64,000 nucleotides of DNA from Acidimicrobiaceae bacterium. Its GTDB lineage: Bacteria; Actinomycetota; Acidimicrobiia; Acidimicrobiales; Poriferisodalaceae. Below, in pieces: positions 1-64,000 of the stretch; the stretch's first letter is position 1, and each line of letters begins with the position of its first letter. The translations under genes and the position numbers were made by a program. The notes below the pieces were generated by a model. That model was given only the letters and a program-made list of their open reading frames with translations, searched no databases and was not told where the DNA came from. The stretch is taken from assembly GCA_026713105.1 (NCBI GenBank), contig JAPOPC010000018.1, positions 1 through 64,000 of the forward strand, in the 5' to 3' direction.

Positions 1-232
1 CACTGCTAGGTTTCACCTCGGAGATGCCCCCCTGAACTCGAAGATGCGTGCTTCCAACACATGCATCGTCGCAGGTCAGAGGGGCTTTTCCGCGGACCCT
101 TACAGACCAGTCAACCCGACTCGTGAATAATCAGGGCTAGAGCAACTCAGAAGAAAATGGGTAGCCGAGCATCTGCCGATTGGTGATCGGCAGGCGCTCG
201 ATGCGCGCGCATCTCCTTCAGCGTCGGGACCT

Positions 233-583
233 GTGATCTACCGCATCTCGGAGCAGCTGTTCTCAGCCGTGGCCAAGTTGGTGGACACCTACGATGGCGC
301 ACCTCCGACGAACAGGGAGCGATTGCGGCACTTGTTCCACGAATTGGGCGGGCCGAATCCGACGCCTACCGAAGTAGTCGAGAGTTGGGTCAAGAGCTGG
401 ATGAACGTGACAGAGCGCGGGGCACGCCTTGCGCATGTCGGCAAGGAACCGCTGGGGCCCGACGCCGAGGCGGAGGTAAGAGCGATTTTCTTGGCGTTCG
501 AGAAGTCGATCATGGCGATCGCCAACCGCTCGTATCAGAATCTGGACGCGCTCGACCTGCTGCTTGCGTCAGCGAATCAGTGA
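233..583 (+). CDS. Small hypothetical protein coupled to the large downstream gene
   Basis: A 116-residue soluble, mostly helical, slightly acidic protein from a GTG start; I recognise no family. Its stop codon overlaps the ATG of the next gene (TGATG), so the two are translationally coupled and probably act together. No clear Shine-Dalgarno sequence is visible before the GTG, and the 232 bases upstream hold no gene that I can support. It lies in the left, accessory part of the window behind an ssrA-linked integrase, so a role in a mobile-island function such as defence is possible but not shown. Confidence 0.6.
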   Translation: MIYRISEQLFSAVAKLVDTYDGAPPTNRERLRHLFHELGGPNPTPTEVVESWVKSWMNVTERGARLAHVGKEPLGPDAEAEVRAIFLAFEKSIMAIANRSYQNLDALDLLLASANQ

Positions 584-3465
584 TGACCTCTTGGAGTCGA
601 CCGTCCGAATCCGAACTCGCCGAGGTTGAGGCGCTGGCGATTCGGCCCGAGAACCGTCGGTATTTCTTCGACCGATTGGAGAACCCGAACTGGGTGTCGC
701 CTCTGGCGCAGCGCGGTTATTTCGGGGGACCGCCTGAGCCCGTTCGGGACGACGAGAGCGGCCAGGTGCGCTATCCGCCATGGCCTGAGGGCCGCTACCT
801 CGCCAGGATGGCGTCGGAAGCGCCCGATGCGGTAGCGGAGGCGCTCAGTCGAATACCGGGATCATCCAATCCCGCCGTCACACGGATCCTTCTTGAGGCC
901 TTTGACGCACTGCCGGATGATCAGTTCGGACAATTGGCGGGACGCGTTGTCGAGTGGGTCGAGGCTCCAGGTGTCGGGTTCTTCGACGATAAGGCGGCAT
1001 CGGTGGTCGCACGCCTGTTCCGCGGCAATCTCGTCAAGGAGGGCTTGAGGGCAACGAGGGTGCTGCTCGCGTTGCAGTCACGAATGACTCCGGCGCAGGA
1101 AGCTGCCGAGCATGGATCTGTGCCGTTTCGCGCCGAGCCAGTCGGTCGATGCTCGGATTGGGAGTACGAGCGCGCTGTCGCTGAGGTCTTGCCGGATCTC
1201 GTCGGTGCTGCTGGCAGTGAAGGACTAGCGCTGGTCTCATCGCTGCTGGATGACTCGATTCGGCTGAGCCGAGGTCCGAGCGAGCCCCTTGATGACGACC
1301 CCTATTCGTACATCTGGCGGCCGGCGATCGAGGATCATCCACAGAACATCGATCACGGAGTCCGTAGCACCGTCGTCTCGGCTGTGAGGGATGCCGCTGT
1401 GATGTTGGCCGCGGCAGGCGAGGAAGAACTCGAAGCGGTGGTGCACCGACTCGAGGCGGGATCAGCACTCCATCGCCGAATTGCTCTGCATGTTCTGGCG
1501 AATGCCCCGGGCGGCGCTCGCATGGTCACGGAGCGGGTCGCCGACAGGGAGTTGTTCGAAGATCCCGGCATGCTGCACGAATACGCCGTGCTCCTGCGGC
1601 AACGATTCGGCGACGCGGATCCCGAAGCACGTCGGTCCTATCTGGCGCGGGTCAGTGCCGGGCCTGATGTCGAACAGTTGAGGCAATGCTGGGCTGACTT
1701 GGAAGGATCGCCGCCGAGCGACGCAGATGTGGCTGATTACGTCGGCTGGTGGCAGCGAGACCGTTTGAGCTTTGTAGCCGACGACCTGCCCGATGACGCT
1801 GCTGACATGCATCGGGGCCTGATCGAGCGTCTCGGAGAACCGGAGCACCCCGATTTCTTGACGTGGTCCTCGGTCTCATCCTCCGGGCCGCAGAGTCCCA
1901 CGTCTGACGACGACATGCGCACTTGGCCGCTTTCCCAAATTGTCGAGTACCTCCAACGGTGGCGTCCTGACGACACATCCGCGAGAGGCTTCGGCCCATC
2001 AATCGAAGGCCTCGGCCGCACACTCAGGTCCGTAGTCGTCGACCGCGCGACGGAATTCTCAGCTGAGGCAGACCGGCTCCACGACTTGGACCCAACCTAC
2101 GTTCGCAGCTTCTTGGACGGCATCGAAGACGCCGTCAAGGCAGGCGTCTCCGTCTCGTGGGAACCGCTGCTGCAGATGATGGCCGCGGTGATCGAGCGGC
2201 CTTTCGAGCCTGACGAAGATGTCCGCCGTTGGGACCGAGATCCAGGCTGGCGATGGGCCAGGGGCGCGACAGCGTCACTGATCAAGACCGGCGTCACGGA
2301 CCGCGACAACCGGATCCCCTTCCAGTGGCGTGACGCCGTCTGGCACATTCTCGAACCTCTCACCAGCGACCCCGACCCGTCTCCGGCCACCGAAGCGACC
2401 CTGATCGACGACAGCCCGAGATTCCACAACCTGTCGATCAATTCCAACCGCGGGACCGCGATGCATGCCGTCGTCGAATATGCGCTCTGGTGCCGTCGCG
2501 AATTCGAGGCGAGCGGCGCCGACATCGAATCTGGCTTCGATCTGCTCCCCGAAGTACGCACGGTGCTGCAGGCACACCTGCAACCCGAGCAGGACCCGTC
2601 GATGGCCATCCGAACCGTCTACGGGCAGTGGCTGCCGTGGCTAGCACTGCTCGACGAGAAATGGGTCATCGAGAACACCTCGCAGATCTTCCCGCGAGCA
2701 CCCGAACTCTCCGGATTCAGAGACGCAGCATGGGACACGTACATCTGCTGGTGCTCGCCGTACGACTCGGTATTTCGGGAAATCCGAGGCGAGTACGAGG
2801 CGGCTGTCGAGCGAGTCCGAGCCGGACAGAACGTCAATCATGGTGACGACGAACGACCTGAGCTGCATCTTGGCCAGCACCTCGTAATTCTCTGGTGGCG
2901 TTCAACAGCGCCCCGCTCCCTGCTGGATCGATGGTTCGAACTTGCCGACGATGGGCTCGCCGCAGGCGCAATGAACTACGTGGGCGACGCGTTGAACAAC
3001 ACCGAAGGCGACATCGATCCTGAAGTCCTTGCCCGAATCCGAGAGTTCTGGGACTCTCGGCTTCAAGAGATCAGCAACCAGCCCGATGCGCACCCCTTGG
3101 AGTGTCAAGCATTCGCGTCGACATTCGCGTCGGGGAAACTCGACGACGACTGGTCACTCGCCGGATTCGAGACCGCACTCCAATGGAATCCGCCCGGCTG
3201 GCACTCGTGGCACGCGGTCGATCGCCTGGCAGACCTCGCCGCATCCCGCCCCGCCGTCGCTACTCGACTCATTCTCAAGATGCTCAACGACGCCCCGAAC
3301 GACTGGGACCACACGGACTGGAGCGAACCGATCCAATCACTCCTGCAAGCGACCATCGACACGGACGACGCTGAGGCGATCCGAGACCGAACCGCAATCA
3401 TCGACCACTACGTCGCCCGCGGCTGCTACGAGTTTCGAGAGTTCGTCAGGCGACGAAGCAAATGA
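583..3465 (+). CDS. Large hypothetical protein (960 aa), likely helical-repeat scaffold
   Basis: The reading frame is open further upstream, but the ATG overlapping the stop of the previous gene is the natural start and gives 960 residues. No signal peptide or membrane segment is seen. The N-terminus (about residues 10-60) is Trp, Phe and Pro rich (RYFFDRLENPNWVSPL, then PPWPEGRYL); the rest is a long series of amphipathic helices rich in Leu, Ala, Asp and Arg, as in HEAT or TPR-like solenoids. No Walker, nuclease or protease motif is evident. Proteins of this look turn up beside defence genes, but that is an impression and not an assignment. It is followed by an ATGA-coupled short frame and then by IS debris, so the operon may have been cut at its 3' side. 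Confidence 0.7.
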   Translation: MTSWSRPSESELAEVEALAIRPENRRYFFDRLENPNWVSPLAQRGYFGGPPEPVRDDESGQVRYPPWPEGRYLARMASEAPDAVAEALSRIPGSSNPAVTRILLEAFDALPDDQFGQLAGRVVEWVEAPGVGFFDDKAASVVARLFRGNLVKEGLRATRVLLALQSRMTPAQEAAEHGSVPFRAEPVGRCSDWEYERAVAEVLPDLVGAAGSEGLALVSSLLDDSIRLSRGPSEPLDDDPYSYIWRPAIEDHPQNIDHGVRSTVVSAVRDAAVMLAAAGEEELEAVVHRLEAGSALHRRIALHVLANAPGGARMVTERVADRELFEDPGMLHEYAVLLRQRFGDADPEARRSYLARVSAGPDVEQLRQCWADLEGSPPSDADVADYVGWWQRDRLSFVADDLPDDAADMHRGLIERLGEPEHPDFLTWSSVSSSGPQSPTSDDDMRTWPLSQIVEYLQRWRPDDTSARGFGPSIEGLGRTLRSVVVDRATEFSAEADRLHDLDPTYVRSFLDGIEDAVKAGVSVSWEPLLQMMAAVIERPFEPDEDVRRWDRDPGWRWARGATASLIKTGVTDRDNRIPFQWRDAVWHILEPLTSDPDPSPATEATLIDDSPRFHNLSINSNRGTAMHAVVEYALWCRREFEASGADIESGFDLLPEVRTVLQAHLQPEQDPSMAIRTVYGQWLPWLALLDEKWVIENTSQIFPRAPELSGFRDAAWDTYICWCSPYDSVFREIRGEYEAAVERVRAGQNVNHGDDERPELHLGQHLVILWWRSTAPRSLLDRWFELADDGLAAGAMNYVGDALNNTEGDIDPEVLARIREFWDSRLQEISNQPDAHPLECQAFASTFASGKLDDDWSLAGFETALQWNPPGWHSWHAVDRLADLAASRPAVATRLILKMLNDAPNDWDHTDWSEPIQSLLQATIDTDDAEAIRDRTAIIDHYVARGCYEFREFVRRRSK

Positions 3466-3554
3466 GCATCAAGAGGTTGGTTCGGTCAGCTCGCCAGAAC
3501 ATCCGCGCTCCGCGCGGCGAGTGGCTACGAGCCGCCTGGGCGCTGGACAATTGA
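3462..3554 (+). CDS. Short ATGA-coupled frame, probably a truncated gene
   Basis: ATG overlaps the TGA of the 960-residue protein (ATGA), and the frame runs 30 codons (MSIKRLVRSARQNIRAPRGE...) before TGA. It is basic at the N-terminus with two Trp. Either it is a genuine tiny partner or, more likely, the start of a third operon gene whose remainder was lost: the next 210 bases contain no supported gene and then the left end of an ISL3 element begins. No homologue is recognised. Confidence 0.35.
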   Translation: MSIKRLVRSARQNIRAPRGEWLRAAWALDN

Positions 3555-3764
3555 ATTACGTACAGGTCCCCTCGCAGCCGCAGGTCGTCGACTGCGTATC
3601 CAGGATCGGCAGCTAAACCCAAGCGACTGCGGCGCATGCTCGACCGGCTCCGCGCGCTCCATAGCACAACGTCCCGACCTGCGGCTACATCGGCAGCTTG
3701 TTTCGAACACAGCTTTCAGGCGTTCCGCGAAAGTGTGCGCAGGTCTCTGACCTGGGGTTTTGCT

Positions 3765-3788
3765 GGCTCTTCGGATTTCAGTGGGGTG
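3765..3788. repeat. ISL3 left terminal inverted repeat
   Basis: It begins GGCTCTTCGGATTTCAGTGG and continues to 3788. The same sequence recurs at 10382-10405, the end of a second ISL3 remnant, and its imperfect reverse complement lies at 5775-5798. Confidence 0.75.
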
Positions 3789-3912
3789 CGATGGTGTCGA
3801 GCAGTGTCCAGTCGGGTGTGCCGGCGTAGAGGAGTGATCGGATCCGGTAGTGCCGGAAGCGGCGGAACCCGAATGCTGTTCGCTTTATGCGCTTGACGAG
3901 GTTGTTGGCGGT
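3778..3912 (-). pseudogene. ISL3 transposase C-terminal fragment
   Basis: It encodes TANNLVKRIKRTAFGFRRF followed by HYRIRSLLYAGTPDW, the conserved basic tail of ISL3 transposases, with its own stop near the terminal repeat. It has no start codon and is separated from the body of the enzyme by the internal insertion. The homologous tail at 10395-10530 is broken at the same position. Confidence 0.75.
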
Positions 3913-4028
3913 TATCTGGAGGGCTGGACGCTGTGATGGTTCGGAGCTTGGGTTTCGTGTGGGCGACATGTCGCTGACGGGGCGGGGATGCGGCTTTGGC
4001 GCCGGCGGCCGAGCTGCTGGGCGAGGTG

Positions 4029-4350
4029 TTATCGGAGCTGGTGGTTGTCGGCGTTGAGCCTGGTGACCTCGTCGAACACGATCACGTCGCCGGCCGGAGC
4101 CCGCAGCCATGCCACGAACCCCGAGACGTCCTCGACCCCGACGCTGTCCCAGACCACCCCGCGTGTCCCGAGGAACTCGAACCAAAGCCGCAGACCGTGC
4201 CCATAGGCCCGCACGGTGTTCGGTGAACGCGCGATGCCTGCCAGGTCCGCCAGACAGCGCTCCGCCGACTCCACCACAGCCCACTCGACGACGACCGTTC
4301 AAGACTCGCCGCCGGTCGCCGGCATCACCACACGCTGCACCCTCACAGGC
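4029..4350 (-). pseudogene. Tyrosine recombinase N-terminal (SAM-like) fragment
   Basis: The frame from 4277 encodes SPNTVRAYGHGLRLWFEFL, the core-binding domain signature of phage-type integrases, then stops at 4029 with no catalytic domain. Upstream the same frame continues (VQRVVMPATGGES) through one TGA, so the gene decayed both by a nonsense change and by loss of its 3' half. It lies inside the insertion that splits the ISL3 transposase. Confidence 0.6.
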
Positions 4351-4404
4351 CACCTCCACCGCATCTCGACCCGCGAGGCCAGGCCGAAGGAAGCGCTGTC
4401 TAGC

Positions 4405-5718
4405 TCACGCCGCCAGCGACATCGCAGACCTCAACGACACGCTCCAGAGAACGCGTCCACCACCGTCCGCCACGTGCCCGTCAACGACATCGACGACACC
4501 CTCCGACGCGCTCCAGAGAATGATGGCCTCGGCGGGGCCGTTGGAGGCTCGGGCTTGGTGCCAGTTCGCGATCTGGGTCTGCCACCTGTTGAGTGTGCGG
4601 CCCAAGGATCGGACCTCTGGTGGGAACTCGTTGTCTTGGAGGTCCTCGGCGAGTGCTGCGAGGTATCGGTTGGCCGTGTGCGCGTTGGGGACGTCGTAGA
4701 AGAACCGGACCGCCTCCTTGGCGTGCCAGGCGTAGGCGACCTCGCCCCGAGGGTCGCCGGCACGCAGCAGGCCGGTGAGCTTGTGGCTGCCGCGGGGATC
4801 GAGGCGTTCGTGTGCCTTGAGCAGCAGGCGTCGGCATCGATAGAGCGGGTCGTTCTTGCGGCCCCGATGGCCCAGCGTCTCGTTTTGGACCCGACGTCGG
4901 CACTCATCGAGCTTCTCGTTCGCGTGCTTGACCACGTGGAACGGATCGGCGACCTGTTCGGCGTCGGGGAGCATCGTGTCGAACGCCGCCCGATACGGCC
5001 CCGACAGATCCATGACCGCCCACCCGATCCCCGCCAGCCAGCCGGGGTCCCGTGTTGCGAGCCAGCGGGCCGGGGCCCCAGCGTCACGTCCGTCGACGAC
5101 ATCGAGCAACTGGCCCGATCTGGCGTCGACGATCTGGGTTGACCACCGCTGGACCCGCCAGCGCCCTTCACCCATGAACAGGGTCTCGTCGAGCGACAAC
5201 ACCCGAACCACCCCGATCCGGTCGGTGTCGGCGCCCACGAGCGCTTCGCCGTAAGCGACCACGGCGTCGTTGACCGTGTGCCAGTCCGTCCCCAGCGCGT
5301 CGGCGACCTCGCTGACCGAGCGGCCCCAACGGCCGACCTGCTCAGTCGCCCAGCGAGCCGCTCGGGTCCTCAACCGGTGACCGGCCGGCGCGACCGCGAG
5401 ATGCTCAACGGTCCACGAACCGATCCCGCACCCAAGCACCGGGCAGCGCCAACGGGTCCGGATCACTCGCAGCACCACGCGCTGATCGAACGCCGGGAGA
5501 TCCACCAGATCGACCTCGCGACGATCCTTCACCCACGCAGCGGCTCCGCACCCTGCACAGCTCGGACGCTCTTCGCGAACCGCGACTACAACCACCAGCC
5601 ACCCCCGCACCAGCTCATCGACGCCGACCACATCGACATCGGGCAACCCGACCAACAGCTCACACATACGCGTAGGATCGATCTCCACGAGGACTCCACA
5701 GACTCGACGGCCCAACAA
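4405..5718 (-). pseudogene. ISL3-family transposase, C-terminally replaced
   Basis: The N-terminus carries a zinc ribbon (CAGCGAAAW and CPVLGC), then a helix-turn-helix (RWGRSVSEVADALGTDWHTV), then the DDE domain: SLDET, VMDLSGPYR, the PFHVVKHAN box and the last acidic residue in SNGPAEA. Directly after SNGPAEA the frame leaves the family sequence and runs about 38 unrelated residues to a stop at 4405; the true tail lies at 3778-3912. All three acidic residues survive, so only the C-terminal basic tail is missing. The start may be a GTG slightly inside the frame, before the EIDPTRMCELL segment. Confidence 0.75.
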
Positions 5719-5774
5719 ACCACCGATTCTTGGAGTCCTCGTCTCGCGTACTGAGGACCCTCCCGCCTAACTCA

Positions 5775-5798
5775 AACCCCGCTCAGATCCGAAGCGCC
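5775..5798. repeat. ISL3 right terminal inverted repeat
   Basis: AACCCCGCTCAGATCCGAAG and onward to 5798, an imperfect reverse complement of the left repeat at 3765-3788. It lies about 57 bp upstream of the transposase frame, as expected for the 5' end of the element. Confidence 0.65.
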
Positions 5799-5861
5799 CG
5801 CAAAGCCCACGGCTTCACCAACTACACCAACTTCGAAGCCCGCGGACTCCTCCTAACCTGA
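5784..5861 (+). pseudogene. Possible transposase tail remnant at the IS insertion point
   Basis: The plus strand reads RSARKAHGFTNYTNFEARG, then LLLT and a stop, which resembles the C-terminal tail of DDE transposases. No start or upstream body exists because the ISL3 end overlaps it, so the ISL3 element may have landed in an older transposon. The following 100 bases (5862-5963) hold nothing recognisable. Confidence 0.3.
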
Positions 5862-5963
5862 CCCCCACACCGAGCCCAGCAGCCCGAATCCCACAAAAAG
5901 ACGAAGGCTCCAAGAGTGTTTACCTCTTGCTGGAATGAGGCGGAGCGCTACTGATATCCGTCG

Positions 5964-6938
5964 TCAGCGAGAGATGCCTAAACCCGTGAGTCGATCACCG
6001 ATTTCCGTCCCCAACGTTTGCAAACCTTCTCGATTAGGGTGGTAGCGGACGTGCCTGAGATGGCGTATGTCGAATGGAATGTCTCGCCTATCTTGGACTA
6101 TGGGTATCACTGGCCTGCCAACGGTATGGGCGATGCCCATCTCATAGAAGACATTCGCATTGCGACCTGTGCAGTCAACGATCACCGCACTGGAGGCAAG
6201 AATGAGATCTACAATGTCTTGTATGATAGATTCATTCTGCCAAATATGATCAGCTCGCTTACACTGAAAATTCCTCGATACTATAGATGACTCGATATGA
6301 TCAAACACCTGATCGAACTCCGAAGAGAACGGCATCATTACTGCAATCGTGGGCATTCTTGTGCCCAACACGTTTCGCAGCTCAAACACTGTCGGATATA
6401 GATGAGGTTTGAATTGTGCGCGCAAGATGCACTCATACAGATCTACACCCTTAACCGCCCAATGTGTACGCTTACACTCGAACTCATTAAGAGCACCTAG
6501 TGAAGTGAGCATCTCGAACATCGACTCGTTAGCGATCGGGGGAATCGTCTGGTCGAAGGTGTATTCGATATGAACCATTCGCTGGCTTGTTCGAGTTTGC
6601 GTGATTCGGGCCACACAGGCTGTCTGATCGCCGTCCTCTAGACCAGAACGCTCGGACATTAGCACCGTCGGCAATTTCTGCAAAGATCCAAAATCTATGC
6701 GTCCTTGGATTCGAAATCGGCCCGCTATTGAATCTTCGGTATGTTCCAAGACTCGCGTAATGTCGATTGAGTCGCTCCCTTCGCGATTCCAACCGTTCTT
6801 CTTGACAAGTAGGTTGAACACTGCGACCTCGCTACATGCCCGACAATTCACATCCAACTCGAGATGTGGTTGTGAGCGAGCCGAGTGTAAAGCGCCAAAG
6901 CAACGACAACTCGAAAGCGTGGCTCGTTCAACGTGCAT
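5964..6938 (-). CDS. Zinc-ribbon plus TIR/nucleoside-deoxyribosyltransferase-like protein
   Basis: From the ATG at 6938 the product is 324 residues. Residues about 10-40 carry a CxC...CxxC zinc ribbon (SCRCFG and NCRACS). A middle region of unknown fold follows. The last 130 residues form a Rossmann-like TIR/nucleoside 2-deoxyribosyltransferase-type domain: IAVMMPFSSEFDQVF, then IVDLILASSAVIVDCTGRN, then NVFYEMGIAHTVGRPVIPI. Such domains act as NAD- or nucleotide-cleaving effectors in many prokaryotic immune proteins, so an antiviral effector is a fair inference. The frame is open to 7250, but that extension is GC-rich and unlike protein, so I reject it. The gene is clearly AT-richer than its surroundings, a sign of recent transfer. 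No Shine-Dalgarno sequence is obvious. Confidence 0.7.
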   Translation of the reverse strand: MHVERATLSSCRCFGALHSARSQPHLELDVNCRACSEVAVFNLLVKKNGWNREGSDSIDITRVLEHTEDSIAGRFRIQGRIDFGSLQKLPTVLMSERSGLEDGDQTACVARITQTRTSQRMVHIEYTFDQTIPPIANESMFEMLTSLGALNEFECKRTHWAVKGVDLYECILRAQFKPHLYPTVFELRNVLGTRMPTIAVMMPFSSEFDQVFDHIESSIVSRNFQCKRADHIWQNESIIQDIVDLILASSAVIVDCTGRNANVFYEMGIAHTVGRPVIPIVQDRRDIPFDIRHLRHVRYHPNREGLQTLGTEIGDRLTGLGISR

Positions 6939-7066
6939 GCGGCTGGCTCGGGCGGACACAGCACTCCTCGCGGTGGCCCTATGAGGCCCGTGAGTCGTGA
7001 CATCAGCATGTTCTGGACGAGCCGCGACCACACTTGCGTGATGCCGACCTTCGAACTCGCGCGGGG

Positions 7067-7404
7067 CTAGGCGATCAAGTCGCGATCGCGCAGCCAGTGT
7101 TGCCAGCGCTCGTGCACAGGGGGCGAGAGCCACATGCCACTCCACATCTCCATGAGATTGTCGACGTTCGTATTGCGACATCGAAGGGGAGCGGATCGAC
7201 GGCGGGGTCCGCGTCCCGGGCCAGCCAGTCGCTGAGACACGCCTGCGCATGGTCGGCTGTCAGCGCGTGGGCGCAGCGGGCCGTCAGCTGGCCGCGCACG
7301 CTCATGGCGGGGATCACGTCAGGCGGGGTGGGCATCCCCGGCGGCGGGCTCATGGCGATGTCTGGGCGAACGTCTCGGCTTCGATGGCGCGGGCCGGTGC
7401 TCAC
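7067..7404 (-). pseudogene. Frameshifted remnant of a small hypothetical gene
   Basis: Two adjacent minus-strand frames join into one plausible protein: first VRGQLTARCAHALTADHAQA through ARDADPAVDPLPFDVA, then, after a frame change near 7170, NVDNLMEMWSGMWLSPPVHE through RWQHWLRDRDLIA and a TAG at 7067. The Trp and Met rich C-terminus looks like a real protein end. I do not recognise the family. Confidence 0.35.
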
Positions 7405-7430
7405 GCTGAGATGACAGACAGGAAGTCAGG

Positions 7431-8114
7431 TCACGACGGCGACGACGACTGGCCGCTGTCGTCATTGCCCCAGCATTCGACCGTGCCGCCAGTACGGATG
7501 CCGCACGAATGCCCCCAGCCTGCCGACACGGCCGTGAACGAACCCGACGGCGGCGACGACCGGCCATCGCCGTCATAGCCCCAGCATTCGAGACTGCCAC
7601 CAGTACGGATACCGCACGAATGCTGACCGGCTGCCGACACGGCCGTGAACGAACCCGACGGCGACCGGCCGCGAAAGTCATCGCCCCAGCATTCGACGGT
7701 GCCGCCGGTGCGGATGCCGCACGAATGGGACCCGTCTGTCGACACGGCCGTGAACGAACCCGACGGCGGCGACGACTCGCCCTCATAGTTACCGCCCCAG
7801 CATTCGATTTTGCCGCCAGCGCGAAGCCCGCACGAATGGAAATGGCCTGCCGACACTGCTGAGAATCCTGAAGAGGCAGTCTCACTGCTGACGGCGGTTT
7901 CGGGTTCGGCGGTTTCGGCTGAATCCAATGGCTCTGCGACGGTTTCGCTTGTCTGTTCCACGGCGGTTTCGGGTTCGGCGGTTTCGGCTGAATCCAATGG
8001 CTCAGCGGCGGTTTCGCTTGTCTGTTCCGCGGCGGTTTCGGCTGCGCAGGCGGACGCGATCAGGGCAAGGCTCAGCAGTACCGAATACGCCTTGTTTCTC
8101 ATCGTCATGGTCAT
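7431..8114 (-). CDS. RCC1-like repeat lipoprotein
   Basis: 227 residues. A lipoprotein signal peptide (SVLLSLALIASACAAE, lipobox before Cys) is followed by a Glu, Thr and Ala rich spacer with a repeated EQTSETxAEPLDSAETAEPE unit, then four copies of an RCC1/BLIP-II type repeat of the form SFTAVSAGxxHSCGIRTGG followed by ECWG. Each copy has a Cys pair (HSCG and ECWG) that could form a disulfide, as expected for an exported beta-propeller. The protein is probably anchored on the cell surface. It has fewer repeats than a full seven-bladed propeller. A decayed paralogue lies just upstream at 8111-8850. Confidence 0.7.
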   Translation of the reverse strand: MTMTMRNKAYSVLLSLALIASACAAETAAEQTSETAAEPLDSAETAEPETAVEQTSETVAEPLDSAETAEPETAVSSETASSGFSAVSAGHFHSCGLRAGGKIECWGGNYEGESSPPSGSFTAVSTDGSHSCGIRTGGTVECWGDDFRGRSPSGSFTAVSAAGQHSCGIRTGGSLECWGYDGDGRSSPPSGSFTAVSAGWGHSCGIRTGGTVECWGNDDSGQSSSPS

Positions 8115-8850
8115 GATGCCCTTCGGTGACGGGATGTCTGGGCGACCGTCTCGGCGTCGATGGCGCGGGCCGTGGCCCCCTGGGCGACCATCGCGGCGAC
8201 GATAGCGGCGTGGTCGTGCTGGGCGAGCGCTGCGGCCGTCGCGTGATGCCCCGCCGACGCTGGCAAGTTCTCACGCTGAGATGAGAGGCAGGAAGTCAGG
8301 TCACGACGGCGGCGACGACCGGCCGCGGCGGTCCATCCCCAGCATTCGACGGTGCCGCGGGTGCGGATGCCGCACGAATGGGACCCGCCTGCCGACACGG
8401 CAGTGAACGAACCTGACGGCGGCGACGACCGGCCATCGCCGTCGTCATAGCCCCAGCATTCGAGACTGCCGCCAGTGCGGATGCCGCACGAATGCACAGC
8501 GCCTGCCGACACGGCCGTGAATCCTGAAGAGGCAGGCTCGTTGCTGGCTGCGCCGTCTGTCGGCTTGCCGCTTGCGGCTCTGCCGACGTTGGCGGTTGTG
8601 CCTCAGCGTGTAGCGCCGGTTATGCGGGTCATGTCACGGCTGCCGAACTGCGCGGCCTTGGTCTCGCTGATTGAGCCTGTGCCGCCGACGACGTAGCCGG
8701 CGCCTTCGCTGTTAGCGAAGCGCTCTAGTTGGTCGGCAGGAATGGCGCTGTCACGTGCGCCCGCGAGAATCACGCAGTCCGTCTCTATGACTCGATAAAG
8801 CGACGCACGTCGTTCTCGGTGCCCCCGGTCATGACGAGCTGGTACACGTA
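8111..8850 (-). pseudogene. Decayed paralogue: cell-wall-binding repeat plus RCC1 repeats
   Basis: Reading the minus strand from about 8800, a segment with YVVGGTGSISETKAAQFGS and MTRITGATR matches the cell-wall-binding repeat 2 (CWB2) signature, then stops. The same frame resumes as GAASNEPASSGFTAVSAG and two RCC1-like repeats (HSCGIRTGG, LECWG), ending in an unrelated Ala, His and Arg tail at 8111. The DNA after the last repeat matches the DNA after the intact copy at 7431 (both contain TCACGCTGAGATGA and CAGGAAGTCAGGTCACGACG), so the two genes arose by tandem duplication. No intact start exists. Confidence 0.5.
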
Positions 8851-9094
8851 CATGCGGTCTCGCCGATCCTCGAGATCGAATTCACCCTGACCGCTCCATG
8901 CAATGCGATTCGGAAGCCTCACCCGTCCAGTGACGGGCGCGACCGTGTCCTCCCGAGGTCGTCGGGGATCTTCACAGGTCGGGAAAAGTGAGTCGTTGCC
9001 ACTGAATCCAAGCCTAGAGAACCTGCTGGACTGCCCGAGAGCGAATCCTCTGCGTCCGAACCAGCGAGGCCTGATTGCCCATGAAGCCGCCTGG

Positions 9095-9523
9095 TCACGC
9101 GGGGACGATGGCGAGTCCTTCGCGTTCGGCTGCTTCGGTGAGGCGTTGGTCCAGGCTCACGAACTGCAGCGGAGCGCCGAGTTGGTCTTGAACATGCAAT
9201 GCGGCGCCGAGCTGGGCGGCGTCGGCAGCGCGAAGCGGATGCCGTGCCAGCACCGACGTCGCACGCGACCGCACGGCCAGCACCTCGACCACTTCGTGCC
9301 ATGTAGCGCTGAACCCGTCCAAGCGGCTCATGATGACGCCGCGGCGCTGCTCCCGCGACAGATCGCCCTCACCCGTTCGCCGCTCCACGACGCTCGCGAT
9401 CTCGACACGCGTCCATGCTCACGTTGCGATGACACTTTCCTCGCCCGGCCACGGCCGCACCACCTCAGACGTCGCCTCGGTAATCAAGAGCGGCGTCAGC
9501 GCCGAGGTGTGCCAATACCTCAC
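9095..9523 (-). pseudogene. vapC: VapC-type PIN toxin with an in-frame stop and a lost catalytic Asp
   Basis: From the GTG at 9523, which overlaps the antitoxin stop by 4 bp, the frame reads VRYWHTSALTPLLITE, where VapC proteins normally have D in the YxDTSAL box; here it is His. Codon 35 is TGA (9419-9421). Beyond it the same frame continues through TRVEIASVV, then RHPLRAADAAQLGAAL and FVSLDQRLTEAA, the PIN C-terminal half with the acidic RAADA(A)Q and SxDxxL boxes. So one in-frame stop and one catalytic substitution both disable it. A GTG or ATG inside the second half could yield only a fragment. Confidence 0.7.
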
Positions 9524-9693
9524 ACACGATCCTCTCTTTCGGCGGCCAACGCTTCGGTGAGGCTGGTCGGGACCTGCAGGGGAGGCTCGTCGAGCATGTC
9601 CGCGGCATCTCCGTGTCCCGTCCGAAGCACACCCGAGGTGATCAAACGGCTCAGGTGCTCGTCCTCGGGCGCAGCGCCCATCTCGGGCTCCAT
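9520..9693 (-). CDS. vapB: VapB-type antitoxin
   Basis: 57 residues from the ATG at 9693. It has the usual small antitoxin layout: N-terminal acidic part, LSRLITSGVLRTGHGDAADM, then a Pro-rich link and LTEALAAEREDRV, like VapB proteins that pair with PIN toxins. Its stop overlaps the toxin GTG (GTGA), the standard coupled arrangement. The gene is intact although the toxin is dead. It starts 21 bp after the stop of the Doc toxin gene, so it may share that operon's transcript. Confidence 0.6.
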   Translation of the reverse strand: MEPEMGAAPEDEHLSRLITSGVLRTGHGDAADMLDEPPLQVPTSLTEALAAEREDRV

Positions 9694-9714
9694 GACCCCG
9701 CGCAGCCCCTTTGC

Positions 9715-10113
9715 TCAGGCGAATGTGATCCGCTCGCGGAGCCACCCTGCGAGGGAGTCCTCGTCGATGTCGCCGGCTGCCACGGCGAGCATTGTGTGTT
9801 CTGCGTCGTCTACATCTGGTGGATCGGGATCCCAGCGTCCACCATTGAGGTCGATGAACATGACGAGTGCTGCCCAAGCTGCTCGCTTGTTGCCATCTGG
9901 CAGCGGATGGTTGCGTGCCAAGCGCCAGCAGAGCACCGCTGCTTTGTCCATCAAGTCCGAGTAGAAGTCCGTCCCGCCATTGCTTGCTTGCGGGGCGTGC
10001 AGCGCCGAATCCGCCAATTCGACACGAGCAGACCTAGATAGCTCTTCAGCCCGAATTCCGGTGACCTGCTCGGCGAGCCAGAAGTACTCAGCGATGCTCA
10101 GATACCGGGTCAC
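9715..10113 (-). CDS. doc: Doc/Fic-family toxin (death on curing)
   Basis: 132 residues. The Fic-type loop NHPLPDGNKRAAWAALVMF is present, with the catalytic His, Asp-Gly-Asn and Lys-Arg of the HxFx(D/N)xNKR motif (Leu in place of Phe). The N-terminus YLSIAEYFWLAEQVTGI is typical of Doc proteins (Doc of phage P1 phosphorylates EF-Tu). The GTG start overlaps the stop of the upstream antitoxin by 4 bp. No lesion is visible, so this module may be active. Confidence 0.8.
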   Translation of the reverse strand: MTRYLSIAEYFWLAEQVTGIRAEELSRSARVELADSALHAPQASNGGTDFYSDLMDKAAVLCWRLARNHPLPDGNKRAAWAALVMFIDLNGGRWDPDPPDVDDAEHTMLAVAAGDIDEDSLAGWLRERITFA

Positions 10114-10319
10114 CGTGCGAGCCGCTCGAGCAGCTCGCGATCTCTCTCAAGCAGGCGTTTCGCCGTGGACGTGAAGTCGTCGTCTGCGCGTACCCGCCCG
10201 ATCTCGGCGCGCAACGAGTCGACGATGAGCTGATTCATGCTCGAACCCTGGACCCGGGCGACGGCCTCAGCTTCCTGCGCCAGATCGTCCGGCAGCCGGA
10301 CCGTCGTCTGTTTTGTCAT
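10110..10319 (-). CDS. Ribbon-helix-helix antitoxin of the Doc module
   Basis: 69 residues from the ATG at 10319 (MTKQTTVRLPDDLAQ); an in-frame start 8 codons upstream is possible. The N-terminal strand TTVRLPDDL followed by two helices with SSMNQLIVDSLR is the MetJ/Arc fold, and the charged tail KRLLERDRELLERLAR would bind the toxin. It should repress its own promoter: the palindrome TATCGCGATA lies immediately upstream. Doc is classically paired with Phd, so an RHH partner is a less usual but known combination. Confidence 0.75.
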   Translation of the reverse strand: MTKQTTVRLPDDLAQEAEAVARVQGSSMNQLIVDSLRAEIGRVRADDDFTSTAKRLLERDRELLERLAR

Positions 10320-10329
10320 GAGATCATGA

Positions 10330-10339
10330 TATCGCGATA
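10330..10339. promoter_or_regulatory. Palindromic operator before the antitoxin gene
   Basis: TATCGCGATA is a perfect 10-bp palindrome 11 bp upstream of the antitoxin ATG, in the position where RHH antitoxins autorepress. Its role is inferred from position only. Confidence 0.4.
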
Positions 10340-10381
10340 CCACTCATGAGCACCCGCGCGCGCCTGGAAGCGGGCATACAC

Positions 10382-10530
10382 GGCTCTTCGGATTTCAGTG
10401 GGGTGTGATGGTGTCGAGCAGTGTCCAGTCGGGTTTGCCGGCGTAGAGCAGGACTCGGATGCGGTAGTGGTCGAAGTTGGTGATCCCGAACGAGACGCGT
10501 TTGATGAGCTTGGCGAGGTTGTTGGCGGTT
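10382..10530 (-). pseudogene. Second ISL3 3' end: terminal repeat and transposase tail
   Basis: The terminal repeat 10382-10405 matches 3765-3788 almost exactly. It is followed by a fragment encoding TANNLAKLIKRVSFGITNF, then DHYRIRVLLYAGKPDW, the ISL3 C-terminal tail. The fragment is cut at the same codon (before TANNL) as the copy at 3778-3912, and here the break joins an IS3-family fragment. Confidence 0.7.
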
Positions 10531-10535
10531 TGGTT

Positions 10536-10797
10536 CACCCTGGTTCTTGCGCAGGCTGAATGTTTTGGTTTTCTGTGTTGTTGTGGTTGGTGTTCGCCGC
10601 AGCGTAGGCGGCTTCGAACTGGTCGGGTGAGAGGTCGTTGAGGTAGCCGTGGATGCGGTCGGCGTTCCACCAGTGCACCCAGCCCAGGGTGGCGAGCTCG
10701 ACGTCGTCGATCGTGCGCCACGGTCCTTGTTTGGGGCCTCGGATCAGCTCGGTCTTGTAGAGCGAGTTGACTGCCTCGGCCAGCGCGTTGTCATATG
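10536..10797 (-). pseudogene. IS3-family transposase (OrfB) C-terminal fragment
   Basis: Reading from about 10797: YDNALAEAVNSLYKTELIRG, then GPWRTIDDVELATLGWVHWW and HGYLNDLSPDQFEAAY, the end of an IS3 integrase core including the last catalytic Glu of the DDE triad. The stop is at 10536. The 5' two thirds are missing; the break at about 10798 abuts unrelated DNA. Confidence 0.7.
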
Positions 10798-11157
10798 GCT
10801 ATCCGACCAATCGCGGTCGGGGGTGAAGCGAGATGTCGTGGGCCCGGCCGGTCAGATGGCTTTGCGGCGGAGTTGGCGACCTGCGACGTGGGGAGTTGCC
10901 TCGGCTCATCTCCCGCTAGAGGCGGGCCGTGGCCGGTCCGCACCGGTGCTCGACGTCGGATCGCCGAAGCAGCGTGCCCTGTGCCATTGGTCGTGTCTCG
11001 CTTGTGTCACGCAACCCAGGGTGCCGATACGGGAACGCCGTCACGAGCGCTCAGAAACGTATGGGGAACGCAGCGTGTGGCGTGATCTGCCGCGATGTCC
11101 GGGACCGCTCGCACCTGCCCTCAGCACGCCCAGGCAGGTTGGCGCGCCGTGCACGCG
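10798..11157. other. Gap without a supported gene
   Basis: 360 bases between the IS3 remnant and the hairpin behind the integrase gene. Open frames here are Arg and Cys rich with no family signature on either strand. I see no promoter, repeat or RNA that I can support. Confidence 0.5.
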
Positions 11158-11190
11158 AGGGACCCCCGCAGTGTCGCTGCGGGGGTCCCT
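11158..11190. terminator. Strong hairpin behind the integrase gene
   Basis: Perfect 13-bp arms (AGGGACCCCCGCA and TGCGGGGGTCCCT) around the 7-base loop GTGTCGC, 30 bp after the integrase stop. No T-run follows on either strand, as is common in high-GC actinobacteria, so termination is inferred from stem strength and place. Confidence 0.6.
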
Positions 11191-11220
11191 GTGGCATGGG
11201 GCAGTTGTGGGCTTCTGGCT

Positions 11221-12372
11221 TTAGGAGTTCAGGTAGTTGGCCCATTGCTGCATGGCTTTTTGGCGGGCGTGGAGTTCGTCGCTGCGGGCGTATGCCTGTT
11301 CGACTTTGGTGCCGGGGCGGTGTCCGAGGATCAGCTCGGCGGTGGCCCACGCGATGTCTGGCTGGTCTTGGCACCATGATCGCAGCGAGGAACGGAATCC
11401 GTGGGCGGTGCTGTCGATGCCGGCGGTGCGCAGCACTTTGAGTAGCGAGTTCCAGTCGAGGGGGTATCCGGGGCGCAGCGGGCTGGGGAAGATCAGCGTC
11501 GAGCCGTCGGTGAGGGTCTTGGCGGCGTCGAGGGTTTCGAGTGCTTGGAGGCTGAGCGGGACTCGGTGCTCGGTGCCGGTCTTGGTGCGCTGGGGCGGGA
11601 TGGTCCACAGGGCCCGGTCGAAGTCGATCTCGGCCCAGTCGGCGAGCCGTGCCTCGCCGCTGCGCACTCCGGTGAGGACCAGCAGCCGCAGGCACAGCTT
11701 GGAGGCCGGCGCGGCTTGTCCGGCTTCGATGGCGGCCAGCGCGGCGGGCACCTCGCTGTAGTGGATCGCCCGCTGGTGTTCGCGGATTTTGGGCTGGGGC
11801 ACGAGCGCGGCGTCGATCGCCTCGCCTGCCGCGTTGGACACGATCGACTCGTGTCGGGCCATCGCCCACGCGAGCACCTTGCGGATCCGCTGGCGGACGC
11901 GTCGAGCGGTCTCGGCCTTGTCCAGCCAGATCGGCTCCAACACGTCGAGCACGTCGGCTCGGGTGATGCGGTCGCAGCGCTTGTCCAGCAGCGGGCCGGC
12001 ATGACGACGCAGGCTCTCGATCCACTCCCGGGCATGGGCAGGGTTGCGCCACGTCGGCAACAACAACGTGTGGACCGCTTCGGCTGCGGCCCCGAACGTC
12101 GGCACCGTCGCCGCGCCGCGACTCGCACCAGGGTCGGCTCCGTCGAGCACGTCGGCTCGCATCTCGGAGGCCCGCTGGCGGGCATCGGCGAGGCTGACGG
12201 CGGGATATCCGCCGATGCCCATGTCGCGCTGTTTGCCGTCGACGGTGAGCCGCACCACCCACGAACGCGTCCCCTTGCCGGTGACCACCAGCGTGAGACC
12301 GCCCCCGTCGGCGTGCTTTCCGGCCGCAGCGTGCTCGACCTGCTTGGCGGTGAGTCTTTTGGTCCGAGGCAC
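11221..12372 (-). CDS. int: Tyrosine-type integrase (P4-like)
   Basis: 383 residues from the GTG at 12372, after GGGAAACG; an ATG at 12411 would add 13 residues. The N-terminal DUF4102-type arm-binding domain (TAKQVEHAAAGKHADGGGL, WVVRLTVDGKQRDMGIGGY) is followed by a SAM-like core-binding domain and the catalytic domain with TGVRSGEARLADWAEID (first Arg), HGFRSSLRSWC (His-x-x-Arg), ELILGHRPG and the nucleophile Tyr in VEQAYARSDEL. The set looks complete and active. Such integrases insert elements at the 3' ends of tRNA or tmRNA genes, and ssrA ends 138 bp away on the same strand, so this gene marks the right end of an island that stretches left. Confidence 0.9.
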   Translation of the reverse strand: MPRTKRLTAKQVEHAAAGKHADGGGLTLVVTGKGTRSWVVRLTVDGKQRDMGIGGYPAVSLADARQRASEMRADVLDGADPGASRGAATVPTFGAAAEAVHTLLLPTWRNPAHAREWIESLRRHAGPLLDKRCDRITRADVLDVLEPIWLDKAETARRVRQRIRKVLAWAMARHESIVSNAAGEAIDAALVPQPKIREHQRAIHYSEVPAALAAIEAGQAAPASKLCLRLLVLTGVRSGEARLADWAEIDFDRALWTIPPQRTKTGTEHRVPLSLQALETLDAAKTLTDGSTLIFPSPLRPGYPLDWNSLLKVLRTAGIDSTAHGFRSSLRSWCQDQPDIAWATAELILGHRPGTKVEQAYARSDELHARQKAMQQWANYLNS

Positions 12373-12373
12373 C

Positions 12374-12429
12374 GTTTCCCTTTTCTGTTTCCCTAATCGC
12401 TTGGGAAACAACGATAACTCTTGGGAAAC
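12374..12429. repeat. Four heptamers between integrase and attachment site
   Basis: GTTTCCC occurs at 12374 and 12387, and its reverse complement GGGAAAC at 12403 and 12423. Two direct copies on each side form an overall inverted arrangement just upstream of the integrase start. This fits arm-type integrase binding sites and/or an autoregulatory operator. Confidence 0.45.
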
Positions 12430-12507
12430 ACTGGCAGCATCCGAACCTCAAAAACCCCCCGTGACCTGCACTTTTGGGAACTTACAGGAACTTGTGGGAC
12501 ACAAATT

Positions 12508-12540
12508 CGTGGAGGTGGCGGGAATCGAACCCGCGTCCTT
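12508..12540. other. Probable integrative-element attachment site in the ssrA 3' end
   Basis: The T-arm and acceptor 3' strand of tmRNA (GGACGCGGGTTCGATTCCCG on the minus strand, then CCACCTCCA) is the usual core of ssrA att sites and faces the integrase gene. The tmRNA remains complete, so the core was restored on integration. I did not find a second copy of this core in 1-12507, so the other end is outside the window or degraded. Confidence 0.5.
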
Positions 12541-12870
12541 CAACGTTTCGGTGAGTCTTCTCCGAGCGCAGTCGCTGGGGGATTGTCGGGCGATTGCGGG
12601 CAGCGACACCCTGCCAATCGCCTTAGCCGTCTGTGCGTGTCCCCGCCGCCCCGTCGGCACGGGCGGAGGGCGAGCCCTGCAGATGAAGGCACCGACGCCC
12701 GCAGGACGGGAGCTATCGGGCCGAACTCACAACCTGAGATCAGGCTGCGAGCACCAGATCGTCTTGATCGACGTTGGCGTTTGTATTTTTTTCCGGCTCT
12801 TTAGCGTGGATCCGGAGACCACGGCTCGCTTCTCTCACTTCAACCGTCAAAGTCGAAACCGATCACCCCC
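12510..12870 (-). ncRNA. ssrA: Transfer-messenger RNA
   Basis: The 5' end GGGGGTGATCGGTTTCGACT and the 3' end GGTTCGATTCCCGCCACCTC are the diagnostic tmRNA termini and pair into a 7-bp acceptor stem. The length of about 361 nt is normal. CCA is not encoded. The messenger part follows an A-rich stretch (AAAAAAATACAAAC) and encodes a tag ending in LAA. tmRNA with SmpB rescues stalled ribosomes and marks the nascent chains for proteolysis. The 3' end faces the integrase gene. Confidence 0.93.
12740..12778 (-). other. tmRNA proteolysis-tag reading frame
   Basis: From the resume codon GCC the frame reads A-N-V-D-Q-D-D-L-V-L-A-A then TGA. The hydrophobic LAA-type end is the ClpXP degron found on bacterial tags, and the acidic middle is usual for actinobacteria. 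Confidence 0.85.
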
Positions 12871-12961
12871 AAGGTGGTTGCGGAACCCACGCTGTGCGGG
12901 CTCCCTCGGCGGGCTACAACCCTAGCGACGGGTTGCGACACCAAACGAACGCCTTGCCACC

Positions 12962-13939
12962 TCAGTTGCAGAGACCGTTGTCGCCGGTGCCGCGGTGGCT
13001 GTAACACAGGGGTGTCGCCATCACGTTGCGCAGCGTGAACGGGCCGCCGGCCGTGTCGACGTTGTCAGCCCTCCAGTCGCCGGCCGGGTCGGCTGAAATC
13101 AGCAGTCGGTAGCCGCGCACGGAATCGTCGGGCAGCCCGACCACATCGACGGTGACCTCCGCCAATCCGTCGATCGCCCTGGGCGCGGCCGTCACCCGGA
13201 TGCGCGACGGCGGCTCGTCCGATGCGAACGCAGCAGCGACCATGTTGGCGAGCTCGGTCAGCGTGGGCGCAGTCGGCGTGCTGCCCACCGCACTCTGGAC
13301 CTGAGCGGTCATGTCGAGCCTCACGCTGGGCGTCAGCGGCGCGAGGTATTTGCTGCTGGCCCAGCCGATCACCGGCCCGGCTTGGATTTCGTGCCACGTG
13401 CTGGTGGCCAGATCTCGTGTGCGACCGGTCGCGGTGATGCCGTCGAGACTCAGCGTCGCGACAGAGTCCTCGGCGGCTGGATCGCCGACCTGCAGCTTGC
13501 TGTTTGCTGGATCGCCGGGAGCGATGCGCAGCGAGAGCGTGGCCACGACGTTGCCGTTGGGAACGTCACGGACGTTGAGGAAGTCGTCGTGGCTGACGCC
13601 GACCAGGCCGAGCGCGGTTCCGGCGGACGGCCCGAATTCGGCAGGCGTGCCCGGCAGCGGCTCCGAGGTAGGCGGCACCGAGAAGGTCGGCGGGGGCGCA
13701 GTTGTCGCTGGCGCCGGAATCGTTGTCTGTGCCACGACCGGCGACGAGCCTGTCGTAGTGGTTGCTGCGGCGGCAGACGCGGACGGGGTCTCGTCGCCGA
13801 GCGGGGCGGTCGTCGGAGGGGACAGATCGCCGGTTTGGGGCGTTTCTTCTTCTGTGGTGTTGCTCAGAGCGACGAACAACGACAGCACCGAGATCACCAG
13901 TGCAGCGAACGCCATAGCCGCCACGAATCTGTTGGTCAT
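12962..13939 (-). CDS. Membrane-anchored protein with SH3-like domain
   Basis: 325 residues from the ATG at 13939, preceded by GAAGGCGG. A single N-terminal membrane segment (FVAAMAFAALVISVLSLFVAL) is followed by a long Thr, Ser, Pro and Ala spacer (about residues 30-100) that would span the wall. Then comes an SH3b-like part (DDFLNVRDVPNGNVVATLSL and ending near GWASSKYLAPL) and a C-terminal domain of unknown type with two Cys close to the end. It is probably an extracytoplasmic cell-envelope protein, and the SH3b part may bind peptidoglycan. It runs away from ssrA's 5' side and is divergent from prmA. An earlier in-frame ATG (13972) is less likely. Confidence 0.7.
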   Translation of the reverse strand: MTNRFVAAMAFAALVISVLSLFVALSNTTEEETPQTGDLSPPTTAPLGDETPSASAAAATTTTGSSPVVAQTTIPAPATTAPPPTFSVPPTSEPLPGTPAEFGPSAGTALGLVGVSHDDFLNVRDVPNGNVVATLSLRIAPGDPANSKLQVGDPAAEDSVATLSLDGITATGRTRDLATSTWHEIQAGPVIGWASSKYLAPLTPSVRLDMTAQVQSAVGSTPTAPTLTELANMVAAAFASDEPPSRIRVTAAPRAIDGLAEVTVDVVGLPDDSVRGYRLLISADPAGDWRADNVDTAGGPFTLRNVMATPLCYSHRGTGDNGLCN

Positions 13940-14071
13940 GGTGTTGCCGCCTTCGCAGTCGTGGCCCTTCACCTGTACCGCAGTTCGGCATCACATTGGT
14001 GGCACTGGCCGTCGAGACGAGCCGGCCGGTTGCTGCGCGAGGCATGGGACTTTGACGGCGAGAATGCCGGG

Positions 14072-14977
14072 ATGAGCCAGCAGCGCTCGTGGGCGAACCC
14101 ATGGGGTGATGAGCGGTTCGGCGGTGCGTGCGTGGTCGTCGCCGACGATGTCCCATTGGGCGCAGCCGATGGCAGAGCGAAGCCAGGCGGCGACCTCGAC
14201 GGCCCGTCGCTGCCGGAATGGTTGGCGGCGATGGCGCTCGCGGTGACCCAGGAACGGCTGGTGCGGGGGCGCTGGGTGAGTCGGGCTCGTGTGATCGATG
14301 ACCGCACTGCCCACCAAGTGATGGCGCAACTTCGTGCCGAGGGCCATGCCGCCGTGCTGGGGCCGCCAGATGCGTCGCACGCGGTGGGCTGGCTGAACCG
14401 CACTCAGGCGGTGCTTGTCGGGGAGCGGTTGGCTGTCTGCTTCCCCTGGGCAGACGCCGACGCCCCGGAAGTCGTCGAGATCGACCCGGGTCAAGCATTC
14501 GGAGCGGGAACGCACCCGTCAACACAGCTGCTGGCCACATGGCTGGCGGGGAAGATGGCAGACGGCGAGCGAGTGCTGGACGTGGGGTGCGGCAGCGGGG
14601 TGCTGGCCTTGGTGGCCGCCCGACTGGGTGCGACTGAGGTGGTGGGGATCGACATCGATCCGGCGGCTGTATCTGCGGCGGAGGCCAACGCCCGGCGCAA
14701 CGGCCTCGACGGAGTGGCCAGCTTCAGCACGGCCCTTGTCGGCAGCTTCGAGCTCGGCACATTCGACGTGGTGGTGGCCAACATCACTGCCGACGTGCTG
14801 ATGCCGCTCGCCGGCGACATTGCCGCACGGGTCGCACCGGATGGACGGCTCGCCGTCAGCGGCATCTCCGCAGCGCAGACTTCGTCCGTCGCTGCCGCCT
14901 ATCGCCCCCACGGAATCGAGCTGGCCGACCCCGTCCGGCTCGACGACTGGATGTCGCTGGCAGGCCGCAAGGACTAG
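14072..14977 (+). CDS. prmA: Ribosomal protein L11 methyltransferase
   Basis: 301 residues. The SAM-binding motif I VLDVGCGSGVLALVAARLGA is followed by the acidic loop VVGIDIDPAAV and the catalytic-region motif DVVVANITADVLMPLA, matching PrmA (NILA-type motif). The upstream EIDPGQAFGAGTHPSTQL is the hallmark of PrmA. The N-terminal domain, which recognises L11, is shorter and more divergent than in proteobacteria. The frame is open far upstream over the opposite-strand envelope gene, so the ATG at 14072 is chosen because it removes that overlap. It trimethylates L11 in the cytoplasm. Confidence 0.85.
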   Translation: MSQQRSWANPWGDERFGGACVVVADDVPLGAADGRAKPGGDLDGPSLPEWLAAMALAVTQERLVRGRWVSRARVIDDRTAHQVMAQLRAEGHAAVLGPPDASHAVGWLNRTQAVLVGERLAVCFPWADADAPEVVEIDPGQAFGAGTHPSTQLLATWLAGKMADGERVLDVGCGSGVLALVAARLGATEVVGIDIDPAAVSAAEANARRNGLDGVASFSTALVGSFELGTFDVVVANITADVLMPLAGDIAARVAPDGRLAVSGISAAQTSSVAAAYRPHGIELADPVRLDDWMSLAGRKD

Positions 14978-14995
14978 CGCGGCGGGGGGCCGCCC

Positions 14996-15760
14996 CTACG
15001 AGCCGGGGGCGGGGTAGTTGGCCCAGGCGGTGACACCTTGGTAGCCGCCGTCGACCGTGATCGTTTGGCCGGTGACGTAGCGGGATTCGTCGCAGGCGAG
15101 GAACGCGACCACATCGGCGATCTCTTCGGGCACGCCCCAGCGGCCCAGAGCGATGTGGCGTTCGAGGCCGTCGGCGAGGCCGGGGATCTCACGGCCGGCC
15201 TCCCACATCTCGGTGATGATCAGCCCCGGCGCCACGGCGTTCACCCGGATGCCGAAGCGCCCGTAGGTGGCTGCCTGCGAGCGGGTGAGCGAGTCGAGCG
15301 CAGCCTTCGTCGCCCCATAAGTAGGCAGCTCGCTCACGCCGACCGAACCGGCGATCGACGACATGTGGATCACCGAGCCGTGCCCGCGCTCGCCCATCTG
15401 ACGTGCCAGCGCCCGGGTGGTCTCCAGCGGCGCCAGGTAGTTCAGCTGCAGCACCGCTTGGTCGCCGCCCGGTTCGCGCAGCTCTCCTCGTCCGGCGTTG
15501 TTCACCAAGATGTCCACCCCGCCGAGCGCCTCGACTGCAGCGGCGGCCAGTTCGGCTCCAGCACCCGCCGCGCTCAGGTCGCTCTCGAGCACCACCGGTT
15601 CATGGGGCAGTTCAGCCGCGATCCGGCCAAGATCGTCGGTGGTCCGTGCCGCCAGCGCAACCCGTGCACCGTCCCGGGCCAGCGCTCGAGCGCAGTGCTC
15701 GCCGATGCCCCGGCTGGCTCCGGTCACCAGCGCCGTTCGTCCGCTCAGCCGATCCGCCAT
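14996..15760 (-). CDS. Short-chain dehydrogenase/reductase
   Basis: 254 residues from the ATG at 15760 (MADRLSGRTALV). Classical SDR features are present: TGASRGIGEHC nucleotide loop, NNAGRGE, catalytic Ser in HMSSIAGSVG, YGATKAA (Tyr and Lys), and the C-terminal VTGQTITVDGGYQG. Length and motifs match FabG-like oxidoreductases; the substrate cannot be told. It converges on prmA with an 18-bp gap and is divergent from the ABC ATPase gene. Confidence 0.85.
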   Translation of the reverse strand: MADRLSGRTALVTGASRGIGEHCARALARDGARVALAARTTDDLGRIAAELPHEPVVLESDLSAAGAGAELAAAAVEALGGVDILVNNAGRGELREPGGDQAVLQLNYLAPLETTRALARQMGERGHGSVIHMSSIAGSVGVSELPTYGATKAALDSLTRSQAATYGRFGIRVNAVAPGLIITEMWEAGREIPGLADGLERHIALGRWGVPEEIADVVAFLACDESRYVTGQTITVDGGYQGVTAWANYPAPGS

Positions 15761-15903
15761 GTCTCGAGACTCCCGTCGCACGCCCAGTCGCCCTCAGTTT
15801 GGGCCAGGAAGCTCTGCGCCTGCTCGCTGAGCCAGCGCGGAAACCGAGCAAGCCCAAGAAAACCTGGACCGGCGACCCCTGCCGAGTGCGTAGCGTCGAG
15901 GTC

Positions 15904-16998
15904 GTGACCGCACCTGATATCAGCACGGCAGAATCCGGCGCTGCGGCAACCGGCGCAGCTGGCGGCGGCGGCTTGCTGCGCATCACCGGCGCTCACGTCC
16001 GCTTCGATCAGACCAAAGCACTCGACGGGGTCGACCTTGCCGTCGGCGATGGCGAGATGGTCGTATTGCTCGGCCCGTCGGGATGCGGCAAGACCACGCT
16101 GCTGCGCGCAGCCGCGGGGCTGCAGCCCCTCGATGCTGGTCGGATCGAGCTCGACGGGCGTGACCTGACCGGCCGTCGCCCCGACCAGCGCGGCATCGGC
16201 CTGATGTTCCAGGACGAAGTGCTGTTCCCGCACTACGACGTCGAGGGCAACGTGGCGTTCGGCCTACGCATGGCCAAGGTGCCCTTCGCGGAACGGCGTC
16301 GGCGGGTGGCCGAAGTGCTCGAACTGGTCGGCTTGTCGGGATTCGAAGGTCGCGATGTCGCAACGCTGTCGGGTGGCGAGGCCCAGCGAGTGTCGCTGGC
16401 GCGGGCGCTCGCCCCTGAACCCAAGGTGCTGCTGCTCGACGAGCCGTTCGGCTCATTGGACCGGTTGCTGCGAGAGCGGCTCATCGACGAGCTGCGCCCA
16501 GTGCTCGACCAGGTCGGTGTCACCGCCGTTCACGTCACCCATGACCATCACGAGGCGTTTGCTCTGGCGGACCGCATTGCGGTGATGGCATCAGGCCGGT
16601 TGCTGCGGATCGGGACCCCCGAAGAGGTCTGGACTGACCCTCGGACTGCTGAGGTGGCTCGATTCCTGGGTCACACCAACGTCTTCGACTTCGAAGTCCC
16701 TCCGGCATTGGCCAGGGCCGCTGGGCGCCCGAGCAGTTTCGTTCTGAGCGCTGATCGCATCGAGGTCGTGCTCGCGGACGACGGCGGCACGGAGCTCAGG
16801 GGCGACGGCCGGACGGCGCAGCTGGCGGCCACGGTGGTCCGGCGTCGCTTCCGTGGCGACCGCTACGAACTGCGGTTGGAAGCAGACATCGGCGGAGTCG
16901 CCTCAACCTTGGATGCCATCACCCCCCACGGCCCGGCAGTCGGCGCCGGCGTGCAACTGCGCATTGGTCCAAGCGCCGTGCTCGCGCTCGACTCCTGA
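15904..16998 (+). CDS. ABC transporter ATP-binding protein (iron/thiamine/polyamine type)
   Basis: 364 residues from the GTG at 15904. Walker A GPSGCGKTT, Q-loop MFQDEVLFPHYDV, signature LSGGEAQRVSLARAL, Walker B VLLLDEPFGSLD and switch His in VHVTHDHHEAF are all present. The C-terminal 110 residues fit a TOBE-like domain. This is the CysA/FbpC/ThiQ/PotA group that energises import with a periplasmic binding protein. No permease or binding-protein gene lies beside it, so the partners are elsewhere. The frame is open upstream over the SDR gene; the GTG start avoids that. Confidence 0.85.
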   Translation: MTAPDISTAESGAAATGAAGGGGLLRITGAHVRFDQTKALDGVDLAVGDGEMVVLLGPSGCGKTTLLRAAAGLQPLDAGRIELDGRDLTGRRPDQRGIGLMFQDEVLFPHYDVEGNVAFGLRMAKVPFAERRRRVAEVLELVGLSGFEGRDVATLSGGEAQRVSLARALAPEPKVLLLDEPFGSLDRLLRERLIDELRPVLDQVGVTAVHVTHDHHEAFALADRIAVMASGRLLRIGTPEEVWTDPRTAEVARFLGHTNVFDFEVPPALARAAGRPSSFVLSADRIEVVLADDGGTELRGDGRTAQLAATVVRRRFRGDRYELRLEADIGGVASTLDAITPHGPAVGAGVQLRIGPSAVLALDS

Positions 16999-17079
16999 CA
17001 TGACCTCCGTACGGCCGAAGGCTCCGCTAGGGCGATCGAGCGGTCCCGCGGATTCAGTGGCTCGAGCGACCCGGAGACG

Positions 17080-18258
17080 CTAAATGCCGATGTCCTTGAG
17101 GTTGTAGTCCGCGATGGCCTCGCGGGCGGCGTCGTCCCAGACGAATTCGTGCTCGCGGCCCACGTTGGGCTGGTAGACGAACGGCGACTCGGCCTCGAAG
17201 CGCTTGGAGCGAGCGTCAATGGCCCAGCCGATCACACGCGACCGCTCGGCGATGTAGGCCTCGTCGTAGAGCGAGATCGGGTTGTGGACGCCGCCGCTGC
17301 GCACGCCGAACACCGATCGGCGCCGGTGGAAGCCGAAGTTGAGGGTGACCCGGGGCCGTTCGGACGTGTTGGCGAACGAGCCGTGAATGGCTTGGCGGCT
17401 GGTGATGGCTACGTCGCCGGGGTCGCACACGACCGGGACTGCGTCGGGGAGGCGGTCCGAGCCGGCGGCGAGGCACATGGCCTTGATGTCCACCTTTCCC
17501 ATGCGATGGGAGCCGGGCACCACCCACAGGCCGTTGGTGGCATCGCAGCCGTACAGCTGGGCCATGAAGTTGAAGCCGTGGGTGCCCTCGTCGAGCTCGG
17601 GATGGTCCCAGTGCGTCCAGCCATCTTGATGCCACGCCACCGATCCGCCCAGGCCGGGCTGCTTGATCCACACGACCTCGTTGAACGGGGTGAAGTCGGG
17701 GCCGTTCAGTGCCTGCGCGACGCCGAGCAGACCGGGATGGCCGTACAGCCGCAGGCACGCCTCGGAGAACTGCAGCGAGCCGCTGATGACCTGCACGACC
17801 CATTCGGGCGCTTCGTCTGGAGCCGAGGGCTCGAACATCTTGAACGGATGGCGACCGTGGGCCACGTCGGTGCCGCCGTAGGGGTCGGTCAGCGGGCGGA
17901 CGAACGAGACGTTGCGACCCTGATGGCCGGCGCCGAGCGCTGGGCGACCGTGACGGTCCGTGTCGGCATCGGGCGCAGTGGGGCAGCGGTCCAGCAGGTC
18001 GATGACGTCGGCCTCGATGTCGGCCAGCTCGTCAGGCCCGAGCACTCCGGTGAAGACGTAGAAACCGCAGCGCGAGTACGCCTCGGCGATCTCGGGGTGC
18101 AGGTTGCCGTCGTCGGTGAAGCGGATCGGCCCACGATTGCCGAGTTGCATGGCTCGTTCGGTGCCGGCCGCCCGGTAGGCGACCATCTCGTCCTCGACAT
18201 CGCCGTAATTGACGATGGGCACCTCTGCCAGCCCGAGCGTTGCCGCGCCTGCACTCAT
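17080..18258 (-). CDS. Phytanoyl-CoA dioxygenase (PhyH) family protein
   Basis: 392 residues from the ATG at 18258, after GGGGGTGTGAC. The Fe(II)/2-oxoglutarate signature is visible: WHQDGWTHW (HxD), the distal His in QAIHGSFANTSERPRVTLN and Arg for 2-oxoglutarate shortly after it. GLWVVPGSHRMGKVDIKAM is typical of PhyH proteins. The family hydroxylates varied small molecules; no substrate can be named. At 392 residues it is longer than the usual 260-300, with an extra N-terminal 60 residues. Confidence 0.8.
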   Translation of the reverse strand: MSAGAATLGLAEVPIVNYGDVEDEMVAYRAAGTERAMQLGNRGPIRFTDDGNLHPEIAEAYSRCGFYVFTGVLGPDELADIEADVIDLLDRCPTAPDADTDRHGRPALGAGHQGRNVSFVRPLTDPYGGTDVAHGRHPFKMFEPSAPDEAPEWVVQVISGSLQFSEACLRLYGHPGLLGVAQALNGPDFTPFNEVVWIKQPGLGGSVAWHQDGWTHWDHPELDEGTHGFNFMAQLYGCDATNGLWVVPGSHRMGKVDIKAMCLAAGSDRLPDAVPVVCDPGDVAITSRQAIHGSFANTSERPRVTLNFGFHRRRSVFGVRSGGVHNPISLYDEAYIAERSRVIGWAIDARSKRFEAESPFVYQPNVGREHEFVWDDAAREAIADYNLKDIGI

Positions 18259-18281
18259 GTCACACCCCCGTATCAGGGTCT

Positions 18282-18301
18282 GGGGCATGCCGCCGTGCCC
18301 C
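18282..18301. terminator. Weak hairpin between rarA and the PhyH gene
   Basis: GGGGCA and TGCCCC arms with an 8-base loop, about 40 bp after the rarA stop. There is no T-run; it might instead belong to the leader of the PhyH gene. Confidence 0.3.
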
Positions 18302-18338
18302 TGCCGTCCCTGTCATTCAACCACGGCGCGAGGCCCTC

Positions 18339-19721
18339 CTACCGGGCTCCGTCCTCTGCCCCGGGGGTGCCATCGGCCGGTTCTGGCCTGCGCAGGTCCT
18401 TCTCGCGGCCATGTTCGGAGGGCTCCCAGTAGACGTTGGCGGCCACCTCGTCGGGCCGGTGCTGCTGTGGCACCCAGCCGCTCGGATCGTCGTGCGGGTA
18501 CTGGTACCCCTCGCCGTGACCCAGCGATGCGGCGCCCTGGTAGTGGGCGTCGCGCAGGTGAATGGGCACCTCGCCGGCACCAGCGGTGCGGGCGTCGGCC
18601 TTGGCTCGGCTGAGCGCGACGGTGACCCGGTTCGACTTGGGCGCTGTCGCCAGGCGCACGACGGCGTGCGCCAAGTTGAGCTGGGCCTCGGGCAGGCCGA
18701 CGTACTCGACAGCTCGGGCAGCGGCTTCGGCTACCAGCAGCGCTGTGCTGTCTGCCATGCCGATGTCCTCGGAGGCAAGGATGACCATGCGGCGGGCGAT
18801 AAAGCGCGGATCCTCCCCGGCGTCGAGCATGCGGGCCAACCAATACAGCCCGGCATCGGGATCCGAGCCGCGCAGCGACTTGATGAACGCGCTGATCGTG
18901 TCGTAGTGGCCGTCGGCGCCATAGCGGACAGCCTTCGCGTCGACGGCGTGCTCTGCATCGACCAACGTGACGTGTGGACTTCCGGCAGACTCGTCAAGCG
19001 CCGCATGGGCTGCCCCGCTGATCTCCATGGCTTCGAGGGCCTCTGATTCCCCACGCCGGGCGGCCAGGGCCACAGCGACCTCCGTGCTCGTGAGGGCGTG
19101 GCGGCCGTCGCCGCCGCTGCGGGCCGCGATGTGATCGACGGCGTCGTCGTCGGCGGTGGCCCCCTCGGACAAGAGCGCCCGGTCGATGAGCGTCCGCAAT
19201 GCGGCGTCGTCGAGCGGTACGAGGCGGAACAGCGTCGAGCGTGACAGCAGCGGCGGGTTCACCTCGAAGTGCGGGTTCTCGGTGGTGGCACCGATGAGCA
19301 CGATCAAGCCGTCCTCGACCGCTGGCAGCAGCGCATCTTGCTGGGCCTTGTTGAACCGGTGAACCTCGTCGAGGAACAGGATCGTGCCCCGTCCGAGCTC
19401 ACCGATGCGCAGCCGAGCCTCGGCTATCACTTCGCGTACGTCCTTGACGGTGGCGCTCACAGCCGACAGCTCGCAGAACTCCTTCGCAGTGCTCGCAGCG
19501 ACCACTCGGGCCAAAGTCGTCTTGCCGGTGCCCGGCGGCCCCCACAGGATCACCGACGACAGGCGGTCCGCCTCGATCAGCTCGCGCAATGGTCTGCCGG
19601 GAGCGAGCAGATGGTCCTGACCCACGATTTCGTCGAGCGACCGGGGTCGCAGCCGCGCCGCGAGCGGAGCCTGCCGGTTTAGGCGTTCCCTGCCGACAGC
19701 TTCGAACAGCCCCTCGCTCAC
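18339..19721 (-). CDS. rarA: Replication-associated recombination AAA+ ATPase RarA
   Basis: 460 residues. The N-terminus PLAARLRPRSLDEIVGQDHL, Walker A WGPPGTGKTTLARVVA, Walker B TILFLDEVHRFNKAQQDALL and sensor 1 LIGATTENPHFEVNPPLLSR are diagnostic for RarA/MgsA. The C-terminal tetramerisation part includes HYDTISAFIKSLRGSDPDA and DIGMADSTAL. The protein acts at stalled replication forks. The tail after about residue 430 is a charged extension. Confidence 0.93.
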   Translation of the reverse strand: MSEGLFEAVGRERLNRQAPLAARLRPRSLDEIVGQDHLLAPGRPLRELIEADRLSSVILWGPPGTGKTTLARVVAASTAKEFCELSAVSATVKDVREVIAEARLRIGELGRGTILFLDEVHRFNKAQQDALLPAVEDGLIVLIGATTENPHFEVNPPLLSRSTLFRLVPLDDAALRTLIDRALLSEGATADDDAVDHIAARSGGDGRHALTSTEVAVALAARRGESEALEAMEISGAAHAALDESAGSPHVTLVDAEHAVDAKAVRYGADGHYDTISAFIKSLRGSDPDAGLYWLARMLDAGEDPRFIARRMVILASEDIGMADSTALLVAEAAARAVEYVGLPEAQLNLAHAVVRLATAPKSNRVTVALSRAKADARTAGAGEVPIHLRDAHYQGAASLGHGEGYQYPHDDPSGWVPQQHRPDEVAANVYWEPSEHGREKDLRRPEPADGTPGAEDGAR

Positions 19722-19793
19722 ACCCCGACGGTACGCGCTCGCTGGACGTCGCCCATCACGGCGTCGGGAGGCCTGCCTCGCCCGATGTGAGGC

Positions 19794-20210
19794 TCACAGG
19801 TCTGGATGATCCACCTCGTAGGCGCGGATGCGCTTGGCGAAGCTCAGGTCGTGCCCGGCGGGGTCGGTGATCGGGAACATGCGCTCGCCCCAGGGTGCGT
19901 CGCGGGGCGGGGCCTGGGGAGTGAGGCCTGCGTCGAGCGCCTGCTGGTAGAGCGCGTCCACGTCGCTGACGTGGAAGATCGCCCTGCCCCAACCGGTCTC
20001 GGCCTCGGCAGCGCTGGCCACCGCGATCAAGTTCACGAAGCACTCCTCGCTGCGCAAGGTGCTGAACGGCGCATCGTCACCGCCGTAGGTGAGCCGGAAT
20101 CCCAACGCCTCATAGAAGCGCACCGACGCCGCCATGACTGATGTCCGCAACGTGATCGCATTGATCGACTCGACACCGGTCACGGCCACATTCTCGCCGC
20201 TCTGTGCCAT
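19794..20210 (-). CDS. Glyoxalase/VOC-fold protein
   Basis: 138 residues with two beta-alpha-beta-beta-beta units: TLRTSVMAASVRFYEALGFR in the first, then AIFHVSDVDALYQQALDAGL and MFPITDPAGHDLSFAKRI. It is typical of the small bleomycin-resistance/glyoxalase group. A metal site cannot be assigned confidently: the usual first His is replaced. The function is unknown. It is divergent from the fumarase gene with a 100-bp gap that should hold both promoters. Confidence 0.75.
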   Translation of the reverse strand: MAQSGENVAVTGVESINAITLRTSVMAASVRFYEALGFRLTYGGDDAPFSTLRSEECFVNLIAVASAAEAETGWGRAIFHVSDVDALYQQALDAGLTPQAPPRDAPWGERMFPITDPAGHDLSFAKRIRAYEVDHPDL

Positions 20211-20310
20211 GCCGCGCAGCCGCGAGTGCTCCGGCGCGATGCACCCGCGGACGGGTTTTGCCTACTCCGTAGCAGGCGCGCCTTTCGGCACAGCTTCCTA
20301 GCATGAAGCA

Positions 20311-21990
20311 ATGAGTGAGTACTCCCACGTGGATCTGCTTCCCACGGGCCCCGCGGATGTGACCTACCGGCATCTCACGTCGGATCACGTCTCGACGGTC
20401 ACTGCCGCGGGCCGGCGCTTCCTGCAGGTCGAACCCGAGGCGCTGCGGATGCTCACCGCGGAGGCCATGCGCGACATCGCCCATCTGTTTCGCACGAACC
20501 ACCTGGCCTCGTTCGCAGCGATTCTGGACGATCCCGAGGCATCGCCCAATGACCGCTTCGTGGCCCTCGAACTGCTCAAGAACGCCAACATCGCCGCAGG
20601 AGGCGTGCTGCCGAGCTGCCAAGACACCGGCACAGCGATCATCTGGGGTCACAAGGGCGAGCGGGTGCTCACCGGCACCGCTGAAGACCCAGACTTCGAC
20701 GACGCCGAAGCCATCTCCCAAGGCGTCGCCGACACCTTCCTCACCTCGAACTTGCGTTATTCCCAGCTCGCCCCGCTCGACATGTTCACCGAGCGCAACA
20801 CCGGCAACAACCTGCCCGCCCAGATCGAGATCTACGCATCGCCGGGCGACGAGTACGAGCTGGTGTTCATGGCCAAGGGCGGAGGCTCTGCCAACAAGAG
20901 CTTCCTGTTCCAGGAAACCCCAGCGCTGCTCAACCCCGAGAGCCTCACCGGCTTCCTCGACACCACCCTGCGCACGCTGGGCACTTCTGCCTGCCCGCCA
21001 TACCACCTGGCGGTCGTGATCGGCGGCACCTCGGCCGAGTTCGCCGTCAAGACCGCCAAGTACGCCTCGGCCAAGTACCTCGACACGCTCCCCACCGCGG
21101 GCAGCGAGGCCGGCCACGGGTTCCGCGATCTCGAATGGGAAGGACGGGTCCTCGAACTCACCCGCGAGTTCGGCATCGGGGCGCAGTTCGGCGGCAAGTA
21201 CTTCTGCCACGACGTGCGGGTCATCCGGCTGCCCCGCCACGGCGCCAGCTGCCCCGTGGCGATTGCGGTGTCGTGCTCGGCTGACCGCCAGGCGCTCGGG
21301 CGGATCACCGCCGACGGCATCTTCCTCGAGCAGCTCGAATCCGACCCGGCTCGCTTTCTGCCCGCGACCCCCGAACAGGAACTGTCCACCGGTGTCGTGC
21401 CGATCGACCTGAACCAGCCGATGGACGCGATCCGCAACCAGCTCACCCGCCATCCGGTAAAGACCCGGCTGTCGCTGACCGGCACGTTGGTCGTCGCCCG
21501 CGATCTCGCGCACGCCAAGCTGAAGGAACGCCTCGACGCCGGTGACGGCCTGCCCGACTACCTGCGCGAGAGGCCGGTCTATTACGCCGGCCCCGCCAAG
21601 ACACCTGAGGGTTACGCGTCAGGCTCGTTCGGCCCCACCACCGCCGGACGCATGGATTCCTACGTGGAGCAGTTCCAGGCCGCCGGCGGCAGTCTCATCA
21701 TGCTCGCCAAGGGCAACCGATCACGCCAGGTCATCGAGGCCTGCGCTCGCTACGGCGGCTTCTACCTGGGCTCCATCGGCGGACCGGCTGCGCGGTTGGC
21801 CAAGGACTCGATACGCAAGGTCGAGGTGCTCCAATACCCCGAACTGGGCATGGAAGCCGTCTGGCAGATTGAGGTAGAGGACTTCCCCGCGTTCATCGTC
21901 GTCGACGACAAAGGCAACGACTTCTACAGCGAAGCCTCCACCCCTGTTTCTGTGCGAGCGGAAGGGCTCCGCCCCCGCTCGCGACAATAG
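20311..21990 (+). CDS. fumA: Fumarate hydratase, class I (iron-sulfur)
   Basis: 559 residues. Cys ligand candidates for the 4Fe-4S cluster lie in [12 protein letters not shown], in the ACPPYH loop and in [37 protein letters not shown], then [15 protein letters not shown] and the C-terminal beta domain ([20 protein letters not shown] and PTTAGRMD) match the single-chain class I enzyme of about 550 residues. It interconverts fumarate and malate in the TCA cycle. The last ten residues ([10 protein letters not shown]) are encoded by the first unit of a 36-bp tandem repeat, so the family C-terminus has been replaced. Confidence 0.93.
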
Positions 21991-22064
21991 AAAGCGGAAG
22001 GGCTCCGCCCCCGCTCGCGACAATAGAAAGCGGCAGGGCTTCGCCTCCGCTCGCGGCAGTAGAA
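21957..22064. repeat. Three 36-bp tandem repeats at the fumarase 3' end
   Basis: The unit begins AGCGGAAGGGCTCCGCCCCC and ends GACAATAGAA. Copies 1 and 2 are identical, and copy 3 (22029-22064) differs at a few places. Each unit contains a GC hairpin (GAGCGG with CCGCTC). The TAG in copy 1 is the fumarase stop. The last unit abuts the stop of the opposing membrane-protein gene, so it probably serves as a bidirectional terminator. Confidence 0.8.
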
Positions 22065-22065
22065 C

Positions 22066-22521
22066 TCAGTCGCGCCAGAACAGGGCTACGTCGATCGGGT
22101 TGATGTCGCCGACGGTGAACCAGATTGAGGCTGCAATGCCCGCCGCAGCCAGCAGGACCATGGTCGCGATGGTGGAGCGAGGCAACTTGCCATCCGCATC
22201 TGAGGGCAACCGCGCCCGCACCTTTTGCAGCAGCCGGTCTGCCCACGCCGCATCTCTGGACAGGATCGCCAGGCCCACCGCAACCACCAGCATGCCTGGC
22301 CCTGGCAGCGGCATCATGATGATGCCCAGTACGACCACGCCGAATCCGAACCCCATGCGGATGAGGCGGACGACCGAGCTCCGCCATGCCTTCTGCCGGG
22401 TCGGCTCGCGCTCGCCCGTCGCCAGCTCCGCTTCAATGGCAGCTTCGCGGAAACGGTCGCCGCGGGTCGGATCATCGGAGTCTGAGTCTGAGTCGGCGGC
22501 AGTCGGCACTGGTTCGTTCAT
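22066..22521 (-). CDS. PGPGW-type (TIGR02611-like) membrane protein
   Basis: 151 residues from the ATG at 22521. An acidic Asp and Ser N-terminus precedes two to three membrane helices: LIRMGFGFGVVVLGIIMMPL with the family motif PLPGPGMLVVAVGLAILS, and TIATMVLLAAAGIAASIWF. The PGPG motif between helices marks the actinobacterial PGPGW/TIGR02611 group of unknown function. The frame is open to 23265 over the divergent hydrolase gene; that extension is spurious. Confidence 0.75.
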   Translation of the reverse strand: MNEPVPTAADSDSDSDDPTRGDRFREAAIEAELATGEREPTRQKAWRSSVVRLIRMGFGFGVVVLGIIMMPLPGPGMLVVAVGLAILSRDAAWADRLLQKVRARLPSDADGKLPRSTIATMVLLAAAGIAASIWFTVGDINPIDVALFWRD

Positions 22522-22647
22522 CAGTCTCCCCGCAGGGGGCGCAAGGGCGGCAATAGTGTGGCGGGTCCCGGGCGCTGCGCAACATCGCACTGTTTCGCTC
22601 ACGGCGATCAGCCCCCCAAACCCCACCGATAACGAGGAGCGCTGACG

Positions 22648-23523
22648 ATGCCGACCGTCGACAAGTCGACCCCGATCACCTGGACCGTGGGCGACGCCCG
22701 CCTCACCCGAATAGCAGAACTCGAGGTCCACTGGCCGTTCAACGTCCTGTTGCCCGGCGCCGAGGACGTCATCGACGACTACGACTGGCTGCGGCCCGAC
22801 TTCGTCACCGACGACGGCCGCATGCGCCTGTCGATGCACGCGGTGGTCATCGAGTCGGACGGGCTGCGCATCATCGTCGACACCTGCGTCGGCAATGACA
22901 AGTCGCGGCCGGGAGCACCGCCGTTCGAGCAGCTCTCCACGCCATTCCTTGACGACTTCACTGCAGCAGGATTCGACCCCGCGACGATCGACTTTGTCGT
23001 GTGCACCCACCTGCACGTCGATCACGTCGGCTGGAACACGCGCCTCGTCGACGGGCAGTGGGTGCCGACGTTCCCGAACGCCCGCTACCTGTTCGTCCAG
23101 GCCGAGTACGACTACTGGCGCGCCGAGCCGCAGGACTACGGTCCGGTCTTCGAGGACTCGGTGCAGCCGATCACCGACGCCGGTCTCGCCGACCTCGTCA
23201 GCCCCGACCATCGCATCAACGACGAGGTCTGGTTCGAATCGACGCCCGGCCACACCCCGGGCCACGTCAGCGTCATCATCTCCTCAGCGGGGGAGCGGGC
23301 GGTCATCACCGGCGACATGATCCACCACCCGCTGCAGTTCGCCCGCCCCGACATGGCCTCCAGCGCCGATTACAAGGCCGACGGCACCTCTACGGCCACC
23401 CGTCTCGAGGCGTTCCCGCGCTGGTCCGACGGTCGGCTCGTCATCGGCACCCACTTCGCCGGACGCACCGCCGGCCACATCGTCGCGACCGACAAACCAG
23501 ACAGCTGGATCTTCGCCCCGTGA
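22648..23523 (+). CDS. Metallo-beta-lactamase-fold hydrolase
   Basis: 291 residues. The zinc motif is CTHLHVDHVGWN (HxHxDH), with later ligands in STPGHTPGHVSVII (His), ITGDMIHHPLQF (Asp) and VIGTHFAGRTAGH (His), so the dinuclear site looks complete. It resembles the lactonase/AHL-lactonase-like branch of the family, but the substrate cannot be inferred. A GAGG sits a few bases before the ATG. It is divergent from the PGPGW gene. Confidence 0.85.
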   Translation: MPTVDKSTPITWTVGDARLTRIAELEVHWPFNVLLPGAEDVIDDYDWLRPDFVTDDGRMRLSMHAVVIESDGLRIIVDTCVGNDKSRPGAPPFEQLSTPFLDDFTAAGFDPATIDFVVCTHLHVDHVGWNTRLVDGQWVPTFPNARYLFVQAEYDYWRAEPQDYGPVFEDSVQPITDAGLADLVSPDHRINDEVWFESTPGHTPGHVSVIISSAGERAVITGDMIHHPLQFARPDMASSADYKADGTSTATRLEAFPRWSDGRLVIGTHFAGRTAGHIVATDKPDSWIFAP

Positions 23524-23553
23524 GAACCTGAGCCAGTAGGCACAAATGCCATA

Positions 23554-23707
23554 GCTGCGGAGGCGGCAGGGGACTCTGCGACGTTGCGACCAGTTCCCTG
23601 GCAAATGCACGGCAAACTCGCAAATGACGCCGACTGAGAAATCCGGAGAGGTGCGTATCTCTCGCCTGCTGGATCGCGGGAGCAGAGGGTCCTGCCGCCT
23701 CCGCAGC
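23554..23707. repeat. Dispersed inverted-repeat element, copy A
   Basis: 17-bp perfect arms (GCTGCGGAGGCGGCAGG and its complement) lie 120 bp apart and end 9 bp behind the stop of the acyl-CoA dehydrogenase gene. The outer parts, including CAACGTCGCAGAG on the minus strand, match copy B at 48403-48481; copy A has about 75 bp more in the centre. Confidence 0.65.
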
Positions 23708-23715
23708 GGGCGCAC

Positions 23716-24828
23716 CTAGCCGCGGGGCTCTCGCGGCAGCCGCAGGATCCGCTCGCCGATGATGTTGCGCAGGATCTGCGTCGTGCCGCCCATGATCGTG
23801 TAGGCGGGCGCGTAGGTCACGTTGCGCGACACCCGGTTCGCCAGCATCGTGTCGGCACCGGCCACGTCGCCCACGAAACGGGAGACCTCCTGCTCGAACT
23901 CGGTGCACCACGTCTTGGTCACCGCTGAGTACTGCGGGAACGGCGTCTGGCGCAGCACATTGCGCAGCACCATGTCCCGGCCGATTGAGTAGCCGGTCTC
24001 GATGCGGGCCATCCGCTGGCGAACGAGCGGATCCGAGGTGTCGGCTCGGTCCTTCATGTCCAGATACAGCCGCTGGTTCGACGCCAGCCGGTCGATGCCG
24101 CCCCGCTCGTGCTCGAGCTGGCGCATCGTCTGGGAGAAGCTGTTGTTGAGCTCGCCCACCAGATTCTCGACCGGCACCTCCACATCGTCGAAGTACACCT
24201 CGTTGAAGTGCGCATCGCCGGACGCATCCCGGATCGGTCGAACCTCGATGCCCGGGGTGTCCATCGGCACGATCAGCTCGCTCATGCCCTTGTGCGGCGG
24301 CGCGTCGGGGTCGGTCCGGCAGATCAGGTAGCACCAGTTCGCTGTGGCGGCGCCGCTCGTCCAGATCTTCTGGCCGTTCACGATGAAGCGGTCGCCGTCG
24401 CGCACAGCCGTCGTGCCGATGGCTGCGACATCGGAGCCGGCGTCGGGCTCGGACATGCCGATGCACCAGAGCGACCGGCCCGCACGCATCTCGGGCAGAA
24501 ACCGGGCCTGCTGTTCTTCGGTGCCGTAGGTCAGCAGCACCGGGCCGATCTGTCGATCGGGAAAGAACGAGCTGGCCATCGGCGCACCGCCCAGCAGCAG
24601 CTGCTCGGTGACCACGAACCGCTCGACCTCGGGCCGACCGTCGCCGCCGGCCTCGACGGGCCAGCACATCCCGATCCAGCCGCGCGCACCCAGCCGCAGT
24701 GTGAACTCCTCCGAGTAGCCGACCAGCCAGCTGTCATCGATGGTGAACAGGTCTGACGTGGCGTCGTGCACCCACGCAGCAGCTTCGTCGGCCAGATCGC
24801 TCAGCTCCTGGGGCCACGCGTAGTCCAT
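23716..24828 (-). CDS. Acyl-CoA dehydrogenase
   Basis: 370 residues from the ATG at 24828 (MDYAWPQELSDLADE); another ATG nine codons upstream is possible. Family landmarks are WCIGMSEPDAGSDVAAIGTT (FAD/substrate-binding signature), GQKIWTSGAATANWCYLICR, LEHERGGIDRLASNQ and the end YTIMGGTTQILRNIIGERIL. Where medium-chain enzymes carry the catalytic Glu (EGT) this one has GGT, so the base probably sits elsewhere, as in other branches of the family. It is an FAD flavoprotein of fatty-acid or steroid side-chain catabolism; the substrate is unknown. Confidence 0.88.
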   Translation of the reverse strand: MDYAWPQELSDLADEAAAWVHDATSDLFTIDDSWLVGYSEEFTLRLGARGWIGMCWPVEAGGDGRPEVERFVVTEQLLLGGAPMASSFFPDRQIGPVLLTYGTEEQQARFLPEMRAGRSLWCIGMSEPDAGSDVAAIGTTAVRDGDRFIVNGQKIWTSGAATANWCYLICRTDPDAPPHKGMSELIVPMDTPGIEVRPIRDASGDAHFNEVYFDDVEVPVENLVGELNNSFSQTMRQLEHERGGIDRLASNQRLYLDMKDRADTSDPLVRQRMARIETGYSIGRDMVLRNVLRQTPFPQYSAVTKTWCTEFEQEVSRFVGDVAGADTMLANRVSRNVTYAPAYTIMGGTTQILRNIIGERILRLPREPRG

Positions 24829-24845
24829 CGGGGTGACCCTAGAAG

Positions 24846-27371
24846 ATGACAGCACGGCGGGTCAGAGTGCCGGCCAAGCGATGCTCTGACGGTCCGCAGT
24901 ATTCAAATGCCAAATGTGTAATCTCAGCGTGCTTGCCCGGTTTCCGCGCCCTCGCCGCCCTGATCGTCGCCGCCTTGGTTGTGCCGCTGGCGTCACCTGC
25001 CGCGGCCGACACCCACGTCGAGGACCGGAGTGATCGCGAAGCGCTGGTCGAGATCTTCGAAGCCTTGAACGGCGAGAGCTGGAGCCGCAGCGACCTCTGG
25101 GGCTCCGAGGCCCCGCTCGACCGATGGCACGGCGTCACAACCAGCAGCGACGGCCGGGTGATGCGCCTCGAATTGACGTCCAACGGGCTGTCGGGCGAGC
25201 TTCCCGACGCGATCGGCCAGCTCACCGGTCTGCAGCGTCTCGACCTGGGCGACAACGACATCTATGGGGAGATTCCCCGGGCCATCGGTGAGCTCACCGA
25301 CCTGCGGGTGCTGGACCTGCAGAACAACCGGCTCTATCGCCAGATCCCCGCCGAAGTCGGCGCCCTCACCAACTTGACGGTGCTCGATGTCAAACGGAAC
25401 GCTCTGTGGGGTGCGAATCCCGCCGAACTGTGGCAACTCGAGAACCTGCGCGTGCTCGACATGCGAGGCAATCGCTTCTCAGGCGAATTGCCCCCCGAAT
25501 TGGGGGAGTTGGCCCAGCTCTCGCGCCTGGCGATCAGTCACAACCGGTTCTGGGGCGAGATCCCCGCCGAGATCGGTCAGCTCGACAACCTGGAATGGCT
25601 CGATGTCAGCTACAACAGCCTGTCGGGCGAGATTCCGGCCGAGATCGGCGAACTCTCCAGCCTGCAGTGGCTCGACGCCGCAAACAATCTGCTCTCCGGC
25701 GAGATTCCCCCAGAAATCGGCGACCTCAGCCAGATCATCACGCTCAACCTGCGAGGCAACCAGCTCACCGGGTCGATCCCTGCGGCGTTGGGAGATCTCG
25801 GCAACCTTGAAGACCTCGACATCAGTGCGAACCAGCTGAGGGGGGAGATTCCCGCCGAAGTGGGCCAGCTCGCCGAGCTCAGACGGCTGCACCTCAGCCG
25901 CAATCGCCTCGAAGGGCCGATCCCACCGGAGTTGGGTGAGCTGGACGAACTGCGATATCTGTGGCTGGAAGGCAACCAGTTGAGGGGGGAGATTCCCGCC
26001 GAAATGGGCCAACTCGCCAGGCTCAAAGAACTTCGCCTCGAGCAGAACCAGCTCACGGGCGCCATCCCCAGCCAGATCGGCAACCTCGGCAAGCTCCAAG
26101 TCCTGCACTTGGGTGACAACCAGCTCACCGGCGCCATTCCCTCGGGTATAGCGAACGCGGAGCGCCTGGCCGAACTACGTCTCGAACGCAACCTGCTGTC
26201 CGGCCGGATCCCGAGCGCCCTCGGTGGGCTCACGGCGCTGAAACACCTCGACCTCAGCGACAACTCGTTCTATGGGCGCATCCCCTACGCGTTGTGGAAC
26301 CTCACCGAGCTACGCCAGCTCCGGCTCGACGACAACGCGCTGTCGGGTCCGCTGAAGACGGCCGTCGCGAACCTTGAGAAGCTGACCGAATTCGACGTGA
26401 GCAACAATCGCTTCTCCGGTCCACTGCCCGTCACGATCACTCGCCTTGCCAAGCTGCGCAACCTGCGCGTGGCCGGCAATCAGCTGAGCGGGCCCATTCC
26501 CTCACATCTCGGCAGGCTCAGCGGGCTCGAGCACCTGGATCTCAGCGGGAACTCCTTCACCGGGACGCTGCCCCCGAGCTTGGCTCGGTTGACGAGGCTC
26601 GAGCACCTGGTCCTGCACGACAACCAGCTGTCCGGGGAGATCCCGGCCTGGCTGGGCGACCTGGACCGGGTGATCAACCTCGACCTTTCCAGGAATGCCC
26701 TGACCGGCCACATCCCGCCGTCCCTCGGCGACATGGCCAGTCTCGAGCGCATCTCGCTCAGCGTCAATGAGCTCGAAGGGCCCATTCCCGCCGAATTCGG
26801 CAATCTGGCGAACCTGCGGATCCTCTTCATCCGGTACAACCGGCTGAGCGGCGAGATCCCGGCCGAACTCGGCAATCTCAGCTCGCTCGTGCGGCTCAAC
26901 CTGTGGCACAACGAGCTGACCGGAGAGATTCCCGCCGAGCTCGGGAACTTGGTCAACCTGACACGGCTTGACCTCGACGACAACGAGTTCACCGGCGAGC
27001 TTCCTGCCGAGCTGGGCAACCTCGTCGAGCTGACCGAGGTGTGGCTGCGGGGCAACGAGCTGACCGGCGAGATCCCCGCTGAGCTTGGCAACCTCAGAAA
27101 GTTGAGGCGCCTCTACCTCGACGGCAACCAGCTCACCGGCGCCATCCCGGCCACCTTCGGCGATCTCAGCAGCATCAGGCGCCTCTGGCTCCAGAGCAAT
27201 CAGTTGAGCGGCCCCATTCCGGCTGGGCTCGGAACGCTCACCGACCTCGAGCAGATCATGCTCGGCGGTACCAACACGCTCAGCGGTTGCATCCCCGCGG
27301 CGTGGCAAGTGACGGAGTTCTTGGCAGACGATCTCGGCAGTCTCGAACTCGACTACTGCGCGGCCGGCTGA
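24846..27371 (+). CDS. Secreted leucine-rich-repeat protein
   Basis: 841 residues. The signal peptide region is FRALAALIVAALVVPLASPAAADT after a long polar N-terminus, so a start nearer to it (for example a TTG) is possible. Residues about 60-105 (DREALVEIFEALNGESW, then LDRWHGVTTSSDGRVMRLEL) are the LRR cap seen in plant and bacterial extracellular LRR proteins. About thirty 24-residue repeats of the plant type follow (LxxLxxLdLsxNxLSGeIP.elG). The end cap SGCIPAAWQVTEFLADDLGS and YC may form a disulfide. No wall anchor or transmembrane tail is seen, so the protein is probably released or held by binding. It may act in adhesion or recognition. Confidence 0.88.
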   Translation: MTARRVRVPAKRCSDGPQYSNAKCVISACLPGFRALAALIVAALVVPLASPAAADTHVEDRSDREALVEIFEALNGESWSRSDLWGSEAPLDRWHGVTTSSDGRVMRLELTSNGLSGELPDAIGQLTGLQRLDLGDNDIYGEIPRAIGELTDLRVLDLQNNRLYRQIPAEVGALTNLTVLDVKRNALWGANPAELWQLENLRVLDMRGNRFSGELPPELGELAQLSRLAISHNRFWGEIPAEIGQLDNLEWLDVSYNSLSGEIPAEIGELSSLQWLDAANNLLSGEIPPEIGDLSQIITLNLRGNQLTGSIPAALGDLGNLEDLDISANQLRGEIPAEVGQLAELRRLHLSRNRLEGPIPPELGELDELRYLWLEGNQLRGEIPAEMGQLARLKELRLEQNQLTGAIPSQIGNLGKLQVLHLGDNQLTGAIPSGIANAERLAELRLERNLLSGRIPSALGGLTALKHLDLSDNSFYGRIPYALWNLTELRQLRLDDNALSGPLKTAVANLEKLTEFDVSNNRFSGPLPVTITRLAKLRNLRVAGNQLSGPIPSHLGRLSGLEHLDLSGNSFTGTLPPSLARLTRLEHLVLHDNQLSGEIPAWLGDLDRVINLDLSRNALTGHIPPSLGDMASLERISLSVNELEGPIPAEFGNLANLRILFIRYNRLSGEIPAELGNLSSLVRLNLWHNELTGEIPAELGNLVNLTRLDLDDNEFTGELPAELGNLVELTEVWLRGNELTGEIPAELGNLRKLRRLYLDGNQLTGAIPATFGDLSSIRRLWLQSNQLSGPIPAGLGTLTDLEQIMLGGTNTLSGCIPAAWQVTEFLADDLGSLELDYCAAG

Positions 27372-27457
27372 GCCTCAGCTGCGGGGGCGAAACCACCCGA
27401 ACGGTCTCGCGGCGCAACGAGCCCGAGCGCACGACGCTGGGCGTCTACGGTGCCGGC

Positions 27458-29245
27458 CTACAGGTCAGTCCGGTACAGGTAGCGGATGTCCCAGTAGCCG
27501 TACAGCGTCGGCGTGACGTTGCCGAACACGTTGCGCACAGCGCCCAGGCGCTCCGAGAGCGTCGTGTAGATCAGCGGCACGTGTTCTGCGGCGGTCGCCT
27601 GTGCCTCGCGGTAGAGCTGTACCCGCTTGTCATGGTCAAGCTCTGTGCTTGCCTCGATGTACAGCCGGTCGATCTGGGCTTCCCAATGGGTCACCGGGTG
27701 GTCCTGGAAGGGGTACCACAAGTGCAGCGACTCTGAGCTGTGCCACAGCCCGATGCCGCTGTAGGGATCAGGACCACCGGTGAAGCCGATGACCATTGCA
27801 TCCCAGTCGTAGGTGGTCGTGAGCTGCGACACAAGGTCGCCGAAATCGATCACCTCATAGGTGACATCGAGACCCGCAGCGACCATCCCGTCCCGGATGA
27901 TCTCGGTGACTGCCTGACGCACGGTGTTGCCTTCGTTGGTCACCAGCGTGAACGAGATCGGGTTGCCCAGCTCGTCCTCGCGGATGCCGTCACCGTCGGT
28001 GTCGACCCACCCCAGGTCATCGAGAAGATCGTTCGCCCGGTCGATGTCGTAGGGGTAGCGGGGCACCTCGGGGTTGTGGAAGTCGCCGGCGGCCGGGCTC
28101 ACTGACGACCACTGCGGGTAGCCCAGACCGTGCTGGACGCCGTCGATCATCGCCGCCTTGTCCAGCGTGTGAGCCACCGCCTGACGGAAGTTCACGTTGC
28201 GGAACCAGTACAGCTTGGTCGGGTCAACGAACGGCTCACCTGTGTCATTCGAGCCTCGGTTCTGGTTGAAGGTCAGGAACGTGGTGCCGAAGCCAGGACC
28301 CCGCCGGTGCAGCGCAAAGTTCTCCTCGGTCTGCAGCGGCTCCAGCGCCGCGTACTCCTCGCCCAGCACACCGTGGAAGTCCGAGGTGCCCTCACGGAAC
28401 AGCGCCAGCTCCGATTCCAGATCCGGCACCACGATGTGCACCACCTGGTCCAGGTACGGAAGCTGCTGGCCGTCGGCATCGGTCTTCCAGTAGTCCGGGT
28501 TGCGCTCGAAGACGACTCGCTCGCCGGGCGTGTACTCGCCGATGGTGAACGGCCCGGTTCCGATGATCTCCGATGGGTCAGTGTCGATATTCCAGAACTC
28601 AGTGAAGGCGCCAGCGGTGATGGGCCCCTCCAAGATGTGCTTGGGGTAGATGGCGGTGCCCATCGAGCGGAGGAATGGTGCGAACGGCTGGGGCAGCACG
28701 AACTCGACCGTGTGGTCGTCAAGTGCCGCCACCGTCATGTTCGACACCTCCCACTCCTCGTCGTCGTTGAGGTAACGGAACTCGAACGTGGCACGGCTCG
28801 ACGCGTTGAAGTCGTCGTTGTAGACGATCTGGTTGAACGTGAAGTCGACATCGTGGGCGGTGAACGGCGTGCCGTCGTGCCACAGCACATCCTCACGCAG
28901 GTTGAACACCCAGCGAAGGCCATCGTCGGAGCGTTCCCACGACTCGGCGAGCGCCGGCTCGATCTCGTCGTCGAGCCAGGAGGTCTCGGTGAGACCTTCG
29001 AACAGGTAGCCCAACACGTTCGACGATCCGGCGTCGTTGGACAGCGCCAAGTTGAGGGTCAGCGGCTCGGAGATCGTCGCGAGCGTGAGTGCCCCACCGT
29101 GGGTGCCGATCTCGTAGGAGAACTCCTCGGCGTTGCTGCGTAGCTCGGCGACGATGTCGCCTGTCGCCGCTGGCTCGTCTGTTGAGCAAGCCGAGAGGAT
29201 CAACAGGATGCTCAGAGCGACTGCAACGGTTGATCGAAGTCTCAC
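27458..29245 (-). CDS. ABC transporter solute-binding lipoprotein (family 5, peptide/nickel type)
   Basis: 595 residues from the GTG at 29245, which follows a strong AGGAGG; an upstream ATG would bypass it. The lipobox is VALSILLILSACSTDEP. SBP_bac_5 features include YLFEGLTETSWLDDEIEPAL, FNLREDVLWHDGTPFTAHDV and ARAND-type NDLLDDLGWVDTDGDGIRED, followed by a C-terminal lobe ending in IRYLYRTDL. It binds oligopeptides or similar solutes outside the membrane. No permease or ATPase genes are adjacent, so it is an orphan here or relies on remote partners. Confidence 0.88.
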   Translation of the reverse strand: MRLRSTVAVALSILLILSACSTDEPAATGDIVAELRSNAEEFSYEIGTHGGALTLATISEPLTLNLALSNDAGSSNVLGYLFEGLTETSWLDDEIEPALAESWERSDDGLRWVFNLREDVLWHDGTPFTAHDVDFTFNQIVYNDDFNASSRATFEFRYLNDDEEWEVSNMTVAALDDHTVEFVLPQPFAPFLRSMGTAIYPKHILEGPITAGAFTEFWNIDTDPSEIIGTGPFTIGEYTPGERVVFERNPDYWKTDADGQQLPYLDQVVHIVVPDLESELALFREGTSDFHGVLGEEYAALEPLQTEENFALHRRGPGFGTTFLTFNQNRGSNDTGEPFVDPTKLYWFRNVNFRQAVAHTLDKAAMIDGVQHGLGYPQWSSVSPAAGDFHNPEVPRYPYDIDRANDLLDDLGWVDTDGDGIREDELGNPISFTLVTNEGNTVRQAVTEIIRDGMVAAGLDVTYEVIDFGDLVSQLTTTYDWDAMVIGFTGGPDPYSGIGLWHSSESLHLWYPFQDHPVTHWEAQIDRLYIEASTELDHDKRVQLYREAQATAAEHVPLIYTTLSERLGAVRNVFGNVTPTLYGYWDIRYLYRTDL

Positions 29246-29313
29246 AGTGCCTCCTGGTTGCACGGTTTATGAAGCGCGCTGGCCAGTCTCGGCCTTACGC
29301 GTCATGGGGACAA

Positions 29314-30105
29314 CTAAATCAGGAGATTTGCTCGCAGCATGTCGAGCGCCGCGGGGTCGAGGCCGTGGCCGAGGAGGTATCCCTCGACACCGGTTGCCCT
29401 GCTGCCGTTGGACAGACGCCCAAAACGATGGTCGAGCTCTGTCAGCACCGCCGCTATCACCCCGCGCGGCGCGCTGAGGATGGCCCGCACGTCGTCGATG
29501 GCAATGCCGATCTTTGCGAATTCCGGCGTCAGCTCCTTGATGCGCTGATGCGACCGGAGCTCGTTCGACAGGCAATAGTCGTCCAGCACGGTCTCGCGCT
29601 CGACGCCGAGTGCTTCGAGCAGCAGCGCTGACGCGATGCCGCTGCGGTCCTTGCCAGCCGTGCAGTGGAACAGCATCGGCAGGTGGTCGATGTCGGCCGC
29701 GATCGCCACGAGCTGAGCGAACCGCTCGCCGTAGTCGCCGATCATCTTCAGGTAGAGCTCGGCCATATCGTCTTCGCTCACCGACCGCAGCCGGCCCTCG
29801 AATATCTGGTCCACCATGCTGATGTCGCCGTCGACGGTGTCGCCCACCGGCAACGAGATGTGCGAGGTCACGCCGGGCCACAGCCGCGAGCGATCCCGCT
29901 CGATCTCGGGGCCGGCCCGGAAATCCACCACGGTGCGAATGCCGCGGCTGCCGAGTTCGTCGAGATCGTCGGGGGTCAGCGTGCTCAACCGGTCCGAGCG
30001 ATACAGCGCCCCCGTCCGAACGTGATGTCCGCCCGCTGCGGGGTAGCCGCCCAAGTCGCGGCAGTTCCGCGCACCTTCCAGCACAACCACGGCATCTCGA
30101 CGCAC
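29314..30105 (-). CDS. Tyrosine-protein phosphatase (PtpB/SiwA-like, Y_phosphatase3)
   Basis: 263 residues from the GTG at 30105; the frame extends upstream but would overlap the divergent oxidoreductase gene. LEGARNCRDLGGYPAAGG and RTGALYRSDRLSTLTPDDLD are the family's N-terminal signature. The P-loop is FHCTAGKDRSG (Cys-x5-Arg). The general acid could be the Asp in the DFRAGPEIERDR segment. It dephosphorylates phosphotyrosine and perhaps phosphoinositides, as Mycobacterium PtpB does. The gene is separated by 68 bp from the solute-binding protein gene. Confidence 0.85.
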   Translation of the reverse strand: MRRDAVVVLEGARNCRDLGGYPAAGGHHVRTGALYRSDRLSTLTPDDLDELGSRGIRTVVDFRAGPEIERDRSRLWPGVTSHISLPVGDTVDGDISMVDQIFEGRLRSVSEDDMAELYLKMIGDYGERFAQLVAIAADIDHLPMLFHCTAGKDRSGIASALLLEALGVERETVLDDYCLSNELRSHQRIKELTPEFAKIGIAIDDVRAILSAPRGVIAAVLTELDHRFGRLSNGSRATGVEGYLLGHGLDPAALDMLRANLLI

Positions 30106-30146
30106 GGGCTCGCAGGCTAACCATCGGGGGGCTACCGTCGCCGCCC

Positions 30147-31130
30147 ATGCGTGCAGTGGTGATTCCCGAATACGGCGGCGTCGAAGTACTCGAAGTGCGA
30201 GAGGTGCCCGATCCGGTGCCTGGACCCGACGAGGTGCTCGTCGAGGTGGCCTGCTCGGCCATGAATCGGGCCGACCTGCTCCAGCGGATGGGTCTCTATC
30301 CAGCACCGGGTCCGAAGCCCGAGTTCGAGATCCCCGGCATGGAGTTCGCCGGGACGATCGCGGCGCTGGGTGAGCGTGTCGTCGGATGGTCCGCCGGAGA
30401 CGAGGTCATGGGCATCGTGTCGGGCGGGGCAAAGGCCGAGCGAGTCGCGACCCATGAGCGCATGCTGCAGCGCATCCCTGCGGGAGTGTCTCTGAGAGAT
30501 GCTGCCGCGATTCCGGAGGTGTTCATGACGGCCCACGATGCGCTGGTGACCCAAGGCGAGCTGACCTCGGGCGGCACGGCGCTGGTGCATGCGGGAGCCT
30601 CAGGCGTGGGCACTGCCGCAATCCAGATCGCGAAGGCCATCGGCGCCAGGATCGCCGTCACCTGCTCGACGTCCAAGGTAGCGGCGTGCACTGAATTGGG
30701 GGCCGATGTGGTCATCGACTACACCGAGACCGACTTTGCAGATGCGATCAAGGAATGGACCGATCGCCAAGGCGTCGACGTGGTGCTCGACGTGATCGGC
30801 GGCGACTATCTGGCCCGAAACATTGCGTCTGTTCGTGTGCAGGGCCGCATCATTCAGGTCGGCGTCATGGGAGCGCCCACCGCAACGTTCCCTCTCGGCG
30901 CCTTGCTGCCGAAACGGGCGGCACTCATCGGCACCGTGCTGCGCTCGCGGCCCATCGAGCAGAAGATCGATGCCAACCAGCGGTTCTGCGCCGAGCTGCT
31001 GCCTCGCTTCGACGACGGCTCGCTGCGGCCGGTCATCGACTCCCGATTCGCCCTTGACGACATCGCCGGGGCACACGAATACATGGCCACCAACGCAAAC
31101 GTCGGAAAAATCCTGCTCGACGTCAGCTAG
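30147..31130 (+). CDS. NAD(P)H quinone oxidoreductase, PIG3 family
   Basis: 327 residues. Medium-chain reductase without zinc: N-terminal MRAVVIPEYGGVEVLEVREV, AMNRADLLQRMGLYPAPGP (PIG3 signature), the Rossmann loop VHAGASGVGTAAIQIAKAIG and DVVLDVIGGDYLARNI. The length fits the family (about 325). It reduces quinones with NADPH. It is the last ordinary gene before the defence cassette on its right. Confidence 0.88.
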   Translation: MRAVVIPEYGGVEVLEVREVPDPVPGPDEVLVEVACSAMNRADLLQRMGLYPAPGPKPEFEIPGMEFAGTIAALGERVVGWSAGDEVMGIVSGGAKAERVATHERMLQRIPAGVSLRDAAAIPEVFMTAHDALVTQGELTSGGTALVHAGASGVGTAAIQIAKAIGARIAVTCSTSKVAACTELGADVVIDYTETDFADAIKEWTDRQGVDVVLDVIGGDYLARNIASVRVQGRIIQVGVMGAPTATFPLGALLPKRAALIGTVLRSRPIEQKIDANQRFCAELLPRFDDGSLRPVIDSRFALDDIAGAHEYMATNANVGKILLDVS

Positions 31131-31481
31131 CGCCGATCCTGTCAAATTGCTTGTGAGTCCAGCGTGGTCTGAGGGCCGCGCCTGTCAGCCGGGCGGAATC
31201 ATGCCTGCGGCTGAATCTTGGCATGTCGGCCCTGTCCGTGAGCGACACTGCCGTGCCGGCACTTGGCGCGTACTAGGTGCGTGCAGCAACAGGCTCGTAC
31301 CTAGAGCGAGCCCGCCAAGCGATCACACGGACGCTGTGCAGCCGCCGCTTCGCACCACTGCCACCACCTTCTCATCATGGCTGTCACACCCCCGGGCAAT
31401 ACTGGTCATCGTTAGTGGAGGCGGTCATCTCCAGATGAGCGCCTCGCATTGTCACGTCTAGCCTGAGAGAAGTGCCATTTG
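31131..31481. other. Leader region upstream of the defence operon
   Basis: 351 bases without a supported gene between the oxidoreductase stop and the first gene of the 14-kb cassette. It must hold the operon promoter. GAGAGAAG lies just before the presumed start. I see no clear palindrome or -10/-35 pair. Confidence 0.4.
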
Positions 31482-34337
31482 GTGGTTGAGAAGACAATTG
31501 TTGACCTTCACGGCGAGCTTCACGACCATTTCGTTGCGCTCCGCGCTGATCGCGACGCGACCAGTCCCAGCAGTCCCGTCTTCGTTCTTGAGCACGGGCT
31601 CGATCCCGACCAGGAACTCCCCGAGCTGAATGGCGTCGTACGCGATGTCGTCGCCGGCGCCCGGTTGCCAGCAAAGCACTGGCTGCCTCTCGTCGTCTAC
31701 GCGGCAGAGATCGGCTACCGGTACGAAGGTGACGAGTACTGGCCGGTATTTGAGGCGGAAACTCCAGGCTGGAAGCGACACGGAACCGCTGGTCGTCGGT
31801 ACATCCGCAGGAAGTACGAGTTGTTCGCCGCGACGTACGGCGGAGCTCGGCCTTCAGGCACCTGGGCAGAGTGGTTCAAGAACATCGCATGGCCGATAAC
31901 TCATGCTGTGCTGCCAGCCGACCTACAGCGGCATCTGGCGCGATTGCTTTCCGATTACCAGTATGCGTTCACCACTGAACTGCTCGAGGATCATGAAGCG
32001 CTAGGGGAGCGGCTAGGCGCTCGAGCCGGTGACACCTCATCACGGTTCCGCAAATTTGCGGAAAACACGTCGCTGCTCGGGTTGGTCTCGGCCTCCTTGC
32101 TCCTGGGCGACGAGGATGAGACGCCGCTCCTGACTGGTGATGTGTTGCACAGAATTGTGGCTGATCTCAGCCATGAGCGACAGGCGGGGGAGTGGCTTCG
32201 CGACGCGAAACGCGCCGCAGTCCGAGTCCGCCGGAAGGGGCTACTCGGAGCAGCCAGCTCGGTGTCGGATGCCTCTGTGGCGGACATTGTGGACCGACGC
32301 TGGCCGAGGCTTGAGCTGACCCTTTCTCTTCGTCGCTCGTCAGCAGGGTGGTCGGTCTACCTGACTGTTCCAAGTCATGAGTCCATCGCCCAACGTTTCC
32401 CCGCGGTTCGGGACGAGATGGGACGCGTCCGATGCCGAATCGACGGCGTCTCCGGTGTCCGTGCTCGGGGCAGCATGATGTATCGGCAGGGGCCGTTGGC
32501 GCTGGAAACAATGCCGGTCCCAAACAAAACTCCCGTGCGAGTGGAGGGCGGTTCAGCAGCACTCACCGAACGTCTTGTCGATCACTGCCGCGTTCCGGCT
32601 CAACCATGGTTGTTCCGATTCCGTGAACCGGGCTTGGCGCACGAAGTACGAATGAACTCCGTGCGCCCGGGCGAGGAATACATCCTCGTCGCGCCTGAGC
32701 TTCCCGAGTCCAGCGACCTGCTCGGCGCCGAACTTGTCAACCTCACGACGCGAGGTGTCAAGGGAACGCGGTTCAGCATCCCGAGCGAGGTCGATGATGC
32801 ACTGATTGCAGCCCTCCAAGACATGGGCCTTGGGCTGGTCTCCGATGTCTTCCTTTGGCCGGCGGGACTCGTTCCGGCGTCCTGGGACGGTGAGGGCCGA
32901 GCGGCGTGGTCAGCTGGAGAGGACCCGATTATCGGCATCAGGAGCGCGCGTCGTGTCGCCCGGTGTGTTGTGTCAACGGCTGAGGATGTGGTGGAAATCC
33001 GCTGGCCAGTCGATCGCGACACAGTGTTTGTGCGGCTGACGGGCCTCGAGATGGGCACACATTCCGTTGAGATCCAACTTCTCGGTGCCGACGAGTCGGC
33101 GAGCGCAGTCGCGACGGGTCAAGTCGTGGTTGAAATCCTGGAGCCCGCCGACAGTGCCAGTTCGGCAAGTCGAGGTCAGGGCATTCAGACGTGGACCTAT
33201 CCGTCCCATCCGACACTTGAAGAACTGTGGCGTGGGGGCGCAGCGGTCGTTGTAGATGGGCCGCACGGCGAGAAGGTCCGATTCGAACTTCGACTTATGA
33301 CACGCAGCGGTCGAAGAACACTTGCGACGAGGTCCTTCTCGTCCGCGCTGCCAGTTTGGGAACATCGATGGCACGACCTTCTCCGCGGAGTTCAGGGAGA
33401 CGGGGAACTAGATAGGAACATCGGTCAGGCTGAGGAGTTGACGGTCGTAGTCTCCAACCTCACGCTGGGCTCGGCGGAGATTCGCGCAGAGCGGCTCTTC
33501 GAACCCCTTCGATGGAACACTGGAATTGACCGCGATGGCCCGTACGCGAGGCTCGTCGACCACTTGGACAGTGATGATCTCCGGGTGTCCGTGACGGATG
33601 TCCGCTCGCCAGCCGAGGCGCTCGAGGTTGTCCTCCAAGACGACCGGGAGATCAGGTCCGAGAATGGGCTGTTGGCCGTGGCGTCCGCCGGGGATTTTCA
33701 GGCTGCAGTAGTACTTCCGCCTCACGTCAGCGGCGGACTGGACGCGCTCGCAAGGCTCTCAGTACGACCCTCGCTGCGTACCGGCAACCGATCGGCGGAC
33801 TCGATCCATCGCATGATCGAATTGGCCCATCGCTGGACTCGAGCGGCATCGCCGGCGGATCAGAATGCCGCGAGGATGCAATCGCGGGTTAACGATGCGA
33901 TCGTGGCGCGCCTGAGTGGGGTGATCGCCGGCGACCGCTGGCGGGACCTCGAACGAGAGGCTCTCGAAAGGGCTGATCTCACTCGGGACCGCCTGTTCGG
34001 CGCAGTTGGTCGCTCCGGCGCAGAGCAGGCGATCGCCGCCACGCTTGTCGACATGGCGGGTTGTGTGCCGGCCCTCCCGGAGGAACGTGCAGTCGCGTTC
34101 GCAGAAGTCCTTGAAGCGCACGAATGGCAAGTTGGTGGGGATTTCGCCGAACTGATACTGCGGCTTTGTACGGCACCCGGATCGATCGCGCCAACGGACG
34201 GCCGCACGTCTGAGGCGATCAAACTTGCTCTCGAGCGGCCCGCTCTCATACGACTAGCGCGGGCCTTCGCCTTTGCGATTGGCGACAAGGGGGGCGAATC
34301 CGGAATGTCACTGCTTGAGGAGTGGCCGTGGGACTAG
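31482..34337 (+). CDS. Large unknown protein, first gene of the Druantia-like operon
   Basis: 951 residues from the GTG at 31482 (a TTG one codon earlier also fits), preceded by GAGAGAAG. No enzyme motif is evident. Residues about 70-165 are aromatic-rich (YAAEIGYRYEGDEYWPVFEA, then FKNIAWPITHAVLPADLQRH), a segment I associate with large defence-island proteins but cannot name. Around residues 500-560 the sequence is beta-rich (VVEIRWPVDRDTVFVRLTG) and may be an immunoglobulin-like sandwich; the C-terminal quarter is helical. The stop overlaps the next gene. It may correspond to the DruB or DruC position of Druantia operons, which is inference from context only. Confidence 0.75.
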   Translation: MVEKTIVDLHGELHDHFVALRADRDATSPSSPVFVLEHGLDPDQELPELNGVVRDVVAGARLPAKHWLPLVVYAAEIGYRYEGDEYWPVFEAETPGWKRHGTAGRRYIRRKYELFAATYGGARPSGTWAEWFKNIAWPITHAVLPADLQRHLARLLSDYQYAFTTELLEDHEALGERLGARAGDTSSRFRKFAENTSLLGLVSASLLLGDEDETPLLTGDVLHRIVADLSHERQAGEWLRDAKRAAVRVRRKGLLGAASSVSDASVADIVDRRWPRLELTLSLRRSSAGWSVYLTVPSHESIAQRFPAVRDEMGRVRCRIDGVSGVRARGSMMYRQGPLALETMPVPNKTPVRVEGGSAALTERLVDHCRVPAQPWLFRFREPGLAHEVRMNSVRPGEEYILVAPELPESSDLLGAELVNLTTRGVKGTRFSIPSEVDDALIAALQDMGLGLVSDVFLWPAGLVPASWDGEGRAAWSAGEDPIIGIRSARRVARCVVSTAEDVVEIRWPVDRDTVFVRLTGLEMGTHSVEIQLLGADESASAVATGQVVVEILEPADSASSASRGQGIQTWTYPSHPTLEELWRGGAAVVVDGPHGEKVRFELRLMTRSGRRTLATRSFSSALPVWEHRWHDLLRGVQGDGELDRNIGQAEELTVVVSNLTLGSAEIRAERLFEPLRWNTGIDRDGPYARLVDHLDSDDLRVSVTDVRSPAEALEVVLQDDREIRSENGLLAVASAGDFQAAVVLPPHVSGGLDALARLSVRPSLRTGNRSADSIHRMIELAHRWTRAASPADQNAARMQSRVNDAIVARLSGVIAGDRWRDLEREALERADLTRDRLFGAVGRSGAEQAIAATLVDMAGCVPALPEERAVAFAEVLEAHEWQVGGDFAELILRLCTAPGSIAPTDGRTSEAIKLALERPALIRLARAFAFAIGDKGGESGMSLLEEWPWD

Positions 34338-35434
34338 TGCACCTTGATCGAGACGATGTCGTGGCGGCGGCAGTTGATTCGCTCGGATTTGAATCCAGCG
34401 AGGTTGACCTCGAAGCGCCGGAAGTGCTTGCGGAGGTCACCCGCAGGGCAGCTTCGTTTGATTGTCCAACCACTCCGATCGGACTTGAGCGGCGCGTCCA
34501 CGACGTTCTCTTTGGGCTCGGCTCCTACAGGCGACTCGATACGGGCGAGTCTGTTGTCAGAGAGATGATCGAGAGCCTCGTTGGCTATGGAGATCTCGTG
34601 GAAGCACCGATAGACGACGAGCGGACAGGCACGTCGCATCGCGTTCTCTTCTTGGCTCAACCTTCATACGTCGTTCTCTCCGCTACGACTTGTGTCCTCC
34701 TCGGGGTCCGCGCCAATGGACTCCCGATTGGCGACGCGTCGATTCGCGAGCGAGTCATGCACCGCAATCATTCGCGGCACGTAAGGCTTCAGCCGGGCGA
34801 GGGACCTGAGGAAGTACTCGGAGGAATGGGGCTGCGCGAGTTGAGCTCTGAGCAATGGCTGAAGCACCCGCCGACGGCGGCACCAGACTCGGTTGTGAAG
34901 GAGTACGCCACGCGCCTTGCCGCGGCAGGTCCGTCCGGATCAGTTGGCCCAATCAAGATTCTCGACCCCACAAGTCCAGTGACGTTCTACCCGGGGCGCT
35001 GGCATGCTGCGAGGGCACGAGACACTGGCAAGTACGTCGGAAGAAGGTTGGCCGAGTTCGGTGCAGATCAGTGGTGCTACTGCGAGGTCGCCGACGGCGA
35101 GGTGACCAGCCTGATCGATCTGCCAGCTATTGATCGCCTCGCACGCGGATGCGACGAGGCTTGGCGGCTACAGGCAGCCCTAGACGTCCTAGCGGGGACG
35201 CCGCAAGTCGTGACGGTTCGGCACGATTCGCGACGACAGGAGGCAATCATTCGGTTCAAGTCTCCCATCCCCGCATGGGATCAACGACGGCTCGATGCCG
35301 TTGGCGAGCCGTTGGGCCACCAGACGGGATGTCTCTTCGCCTACCGAGTGCCAGAGGAATTGCTCGACGCCGAGTTGGCATTCTTGCAACGAAGCACATG
35401 GCTCAAGGTCGAGCCAGAGAGTGAGGCCAGGTGA
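34328..35434 (+). CDS. Unknown protein, second gene of the Druantia-like operon
   Basis: 368 residues from the GTG at 34328, five bases after GAGGAG; GTGs at 34322 and 34337 are alternatives. It overlaps the first gene and ends with GTGA shared with the helicase start. The N-terminal half has the length and helix pattern of a winged-helix segment (LERRVHDVLFGLGSYRRLDT, then MIESLVGYGDLVEA). The C-terminal half is mixed alpha/beta with VTVRHDSRRQEAIIRFKSPI. No catalytic motif is seen. It may be a DNA-binding or adaptor subunit for the helicase. Confidence 0.7.
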   Translation: MGLVHLDRDDVVAAAVDSLGFESSEVDLEAPEVLAEVTRRAASFDCPTTPIGLERRVHDVLFGLGSYRRLDTGESVVREMIESLVGYGDLVEAPIDDERTGTSHRVLFLAQPSYVVLSATTCVLLGVRANGLPIGDASIRERVMHRNHSRHVRLQPGEGPEEVLGGMGLRELSSEQWLKHPPTAAPDSVVKEYATRLAAAGPSGSVGPIKILDPTSPVTFYPGRWHAARARDTGKYVGRRLAEFGADQWCYCEVADGEVTSLIDLPAIDRLARGCDEAWRLQAALDVLAGTPQVVTVRHDSRRQEAIIRFKSPIPAWDQRRLDAVGEPLGHQTGCLFAYRVPEELLDAELAFLQRSTWLKVEPESEAR

Positions 35435-38400
35435 GGACTGAGGCACTAACGATTGGCGAGACGATCGACGAGATTCGCCGAGCTCTGCAGGACTACATCG
35501 AAGCTACTTACCACATCAGTCACCCGGCACTGGTGGAGCAACGCAAGAAGCTCCTCGACGAGCCCGGGGCAATCTTTCAAGCACCGTTCCTTGAGAGCAC
35601 GCCCCGCTACAAGACAGGAAAGCGCTACTCAGATCTCTCGATCCCTGACGCAGCCAAGGAACTGCTCCAAGTGATGGCCACCCCGTCCTCCGATCGAGAA
35701 CCTCTGATCTACGATCCGCCGTACTCGCACCAGGCGGCAGCCATCGAGGCAACGGTCTCGGATCGGAAGAATCTGGTGTTGACGACGGGCACCGGGTCAG
35801 GCAAGACCGAATCCTTCCTGCTACCGATCCTTTCCAAACTCGCAATTGAGGCTGCCACGAAACCGGAGTCCTTCGCCAAGCCGGCCGTGCGCGCTGTCTT
35901 GCTCTACCCGATGAACGCCCTGGTGAACGACCAACTCGGCCGCCTCCGGCTCATCTTTGGGGACAAAGGCGTGGCCGGGAGATTCTCGTCGTGGTCGGGA
36001 CGCCCGGCGAGGTTTGCGCGATACACGAGTCGCACGCCTTATCCAGGCGTCCGCACGGCCCAAAAGGACCAGCAGCGGCTGCGGTCGTTTGGTGACTTCT
36101 ACGTAGGTCTCACCGATCGGGCTGCTGACCCGGACGATCCTGACCGCGCGGCGGCAGCCGAACTGGTCGAGAGCTTGCAATCGCGAGGCAAGTGGCCGGC
36201 GAAGCCCGACATGAAGTACTGGTTCGGACAGTCGGGGCAGCGGTGGCAGGACAGGGAAGGCAACTTCCAGCGAGCAGTGATGCGGGCCGCCGATACGGAA
36301 TTGGTCACGCGGCATGAGGTGCTTGAACATCCGCCTGATGTCCTCGTAACCAACTACAGCATGCTCGAGTACATGCTCATGAGGCCCCTCGAGCGGCCGA
36401 TCTTCGACCGTACCCGTAGCTGGTTGGCCGAGAACGAGGACGAACGGTTGCTCCTCGTGGTCGATGAGGCGCATCTCTATCGCGGCGCAGCAGGATCCGA
36501 GGTTGGGCTCCTCCTACGAAGGCTGCGGGACCGTCTCGGCATTCCTGCTGACCGATTGCAGATCATTTGCACGAGTGCCAGCTTCAACAACCAAGCATCC
36601 GCGGCGGAATTCGCTGCGGAACTCACTGGCACGGATCTCCGGAACTTCTTGACCATAACGGGTGATCTGGCACTGAGAGGTGGAGCCAGTTCGGCCAGCG
36701 AAGAGGACGCGGCGGTGCTTGCCGGCACTTCTTTGGCCAACTATTACGAGGCTCATTCCGACTCCGAGCGGCTGGAGGCTGTTCGCGATCTGCTGTCATA
36801 CCGCGGTGTCGATGCAAGCTCTGACAGTTCGGCCGCTGTGTTCGACGCGCTTCACGAATTCCCACCGATGAGCCACCTCGTAAACACGACAATGCAGAAA
36901 GCCATGCCGCTGGACGAACTTGCGGCCGAGGTCTTCCCCGGAGTGGGCAGAGCGCTCGCTGATCGCGCTCTGACAAGCCTCGTTGCCCTCGGCAGTACTG
37001 CCCGGCAGCGACCTGGCGCACCTGGGCTGCTGCCTTGTCGGGTGCATGGGTTCTTCCGAGGACTTCCAGGGATCTGGGCCTGTGTCGACGATGGTTGCAT
37101 CGCTCGAGGTGACCTGCCTCCGGGGCCAGTAGGCCGAGTTTGGAGTCAACCACGAGACCGGTGCTCCTGCGGTTCGCGGGTGTTCGAACTATTCACCTGT
37201 CGCAACTGTGGGGCCGCCTACGCGCGTGCCTACACCGACAACGTTGAGTCGCCTACGTATCTCTGGTCGGAGCCAGGTGGATCCTTCGAAACCGCCGGCG
37301 GACACGTCAGCGAGTTGCACGCTCTCGACCTCCTACTCGAAGCTCCGACAAGCGCGCATATCGAACCTGCCGACTTGGACCTAGTCACGGGTCGCCTCAA
37401 CCCGGACCGCCTGGGAAACCGAATTCGCCAGGTATTCATGCGCGCAGAGCGCATGCTTCCGCCATCGACCGATGACGAGAGCGCCTCGCTGGCGGACGCC
37501 AGCCTGGGGGAGTTTCGGCCATGCGGGGTTTGCGGTCAAACCGCGGCATTCGGGCGTACCTCGGTGCAAGATCATCAGACGAAGGGTGATCAGCCGTTCC
37601 AAGCCCTAATCGCCCGGCAGCTACAAGTCCAGCCACCAGGTTCTCAGCCGGCGACGCGGTTTGCGCCGCTGCAAGGCCGGAAGATCCTCATCTTTTCGGA
37701 TTCTCGGCAGACCGCTGCGAGGCTCGCCCCCAATCTGCAGGACTATTCGATGCGCGACGCGTTACGTCCTCTCGTACTCGCTGGGTGGACGGAACTCGCG
37801 AAAGTCCCCCGTTTGGCGGACCGATTGAGCCTCGACGACCTGTACCTCGCTGTGTTACTGGCTTCAGAGCAAATGGGCGTGCGGCTTAGGCCAAAGCTCA
37901 AGGGAACAGAATCGTTGCATGTCAGCTCTGCGGTAGCACGTGCACTGAGTGACGGCGTGCTCGCCGATCCCATGGACGCCCTAGACCTGGTCATGGACGT
38001 ACGTGCCGAAAACCCACCCGAAGCACTTCTGCGCGCGATCAACGAGACCCTCAGGAGCAAGTACTTCGGAATGCCCTCTCTGGCCCTAGCGACCGTCCGC
38101 GAACGAGGGAAATTCACTGCCGACATCGAGGGGCTGCGAGACCTTCCGGGCGTCACGAGTCCAGCGGAGAAGGTGTCGCTTGCCCGAATGTGGGTTTCCT
38201 ATTGGTCCGGTTATGGATACTGGTTTCGAAGCATGTCGCCGAGCTTCTGGAACACCAGCCAGGGAGTTCGACCCCACTCGGGGAACTTCACGGCATTGGA
38301 TCGGTGGTTTGGTGACCGGGAAGCGGTCAAGCAGTTCAAGAAATGGTGGTTGCCGGAACTCCTGGAGATGTTCACAGAGAACGTGGCGCAAAAGTCGTAC

Positions 38401-41013
38401 CGAATGCTCGCCCAGCATCTCGCGTTGGATGTTGGTGGGGAATGGGGCTATTGCCAGGCATGCAGGTCGACGCAGCGACCGCACCCTGGGCCCGCCAAGT
38501 GCATGGTTTGCGGCCGCCCGGACACGGTTACTCCGATTGACCCGGATGAGGATCTCGTCTTCGCTGCTCGAAAGGGCTACTACCGCGCGAGTTCGGTCCG
38601 TGCGCTAGGGCCGGAGCATGAGGCGCCGCTCGCTTTGATTGCCGCCGAGCACACAGCACAGCTCAACGCAGCTCAAGTCGACGAAGTGTTCTCTCGAGCA
38701 GAGCAGTACGAGTTGCTCTTCCAAGACGTCGACATCGGGCTGCCCGCGCCCGGCGAACAAGCTCGGACGGCGATCGACGTTCTGTCATCGACCACAACGA
38801 TGGAGGTCGGGATCGATATCGGCGCCCTCTCAGGTGTTGCGCTTCGGAACATGCCTCCAGCGCGATCCAGCTATCAACAGCGCGCCGGCCGCGCTGGGCG
38901 GCGGGGCAACGCGGTGGCCACGGTGGTCGCCTTTGGGAGTGCCGACAGCCACGATGAGCAGTACTTCCGCGAACCGGAATCGATGATCCGAGGCCAGGTC
39001 GAGGATCCGACTCTGACGCTCGACAACGCCGCAATCGCGCGACGGCATGTCACCGCATACCTCTTCCAGCGCTACCACGAAGCGAGGCTTCCTCACGTCG
39101 ACCCCGAGAATCAGACTCAGCTATTCGAGGTCCTCGGAACCGTCCGCGGATTCCTAGATGACGAGTCGACACTCAGCCGCAAGGACTTCGAGGAATGGCT
39201 ACGCAACAACGAGAAGGAACTCCAGGAGGCAGTCAGCGGTTGGCTGCCAGATGCGATTGCGCAGGGCGATCGCGATGATTTGCTAACGCAACTTGTTGCC
39301 GAGACGCTCCGGGTCGTTGACGCAGCGATGCCAACAACGCAAGGAACCGGGACCGATGACGAGTCCGACGCAGACTCGGAATTGGGGAGCGCCTCTGCCG
39401 GAGAAGCGAGCGACGAACCTGCGGAGCCATTTATCGAGGCGCCAGCGGAGGTTGGTGAGGAGTCCAGCACCGCGGTCAGATCGGCAACAAACCTGCTAGA
39501 TCGCCTCCTCTACAAGGGTGTGCTGCCGCGGTACGCGTTTCCGACCGACGTCGTGTCGTTCCACGTCTTCGACCGGAACCGGTCAACTCGCTTCCGGCCA
39601 GCCTTCGAGTACGCGCCAAGTCAAGGTCTGTCCGCCGCGCTCACCCAGTATGCGCCGGGCAAAGAAGTGTGGATCGATGGAAAGCTCTGGAGTTCTGGAG
39701 CCTTGTACTCACCGATGCGGTCGGATCGGTTCGAGGCGTGGCAGGACCGCCGCCTCTACTTTGAGTGCAGTGTCTGCAGATACGCAGCGACAACCGGTCT
39801 CCGAGATGCAGATCGAGGTGAGAAGCGCGACTGCCCAGCTTGCGGAAGCGAAGGGTCTTTTGGAGCCGCAAAGAACTGGATGCGGCCACCAGGGTTTGCT
39901 CACCCGCAGGCACAAGAGGAAGGGACCTCGCCCGAGGATCAGCCAGCGCGGAGCTACGCAACCAGGGCAAAACTCGTTGCCGAGGGACCGGCCGATCCCA
40001 ATCGCTGGCAGGCCGTGACCCCACGCCTTCGGAGGTACTTCCATCGCACCCACCTCTTGGTGACTAACAGCGGGCCGAGGCGCGAGGGCTACACCTATTG
40101 CACGAGGTGCGGAGTGATCGGGCCGACAGCTCAGCCTTCAAGCCGCCTCGCCGGTGCGCATCCGAAACCATATCCGGACGACAGGGAGCCGACGTGTTCC
40201 GGATCTGCTGCGACTTCCGGGCTCGTGCTAGGGACGGACTTCATCTCCGACGTTCTGCTCGTGGGGCTACAGGCATCCAGTCCAGTCACTCTGCAACCCG
40301 GCTACTTGGCGACTGACGTCGCTCTTCGAACTCTGGCCGAGTCCATCACAATCGCAGCGTCACGGGTGCTAGAGATCGAGAAGGATGAGTTGCAGGCTGA
40401 GTATCGGCCGGCCCTCACTCCTGACGGTCACGCAGGACTCGAAGCCGAAATCTACGTGTACGACACACTCGCTGGCGGGGCAGGCTTCGCCCAGCGCATC
40501 GGCGAGATGGGCAGGGCGATCTTCGACGAGGCACTCTTCGTCCTTGAAGGCTGTCCGTCGGGATGCGACCACTCGTGCTATCGCTGTCTCCGCAGCTTCA
40601 GGAACAGGTTTGAGCACGAATTGCTCGACCGGCACGTCGGCGCCAGCTTGCTCCGCTATCTCCTCGACGATGTCCCGCCTGCACTTGACAAGGATCGGCT
40701 TAAGGGGTCTACAGACCGATTGTTCGCGGACCTTGAGCGCTTAGAGACGGAGGCGGTCGAGTTCACTAGGAACGCCGCTATTGAGGTTCCGGGAATCGGC
40801 ACGGTCGAAGCGCCCATCTTGGCTCAGGGGGAGAGAAGTGAACTCATCGTGGGGGTCCACACCCCACTGACTCCTGACACCGCGGCTGATGAGCGGCTTC
40901 GAGAGACGGCGGAATTCAGCACCACGGTGCCCGTGCACCTCGTCGATGAGATCTTGATCACACGGAATCTGCCACGAGCCAGTCATTCCGTGCTCCAAGC
41001 GCTCGGTCTATGA
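35431..41013 (+). CDS. druE: DruE-like superfamily 2 helicase with DUF1998 domain
   Basis: 1860 residues. The Q-region DPPYSHQAAAIEA is followed by Walker A TTGTGSGKTESF (residues 118-129), motif Ia LLYPMNALVNDQLGRLR, DEAH box LLLVVDEAHLYRG (about 345), motif III IICTSASF, motif IV ILIFSDSRQTAARLAPN and motifs V-VI TTMEVGIDIGALSGVALRN, then YQQRAGRAGRRG (about 1150). Several Cys pairs (CSCGSRVFELFTCRNCG; CQAC...CMVCG; CSVC...CPAC) would bind zinc. The C-terminal DUF1998 part has DTLAGGAGFAQRIGEMGRAI and GCPSGCDHSCYRCLRSFRN. Size and layout match DruE of Druantia more than shorter MrfA/DrmB proteins. GTG start and ATGA exit overlap both neighbours. Confidence 0.85.
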   Translation: MRTEALTIGETIDEIRRALQDYIEATYHISHPALVEQRKKLLDEPGAIFQAPFLESTPRYKTGKRYSDLSIPDAAKELLQVMATPSSDREPLIYDPPYSHQAAAIEATVSDRKNLVLTTGTGSGKTESFLLPILSKLAIEAATKPESFAKPAVRAVLLYPMNALVNDQLGRLRLIFGDKGVAGRFSSWSGRPARFARYTSRTPYPGVRTAQKDQQRLRSFGDFYVGLTDRAADPDDPDRAAAAELVESLQSRGKWPAKPDMKYWFGQSGQRWQDREGNFQRAVMRAADTELVTRHEVLEHPPDVLVTNYSMLEYMLMRPLERPIFDRTRSWLAENEDERLLLVVDEAHLYRGAAGSEVGLLLRRLRDRLGIPADRLQIICTSASFNNQASAAEFAAELTGTDLRNFLTITGDLALRGGASSASEEDAAVLAGTSLANYYEAHSDSERLEAVRDLLSYRGVDASSDSSAAVFDALHEFPPMSHLVNTTMQKAMPLDELAAEVFPGVGRALADRALTSLVALGSTARQRPGAPGLLPCRVHGFFRGLPGIWACVDDGCIARGDLPPGPVGRVWSQPRDRCSCGSRVFELFTCRNCGAAYARAYTDNVESPTYLWSEPGGSFETAGGHVSELHALDLLLEAPTSAHIEPADLDLVTGRLNPDRLGNRIRQVFMRAERMLPPSTDDESASLADASLGEFRPCGVCGQTAAFGRTSVQDHQTKGDQPFQALIARQLQVQPPGSQPATRFAPLQGRKILIFSDSRQTAARLAPNLQDYSMRDALRPLVLAGWTELAKVPRLADRLSLDDLYLAVLLASEQMGVRLRPKLKGTESLHVSSAVARALSDGVLADPMDALDLVMDVRAENPPEALLRAINETLRSKYFGMPSLALATVRERGKFTADIEGLRDLPGVTSPAEKVSLARMWVSYWSGYGYWFRSMSPSFWNTSQGVRPHSGNFTALDRWFGDREAVKQFKKWWLPELLEMFTENVAQKSYRMLAQHLALDVGGEWGYCQACRSTQRPHPGPAKCMVCGRPDTVTPIDPDEDLVFAARKGYYRASSVRALGPEHEAPLALIAAEHTAQLNAAQVDEVFSRAEQYELLFQDVDIGLPAPGEQARTAIDVLSSTTTMEVGIDIGALSGVALRNMPPARSSYQQRAGRAGRRGNAVATVVAFGSADSHDEQYFREPESMIRGQVEDPTLTLDNAAIARRHVTAYLFQRYHEARLPHVDPENQTQLFEVLGTVRGFLDDESTLSRKDFEEWLRNNEKELQEAVSGWLPDAIAQGDRDDLLTQLVAETLRVVDAAMPTTQGTGTDDESDADSELGSASAGEASDEPAEPFIEAPAEVGEESSTAVRSATNLLDRLLYKGVLPRYAFPTDVVSFHVFDRNRSTRFRPAFEYAPSQGLSAALTQYAPGKEVWIDGKLWSSGALYSPMRSDRFEAWQDRRLYFECSVCRYAATTGLRDADRGEKRDCPACGSEGSFGAAKNWMRPPGFAHPQAQEEGTSPEDQPARSYATRAKLVAEGPADPNRWQAVTPRLRRYFHRTHLLVTNSGPRREGYTYCTRCGVIGPTAQPSSRLAGAHPKPYPDDREPTCSGSAATSGLVLGTDFISDVLLVGLQASSPVTLQPGYLATDVALRTLAESITIAASRVLEIEKDELQAEYRPALTPDGHAGLEAEIYVYDTLAGGAGFAQRIGEMGRAIFDEALFVLEGCPSGCDHSCYRCLRSFRNRFEHELLDRHVGASLLRYLLDDVPPALDKDRLKGSTDRLFADLERLETEAVEFTRNAAIEVPGIGTVEAPILAQGERSELIVGVHTPLTPDTAADERLRETAEFSTTVPVHLVDEILITRNLPRASHSVLQALGL

Positions 41014-42206
41014 CCGCTCCACGGGCATTCGAGACAGCGGTCGGTATCTCAGGTATCTGGCTCGGTGCGCCAGCTCGGTGGAGCTTCTCGAGTCTCGCAG
41101 AAGTCGGCGCGTGCCCGCGTCGCTACGCGCTTAGGCGTGCCTCCTACCCTGACGTGTGGGACAGACCCGGGTTTCCCGACCGTGTAACCGACGCGGCACT
41201 ACTGGGAACGGCCGTCCATGAAGGCGTCGAACTGGTCCTCAAGGAGTTGAGTAAGGCGGGTTGTATGTCCCCCGCCGACGAGCGCGCGGTTGCGGTGATA
41301 CGCGGGCTTGGCGGCTACAGCAAGATCGCGGCTCGCTGCGTTGATGAGCATATTCAGAGGCTCTCTTCGAATCCTCGTATGGCACCTCGGCTCGGTGGCC
41401 TGAGGGCGCGGCTTGAGGGCCGTGCCGCGGAGATGCGCCGGGGGATTCAGGCCCTCGTGTCGCGGAGCCCCGCGGCTCCCTGCGAGTCAGTACGCGACAG
41501 GCACCACAGCGGTAACCCGGTCAAGCGAGGGAGTTTGGGGGAGGGACGGCATCTAGAAGCGACGCTGGTGGCCGAAGATATCCACTTCGCCGGCCGCATC
41601 GATCTACTGGTCGTCCATTCAGATCGCGCCGACATAATCGACTTCAAGACCGGACAGCCCTCGGAGAGCCACAAGCTCCAGTTGCACCTCTACGGATTGC
41701 TCTGGCAGCTGGATGAGACAGCCAACGCACGGCGGCTACCGGTCGGATCGCTAGCGCTCGGATACGTCGACGGGATTCAGGAGGTGGAACCGCCATCGGA
41801 TTGGGGGGAGTTGCACGACTGGCTCCGAGACGAAATCGCGAAGGCTGAGTCCCTGGTTCTCGCTCCATTGCCGGTCGCCACTCCGTCGGTCGAGTGTTGG
41901 CATTGTCCGGTCCGCCAGCTGTGCGACGAGTACTGGGACTCGTCCTTCACTAGCCGTGACCCAGAATCGAACTTCGTTGACGGGGAGGTTTCCATCCTCA
42001 GTAGGAATGGGCCGACCAGCTGGCTGGGGCGCCTCACTAGCGATGGCAGTGAGGTGTTGTTGCGGGCCAGTCGTGACTACGAGACCCTTGCACCGGGTAG
42101 TGATGTGCGCATCTTGAACGCTGTGGTGGGTAAGGGTGAGGACCTTGGTGGATTGATCTTGACGTTGACCCCTAGCTCCGAGGTATTTGGCCCGATAAAG
42201 CGATGA
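41010..42206 (+). CDS. PD-(D/E)XK nuclease with iron-sulfur Cys set (Cas4/AddB-like)
   Basis: 398 residues; ATG overlaps the helicase stop (ATGA). WSFSSLAEVGACPRRYALR gives the first Cys and Arg typical of Cas4/AddB/RecB nucleases, then GTAVHEGVELVL (the catalytic-region His). The core is AGRIDLLVVHSDRADIIDFK (Asp and DxK), followed by GQPSESHKLQLHLYGLLW (Gln motif). A C-terminal ECWHCPVRQLCDEYW supplies the three other Cys for a 4Fe-4S cluster. The last 70 residues look like a small beta barrel, perhaps OB-fold. Coupling to the helicase implies a joint helicase-nuclease function. The classical Druantia gene set as I know it does not list such a nuclease. Confidence 0.8.
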   Translation: MTAPRAFETAVGISGIWLGAPARWSFSSLAEVGACPRRYALRRASYPDVWDRPGFPDRVTDAALLGTAVHEGVELVLKELSKAGCMSPADERAVAVIRGLGGYSKIAARCVDEHIQRLSSNPRMAPRLGGLRARLEGRAAEMRRGIQALVSRSPAAPCESVRDRHHSGNPVKRGSLGEGRHLEATLVAEDIHFAGRIDLLVVHSDRADIIDFKTGQPSESHKLQLHLYGLLWQLDETANARRLPVGSLALGYVDGIQEVEPPSDWGELHDWLRDEIAKAESLVLAPLPVATPSVECWHCPVRQLCDEYWDSSFTSRDPESNFVDGEVSILSRNGPTSWLGRLTSDGSEVLLRASRDYETLAPGSDVRILNAVVGKGEDLGGLILTLTPSSEVFGPIKR

Positions 42207-42226
42207 CGGGCCTCGGCTGGCGGGAT

Positions 42227-44146
42227 CTAGCTGGATTCATCCGAGTCGGCTGGTGCTGCAGGCAGCGTGACTCGCGCTCCGTGGCAAACCGGTCGGTCGA
42301 GGCGATGCTGCCGGAGTGTGTCGCGCACCGCGTCTGACTGGGCTCGCCGTTCGAGCCATCGCTCGTACCACCAAGAGCAAATGCGCTCGACGTCGTTGGC
42401 GGCGTTGCGGCGGAACAGGTAGTGAGGTTCGTCGTCCACGCCGAGTAGATACGGGAGCAGATTGTCGACCAACGCTACGCCGTAGACAAGCCTGGGCCTC
42501 CGGTGCTGGAGGAGTTCTTCCGATGGCCATCCGAGGATGTCGAGGCCCTCGCGGACCTTCCGCAGCTTCGGATTCACTCCCTCGCCGAAGATGCTGTTGA
42601 CTCGGGCCCCTGTACGCGTCTCCTCCGCCAGCTTCGCGAGCGCCCTCACTGTGAAAGCGGAGAGGTGAGAAGTGCCGAATGACCGCGATCGCCCGAGTGG
42701 CGCGAAGATTATCTCGGTTCGAGATCCGAGCACGTCTTCGGGGAGCCGTAGTCGGTTGTATTGGCTGGAGCTAGATCCGTAGAGCGATGTCGTCCCAACG
42801 AAGACGAGATTGGACCGTCGCCTGATTGGGCGACCAGCCAGCGAGGAAGCGATCTGGCTGGCGTACGCGCTGTATCGATTGCGGTAGGCACGAACGACCG
42901 TCGGGCTGACGGCGAGCATCGCGACGAGCTTGCCGCCGATCAGCGCGTTATAGGGCGGAAGCGCGCCACAAACAGTGAGGTCGGCAATCTCTGTTCCGAC
43001 GGCCTCAGCCTTAGCCCGCCGCCGGATCGACGAGATCGCGCGGCGAGCCTCTCTGTCTTGGAGCGCGGATCGGAGCCCTGCGCGAGTTGGCTTGGGCGTC
43101 AAGTACTTGGCGAGGGCCTTCTTGGCGGTAAGTAATTCACCTAGGGCAAGGCAACGCTTGCTCCTGAAGAGATCAGATTTCGCACGCTTGGTCCAAATGG
43201 CCGTATCGGCCGGATCACTGGGAGTCGTAAAGTCCGATCTCCTCGCGAATCGGTTGTGGTCCCGTCGCCGGACGGCGGCTTCTTGCCGCAGTTTCTCAAT
43301 GCTGTCGTTGGTCGGCTCGCTCCACAGACTCGGCCAGTAGAGGCCGTCCTCAATTAGGTCGTCCAGGTAGATCTCGTCGAGTCCGCTTTCGAGTCGGCGC
43401 ATCAGCCACCTCGCCCATCGCAGGTCGGGGGCCCTCTCCAACCGTGCCAGCACATCTTCGGACTGCCAGCCGATCCATTTGTCTCGCTCGGCAATCTGGA
43501 CGATCGCGCTGCCGATCGCAGCAATCCCGATGACCGTGTGAAAGGGGGCTGCGCGATCGCGGACGAGGAGTTGCATCGTCCTGCCCGGCGTGCTGCTGAG
43601 TTGGTTGCTCCATGTATGTCGGAAGTACCGCCAGATGTCGAGCAGGCGGAGGCCGGTCTGGGCGCACCGATCTGTACTGGAGACGATCTGAACGTACGGG
43701 TCGATCGCGGCCCGACCGGGCCCGACGGACTCGAGTGCATCGGCGAGTTCGCTTCCATCGCGCATGAGGCTGAAGATCGACACGAACGCGCCTCGGAACT
43801 CGCGAGGCCTCTCCATCTTCTCGATAAACCGCCGTACCGAAGGGATCGCGAGTTGTTCGTCCCGCTTGAGCAACTCCTGGCTTCGGACGCGTTGCTTCTC
43901 GGCTGCGGGATCAGCTTCGGCTGTCGGGGGGCACACGAGGAGGCCCTTCGCTTCGACGCGCAGTTGCCAGCCTTGACTGGCTAGATCAGCGAGAACGCCG
44001 AGAGCGGCGTTGATCGCAGTGCATTTCGATGCCTTCGAGCTAGGCGCGACGGTCTCCCCAAGAGAGCCAGCCGCGGACAGGAACTCATCCCGCTGGGTCG
44101 GGGAGAGGGTTGCTGGAGCCGGAAGCGAGTACCAGATGTCGCTCAT
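42227..44146 (-). CDS. druA: DruA-like DUF4338 protein
   Basis: 639 residues. DUF4338 landmarks: LLDIWRYFRHTWSNQLSSTP (residues 168-187), LLVRDRAAPFHTVIGIAAIG and ERDKWIGWQ (220-228), then VCGALPPYNALIGGKLVAML (392-411) and VGTTSLYGSSSSQYNRLRLP (450-469), the conserved core of long DruA-type proteins. The biochemical role of DruA is not known. It is the second gene of a two-gene minus-strand operon, overlapping the GHKL ATPase gene by 4 bp, and its stop lies 20 bp from the stop of the opposing nuclease gene. The family call rests on remembered motifs. Confidence 0.72.
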   Translation of the reverse strand: MSDIWYSLPAPATLSPTQRDEFLSAAGSLGETVAPSSKASKCTAINAALGVLADLASQGWQLRVEAKGLLVCPPTAEADPAAEKQRVRSQELLKRDEQLAIPSVRRFIEKMERPREFRGAFVSIFSLMRDGSELADALESVGPGRAAIDPYVQIVSSTDRCAQTGLRLLDIWRYFRHTWSNQLSSTPGRTMQLLVRDRAAPFHTVIGIAAIGSAIVQIAERDKWIGWQSEDVLARLERAPDLRWARWLMRRLESGLDEIYLDDLIEDGLYWPSLWSEPTNDSIEKLRQEAAVRRRDHNRFARRSDFTTPSDPADTAIWTKRAKSDLFRSKRCLALGELLTAKKALAKYLTPKPTRAGLRSALQDREARRAISSIRRRAKAEAVGTEIADLTVCGALPPYNALIGGKLVAMLAVSPTVVRAYRNRYSAYASQIASSLAGRPIRRRSNLVFVGTTSLYGSSSSQYNRLRLPEDVLGSRTEIIFAPLGRSRSFGTSHLSAFTVRALAKLAEETRTGARVNSIFGEGVNPKLRKVREGLDILGWPSEELLQHRRPRLVYGVALVDNLLPYLLGVDDEPHYLFRRNAANDVERICSWWYERWLERRAQSDAVRDTLRQHRLDRPVCHGARVTLPAAPADSDESS

Positions 44147-45717
44147 GCCGGTGCGTTGAAGAAGCTAGCCAATACGTCTGACCATGCTCGCCGGAACTCA
44201 TGGCGCGCTGTCCGCTCGGACCTCCGGGTAGCCAACCATTCGGCACGCGCTGCTGCAAGCACAGCCAGGGCGATTTGAGTCGCCGTTTCTTGGTCTGACC
44301 GTGCCTCGCTGCTGGCGAGTGGGCCGTAGAGGTCACGGAAAAGGGGATGTCGGCTGTTGAGCGCCACCACAAGTCGCCCTTTCTGTACGAATGCCTCGAA
44401 CGCAGTGGTCGTGGACAGCTCGCCGACCACCAACTGGTAGGGGCAATCACGGGTCAGGGTGAGTTCATTGGCGGCAAGTACGTGTTCAAGATCGGGCGGC
44501 ATTGGACCGGATCGCGCGGGCAACGGCGGCAGGCCGTCTTCAGCCAGTGCTGCGCGTCTTTCGGCGTTGCTGAGGGGAGTTGAAACCTTGATTAGCTCGA
44601 ACCGACGTCGGACCCGGTTGTTGAGTGCGCGGGCGATCGGCTCAAGATCCTTGGAGAGTAGATCGCTGAGTTCTTGCTGTGGGGAGATGGCCTGTTTTGC
44701 GTGGGTGATCCCGAACGACTCATCGAGGACGGGGTCGAAGCGAACTTCGCACCGCCACCAATCGTCATAATTCTGTCGACGCTTCGTTCCCATGAAGAAC
44801 CACCCGCGATCGATTTCGCGACCAGCGCGCAGCACCGACACCGACGGGGCGTTAGTGATACCGAGCCGCCGTTTCTCGGATGCGGACAAGCTGTGCCACC
44901 GCTCGATGGGGAGTTCGCTGAATCGCACTTCGATGCGACCCTCACCCTCGTCGCTAGCCAGCCGATACACCAGCACGTCGCCGAATTGGCGTGCTCCTGC
45001 CGCCCGGCCAGCATCGTCGAGCATGAGGGGGTCGCTCGGTTCAACCGGAGTGTCGTTGAGAAGGAGAATCAGTCCGGCACGCAAGAACTCGCGGTATATG
45101 CGACCCAAATCTGTCGTCAGGTGTTTCTCGATAGTCGACACCCGTCTGTATTCGAGCCGGTCGCAGCGCAAGAGCCGAACAACTGTGCCCGTTTTCGAGG
45201 CGGGCTGGAAAGGGGGCGCGTCGACCTCGTCAATCGGCGGCAACGTGCGCCATCCGTTATCGACCATGTCATCAACGTCCAGCCGACCCATCCACACTCG
45301 TTCGTCAGTCCAGGAGTAAACCTCAACGCATCGTGCCCTGCTGAGGGCCCCATTGGGTAGTCCCATTCCGTATCGTCCCAGGAACGAACGATCGTCAAAC
45401 CTGGTTGAGCCACCGAAGGTGAGAGCCTTTGCGAGTGTGTCAGCCTCCATCCCCGAGCCGTTGTCCGCGACGCTGATCTCGATCGGATGCGTTGTCAGTC
45501 GTTCGTCAGCCGCGACCCACACGCGTACCTCGGTAGCACCCGCCTGCAACGAGTTGTCAATCAGTTCAGCTATCGCCAACGCTGTTGTCTTGTAGCCGGT
45601 ATCGCGGGTTGCGAGTATGAAGTTCGCCGGATGCAGCAGCGAAGGCCGCGGGCGTCTTGGGCGGGCGGACGACTGCCTCGGATTGTCCCGTGTTGGCCGT
45701 TGCGTCGATGTCGCCAC
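44143..45717 (-). CDS. GHKL ATPase (MORC/MutL/Hsp90-like) of the defence cassette
   Basis: 524 residues. The Bergerat fold is clear: N-box IAELIDNSLQAGATEVRVWV (E51, D54, N55), G1 ISVADNGSGMEADTL, then FGGSTRFDDRSFLGRYGMGL (G2, residues 101-120). After the ATPase domain comes an S5-like transducer with GWFFMGTKRRQNYDDWWRCE and a helical C-terminal part. MORC/MutL-like ATPases in prokaryotic restriction-like operons beside SF2 helicases and nucleases are known from comparative genomics. It probably acts as an ATP-driven DNA clamp or loader. The first 25 residues are basic and disordered. Confidence 0.85.
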   Translation of the reverse strand: MATSTQRPTRDNPRQSSARPRRPRPSLLHPANFILATRDTGYKTTALAIAELIDNSLQAGATEVRVWVAADERLTTHPIEISVADNGSGMEADTLAKALTFGGSTRFDDRSFLGRYGMGLPNGALSRARCVEVYSWTDERVWMGRLDVDDMVDNGWRTLPPIDEVDAPPFQPASKTGTVVRLLRCDRLEYRRVSTIEKHLTTDLGRIYREFLRAGLILLLNDTPVEPSDPLMLDDAGRAAGARQFGDVLVYRLASDEGEGRIEVRFSELPIERWHSLSASEKRRLGITNAPSVSVLRAGREIDRGWFFMGTKRRQNYDDWWRCEVRFDPVLDESFGITHAKQAISPQQELSDLLSKDLEPIARALNNRVRRRFELIKVSTPLSNAERRAALAEDGLPPLPARSGPMPPDLEHVLAANELTLTRDCPYQLVVGELSTTTAFEAFVQKGRLVVALNSRHPLFRDLYGPLASSEARSDQETATQIALAVLAAARAEWLATRRSERTARHEFRRAWSDVLASFFNAPA

Positions 45718-45812
45718 AGGTGAATCCCCTCGTCATGTGCAGGCCTGAGGCGTGATAGACACGCGATAGATACGTGATTATCGTACGCTAGCACTGTGGA
45801 TGGACCGCTCGG
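45718..45812. promoter_or_regulatory. Divergent promoter region of the GHKL-druA operon
   Basis: 95 bp separate the GHKL gene start from a divergent small gene. The centre is AT-richer than its flanks (GATAGATACGTGATTATCGT), with TACG and CGTA half-sites 7 bp apart, a possible operator. No firm promoter elements are assigned. Confidence 0.3.
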
Positions 45813-46136
45813 ATGACCGAAGCCGTTCGGGCTGACACCCCTCTTGTCGATCTCGATGAGCGAAGCGTTGGATTGGCGCTCGCCGTCCCTCTCAGCGGGA
45901 GGCTGGATGCTCTGGTTCGACTGGTGGAGGCTTTCGGTGATAGGACGAGCCGCAAAGAACTCATTGCCGCACTCATACTCGCGGCGCCACCCGACGGCGA
46001 GGATCTAGCCGCGTGCGTCCGCGTCTATCGCACGGCACTTGCGCGCGACACTCTGCTCGACCCCGCCGACGCCCCCGACCACTTGGCGTTGGAGCCTCGA
46101 AGACCAGGACCGAGACGCCGGCGATCGCCTCAGTAA
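45813..46136 (+). CDS. Small hypothetical protein divergent from the defence operon
   Basis: 107 residues, ATG at 45813. LVDLDERSVGLALAVPLSGR and LDALVRLVEAFGDRTSRKEL, then IAALILAAPPDGEDLAACVR are helical and resemble small ribbon-helix-helix-like regulators or accessory proteins, but no family is recognised. The tail is Arg and Pro rich. Its position, divergent from the GHKL gene with a shared promoter region, suggests a regulator of the cassette. Confidence 0.5.
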   Translation: MTEAVRADTPLVDLDERSVGLALAVPLSGRLDALVRLVEAFGDRTSRKELIAALILAAPPDGEDLAACVRVYRTALARDTLLDPADAPDHLALEPRRPGPRRRRSPQ

Positions 46137-46201
46137 CGCCGTTCCGCCGCTGCTCACTCGTCAGAATGCCTTCGCTGGATCGCGAGCCGCGTAGTCGATC
46201 G

Positions 46202-46753
46202 TTATTCGGCACTCTCAGACAAAGCGGATTGACCTGTCCCGTTTTGGCGCTCGGCGAGTCGCATCTTCTGCGTCCGCTCGCGGGCGGCGGCCACACGGCC
46301 GATGAGATTGACGCTCAGGAGTGGCACAACAGCGGTAGGTACGAGCACAAGACCCCAAGCCGATCGGTCGGTGAGCAACAGCACGAATCCGAACACCAGC
46401 GCCAGCACAGCGAACATCCACGAGAGGTACTGACCACGATCGGCTCGCCGATTGTCGCCGTCGATGACCTTGTCTTCAATCTTCTCTCGGTGCTGGCGCC
46501 GCTCAACGATGTCGTTCGTGATCGTGACGGCCAAGTCCTTGTGTCGGTCTGCGAGACTCCCAAGCATCTCGACGAGCGACGGCATCAGCCATTGGACCTG
46601 TTGCTTAATCGAGACAGATGTCAGAGACGCAACGACCTTGCGGACTTCGGAAGGTGCCTCTTCGAGCAGCTCCTCCACGCGGCGCAGTGCGTCAGGGTCG
46701 AGTTCTTCCGGCGACGGCGTGCCGTCGTCTGGGCTCCGCTCTAGGTCGTTCAC
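46202..46753 (-). CDS. DUF2335-family membrane protein
   Basis: 183 residues. An acidic N-terminus and a helical part with ITNDIVERRQHREKIEDKVI, then GDNRRADRGQYLSWMF, match the DUF2335 consensus (Gln-His-Arg and Gly-Asp-Arg boxes), followed by two membrane helices (AVLALVFGFVLLLTDR and GLVLVPTAVVPLLSVNLIG). The function is unknown. The GTG start overlaps the stop of the upstream gene by 4 bp, so both are one operon. Confidence 0.75.
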   Translation of the reverse strand: MNDLERSPDDGTPSPEELDPDALRRVEELLEEAPSEVRKVVASLTSVSIKQQVQWLMPSLVEMLGSLADRHKDLAVTITNDIVERRQHREKIEDKVIDGDNRRADRGQYLSWMFAVLALVFGFVLLLTDRSAWGLVLVPTAVVPLLSVNLIGRVAAARERTQKMRLAERQNGTGQSALSESAE

Positions 46754-46971
46754 GTGCCGATGGCGACGCGGCGGTTGGAGAATGCAGCGCGGGCGTCATC
46801 CTCTAGGGAGAGCCAGTCCTGCACGAATCCAAGCGCGACATCGTGCTCAAGCGTGTCGCCCAAGTTGTAATCGTCGTACAGGCCCCATGCATCGAACACT
46901 CGCGCGGCACCGTGCAGCGCGCTCGGCGTGGCGAACAGGAATCCGCTCCGGGAACCGATGCGCTTCGCCAT
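46750..46971 (-). CDS. Small hypothetical protein coupled to the DUF2335 gene
   Basis: 73 residues from the ATG at 46971 (MAKRIGSRSGFLFATPSALH). It is acidic in the second half (YDDYNLGDTLEHDVALGF). The family is not recognised. The GTGA overlap with the DUF2335 gene and the shared strand indicate joint translation. A longer reading from 46998 is possible. Confidence 0.55.
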   Translation of the reverse strand: MAKRIGSRSGFLFATPSALHGAARVFDAWGLYDDYNLGDTLEHDVALGFVQDWLSLEDDARAAFSNRRVAIGT

Positions 46972-47047
46972 AGCGCGTACCTTACAGACTCGCTTCAACA
47001 GTCAGTGTTGCGCCACGGAGGTTGGTCGCGCAGCGAGGGAGAGCCGG

Positions 47048-48319
<1,272 letters not shown>

Positions 48320-48402
48320 CAGTCCCCCTCGTTCGCGCCGCCGAATGTACCCAATCGAACGCTGCCGCGCGAGTCCGGCACCCAGTGGGGACATTTGCGC
48401 CC

Positions 48403-48481
48403 GCTGCGGAGGCGGCAGAACTCTCTGCTCCAGCGATCCAGCCGGTCGCAACGTCGCAGAGCCTCCTGCCGCCTCGGCAGC
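48403..48481. repeat. Dispersed inverted-repeat element, copy B
   Basis: 16-bp arms (GCTGCGGAGGCGGCAG and its complement with one mismatch), 79 bp in total, beginning 17 bp behind the stop of the carboxyltransferase gene. Compared with copy A (23554-23707, opposite orientation) it lacks the central 75 bp. The palindrome would fold in RNA and may act as terminator or processing signal. Confidence 0.65.
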
Positions 48482-48497
48482 TATCGGAACCTGGCGT

Positions 48498-49835
48498 TTA
48501 CAGGGGAGCGTTGTCGTGGCGACGCTGTCGCAGCCGTTCGCGCTTGGTCGCCAGCATGTCGAGCGTGTCGATGAGCTCGCGGCGCGTGTCGGCGGGATCG
48601 ATGACGCTGTCGACGTAGCCCCGCTCGGCCGCGACGTAGGGATTCAAGTACGTGTCCTCGTAATCGGAGACATAGTCGGCGAGCTCGCTCTCATCGGCAC
48701 CCCGGCGCAGGATCTGGGCTGCCTGGGATGCACCCATGACGGCCAGCTCGGCGCTGGGCCACGCCAGGTACACGTCGTTGCCCATGGTCTTGGAGTCCAT
48801 GACGATGTAGGCGCCGCCGTAGGACTTGCGCAGCACGACGGCGACCCGCGGCACCGTGGCGCGTGCATAGGCGAACGCGAGCTGCGCGCCATGGCGGATC
48901 ATCCCGCGCCATTCGAGGTCTTTGCCGGGATAGAAGCCGGGCGTGTCCACCAAGGTGATGAGCGGCAGGCCGAAGGCATCGCAGAAGTTGACGAAGCGGG
49001 CGCCCTTCTGGCTGGCGGCGATGTCGAGCGTGCCTGCGATGCTCATGGGCTGATTCGCGACCACGCCCACGCAGTACCCGCCCAGCGAGGCGAACCCCGT
49101 GACGAGGTTCGGCGCCCATTCGGCCCGCAATTCGGTGAGGCAACCCTCGTCGACCAGCTCGGTGATGATGTCTCGTACGTCGTAGGCGCCCGTCGGCACG
49201 GACGGCAGTATTTCGCCCGCACCAGGAGTCGGGCGGTTACGTGGATCGCTGGTCTCGAAGAAGGGCGGCAGCTCATCGCAGTGCGATGGCAGGTAGCTCA
49301 GAATCTCGGTCAGCACCTCCGCCACGCCGTCGGCGGAGGTGACGGCCGACGCCGTTCCTGAGGCGCTGGCATGAATCGGAGCACCGCCCAGCTCATCGGG
49401 TCCGATGGCCACACCGGTCATCTCGCGCACCGGGACCGGTCCGCTGACGAAGGCGTAGGCGTCGTCGGACATCACCACGATGTCGGACAGCCCGATCAGC
49501 AGCGCGATGCCTGAGATGGCCTGTCCCGTCACGCCGGCCAGGACCGGAACCACTCCAGAGCACCGCACGAGCACCCGCGCGGCTTCCCCCCAGCCATGCA
49601 GCGCCGCGACGCCGTAGTGCGCGTCGGCCCCGCTGGAGGACAGCATGAGGACCACCGGCAGACGCTTCGCGAGGGCGGTCTGCAGGCCCGCGACGATGGT
49701 CTCGCTGTCGGCGGGCGACAGGGCACCCCGCCGGTGGGGACTGTCGGCGGAAATGAGCATCGCCGTCCGGCCGCCGAGGGCGGTGATGCCGGCCGTGACA
49801 TGGCCGCTTGCCCCGGCGCGCAGCTGCAGGTCCAC
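48498..49835 (-). CDS. Acyl-CoA carboxylase carboxyltransferase (beta) subunit, short form
   Basis: 445 residues against about 510-530 in PccB/AccD proteins. Carboxyltransferase features are present: GVTGQAISGIALLIGLSDIV, FVSGPVPVREMTG, YDVRDIITELVDEGC, ANQPMSIAGTLDIAASQKGA, FVNFCDAFGLPLITLVDTPG and SKTMGNDVYLAWPSAELAVM. The usual first about 60 residues are missing or replaced by a short start (MDLQLRAGASGHVTAG). It would transfer CO2 from biotin to acetyl- or propionyl-CoA with a separate biotin carboxylase subunit, which is not encoded nearby. A 10-bp gap joins it to the LysR gene. Confidence 0.85.
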   Translation of the reverse strand: MDLQLRAGASGHVTAGITALGGRTAMLISADSPHRRGALSPADSETIVAGLQTALAKRLPVVLMLSSSGADAHYGVAALHGWGEAARVLVRCSGVVPVLAGVTGQAISGIALLIGLSDIVVMSDDAYAFVSGPVPVREMTGVAIGPDELGGAPIHASASGTASAVTSADGVAEVLTEILSYLPSHCDELPPFFETSDPRNRPTPGAGEILPSVPTGAYDVRDIITELVDEGCLTELRAEWAPNLVTGFASLGGYCVGVVANQPMSIAGTLDIAASQKGARFVNFCDAFGLPLITLVDTPGFYPGKDLEWRGMIRHGAQLAFAYARATVPRVAVVLRKSYGGAYIVMDSKTMGNDVYLAWPSAELAVMGASQAAQILRRGADESELADYVSDYEDTYLNPYVAAERGYVDSVIDPADTRRELIDTLDMLATKRERLRQRRHDNAPL

Positions 49836-49845
49836 TGCGGGGAGG

Positions 49846-50763
49846 TTATGCGGCGGTGATGCCGGGGATGCGACGCGAAACGCTGCGCATCACCGTGCGG
49901 AGTACGTCGCGGGCCGCCGCTGCGGGGGCAGAGAGCATGCCGCGCCGGCGGATGGCCAGCGCGACCTGGCGGGGCGGCAGGTCCGCGACGGTGAGCACGC
50001 TCCAGTCGCCTCGATCGGTCCAGACCGGGATCGAGGTGATCGGCACGATCGCCGGGCCGTAGCCCTGGAAGGCGAGCGTGGCAGTGAGCCGGATGCCGTC
50101 GAGCTGTGCCATCGTCCGCAGTGTCACGCCATGCCGTGCCGCTGCGGAGTCGATGAGCATGCGCATGACCGAGCCGGGAGGCCCCAGCAGCAGCTCGTAC
50201 TGCTCGAGTTCGGTGAAGCTCACCTCACGATCGCCCAGTGCTGCGAGAGCGTGCCCGGTGGGGGCGATGACGACGAATTCTTCGGTGAACAGGGGCGTGG
50301 CCACCAACTCCTCGTGGTCGAGCGGGGCATTCACCACCGCGAGGTCGAGCTCACCGCCTTCGAGCAGACGGGTGAGTGCCAACGTGGTGGAGTCGACGAC
50401 CGTGGCGTCGACATCGGGGTGGTGCCTACGCAGTTCGTCCAGGAACGGCGGCAGCAGCCAACGTCCGGGGGTGCCGATGATGCCGATGTGGACGTCGCCG
50501 GTCACATGGGAGGTCATCGATGCGACATCGGCTCGCATCGCCGCGATCTCGCCGTTGATGCGCTTGGTGCGAGCCAGCACGACTTCGCCCTCAGGAGTCA
50601 ACGACCCCACGGCGCGATCCACCAAGACGGCGCCCAGCTCTTCTTCCAGCTTTGCGATGTGGCTGGACACGTTGGACTGCACGGTGTGCAGTGCGCGTGC
50701 TGCCGCGGAGAAGCGACCATGCGTCGCCACCGCAGCCAGCGCGTCAAGGTATTTCAGGTCCAT
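49846..50763 (-). CDS. LysR-family transcriptional regulator
   Basis: 305 residues. The winged helix-turn-helix MDLKYLDALAAVATHGRFSA, then RALHTVQSNVSSHIAKLEEE starts the protein, followed by a substrate-binding domain (GIIGTPGRWLLPPFLDEL through FTEEFVVIAPTGHALA and GYGPAIVPITSIPVW). The gene runs directly into the carboxyltransferase gene (10-bp gap), so it may control that gene and itself; the inducer is unknown. A palindrome at 50804 in its leader is a candidate operator. Confidence 0.88.
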   Translation of the reverse strand: MDLKYLDALAAVATHGRFSAAARALHTVQSNVSSHIAKLEEELGAVLVDRAVGSLTPEGEVVLARTKRINGEIAAMRADVASMTSHVTGDVHIGIIGTPGRWLLPPFLDELRRHHPDVDATVVDSTTLALTRLLEGGELDLAVVNAPLDHEELVATPLFTEEFVVIAPTGHALAALGDREVSFTELEQYELLLGPPGSVMRMLIDSAAARHGVTLRTMAQLDGIRLTATLAFQGYGPAIVPITSIPVWTDRGDWSVLTVADLPPRQVALAIRRRGMLSAPAAAARDVLRTVMRSVSRRIPGITAA

Positions 50764-50803
50764 GAGCTCACGCTAGCGCCCAGGTTTCGTACATCTCCAA
50801 AAG

Positions 50804-50818
50804 AGATAGAAACTATCT
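50804..50818. promoter_or_regulatory. Palindrome upstream of the LysR gene
   Basis: AGATAGAAACTATCT: 6-bp perfect arms about a 3-base centre, 41 bp before the LysR start, in an AT-rich patch. The position suits LysR autoregulation. This is inferred from sequence only. The rest of 50764-51006 contains no other gene. Confidence 0.35.
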
Positions 50819-51006
50819 GCGCTAACTGCTGGCCCGATAATGATGACAGGGGTAATTTGTTCTTGAGCGGTTACCCCAAACCGCTTCACATATCGCACCG
50901 CCGCACGGTGTCCCCCCACCCAGGCGGGCGAGTGCCGGATCGGAAGCCCCCGCTCCGACCGGCAACAGGTCTACAGCGTCCCCCACGCCCAAAGACCTCA
51001 GCGAAG

Positions 51007-51033
51007 AAGCCGGCCCACCCCCCGGGCCGGCTT
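51007..51033 (-). terminator. Hairpin terminator behind aconitase
   Basis: Perfect 10-bp arms (AAGCCGGCCC and GGGCCGGCTT) with a 7-base loop, 20 bp after the aconitase stop, followed on the minus strand by CTTCTTCGC. Confidence 0.65.
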
Positions 51034-51053
51034 CCTCGCGTCGTGGCTCAGCT

Positions 51054-53333
51054 TCAGAGCGACGCCTTGATGATGTTGAGCGCCGATCCGGCCTTGAACC
51101 ATTCCACCTGATCAGCGCTGAAGGTGTGGTTGGCCTCGAACGAGTACGTCTCACCCGACGCAGAGCGCACTTCCACGGTGACGGGCCGCCCGGGCGCGAG
51201 GTCCGCGAGGCCTCGCACCGAGATCCGGTCGTCGATCCCGATGCGGTCGTAGTCGGCCGGGTCCGCGAACGTGAGCGGCAGCATGCCCTGCTTCTTCAGG
51301 TTGGTCTCGTGGATGCGGGCGAAACTGCGGCACAGCGCTACGAGACCGCCCCGGAAGCGGGGCTCCATGGCGGCGTGCTCTCGGCTCGAGCCCTCGCCCA
51401 TGTTCTCGTCGCCGATCACGACCCAGTTGACGCTGGCTTCGTGGTATGCCCTCGCGATTTCCGGGTACGGCTGCGTCTCACCCGTCAAGTGGTTCTTGCT
51501 GTGCCCGACCTCGAAGCCGTCGAAGGCGTTCACCGCCCCCAGGTACAGGTTCCCCGAGATGTTCTCGAGGTGCCCCCGGTACCGGAGCCACGGACCGGCC
51601 ATCGAGATGTGATCGGTGGTGAACTTGCCCTTGGCCTTCACCAGCACCGGGAGGTCTTCGTAGTCGTTGCCGTCCCATGGCTCGAACGGCTCGAGCACCT
51701 GCAGGCGGTCCGAGGTCGGCGAGACCCGCACCTCGATGTTGCCCCGATCCGCCGGCGGCGCCACGAATCCGCTCTCGCCGGGGTCGAAACCGGCCGGCGG
51801 CAGCTCGACGCCCACCGGGGTCGGCAGCGTGACCGGCTCCCCGGAATCGGTATGCAGCACGCCGTCGACCGGGTCGAAGTCCAGCGTGCCCGCCAGCGCC
51901 AGTGCCATGACCGTCTCAGGTGAGGTGACGAACGCCAGCGTCGCCGCGTCGCCGTCGTTTCGCTTGGGGAAGTTGCGGTTGTAGGAGGTGACGATCACGT
52001 TCGCCTGACCGGGGACGTAGTTCTCGTCGCCTGAGCGGTCCCACTGGCCGATACAGGGTCCGCAGGCGTTCGCGAGCACCACCGCTCCCAGCGCTTCGAA
52101 GTCGGCGAGCAAACCGTCTCGCTCGATGGTGGCACGTACCTGCTCGGAACCGGGAGTCACCAGCAGCTGCGTCTGCGTCCGCAGTCCCTTGGCGGCGGCA
52201 TCGCGGGCGATGGAGGCGGCGCGGGTGATGTCCTCGTAGCTGGAGTTCGTGCAGCTGCCGATGAGCGCTGCGCTGATCTCAAGCGGCCAGCCCTCGGCCT
52301 TCGCCTCCGCACCCAGAGCCGACACCTCGCGGGCGAGGTCGGGCGTGTGGGGACCATTGATGTGGGGGCGCAGCTGCGACAGGTCGATCTCGATGACCCG
52401 GTCGTAGTGGGAGGCGGGATCGGCCATCGCCTCGTCGTCAGCCCGCAGGTGCTCAGCGACGGCGTCGGCCGCAGCCGCCACCGCCTCCCGACCGGTGGCC
52501 GAGAGGTAGCGGGCCATCGCGGCGTCGTAGCCGAACAGCGATGTGGTGGCGCCGATCTCGGCGCCCATGTTGCAGATGGTTCCCTTGCCGGTGGCGCTCA
52601 GCGATTCAGCGCCCGGGCCGAAGTACTCCACAATCGCACCGGTGCCGCCGGAGACGGTGAGGACTTCCGCTACCTTCAAGATCACGTCTTTTGGCGCACT
52701 CCAACCGGACAGCTCTCCGGTCAGATGAACGCCGATGACCTTTGGCCAACGCACGTTCCAGGGGAAACCCGTCATGACGTCGACGGCGTCGGCACCACCG
52801 ACGCCGACCGCCACCATGCCCAGGCCGCCGGCATTGGGTGTGTGGCTGTCGGTGCCGATCATCATGCCGCCGGGGAACGCGTATTGCTCGAGCACGACCT
52901 GGTGAATGATGCCGCTGCCCGGCTTCCAGAACCCGGCGCCGTAGCGGCCGCACACGCTCTCGAGAAAGTCGTAGACCTCCTCATTGTTCTCCGAGGCGGC
53001 GAGCAGGTCCCGCTTGCCGTCGACGCGAGCCTGGATGAGATGGTCGCAGTGCGTCGTGGTGGGCACCGCCACCTCGTCGAGTCCGGCGGTCATGAACTGC
53101 AGCCACGCCATCTGGGCCGTGGCGTCCTGCATGGCGACGCGGTCCGGCGCCAGGTCGACGTAGGAGACGCCGCGCTCGAGTTCCTGGTCGCGACCTGACA
53201 GGTGTGCGACCAGGATCTTTTCCGACAGCGTGAGCGCCCGACCCAGCCGTTCACGCCCGAACGCCACGGCGTCGCCCAGCCCGGCGTACACCCCTTCGAT
53301 CAGCTCGATCGGCGTACTCGCGTGAACTGCCAT
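51054..53333 (-). CDS. acn: Aconitate hydratase
   Basis: 759 residues from the ATG at 53333, seven bases after GGGGAG. Length and sequence fit the mitochondrial-type enzyme. [55 protein letters not shown] (first Fe-S Cys), [15 protein letters not shown] (second and third Cys), [28 protein letters not shown] and [18 protein letters not shown] are all present. It isomerises citrate to isocitrate. It is divergent from the permease gene, so its promoter lies in 53334-53507. Confidence 0.95.
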
Positions 53334-53507
53334 GGACGACTCCCCGTTCGCTGATGAAACTGTCGGCACAGGCGTGCAGCTGCTGGAGCGGTGCGGTGTG
53401 CGCCGGCCGACTTCTCAATCTAGAGGCTCACCCTGCGCTGACTCCCAGCGCTACTCGTACGCGCTTCGCGCGCTGCCATGGACTCTCAGCCAAGCTTGTG
53501 GATAGTC

Positions 53508-53523
53508 AGTGTCACTAGTGTCA
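53508..53523. promoter_or_regulatory. Direct heptamer repeat before the permease gene
   Basis: AGTGTCA-CT-AGTGTCA, also nearly palindromic around ACTAGT, ending 4 bp before the GTG start of the permease gene. An operator is possible. Confidence 0.3.
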
Positions 53524-53527
53524 GGGC

Positions 53528-55315
53528 GTGACTGCGGGTGGTGCCCCGCTGGCACCGACCTACGAGCCGGACGAGATTCCGAGCCGACGGATCACAGCGG
53601 GCATCGGCGCCCAACTGGGCTTGCTGATGGTCGTGCCGTTGGCGATCCTTCCCGCGCTCGTCGTGCAGCTCGCTGGCGAGTCAGATGGCACGGGTGCACG
53701 CGCCGTCGTCGCGTCGATGGTCGTGTGCGGCATCACGACGCTGCTGCTGACGGCAAAGCTGGGACGCCTGCGCAGCGACAGCCTCTATGTCGCGACGGTC
53801 GATTTGGTCAGCCTGCCGTTCTGCATCCTCGCATTGGCAAGCGGCGGCCCGGCCACGCTGGCCGCCTTGGTTGTCGTCTCGGGCCTGTTTCAGGTGGTGA
53901 TCGGCCTGAGGCTGTCGTACCTGCGGCGACTGGTGACCCCGCAGGTACGCGGGACGGTCCTGATCCTGGCGTTCGCGGCTGTCGTGCCCGTGCTTGCAGA
54001 CGCCGGAAGCTCCATGGAGGAGCGTCTCGATTGGTTCGTCCCGGTCAGCGTCGTGGGAACCGCCTTGACGATTGTGCTCATCTCGGTCTGGGGGCCGAGA
54101 CCGTGGCGCATCTGGGGTCCCGCGCTGGGATTGGCCGTTGGACTGGCCGTGGCAGCGGGTCTAGGTGCCTACGACTTCGAACTCGTCGCGGACGCAGCGT
54201 GGGTGGGTTTCGCAGACGTCGGCAGCAGTCCGGGATGGGGCATCGACTACGAGACGTTCGGTTCGATGCTGCCGTCGTTCCTCATCGTGTCGTTCGCGAT
54301 CCTCGTTCGCATGCAGGGCATCTCGTCGAACACCCAGATGGTCTCGTGGCGGACCCGGCGTGCGCTGGACTTTCGGGAGGTGCAGCGGGCCAACTGGCGC
54401 ATGGGAGTCGGGACGATGCTGTCGGGCGCTGCGGGTTCGCTTCCGGTGACCATCGCAGGCGTCGGACCTGCGTTCATCAACCAGACCCGGTGCGCTTCTC
54501 GGCGGCTCGGGGCAATCGCAGGGAGCTTCTTCCTGCTTGCGGCATTCGTCCCGAAGCTTCGGGCGATCGCACTCGCCATCCCCCGTCCGATTCTGGCCGC
54601 CTACGTCATCGTGGCCCTGGTGCCGCTCGTGCTGCGTGTCGTGATCAGCTCCATTCAGCGACTGCGCAGCGCGCGCGACGCATTGGTCATCCTGCTTCCG
54701 CTGGTCGTCGGGTTGTGCGTGGAGTTCGGACTGCTCTCGTTCCCAGCAGGAACCGTGTGGGACGCCGTGTCCCAGAACGGCCTCACCGCGGGGAGCTTGG
54801 TACTGGTCGTTGCGGCTGCAGCGAACACCGCCGTCGGGCGGCGAGCGAGCCTCGAGATCGAGCTCGACGCCCGCAGCATCGCCCAAATGCGGGAATTCGT
54901 CACGGATTTTGCCCAGCGGCGCAGGTTCGACGCGCTCGGCTCAGAACGGCTGGAGGCTGCGGCCGAGGAGGCGCTCGCCGTCATTGGCGAACACGCATCG
55001 TCAAGCTCGCCTGGGGGCGGGCGCCGAGTGCGGGTGACGCTGGGAATGATCCGCTCAGGGACGGAGTTGGAGTTCGTGAGCGGGCCCAGCGGAGCGCAGA
55101 ACCTCGAGGAACGCATCGCTCTGCTCGCCGAGCCGGAAGCCGAGACAATGGAAACCGCTATCGAGCGAGACGCTGCAGTCAGACTGCTGCGGCACTACGC
55201 CAGCGAGGTGAGCCACCGGCAGTATCTCGAGGCAGAGATCCTCACTGCTGTGGTGCCGGTCGGCGTCTCGCGGCGCCGTCTGCGGTCAGGCCGCCGTCAA
55301 GGCCGGACTTCGTAG
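53528..55315 (+). CDS. Nucleobase (NCS2-type) permease fused to a GHKL-like domain
   Basis: 595 residues. Residues about 20-445 hold 12-14 membrane helices with uracil/xanthine-permease features: LRRLVTPQVRGTVLILAFAA, ANWRMGVGTMLSGAAGSLPV, NQTRCASRRLGAIAGSFFLL and IALAIPRPILAAYVIVALVP. The last 140 residues are soluble and look like a degenerate histidine-kinase-like ATPase of the RsbW type: ARSIAQMREFVTDFAQRR, then GSERLEAAAEEALAVIGEHA. The N-box Asn and glycine boxes are not intact, so ATP binding is doubtful. A transporter with a sensory or regulatory tail is a reasonable reading. Its end overlaps the convergent methyltransferase by 19 bp. Confidence 0.75.
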   Translation: MTAGGAPLAPTYEPDEIPSRRITAGIGAQLGLLMVVPLAILPALVVQLAGESDGTGARAVVASMVVCGITTLLLTAKLGRLRSDSLYVATVDLVSLPFCILALASGGPATLAALVVVSGLFQVVIGLRLSYLRRLVTPQVRGTVLILAFAAVVPVLADAGSSMEERLDWFVPVSVVGTALTIVLISVWGPRPWRIWGPALGLAVGLAVAAGLGAYDFELVADAAWVGFADVGSSPGWGIDYETFGSMLPSFLIVSFAILVRMQGISSNTQMVSWRTRRALDFREVQRANWRMGVGTMLSGAAGSLPVTIAGVGPAFINQTRCASRRLGAIAGSFFLLAAFVPKLRAIALAIPRPILAAYVIVALVPLVLRVVISSIQRLRSARDALVILLPLVVGLCVEFGLLSFPAGTVWDAVSQNGLTAGSLVLVVAAAANTAVGRRASLEIELDARSIAQMREFVTDFAQRRRFDALGSERLEAAAEEALAVIGEHASSSSPGGGRRVRVTLGMIRSGTELEFVSGPSGAQNLEERIALLAEPEAETMETAIERDAAVRLLRHYASEVSHRQYLEAEILTAVVPVGVSRRRLRSGRRQGRTS

Positions 55316-56382
55316 TAGAGATTGGCGGCGTCGCTGAAGTCGTGCTCGGTGAAGCGCGTGAATCCTGCGGCTGCGGTCATCTCCCGGGCCTTGTCCGGAT
55401 AGAGGCCGAGGGTGCCCAGTCCCATCCCGCCTGGCTCGCTCAGCGCCGACTGGAGGCAGCTCGTGATCGAGAATCCATAGAACATGGCCAGCATCGGGTT
55501 GCGCTGGTCCAAGTTGAAGTCGCCCTTGGAGCGGATGTCCTTGATGAGCAGCGTGCCGTCGGCGTCCAGCGCAGCCCGGATGGCGTCCAGCGCGGCATCG
55601 GGGCGGGGCATGTCGTGGAGGCAGTCGAACGTGAGTGCCAGGTCGAAGTCGCCCGTGGCGGGCACGTCGGCGGCGCCGGCCTCGACGAAGGTCGTGTTCT
55701 CCAAGCCCTCGTCGGCGGCACGTTCTTCTGCCTGTCGAATGGCGATGGCCGACGGGTCGAAGCCGACGACCTCGGAATTGGGCCACTTCTGTGCGATCAA
55801 ACAGGCTGACACACCCGCCCCGCAGCCCACGTCGAGCACTTTGGCACCGCGTTCCAGCTTGGCTGCCACGCCGTTGAGGCCGCCCAGGATGACCGAGGTG
55901 AGGTTCTGACGGCTGAATGGCCCGGTGGTGCGTGCCAGGCCGGCGGCCGCCCGAGGACCCTGCTGCTCGTAGGTCATGCCGATGCCGGTGCGGAACGAGT
56001 CGAGGATCAGCTCCAAGACGTCGTCGCCGAGCCCACCGCGAAAGGCGCCCATGGCGAAGTGCAGGGAACCCTCCTCATCGACGAGCAGTGCCTCGGCTTC
56101 GGGTGACAACGAGAAAGCACCATCGTCATGATCGACGAGGCGAGCAGCGGCAACGCCGTACAGCCACTCTCGCACGAGTCGCTCCGCAAGACCGGTGGCC
56201 TCCGCGAGGTCATGGCTGGTGGCCGGTTGAGTCTGCGAGAGGGCGGCGAACAGTCCGAGCTGGTCGCCGATGTACAGCATCGCTGACACCATCTCGCCCT
56301 TCTTGTAGGTCCACACTTGGAAGGCGAGCTTCTTCAGGAGCTCGGGATCGATCTCACGCCGTTCGGTTGCAGTCTCAGCCAT
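55297..56382 (-). CDS. SAM-dependent methyltransferase with N-terminal winged helix
   Basis: 361 residues. The N-terminal dimerisation/winged-helix part AFQVWTYKKGEMVSAMLYIG, then DQLGLFAAL is that of mycobacterial Rv2258c-like enzymes. The SAM core has VLDVGCGAGVSACLIAQKWP, VVGFDPSAIAIRQAEERA, AGAADVPATGDFDLALTFDC and LHDMPRPDAALDAIRAAL. The substrate is unknown. It converges on the permease gene with an overlap of 19 bp at the 3' ends. Confidence 0.85.
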   Translation of the reverse strand: MAETATERREIDPELLKKLAFQVWTYKKGEMVSAMLYIGDQLGLFAALSQTQPATSHDLAEATGLAERLVREWLYGVAAARLVDHDDGAFSLSPEAEALLVDEEGSLHFAMGAFRGGLGDDVLELILDSFRTGIGMTYEQQGPRAAAGLARTTGPFSRQNLTSVILGGLNGVAAKLERGAKVLDVGCGAGVSACLIAQKWPNSEVVGFDPSAIAIRQAEERAADEGLENTTFVEAGAADVPATGDFDLALTFDCLHDMPRPDAALDAIRAALDADGTLLIKDIRSKGDFNLDQRNPMLAMFYGFSITSCLQSALSEPGGMGLGTLGLYPDKAREMTAAAGFTRFTEHDFSDAANLYYEVRP

Positions 56383-56442
56383 CCCCGAGACGCTACCCGC
56401 CAGCGTCTCGTCGCTCCTGAGGTCGAGAGTCCACCCTGCCGG

Positions 56443-57330
56443 TCAGCCGTTGCAGAGCGGGTCGTCGCTGTCGTGCGGCTGGTGGAAGCACAAGATCGCC
56501 TCGACGCCGACGTAGGTGAGCTCCCACGGCTCAGGCACTGGCCCCTGCCTGCCGCCATCGGGCGGGTAGCTGGGGATCCAGCCGTGCTTCTTGGCATTGG
56601 CGAAGTTGTCGGCTGACAGCCATTCGTACACCGGTGCTTGCCCGAAGTCGTGATAGCCGGGCTGGCCGATGTCGATCGCGTACCCGGTGTGGTGCTTGGA
56701 GTAGCCCGGCGGCGCCGACATCTTCAGGCGCTCGGCAAAGTCGTCGAGCTCGTACGTGGCTGCCAGCGGCCGCAGGAACACTTCTCGCTGGTATCTGTGG
56801 CCCCGGTAGGCGGAGTTCAACTCCAGCTCGAAGCCGTGTTCGGTGGCGTCTCGTTGCAGGGCGAGCCAGCCAGCGGCCGCAGGACGCTGCAACGCGAGGC
56901 CGTCATCGATGAGACGCATCAGCGCGAAGTCGGCCGGCAGGGGTCGGCGCTGGTAGCCGCGCTCGGTGGCCTTGGCACGGATCTGCTCGTCCATTGCGGG
57001 GGATTCAGTGATCGTCGGCACGTCCGAGATCGACGACAGGTTGGGGAGCGCTGCTGTGGTGAACAGCTCGTTGAATTCCTGCCCCGTGAAGTGCGGAAAC
57101 AAGAGCGAATCGACGCCAGCCGGCACAGGCTCCTGCCAACGCGACACGGGCTCGTCGAACGCCGCGGAAGGGTTCCACGGTCCGATGATCGGCTCGTCGA
57201 CCCAGGCGCTCGACTCGTCGACTGCGGCCCCAAGCGGCGGGCCCGAGACGAGGGTGGTCAGACCGAACACGAGGGCGGTCACGACCCAGCGGCACCGTCG
57301 CCAGCGAGCGGCGGGCTTCTCAGGGGACAC
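56443..57330 (-). CDS. D-alanyl-D-alanine carboxypeptidase (M15, VanY-like)
   Basis: 295 residues from the GTG at 57330, overlapping the ABC exporter stop by 11 bp. A signal or anchor segment (VVTALVFGLTTLVSGPPLGA) is followed by a 90-residue linker. The M15B domain then shows LNSAYRGHRYQREVFLRPLA, the zinc motif GYSKHHTGYAIDIGQPGY (His and Asp) and WELTYVGVEAI in place of the usual WHY end (Glu-x-x-Tyr, His changed), plus a Cys pair near the terminus. It would trim peptidoglycan stem peptides outside the membrane. The replaced WHxxY element may alter activity. Confidence 0.78.
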   Translation of the reverse strand: MSPEKPAARWRRCRWVVTALVFGLTTLVSGPPLGAAVDESSAWVDEPIIGPWNPSAAFDEPVSRWQEPVPAGVDSLLFPHFTGQEFNELFTTAALPNLSSISDVPTITESPAMDEQIRAKATERGYQRRPLPADFALMRLIDDGLALQRPAAAGWLALQRDATEHGFELELNSAYRGHRYQREVFLRPLAATYELDDFAERLKMSAPPGYSKHHTGYAIDIGQPGYHDFGQAPVYEWLSADNFANAKKHGWIPSYPPDGGRQGPVPEPWELTYVGVEAILCFHQPHDSDDPLCNG

Positions 57331-59263
57331 CGGCAGGCTCTTCGGTTCCCACGAGCGTGCGGTACAGGTCGGCATAGAGACCGTCTGCGGCAAGCAGATC
57401 GAGGTGACGACCCCGCTCGACGAGACGTCCGTGATCGAGCACCAGGATCTGGTCGGCATCGGTGATGGTTGAGAGCCGATGAGCGATCACCAAGGCAGTA
57501 CGGCCAGCGAGCGCAGTCCCAAGGGCGCTCTGCACCAGCGCCTCGTTCTCGCTGTCGAGGTGGCTCGTCGCCTCGTCGAGCACCACGATGGCCGGACGCT
57601 TCAGCAGCACCCGCGCTATCGCGAGACGCTGCTTCTCTCCGCCCGACAACCGGTAGCCGCGCTCGCCTACAACGGTGTTCCAGCCGTCGGGCAGGCTCTC
57701 GATCAGTTCGTCAATGTGAGCGGCACGACACGCCTCGTCCAGTTCATCGTCGGTGGCTCCCGGGCGGGCATAGCGAAGGTTGGCGGCAATGGTGTCGTGA
57801 AACAGGTGCGGGTCTTGGGAGACCACGCCGATGTGAGACCGCAGTGACGCCGTGGTGACCTCGCGCACGTCGTGCCCGTCTATCGACACCGAGCCGCTGT
57901 CGACGTCGTACAGCCGAGCAATGAGCGCAGCAAGGGTCGTCTTGCCCGCACCCGAAGGCCCGACGAGTGCAACGGTCTGTCCGGGCTCGATGACTGCGGA
58001 CACCTGGTCGAGCACCGGTCCCGCCGAGCGCTCACCGGCCGGCGTCGCCGGTGCGCCGCTGTTTTGTTGGGGCGTCGCCGGTGCGCCGCCCAGTTCGAGC
58101 AGCATCTCGGTGTCGGCGGGGGGATAGGCGAAGGTCACGTCGTGCAACTCGATCCGCCCGTCCACTGCGTCGAGCTCGGCGGCATCGGAGCGGTCCGCAA
58201 TCGGGTTCGGCAGGTCCTGCACGGCAAAGACGCGCTCGAACGAGACCAGCGCTGTCATCACGTCGACCCGGGCGTTCGTCAGGCTGGTGAGGGGCATGTA
58301 GATCCGCACCACCATCAGCCCCATGGCCACCAGCGTCCCGACGCTGAGCGCACCGGAAATCACCAGGTGCGCGCCCATCCAGTAGAGCATCGCCGCGCCG
58401 ATGGCCCCCACCAGGCTGAGGCCGATGAAGAACGCCCGGCCGTAGAGCGCGCTGCGCACCCCGATGTCGCGCACGGTACGCGCAGTGCGGCTGAAGCCGG
58501 CCCGTTCGACGTCGTGGCGCCCGAACAGCTTGACGAGCAAGGCACCGGCGACATTGAGACGCTCGGTCATCACGGAGTTCATCGCTGCGTTGTGCTCCAT
58601 GCCCTGGCGTGTCAGCGCTTGGAGCCGGCGGCCCACCCGTTTGGTTGGCGCGATGAACACCGGCAGCAGCACCAGCGCGAGCAGCGTCAGCCGCCATTCC
58701 AGTGCCAGCATCGCCACGAGCGTCGTGGCGAGCACGATGGTGTTGGACACCACTGAGCTGAGCGTGCCGGTGAAGGCCCGCTGTGCGCCGATGACGTCGT
58801 TGTTCATGCGACTGATCAGCGAACCGGTTTGCACGTGTGTGAAGAATGCCACCGGCATCCGCTGCACGTGGTCATACAGGCTGACCCGCAGGTCGAAGAT
58901 CAGGCCCTCGCCGATGCGTGCTGACCACCAGCGCTCGATGAACGACAGACCGGCTTCAAGGAACGCCGCAGCCACGATGATTGCGGCCAGAACGTTCAGC
59001 AGCCGGCGGTCTCCCGATGGGATCGCCTCGTCGATGATGCGCCCGAACAGGATTGGCGGCACCAAGAACGCCAGCGCACCGAGCAGTTGCGCAATCATGA
59101 AGCCCGCCAGCATCGCCCGGTACGGCCGAGCCAGGGCCGCTGCCCGGCGGACGGTTCCCGGCGCGATATGACGCCCCTCGACTCCGGCAGGGTCGTGCCC
59201 CATCGCGCCGTGCGCAGATGCCATCGACTGCATGGATCGAACGATACGAGCCGTTCGGGCCAC
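57320..59263 (-). CDS. ABC exporter, fused membrane and ATPase domains
   Basis: 647 residues from a GTG at 59263; an ATG at 59233 is an alternative. Six membrane helices (about residues 50-340, with MLAGFMIAQLLGALAFLVPP first) precede the ATPase: Walker A ALVGPSGAGKTTLAALIARL, Q-loop GVVSQDPHLFHDT, signature YRLSGGEKQRLAIARVLL, Walker B AIVVLDEATSHLD and switch LVIAHRLST. An unusual Ala, Pro and Thr rich insert (GGAPATPQQNSGAPATPAGE, about residues 410-430) sits between the first ATPase strand and Walker A. It probably exports lipids or drugs as a homodimer. Confidence 0.9.
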   Translation of the reverse strand: MARTARIVRSMQSMASAHGAMGHDPAGVEGRHIAPGTVRRAAALARPYRAMLAGFMIAQLLGALAFLVPPILFGRIIDEAIPSGDRRLLNVLAAIIVAAAFLEAGLSFIERWWSARIGEGLIFDLRVSLYDHVQRMPVAFFTHVQTGSLISRMNNDVIGAQRAFTGTLSSVVSNTIVLATTLVAMLALEWRLTLLALVLLPVFIAPTKRVGRRLQALTRQGMEHNAAMNSVMTERLNVAGALLVKLFGRHDVERAGFSRTARTVRDIGVRSALYGRAFFIGLSLVGAIGAAMLYWMGAHLVISGALSVGTLVAMGLMVVRIYMPLTSLTNARVDVMTALVSFERVFAVQDLPNPIADRSDAAELDAVDGRIELHDVTFAYPPADTEMLLELGGAPATPQQNSGAPATPAGERSAGPVLDQVSAVIEPGQTVALVGPSGAGKTTLAALIARLYDVDSGSVSIDGHDVREVTTASLRSHIGVVSQDPHLFHDTIAANLRYARPGATDDELDEACRAAHIDELIESLPDGWNTVVGERGYRLSGGEKQRLAIARVLLKRPAIVVLDEATSHLDSENEALVQSALGTALAGRTALVIAHRLSTITDADQILVLDHGRLVERGRHLDLLAADGLYADLYRTLVGTEEPAGVP

Positions 59264-59287
59264 GGCTGCGCCTCTCGGCTCAGCCTT

Positions 59288-60268
59288 CTAGACGTAGGGC
59301 CAGCGGCGCTTCGTGACAGTCGATTCGCCAGATGCCCCACCCGGCGGCGTTGGCTCGGTGAGCGCCCAGCGGCGGCGCCACGCCGATGCCGTGGGGCCCT
59401 CGAGGCCTGGGCTGTCGGCGCTGTGCAGGCGTCGGCGGGCCGCGAACCAGTTGCCGGTGGCAGTCTCGTCGGCAAGCCCTTCCACTGCGGCCTGCAGACG
59501 CTTGGTGAAGCGGCGGTTGTTCTCGCCCTCGTCGAAGCTCAGCGGGCGGCCGAAATTGATCACCGAGCGGGAACGCCTGGGCCACGCACGGCCCTTGCGC
59601 AGGATGTCGAACGTGCCTCGGATGTGCACGGGCACGACCGGCACCCCGGCCTGCTTGGCCAAGAACGCCGCGCCGGGACGGAACTGCTGCCCCCAACCGT
59701 CGCGGGACCGGCCTCCCTCGGGATAGATCACCAGGCTCCAGCCGTTGCGCAGCAATGTGACGGCCTTGTCGATGGTGCGGCGATTGAGCGCAGTCCGCTC
59801 GATCGGGATAGCGCCGACGAACAGCGCAGAGATGGCCGACGTGACGCGGTTCCCGAAGAAATAGTCGGCAGCGGCGCCGACGATGAGCCGGTTGCGCCAC
59901 GGCTCAGGCATCGAGGTGACGATGACCGCGGTGTCCGCGTGGCTCTGATGGTTGGCGGCGAACACGGCTGGTCCCTCCAGCTCGCTGAGCCGATCGACTC
60001 CCTTGACAGTCGGCTGGGCGTAGTACCGCACCATCGTGTGAACCACCGTGTCACGCGCGACACGACGGGCGACCCGCGCGGGAAAACGCCGAGCCCAGTC
60101 GGTGTCGTAGTTGGCCCCCACGTTCACCGGCAGGGGGGCCTGCCCGCGGGGCGTCGGGGCGGCCCGCAGCGGGAATTCGGTGCCGCGCATGATGCGCGTC
60201 ACTGATGCCTTCTTGCGCCCCGAGCGCTTGGCCCCGAGGTGCGCGACACCGGACTTCTCAGACGACAT
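59288..60268 (-). CDS. 1-acyl-sn-glycerol-3-phosphate acyltransferase (PlsC) family
   Basis: 326 residues, with motif I AANHQSHADTAVI (H-x4-D), GAIPIERTALNRR, motif III LVIYPEGGRSRDGWGQQFRP and motif IV GVPVVPVHIRG. The basic N-terminus and C-terminal extension are longer than the minimal PlsC. It acylates lysophosphatidate or a related lipid at the membrane. The ATG overlaps the stop of the LarA-like gene by 11 bp, so it is the third gene of the operon that starts beyond the right edge. Confidence 0.85.
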   Translation of the reverse strand: MSSEKSGVAHLGAKRSGRKKASVTRIMRGTEFPLRAAPTPRGQAPLPVNVGANYDTDWARRFPARVARRVARDTVVHTMVRYYAQPTVKGVDRLSELEGPAVFAANHQSHADTAVIVTSMPEPWRNRLIVGAAADYFFGNRVTSAISALFVGAIPIERTALNRRTIDKAVTLLRNGWSLVIYPEGGRSRDGWGQQFRPGAAFLAKQAGVPVVPVHIRGTFDILRKGRAWPRRSRSVINFGRPLSFDEGENNRRFTKRLQAAVEGLADETATGNWFAARRRLHSADSPGLEGPTASAWRRRWALTEPTPPGGASGESTVTKRRWPYV

Positions 60269-61847
60269 CGGCCATCAGCATGGGCGGATTGTGAATGTGG
60301 GTGATCGACGGGTCTCGCCCGACCACATCGGTAGCCATCTCGAGCGCATCGTTCAAGGTGGAAGCAGAACGGAAACCCATGCGCTGGATGGCGGCCTTGT
60401 CGCCGCCGACGATGATCACCCCGCCGAGGTGCTCAAGCGCGTGCGCGCACCAGTACCACATATAGAACGGGTGCACGCCGTGGTAGGCGTAGGAGGTCCG
60501 GTACAGGTGCCGGTACCACTCGTCTTCGGCGTAGCGCTTCTCGTACCGCTGCTCGATGACCTCGGGGTCGGTGGTGTCGGCCAGCACTTCTTCGAAGAAG
60601 TCGATGTAGCTGGGATGGTGCACAGGGTGGAATTCCCACGGCGTGGGATGCGTCATGATCACCATGCCGCCGGGGCGGACGAGCGGCTTCCCCCGGTACA
60701 GGTTGAAGAAGTACCCGAGCCCCAAGCACGCCACCAGGATCGGGTTCATGATCGAGTTGACGTTGTAGGGGCACAGGTACGGCAGGCCCATCGTCAGCAC
60801 GTCGGTCTGGCCCTCCACCCGCACCAAGTGCTGGCGGTAGACGTTCTCGAGCGTCTGGCGGTGCACGGCTTCGACCTCGCCGGCCTGCACAGACGTCAGC
60901 CCGTAGGGGGCCCGGATGCCGTGGAAGATGCGCCGGGCTTGGCGGCGGGACATCAGGTCCAGCGCTGTCTTGGTGCCCATCAGCATCATGCGGTCGCGCG
61001 GGGTCATCTCCCACTCGCGTCGCTGCAGAAAGCCGTACTGGGAGGGAAAGGTGTCGTTGTTGAGCGTCGTCTCGATCTGGAACACCTTCACGCCCGCTTC
61101 TGCCAGCAGGCGTCCTTGGCGCCAGTTGCGGGTGTGCAGCTCGGAGTGCTCGGGGTCCATGAACGACGTCGAGTGCCGCATCGTGTGCACGTTGTGGTGG
61201 TGGCGCAGCGCGGTGTAGGGCGACAGCCCGGTGGCGACGCTCTTGTGGCCGCCGTCCATCGACACCAGATTGATGTTGACGTACACCAGCAGGTCAGATT
61301 CGACGGCCCGCGTGGAGATCACCACCTCTTCGCCGGCTTCGGTGGTTCCCAAGTGGGTGAGTGCGTCGGGGTCTTCGGCGTCGAAGTTGTAGAGCTGGCC
61401 GTGGGGGGCGAACGCGTCGTACACCCGGTCGCCGACGGCGTGGCGCAGCTCGGCTTCGGTCATGCGGCGGTGCAGCGCGAGCGCGGCAATGAGCTCGACG
61501 TCGTCGACGCCCGCAGACGCTGCTATGTCGAGCACCTGCTCGATGATCCGGCCGCGTATGTCAGGGGCGATCATCGGGGGCAGCGGCAGCGAGATGTCGT
61601 CGAAGGCGATGGTCAGCTTCATGCCCGGCTGCATGTAGGCGGCCAGGGGCTCGCGATCGCCCAGCGGGTTCGCCAAGGCCTCGGCGATGGCGCGTTCCGG
61701 ATCGCGCAGGGGGTCCAGCGGCTCGTTGGGATACACGACCCGGCTGCCGACCGGCAGCTTCTCCAAGCGCAGTCCCTCGCCGTGGTGGAACAGGATGGGC
61801 GGGGTCGTGCGGTCCACGTCGAGGACGAGACCCTTGCGGGCGGTCAC
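60258..61847 (-). CDS. LarA-like (nickel-pincer lactate racemase family) protein
   Basis: 529 residues from the GTG at 61847, eight bases after AGGAG. The N-terminal DUF2088 domain has KLTIAFDDISLPLPPMIAPD; then VELIAALALHRRMTEAEL carries the first active-site His and MDGGHKSVATGLSPYTALRH the Lys and second His region. LarA itself is about 425 residues; the extra sequence is mainly in the C-terminal half (FHPVHHPSYIDFFEEVL, HPFYMWYWCAHALEHLGG). The substrate is unlikely to be lactate; context suggests a lipid or carboxylic acid. Nickel-pincer cofactor genes larBCE are not in the window. Confidence 0.78.
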   Translation of the reverse strand: MTARKGLVLDVDRTTPPILFHHGEGLRLEKLPVGSRVVYPNEPLDPLRDPERAIAEALANPLGDREPLAAYMQPGMKLTIAFDDISLPLPPMIAPDIRGRIIEQVLDIAASAGVDDVELIAALALHRRMTEAELRHAVGDRVYDAFAPHGQLYNFDAEDPDALTHLGTTEAGEEVVISTRAVESDLLVYVNINLVSMDGGHKSVATGLSPYTALRHHHNVHTMRHSTSFMDPEHSELHTRNWRQGRLLAEAGVKVFQIETTLNNDTFPSQYGFLQRREWEMTPRDRMMLMGTKTALDLMSRRQARRIFHGIRAPYGLTSVQAGEVEAVHRQTLENVYRQHLVRVEGQTDVLTMGLPYLCPYNVNSIMNPILVACLGLGYFFNLYRGKPLVRPGGMVIMTHPTPWEFHPVHHPSYIDFFEEVLADTTDPEVIEQRYEKRYAEDEWYRHLYRTSYAYHGVHPFYMWYWCAHALEHLGGVIIVGGDKAAIQRMGFRSASTLNDALEMATDVVGRDPSITHIHNPPMLMADVV

Positions 61848-64000
61848 AGCCGCTCCTCTCGGGAGGCTGAGCCGGCAGGCGATGCCGTGGCGCGAGCCCG
61901 TCGTGACCGATGTGTGCGGTCCAGGCGATCGGTATTGGCGCGCACCCGGAACGCCGGTGCGATCGGCAGCAGCGGACGCGGACCGCCCGGCGAGCGCTCC
62001 CAGTTCTCGCACAGCCAACCCCGCTTGTCGGCGATGGTGACCAGCCGGGTCTCGGGATTGACCGCCACGGGATAGCCCACGGCCTCCAGCATCGGCATGT
62101 CCGATGCTGCATCGGCGTACGCCACCCCTTGGGCCAGGTCAAGCCCTTCGGCGGCCGCCCAGTCGACCATCATCTGGGCGCGCACCTCGCCCGTGGGCGG
62201 GACATCGATCATCTCGCCGGTATAGCGCCCGTCGCGGCTGTCGATGCGCGCCGCGATGATGTGGTCGAACAGCGGTGCCAGTGGCTGGACCGCCAGCTCC
62301 AGCGCGCCGGTGATCAGCACCGTGCGATGGCCCGCGGCCCGATGCTCTCGTACGCGCCGCAGACCGGCGGGAAATGCCTTGGTCATGAACAGATGGCTGA
62401 GCATCTCGGCTGCGTCGGCATCGAGCTGACCTACCGACGCCCCCTTGTAGCGCCGGTAGAAGTGGCGCAGGAAATCGGTGCGGTCGCGGCGATCTCGCCG
62501 CCACAGCCCAGGAGTCTCTGCCAGGGTGCGCAGGGCGAATCGCACGCGCTGGGGCGTGTCGAGCCTGCGGGTAGCGAGCCACGCGTACGTCTCCACGACG
62601 TTGCTGGCGATCAGGGTGTTCTCGAGGTCGAATGCGGCGAAATGGCGGTTTGGGTCGAGTACCGCGGTCCGCAGGCGCTCGTTGCGGCTCGGCCCGATGC
62701 GGGGCTGAGGTGTGGTCTTGACGCGTGCCTGGGCGATGACGGTCGGCAGGTGCACGTCGGCGATGTAGGTGGGCCAGTCGATGACGCGGGGGTCGAAGCC
62801 GAACCTGTCTCGGTCGGCTTGAGGCAGCGATTCCCACAACTCGGTGGTGCGGTCGATTTCGTACAGCGCTTCGCACTTGCCGTAGGCGCCGTACAGCAGC
62901 ACGTAGTCACGGATCTGCTCGAGTCCGGCTCGCCGCTGCGCAAGCCGGATGGTGAATTCGTTGCGGCCGCGCATCGGGAGGCGATGCACCACCTTCTCGG
63001 CCGTGTTGAACAGCGACATTGCCCGGTCGAGCTGTTCCTCGAGCCCGTTCGCGCCGGCGTAGCGCCACTGGGTGCTGGCGGTGGGATGACCCTTGGAGTC
63101 ATAGACCGGGTGATCCTGGAACCACTGCATGGTCGTCTCGGTCAGCACCTTGAAGCGCAACGGATTCACCGCTCCCGAGGCCACCTGGAAGATCTCGGGC
63201 TCGGGTACTGGTCCGCGTGCCGCGACGGCGATGATCGCCGCGGCAACCATGTCGACGGGGATGACGTCGATGATGCCTTCGGGGTAGCCCGGGAAGGTGT
63301 CGAGCTCACCCTTGGCGAACGATACGAACAGCGGCTCTGCCATACGGAAGCCGCGGATCCAGCCGGGTGAGGGCTCGGACAAGGCAGATTCGATGATGGA
63401 CGGCCGCACGATGGAGATCGGCACGTCGCCCTGCAGCTCCACCAAGGCCTGCTCGCCCAGCGCTTTCGAGTAGGTATAAACGTCGGGCCATCCCAGCGAG
63501 GTCGCGCGGCTGCGGCCTGCGGTCACCATCTCGGCATCCACCCATTCGCGCCGCAGCTGCTCAGTCTTGGCCGCGAGCAACGGCAGGCCGGCGGGGCCGA
63601 GTTCTTCGCGGGCGTCTCGGTGGAAGCGGCGAAGGCGAGCCGGGGTGCGACTCGAGGCGTCAAGATCGGCGCGGGTGCGCCGGGCCGCAGATACCTCCGC
63701 CCGCCAGTCAACATCCATCGAGAACGGGGTGTCGGCCAGGAAGACTTCCGCCGCCGACCCACGCCGGTTCCCGGCGACATAGCACGTCGACACGGCGATG
63801 ACGTGCGGGGTGGTGCCTTGGAGCTGGCAGGCCTCGAGCAGTCGGTTCGGGCCCAGGAGGTTGATCTCGATCGATGCATCGAGCGGGCTGTCGAAGCTGA
63901 CGCTTGCGGCCGAGTGGATGACGACATCGCAGCTGCAGAACAGCTCGAGGTCTTCCGGCGACAGCCCCAACCCGTCGACGCTCACGTCACCGGACACGAC
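61844..64000 (-). CDS. Fatty-acyl-CoA-reductase-like SDR fused to HAD-IB hydrolase (partial)
   Basis: At least 718 residues; the 5' end lies beyond the window. The N-terminal part is an extended SDR of the NAD_binding_4 type: CDVVIHSAASVSFDSPLDAS, STCYVAGN, YTYSKALGEQALVELQGDV (Tyr and Lys), VRPSIIESA and DVIPVDMVAAAIIAVA. After about residue 450 follows a SerB-like HAD domain: AAFDLENTLIASNVVETYAW (motif I), TVLITGALELAVQPLAP (motif II) and GVAYADAASDMPMLEAVGYP (motif IV). Motif I is DxExT and not DxDxT, so phosphatase activity may be weak. The stop overlaps the LarA-like GTG by 4 bp. Confidence 0.82.
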   Translation of the reverse strand, partial: VVSGDVSVDGLGLSPEDLELFCSCDVVIHSAASVSFDSPLDASIEINLLGPNRLLEACQLQGTTPHVIAVSTCYVAGNRRGSAAEVFLADTPFSMDVDWRAEVSAARRTRADLDASSRTPARLRRFHRDAREELGPAGLPLLAAKTEQLRREWVDAEMVTAGRSRATSLGWPDVYTYSKALGEQALVELQGDVPISIVRPSIIESALSEPSPGWIRGFRMAEPLFVSFAKGELDTFPGYPEGIIDVIPVDMVAAAIIAVAARGPVPEPEIFQVASGAVNPLRFKVLTETTMQWFQDHPVYDSKGHPTASTQWRYAGANGLEEQLDRAMSLFNTAEKVVHRLPMRGRNEFTIRLAQRRAGLEQIRDYVLLYGAYGKCEALYEIDRTTELWESLPQADRDRFGFDPRVIDWPTYIADVHLPTVIAQARVKTTPQPRIGPSRNERLRTAVLDPNRHFAAFDLENTLIASNVVETYAWLATRRLDTPQRVRFALRTLAETPGLWRRDRRDRTDFLRHFYRRYKGASVGQLDADAAEMLSHLFMTKAFPAGLRRVREHRAAGHRTVLITGALELAVQPLAPLFDHIIAARIDSRDGRYTGEMIDVPPTGEVRAQMMVDWAAAEGLDLAQGVAYADAASDMPMLEAVGYPVAVNPETRLVTIADKRGWLCENWERSPGGPRPLLPIAPAFRVRANTDRLDRTHRSRRARATASPAGSASREERL

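Follow-up and report, generated by a model that had tools for sequence, protein, structure and literature searches.

The closest described relatives of the locus considered here are the Druantia defence systems. In type I (druABCDE), the Vsr domain of the helicase DruE is reported to be inactivated (PMC12458937), and our literature search found no role for DruA, DruB, DruC or DruD of this type. Type III is described as consisting of DruE and DruH only; its DruE has PLD nuclease domains and a preference for 3'-tailed DNA, and DruH contains three Ig-like domains and is a likely sensor (PMC13192584). A further group comprises MORC/paraMORC restriction-like operons, in which, according to the accessible part of the source, the neighbours of a GHKL ATPase with an S5 domain are an SF2 helicase and a nuclease; for the MORC/MutL ATPases a role in DNA looping in restriction systems was proposed there in 2008 (PMC2292703).

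The cassette described here is a relative of Druantia type I, but not a druABCDE system. It shares the DruA, DruD and DruE families with type I, whereas DruB and DruC are missing and replaced by a protein denoted G1, DruA bears a helical insert and has a GHKL partner, a gene for a PD-(D/E)XK protein is added, and the genes form two convergent sets. It constitutes a Druantia variant: a DruA with an extra domain forms a pair with a second ATPase, and this pair has been swapped several times in evolution while the helicase core stayed the same. The cassette links Druantia to the MORC/MutL ATPases; its helicase is a DruE, whereas the operons of PMC2292703 contain other helicase groups, with no DruA partner described in the accessible part.

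Gene content and genomic site

Within the window (the whole stretch of 64,000 nucleotides analysed), coordinates and translations give six intact open reading frames (ORFs) at 31479-45717, four on the plus and two on the minus strand (Table 1). Successive plus-strand genes overlap by 16, 4 and 4 bp, the minus-strand pair overlaps by 4 bp, and the two convergent sets are separated by a gap of 20 bp. The preliminary description had four overlapping plus-strand genes converging on two minus-strand genes, and all six frames are indeed open at these places.

Table 1. Genes of the cassette and features of its genomic site.
Feature	Positions	Strand	Length or remark
G1	31479-34337	+	952 aa
DruD	34322-35434	+	370 aa
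DruE1 helicase	35431-41013	+	1860 aa
PD-(D/E)XK nuclease	41010-42206	+	398 aa
Long DruA (DUF4338)	42227-44146	-	639 aa
GHKL ATPase	44143-45717	-	524 aa
Zinc-type dehydrogenase/quinone oxidoreductase-like gene	30147-31130	+	left of cassette
Citrate synthase	47051-48451	-	right of cassette
Stretch missing at the same site in five congeners	31132-47026	none	flanks nearly contiguous in L105-L109

Profile searches against PADLOC (PADLOC-DB 2.0.0), Pfam and NCBIfam assign most of these genes. The large helicase, described earlier as a DUF1998 protein, is a full-length DruE1 (PDLC00013, 1933 bits, residues 4-1857), an SF2 helicase with the Pfam domains PF00270, PF00271 and PF09369 (MrfA Zn-binding). 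Its motifs TGTGSGKTE and DEAH are invariant in three sequences, and it is the single DruE1 match in the window's genome. DruE3 models also match the protein, the DruE family being the part shared with type III, as do two solved helicases (3e-83 and 3e-64) that we assume to be DruE from their size and name only. The adjacent gene, previously listed as a 368-aa protein without assignment, in fact encodes DruD1 (PDLC00010, 6.6e-98). The DUF4338 assignment of the DruA-like protein holds (PADLOC DruA1, PDLC00001, 673 bits; Pfam DruA, PF14236, 2.4e-25). No DruB or DruC model is found among the PADLOC matches of the six proteins, and with DruB of L008 as query no other ORF matched in the 86-locus set described below, likewise for DruC; the earlier reading of a Druantia-related but non-classical gene set is thereby borne out.

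The stretch missing in congeners comprises the cassette and about 1.3 kb to its right, and is bounded by two convergent housekeeping genes. The site is empty in 5 of 10 congeners, and congeners' cargo at the same site includes methylase, HepT/nucleotidyltransferase and AbiEii-type genes: the interval between the quinone oxidoreductase and citrate synthase genes is a hotspot for cargo. Of the flanking genes named in the preliminary description these two are recovered, whereas the DUF2335 pair is not: five ORFs tested at 45813-46970 (three plus, two minus) have no Pfam match at E 0.01. The term movable fits the presence and absence among congeners, but no integrase or transposase occurs among the ORFs scanned and no repeat was found joining the two ends of the cassette. 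The two junction regions compared have no exact direct repeat of at least 10 bases in common, and a search of the window with the left 381 bases finds nothing but those bases (E 1e-3). The segment 46660-47026 was considered as a genome-wide repeat and rejected, as its only recurrences are at the same site in two congeners, bar one 25-base match elsewhere.

Relatives of YprA/MrfA and of MutL take part in repair, and a literature assay of this gene set was not found. Reading the cassette as a DNA repair or plasmid-control locus instead of an anti-phage one, comparable to some YprA repair helicases, is nevertheless improbable: defence models recognise DruE1, DruD1 and DruA1, DruE1 occurs rarely (in 3 of the 396 genomes sampled from the phylum), and the congeners' genes at the site are of the types listed above.

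The helicase core and G1

The survey comprises 86 DruE loci that are nearest relatives, a biased set for which the best 80 of 565 DruE relatives were kept. DruD is present in 82 and G1 in 81 of these 86 loci. G1, noted earlier as a 951-aa unknown, has no match in PADLOC, Pfam or NCBIfam at E 0.01, and no model for it turned up in PADLOC-DB 2.0.0; given its frequency in the surveyed loci, tools that require DruB and DruC probably miss or mistype such systems.

The position of G1 is that of druB-druC in canonical type I. A fusion of DruB and DruC was rejected after a negative hhalign comparison with DruB and DruC of Pseudomonas L008, a weak test with single-sequence targets. The structural model of G1 (pLDDT 86.2, pTM 0.57) consists of a helical N-terminus (1-275), a beta-sandwich or Ig-like middle (281-746) and a helical C-terminus (754-948). 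Foldseek returns tandem beta-sandwich proteins (complement, receptors) with a TM of about 0.1, matches that would indicate the fold class only. The gross layout resembles that of the type III protein DruH, with helical ends and an Ig-like middle, but there is no sequence match: none of 30 G1 proteins (30 of 58 members) matches a DruH model, and identity with DruH was rejected. The only PADLOC family matched by G1 members is DpdF (2/30, best 4e-4). Searching 149 genomes for the DruH3 family gave no matches, control genomes included, and so carries no weight as to absence.

G1 is also the least conserved part of the cassette, with a mean identity across loci of 0.377 versus 0.600 for DruE1, whose C-terminal end ranks with the least conserved regions of the helicase (0.35-0.37). 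Selection in DruH has been mapped partly to the Ig-like domains; in G1 the least conserved part is instead the helical C-terminus (0.299, compared with 0.366 for the Ig-like part).

DruA forms and their GHKL partner

The partner of DruA matches Pfam HATPase_c_3 (4.6e-20), in agreement with its earlier description as a GHKL ATPase; its best PDB profile match is MORC2 (5e-13), followed by MutL. In 30/30 aligned sequences E51, D54-N55, D85xGxG, G102-G103, G114-R-x-G-x-G-L and K341-Q342 are invariant, residues that we take to be the ATP-binding Bergerat motifs and the S5 lysine. These motifs place the protein with the Bergerat-fold ATPases of MORC/MutL type and assign it an S5-type transducer region. 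The nearest PADLOC model is MzaB of the MZA system; the protein scores far below the NCBIfam cut-off, however (66.6 versus 850 bits), and no other MZA model is among the matches listed for the six proteins.

DruA occurs in 76 surveyed loci in two forms, 41 long and 35 short, and no surveyed locus contains both. The long form consists of the short one and a helical insert of about 148 residues (here 237-384; model of the long DruA, pLDDT 86.5, pTM 0.85). None of the 35 short DruA has residues in the insert columns, whose mean occupancy among 40 long DruA is 97.5%. A GHKL gene accompanies all 41 long and none of the 35 short DruA, so that the association is complete in this DruE-linked survey. 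It lies directly upstream of DruA in 40/41 loci (L016 has a split DruA), and both genes overlap by 1-37 bp in 28/41 (stop codon excluded). Core and pair co-occur in 41/86 loci from five named phyla, and GHKL, long DruA, DruE and PD-(D/E)XK genes together in 19/85 DruE rows; the plus- and minus-strand genes thus recur as a set in distant genomes. Neither outcome that the preliminary description named as refuting it, a missing DUF4338 match or plus- and minus-strand genes that never co-occur, is observed. The three DruE1 genomes of the phylum sample are the window's own, L059 and L073, and hence lend no independent support to the coupling. Among further DruE-linked loci, L137/L141 and L139 have insert and GHKL, and L142 and L143 have neither.

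We note that exceptions exist elsewhere. In L125, from the 396-genome phylum sample, a full-length GHKL gene directly precedes a DruA that is insert-free, as judged from a profile gap; a relic is ruled out by its complete Pfam DruA domain, and the genome has no DruE match at E 1e-20. Conversely, six distant loci (L155, L156 and L158-L161; five haloarchaeal, one from Hymenobacter) harbor an insert-bearing DruA and no GHKL gene. The insert is therefore not needed by GHKL everywhere, nor GHKL by the insert. GHKL-DruA pairs without DruE nearby (L138, L157 and L125) indicate that the pair may act alone.

The tree of the DruA core separates long and short forms in one split (support 100), whereas the DruE tree requires 5 changes of DruA form, or 4 without four long-branch rows; without these rows, a single clade for DruA form is rejected on the DruE tree (p 0.0028). 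Distance correlations over 32 loci are 0.980 for GHKL and long DruA, 0.971 for G1 and DruD and 0.964 for G1 and DruE, and 0.866-0.894 across modules. GHKL and long DruA therefore behave as a single module that can be exchanged over the G1-DruD-DruE core. The earlier suggestion, a hybrid between Druantia and GHKL restriction-like systems, is better described in these terms, with the exceptions lying outside the DruE-linked set.

The pair lies on the strand opposite to DruE in 35/41 loci. This strand bias, the pairs without DruE nearby and the partly distinct histories of the modules would also fit two neighbouring but separate systems, G1-DruD-DruE (with or without the nuclease) and an independent GHKL-DruA system, held together by clustering in defence islands. 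We consider this doubtful, though with an appreciable chance of being correct: having one DruA form per surveyed locus suggests that short DruA substitutes for the pair and vice versa, as expected for a single slot, and core and pair recur across phyla, in six loci on one strand. The same strand bias could mean that the pair is a regulator or a safety lock, holding DruE back in cells that are not infected and not activating it. GHKL proteins also act as switches, and short-DruA systems manage without GHKL. A lock is unlikely, however, since DruA is a regular component of type I and not an added repressor, and since the invariant ATP-binding boxes and transducer KQ pair suggest a full ATPase.

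A fold search with DruA gave no PDB match with an E value under 2.9; its weak matches include acetyltransferases, consistent with the label of DUF4338 as a GNAT domain in the accessible part of PMC10853773.

The nuclease and a proposed mechanism

The protein encoded after DruE matches PDDEXK_1 (Pfam, 7.1e-22), as expected from its earlier description as a PD-(D/E)XK/Fe-S nuclease. In 25/25 aligned sequences the catalytic set (H70, E183, D198, D211-x-K213, Q224 and Y228) and four cysteines (C35, C296, C299 and C305) are invariant. These residues suggest a nuclease of the Cas4/AddB/RecB type that may hold an Fe-S cluster. The nearest PADLOC models are DruK (3.8e-11), a PD-(D/E)XK protein with a Druantia name whose match is weak and partial (residues 177-370), and Cas4 (1.3e-8); the score on the NCBIfam cas4 equivalog is 25.9 bits, short of the 65 bits required. 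The protein bears a C-terminal extension, and its PDB profile match is a UvrD/REP helicase chain (6ppu, E 0.008). The family is found in 27/86 DruE loci and is an optional, replaceable part occupying a variable slot.

We propose, with close to even confidence, a type I-like anti-phage system of two modules and an accessory. The core would be G1-DruD-DruE. The head would consist of a short DruA without a partner or, in this cassette, of an insert-bearing DruA with GHKL, and the gene following DruE, for a nuclease or an ATPase, would be the accessory. The GHKL dimer would close on DNA with ATP, as in MutL and MORC proteins, and form with DruA an ATP-gated clamp by which invading or replicating DNA is marked, the DruA insert being a likely contact with GHKL or the core. 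G1, fast-changing and with an Ig-like middle, might be a sensor or scaffold comparable to DruH in type III. The licensed complex would load DruE onto DNA bearing 3' single strands; the helicase would unwind, and the PD-(D/E)XK protein would cut, as in AddAB. The latter is assigned the cutting step since type I DruE reportedly has an inactive nuclease domain at its C-terminus. The weak points of this proposal are that the insert-GHKL rule is broken outside the survey and that the nuclease family is missing in 59/86 loci.

More broadly, type I may, somewhat tentatively, be seen as a plug-in machine with a constant helicase core and interchangeable DruA heads. DruA would adapt ATPases, namely GHKL clamps in bacteria and STAND together with FtsK-type genes in haloarchaea and Hymenobacter, and the GHKL-DruA head could stand alone. 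Within DruE-linked loci, the long DruA that always occurs with GHKL and the short DruA that never does offer a direct comparison for testing.

Gene set and chromosomal site

The six genes that the preliminary description had assigned to the cassette are intact and lie where it placed them, as confirmed by re-checking the open reading frames. Model scans provide names for five of the six proteins, namely DruD1, DruE1, a PD-(D/E)XK nuclease, DruA1 and a GHKL ATPase. The product of the first gene (G1, 952 aa) has no PADLOC, Pfam or NCBIfam match at E 0.01. The DruE of the window is the sole match within its own genome, and none of ten congeners contains a DruE at E 1e-100; in another genus of the same family, one genome harbors two DruE pieces at contig ends (53-54% identity). 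The cassette is coherent and uncommon, and constitutes a new form of Druantia type I in which GHKL and DruA make up an exchangeable module. The gene list of the original Druantia is cited here through PMC7251935. No open-licence paper was found that pairs Druantia with GHKL or with MORC, three such papers mention DUF4338, and the word GHKL is absent from the main text of PMC12458937.

In five congeners (L105-L109), the oxidoreductase and the citrate synthase are convergent neighbours separated by a short gap, at the site where the window carries extra sequence (see table). Four further congeners (L101-L104) hold different cargo at the same site, which makes the stretch from quinone oxidoreductase to citrate synthase a hotspot for cargo in the genus. 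A 437-aa gene in L101, L102 and L104 shares its first 60 residues, all identical, with the AAA/DUF4143 gene of L103. In the tenth congener (L099), citrate synthase was not seen in the 1.5 kb after a partial oxidoreductase gene.

Coupling of long DruA and GHKL

A search of genome contigs with an alignment of three DruE sequences yielded 565 relatives. The survey consists of 86 loci (the best 80 of the 565 relatives, five plasmid loci and the window), in which gene families were sought with iterated profiles; the sample is biased towards close relatives of the window's DruE and includes near-copies, for example nine Streptomyces loci. Within this sample, DruE is found in 86, DruD in 82, G1 in 81, DruA in 76, GHKL in 41 and the nuclease family in 27 loci. 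A contig end truncates most of the ten DruA-less loci; an insertion element interrupts L007, and at L061 G1 was not seen within the 3 kb up to the contig end.

The survey loci (best 80 of 565 plus six) follow two main gene-order plans. In the first, a short DruA is in line ahead of G1-DruD-DruE, on the DruE strand in 32 of 35 loci. In the second, a long DruA and GHKL lie opposite to the DruE strand (35 of 41 loci), usually directed towards the end of the core operon; the pair is co-directional and upstream in L027, L029 and L073, and divergent in L046 and L060.

Among the 76 DruA-bearing loci of this sample, all 41 with a long DruA (639-781 aa, counted from the longest possible start) contain GHKL, as do none of the 35 with a short DruA (384-474 aa), and no survey locus contains both forms. 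GHKL lies immediately upstream of DruA in 40 of the 41 loci. In L016, where DruA is split into two ORFs (larger piece 361 aa, counted as long), GHKL lies beyond the second piece. When the 35 short sequences are aligned with 40 long ones (excluding L016), the columns of the insert (window residues 237-384) are empty in all short forms and filled to 97.5% on average in the long forms; outside the insert, 44 positions share one residue between the groups, with a frequency of at least 90% in each. The insert is helical in the predicted model. Compared with viral structures, the DruA model (mdcda185c8d2a) finds matches among uncharacterised proteins of giant viruses (Faunusvirus, 8e-9; Yasminevirus, 1e-6).

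Module histories and constituent proteins

Both trees come from rapid searches with branch support from SH-aLRT alone, and a program warning flags that long branches meet in each of them. In the DruA tree (392 shared columns), one branch (support 100) parts the 40 long from the 35 short rows. On the DruE tree (85 rows), the GHKL/long-DruA label requires five changes, all forced by starred branches, or four if four long-branch rows (L005, L006, L008, L057) are left out; without these rows, a single clade of GHKL-type DruE is rejected (p 0.0028). On the DruE tree, L026 (short DruA) adjoins L027 and L029 (GHKL-long DruA) on short branches. For the 32 GHKL loci (of 41) in which five genes are full length, the correlation of distances is 0.980 between GHKL and long DruA, 0.964 and 0.971 for G1 with its core partners, and 0.866-0.894 across modules. 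Taken together, the single DruA split, the several changes on the DruE tree and the distance correlations indicate that GHKL and long DruA have moved as a unit and swapped with short DruA, in one direction or the other, over a stable core. We consider a two-module architecture of DruE-linked loci very probable.

The slot after DruE is variable across the survey loci (best 80 of 565 relatives plus six; see table), and the DruE tree implies 14 changes of the nuclease label. Other Streptomyces loci contain similar-sized ORFs where L011 has PDC-M02A/B.

Slot after DruE, chromosomal site and outlying gene pairs (L-numbers denote loci in other records)
Feature	Where found	Position	Scope or size
Slot: PD-(D/E)XK nuclease	27 loci		
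Slot: AAA/SF1-like gene	Alphaproteobacteria		~660 aa; three scanned
Slot: PADLOC candidate PDC-M02A/B, between DruE and DruA	L011, Streptomyces	15719-17472	one locus scanned
Slot: NERD-helicase fusion	L005		
Slot: NERD-annotated gene	L006		
Slot: nothing recognised	some loci		
Site: extra sequence between oxidoreductase and citrate synthase	window	31132-47026	15.9 kb
Site cargo: two N6/N4 methylase-like genes, MTaX1, AAA/DUF4143 gene	L103		
Site cargo: HepT-like and nucleotidyltransferase genes	L104		
Site cargo: AbiEii-like gene	L101		
GHKL and DruA without insert	L125	1173-4188	
G1-like and GHKL-like ORFs	L126	6223-7214	153 aa and 141 aa

In GHKL, whose nearest solved relatives are MORC2 and MutL, the ATP-binding motifs and the KQ pair of the transducer region are invariant in all 30 proteins (29 loci and the window). 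The nuclease keeps its catalytic residues and four cysteines without exception in 25 sequences (from 27 loci). The conserved motif residues presumably serve ATP binding and catalysis, respectively. A clamp-and-degrade mechanism is conceivable, though less likely than not.

The G1 model consists of a run of beta-strand domains between helical ends, and its Foldseek matches are general tandem beta-sandwich proteins only. PMC13192584 describes the type III protein DruH as having helical ends and three Ig-like domains, as a likely sensor, and as more divergent than DruE. Likewise, G1 is the least conserved of five proteins compared here (mean identity 0.377, versus 0.600 for DruE, in the same 32 loci); within G1, variation peaks in the helical C-terminus rather than in the Ig-like part. 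DruH models gave no match to any of 30 G1 proteins. By analogy, G1 may act as a sensor.

Loci beyond the survey

Additional loci from viral contigs and plasmids were typed with the survey profiles; nine of ten plasmid records were typed (H14 left out), two of which (L005, L006) were already in the survey. Insert-bearing DruA together with GHKL occurs in L137 and L141 (one contig), L138, L139 and the Roseivivax plasmid L157. Two GHKL genes precede DruA in L006, L138, L139 and L157, and these paired paralogues suggest a heterodimer. In L138 and L157 (both GHKL, GHKL, long DruA), the stretches examined (10-13 kb) contain no DruE, and the plasmids with a DruE match do not include the L157 record; the two loci possibly represent a stand-alone system. 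L142 and L143 contain DruA without insert and no GHKL, and the DruA profile has no match in the remaining viral DruE loci (L140, L144-L154).

The insert also occurs without GHKL. Five haloarchaeal plasmids (L155, L156, L159, L160, L161) and a Hymenobacter plasmid (L158) encode an insert-covering DruA of 708-1198 aa and no GHKL. Four of the six contain DruE (about 1808 aa). Their surroundings include a gene of roughly 470-520 aa (two of the three tested give a match to nSTAND3 below its cut-off, the third gives none) and an FtsK-type gene, identified by Pfam in L155, by annotation in L156, L158, L159 and L161, and by size only in L160.

Among 396 genomes sampled from the phylum, 11 match the GHKL profile at E 1e-30, three of which harbor the whole system (the window and two apparently already counted in the survey). 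In L125, a full-length GHKL lies directly ahead of a 397-aa DruA that lacks the insert but retains the entire Pfam DruA domain; at E 1e-20 the L125 genome gives no match to DruE, and the two genes are possibly a stand-alone pair. The other matching genomes have no adjoining DruA in the stretches examined. The link between insert and GHKL is therefore complete among DruE-linked bacterial loci near the window's and breaks in both directions further out, which weakens the idea of the insert as a GHKL docking site; the exceptions also show that GHKL-DruA pairs occur without DruE. The adjacent short ORFs of L126 are possibly remnants, and its genome contains a distant DruE-like helicase elsewhere (31% identity).
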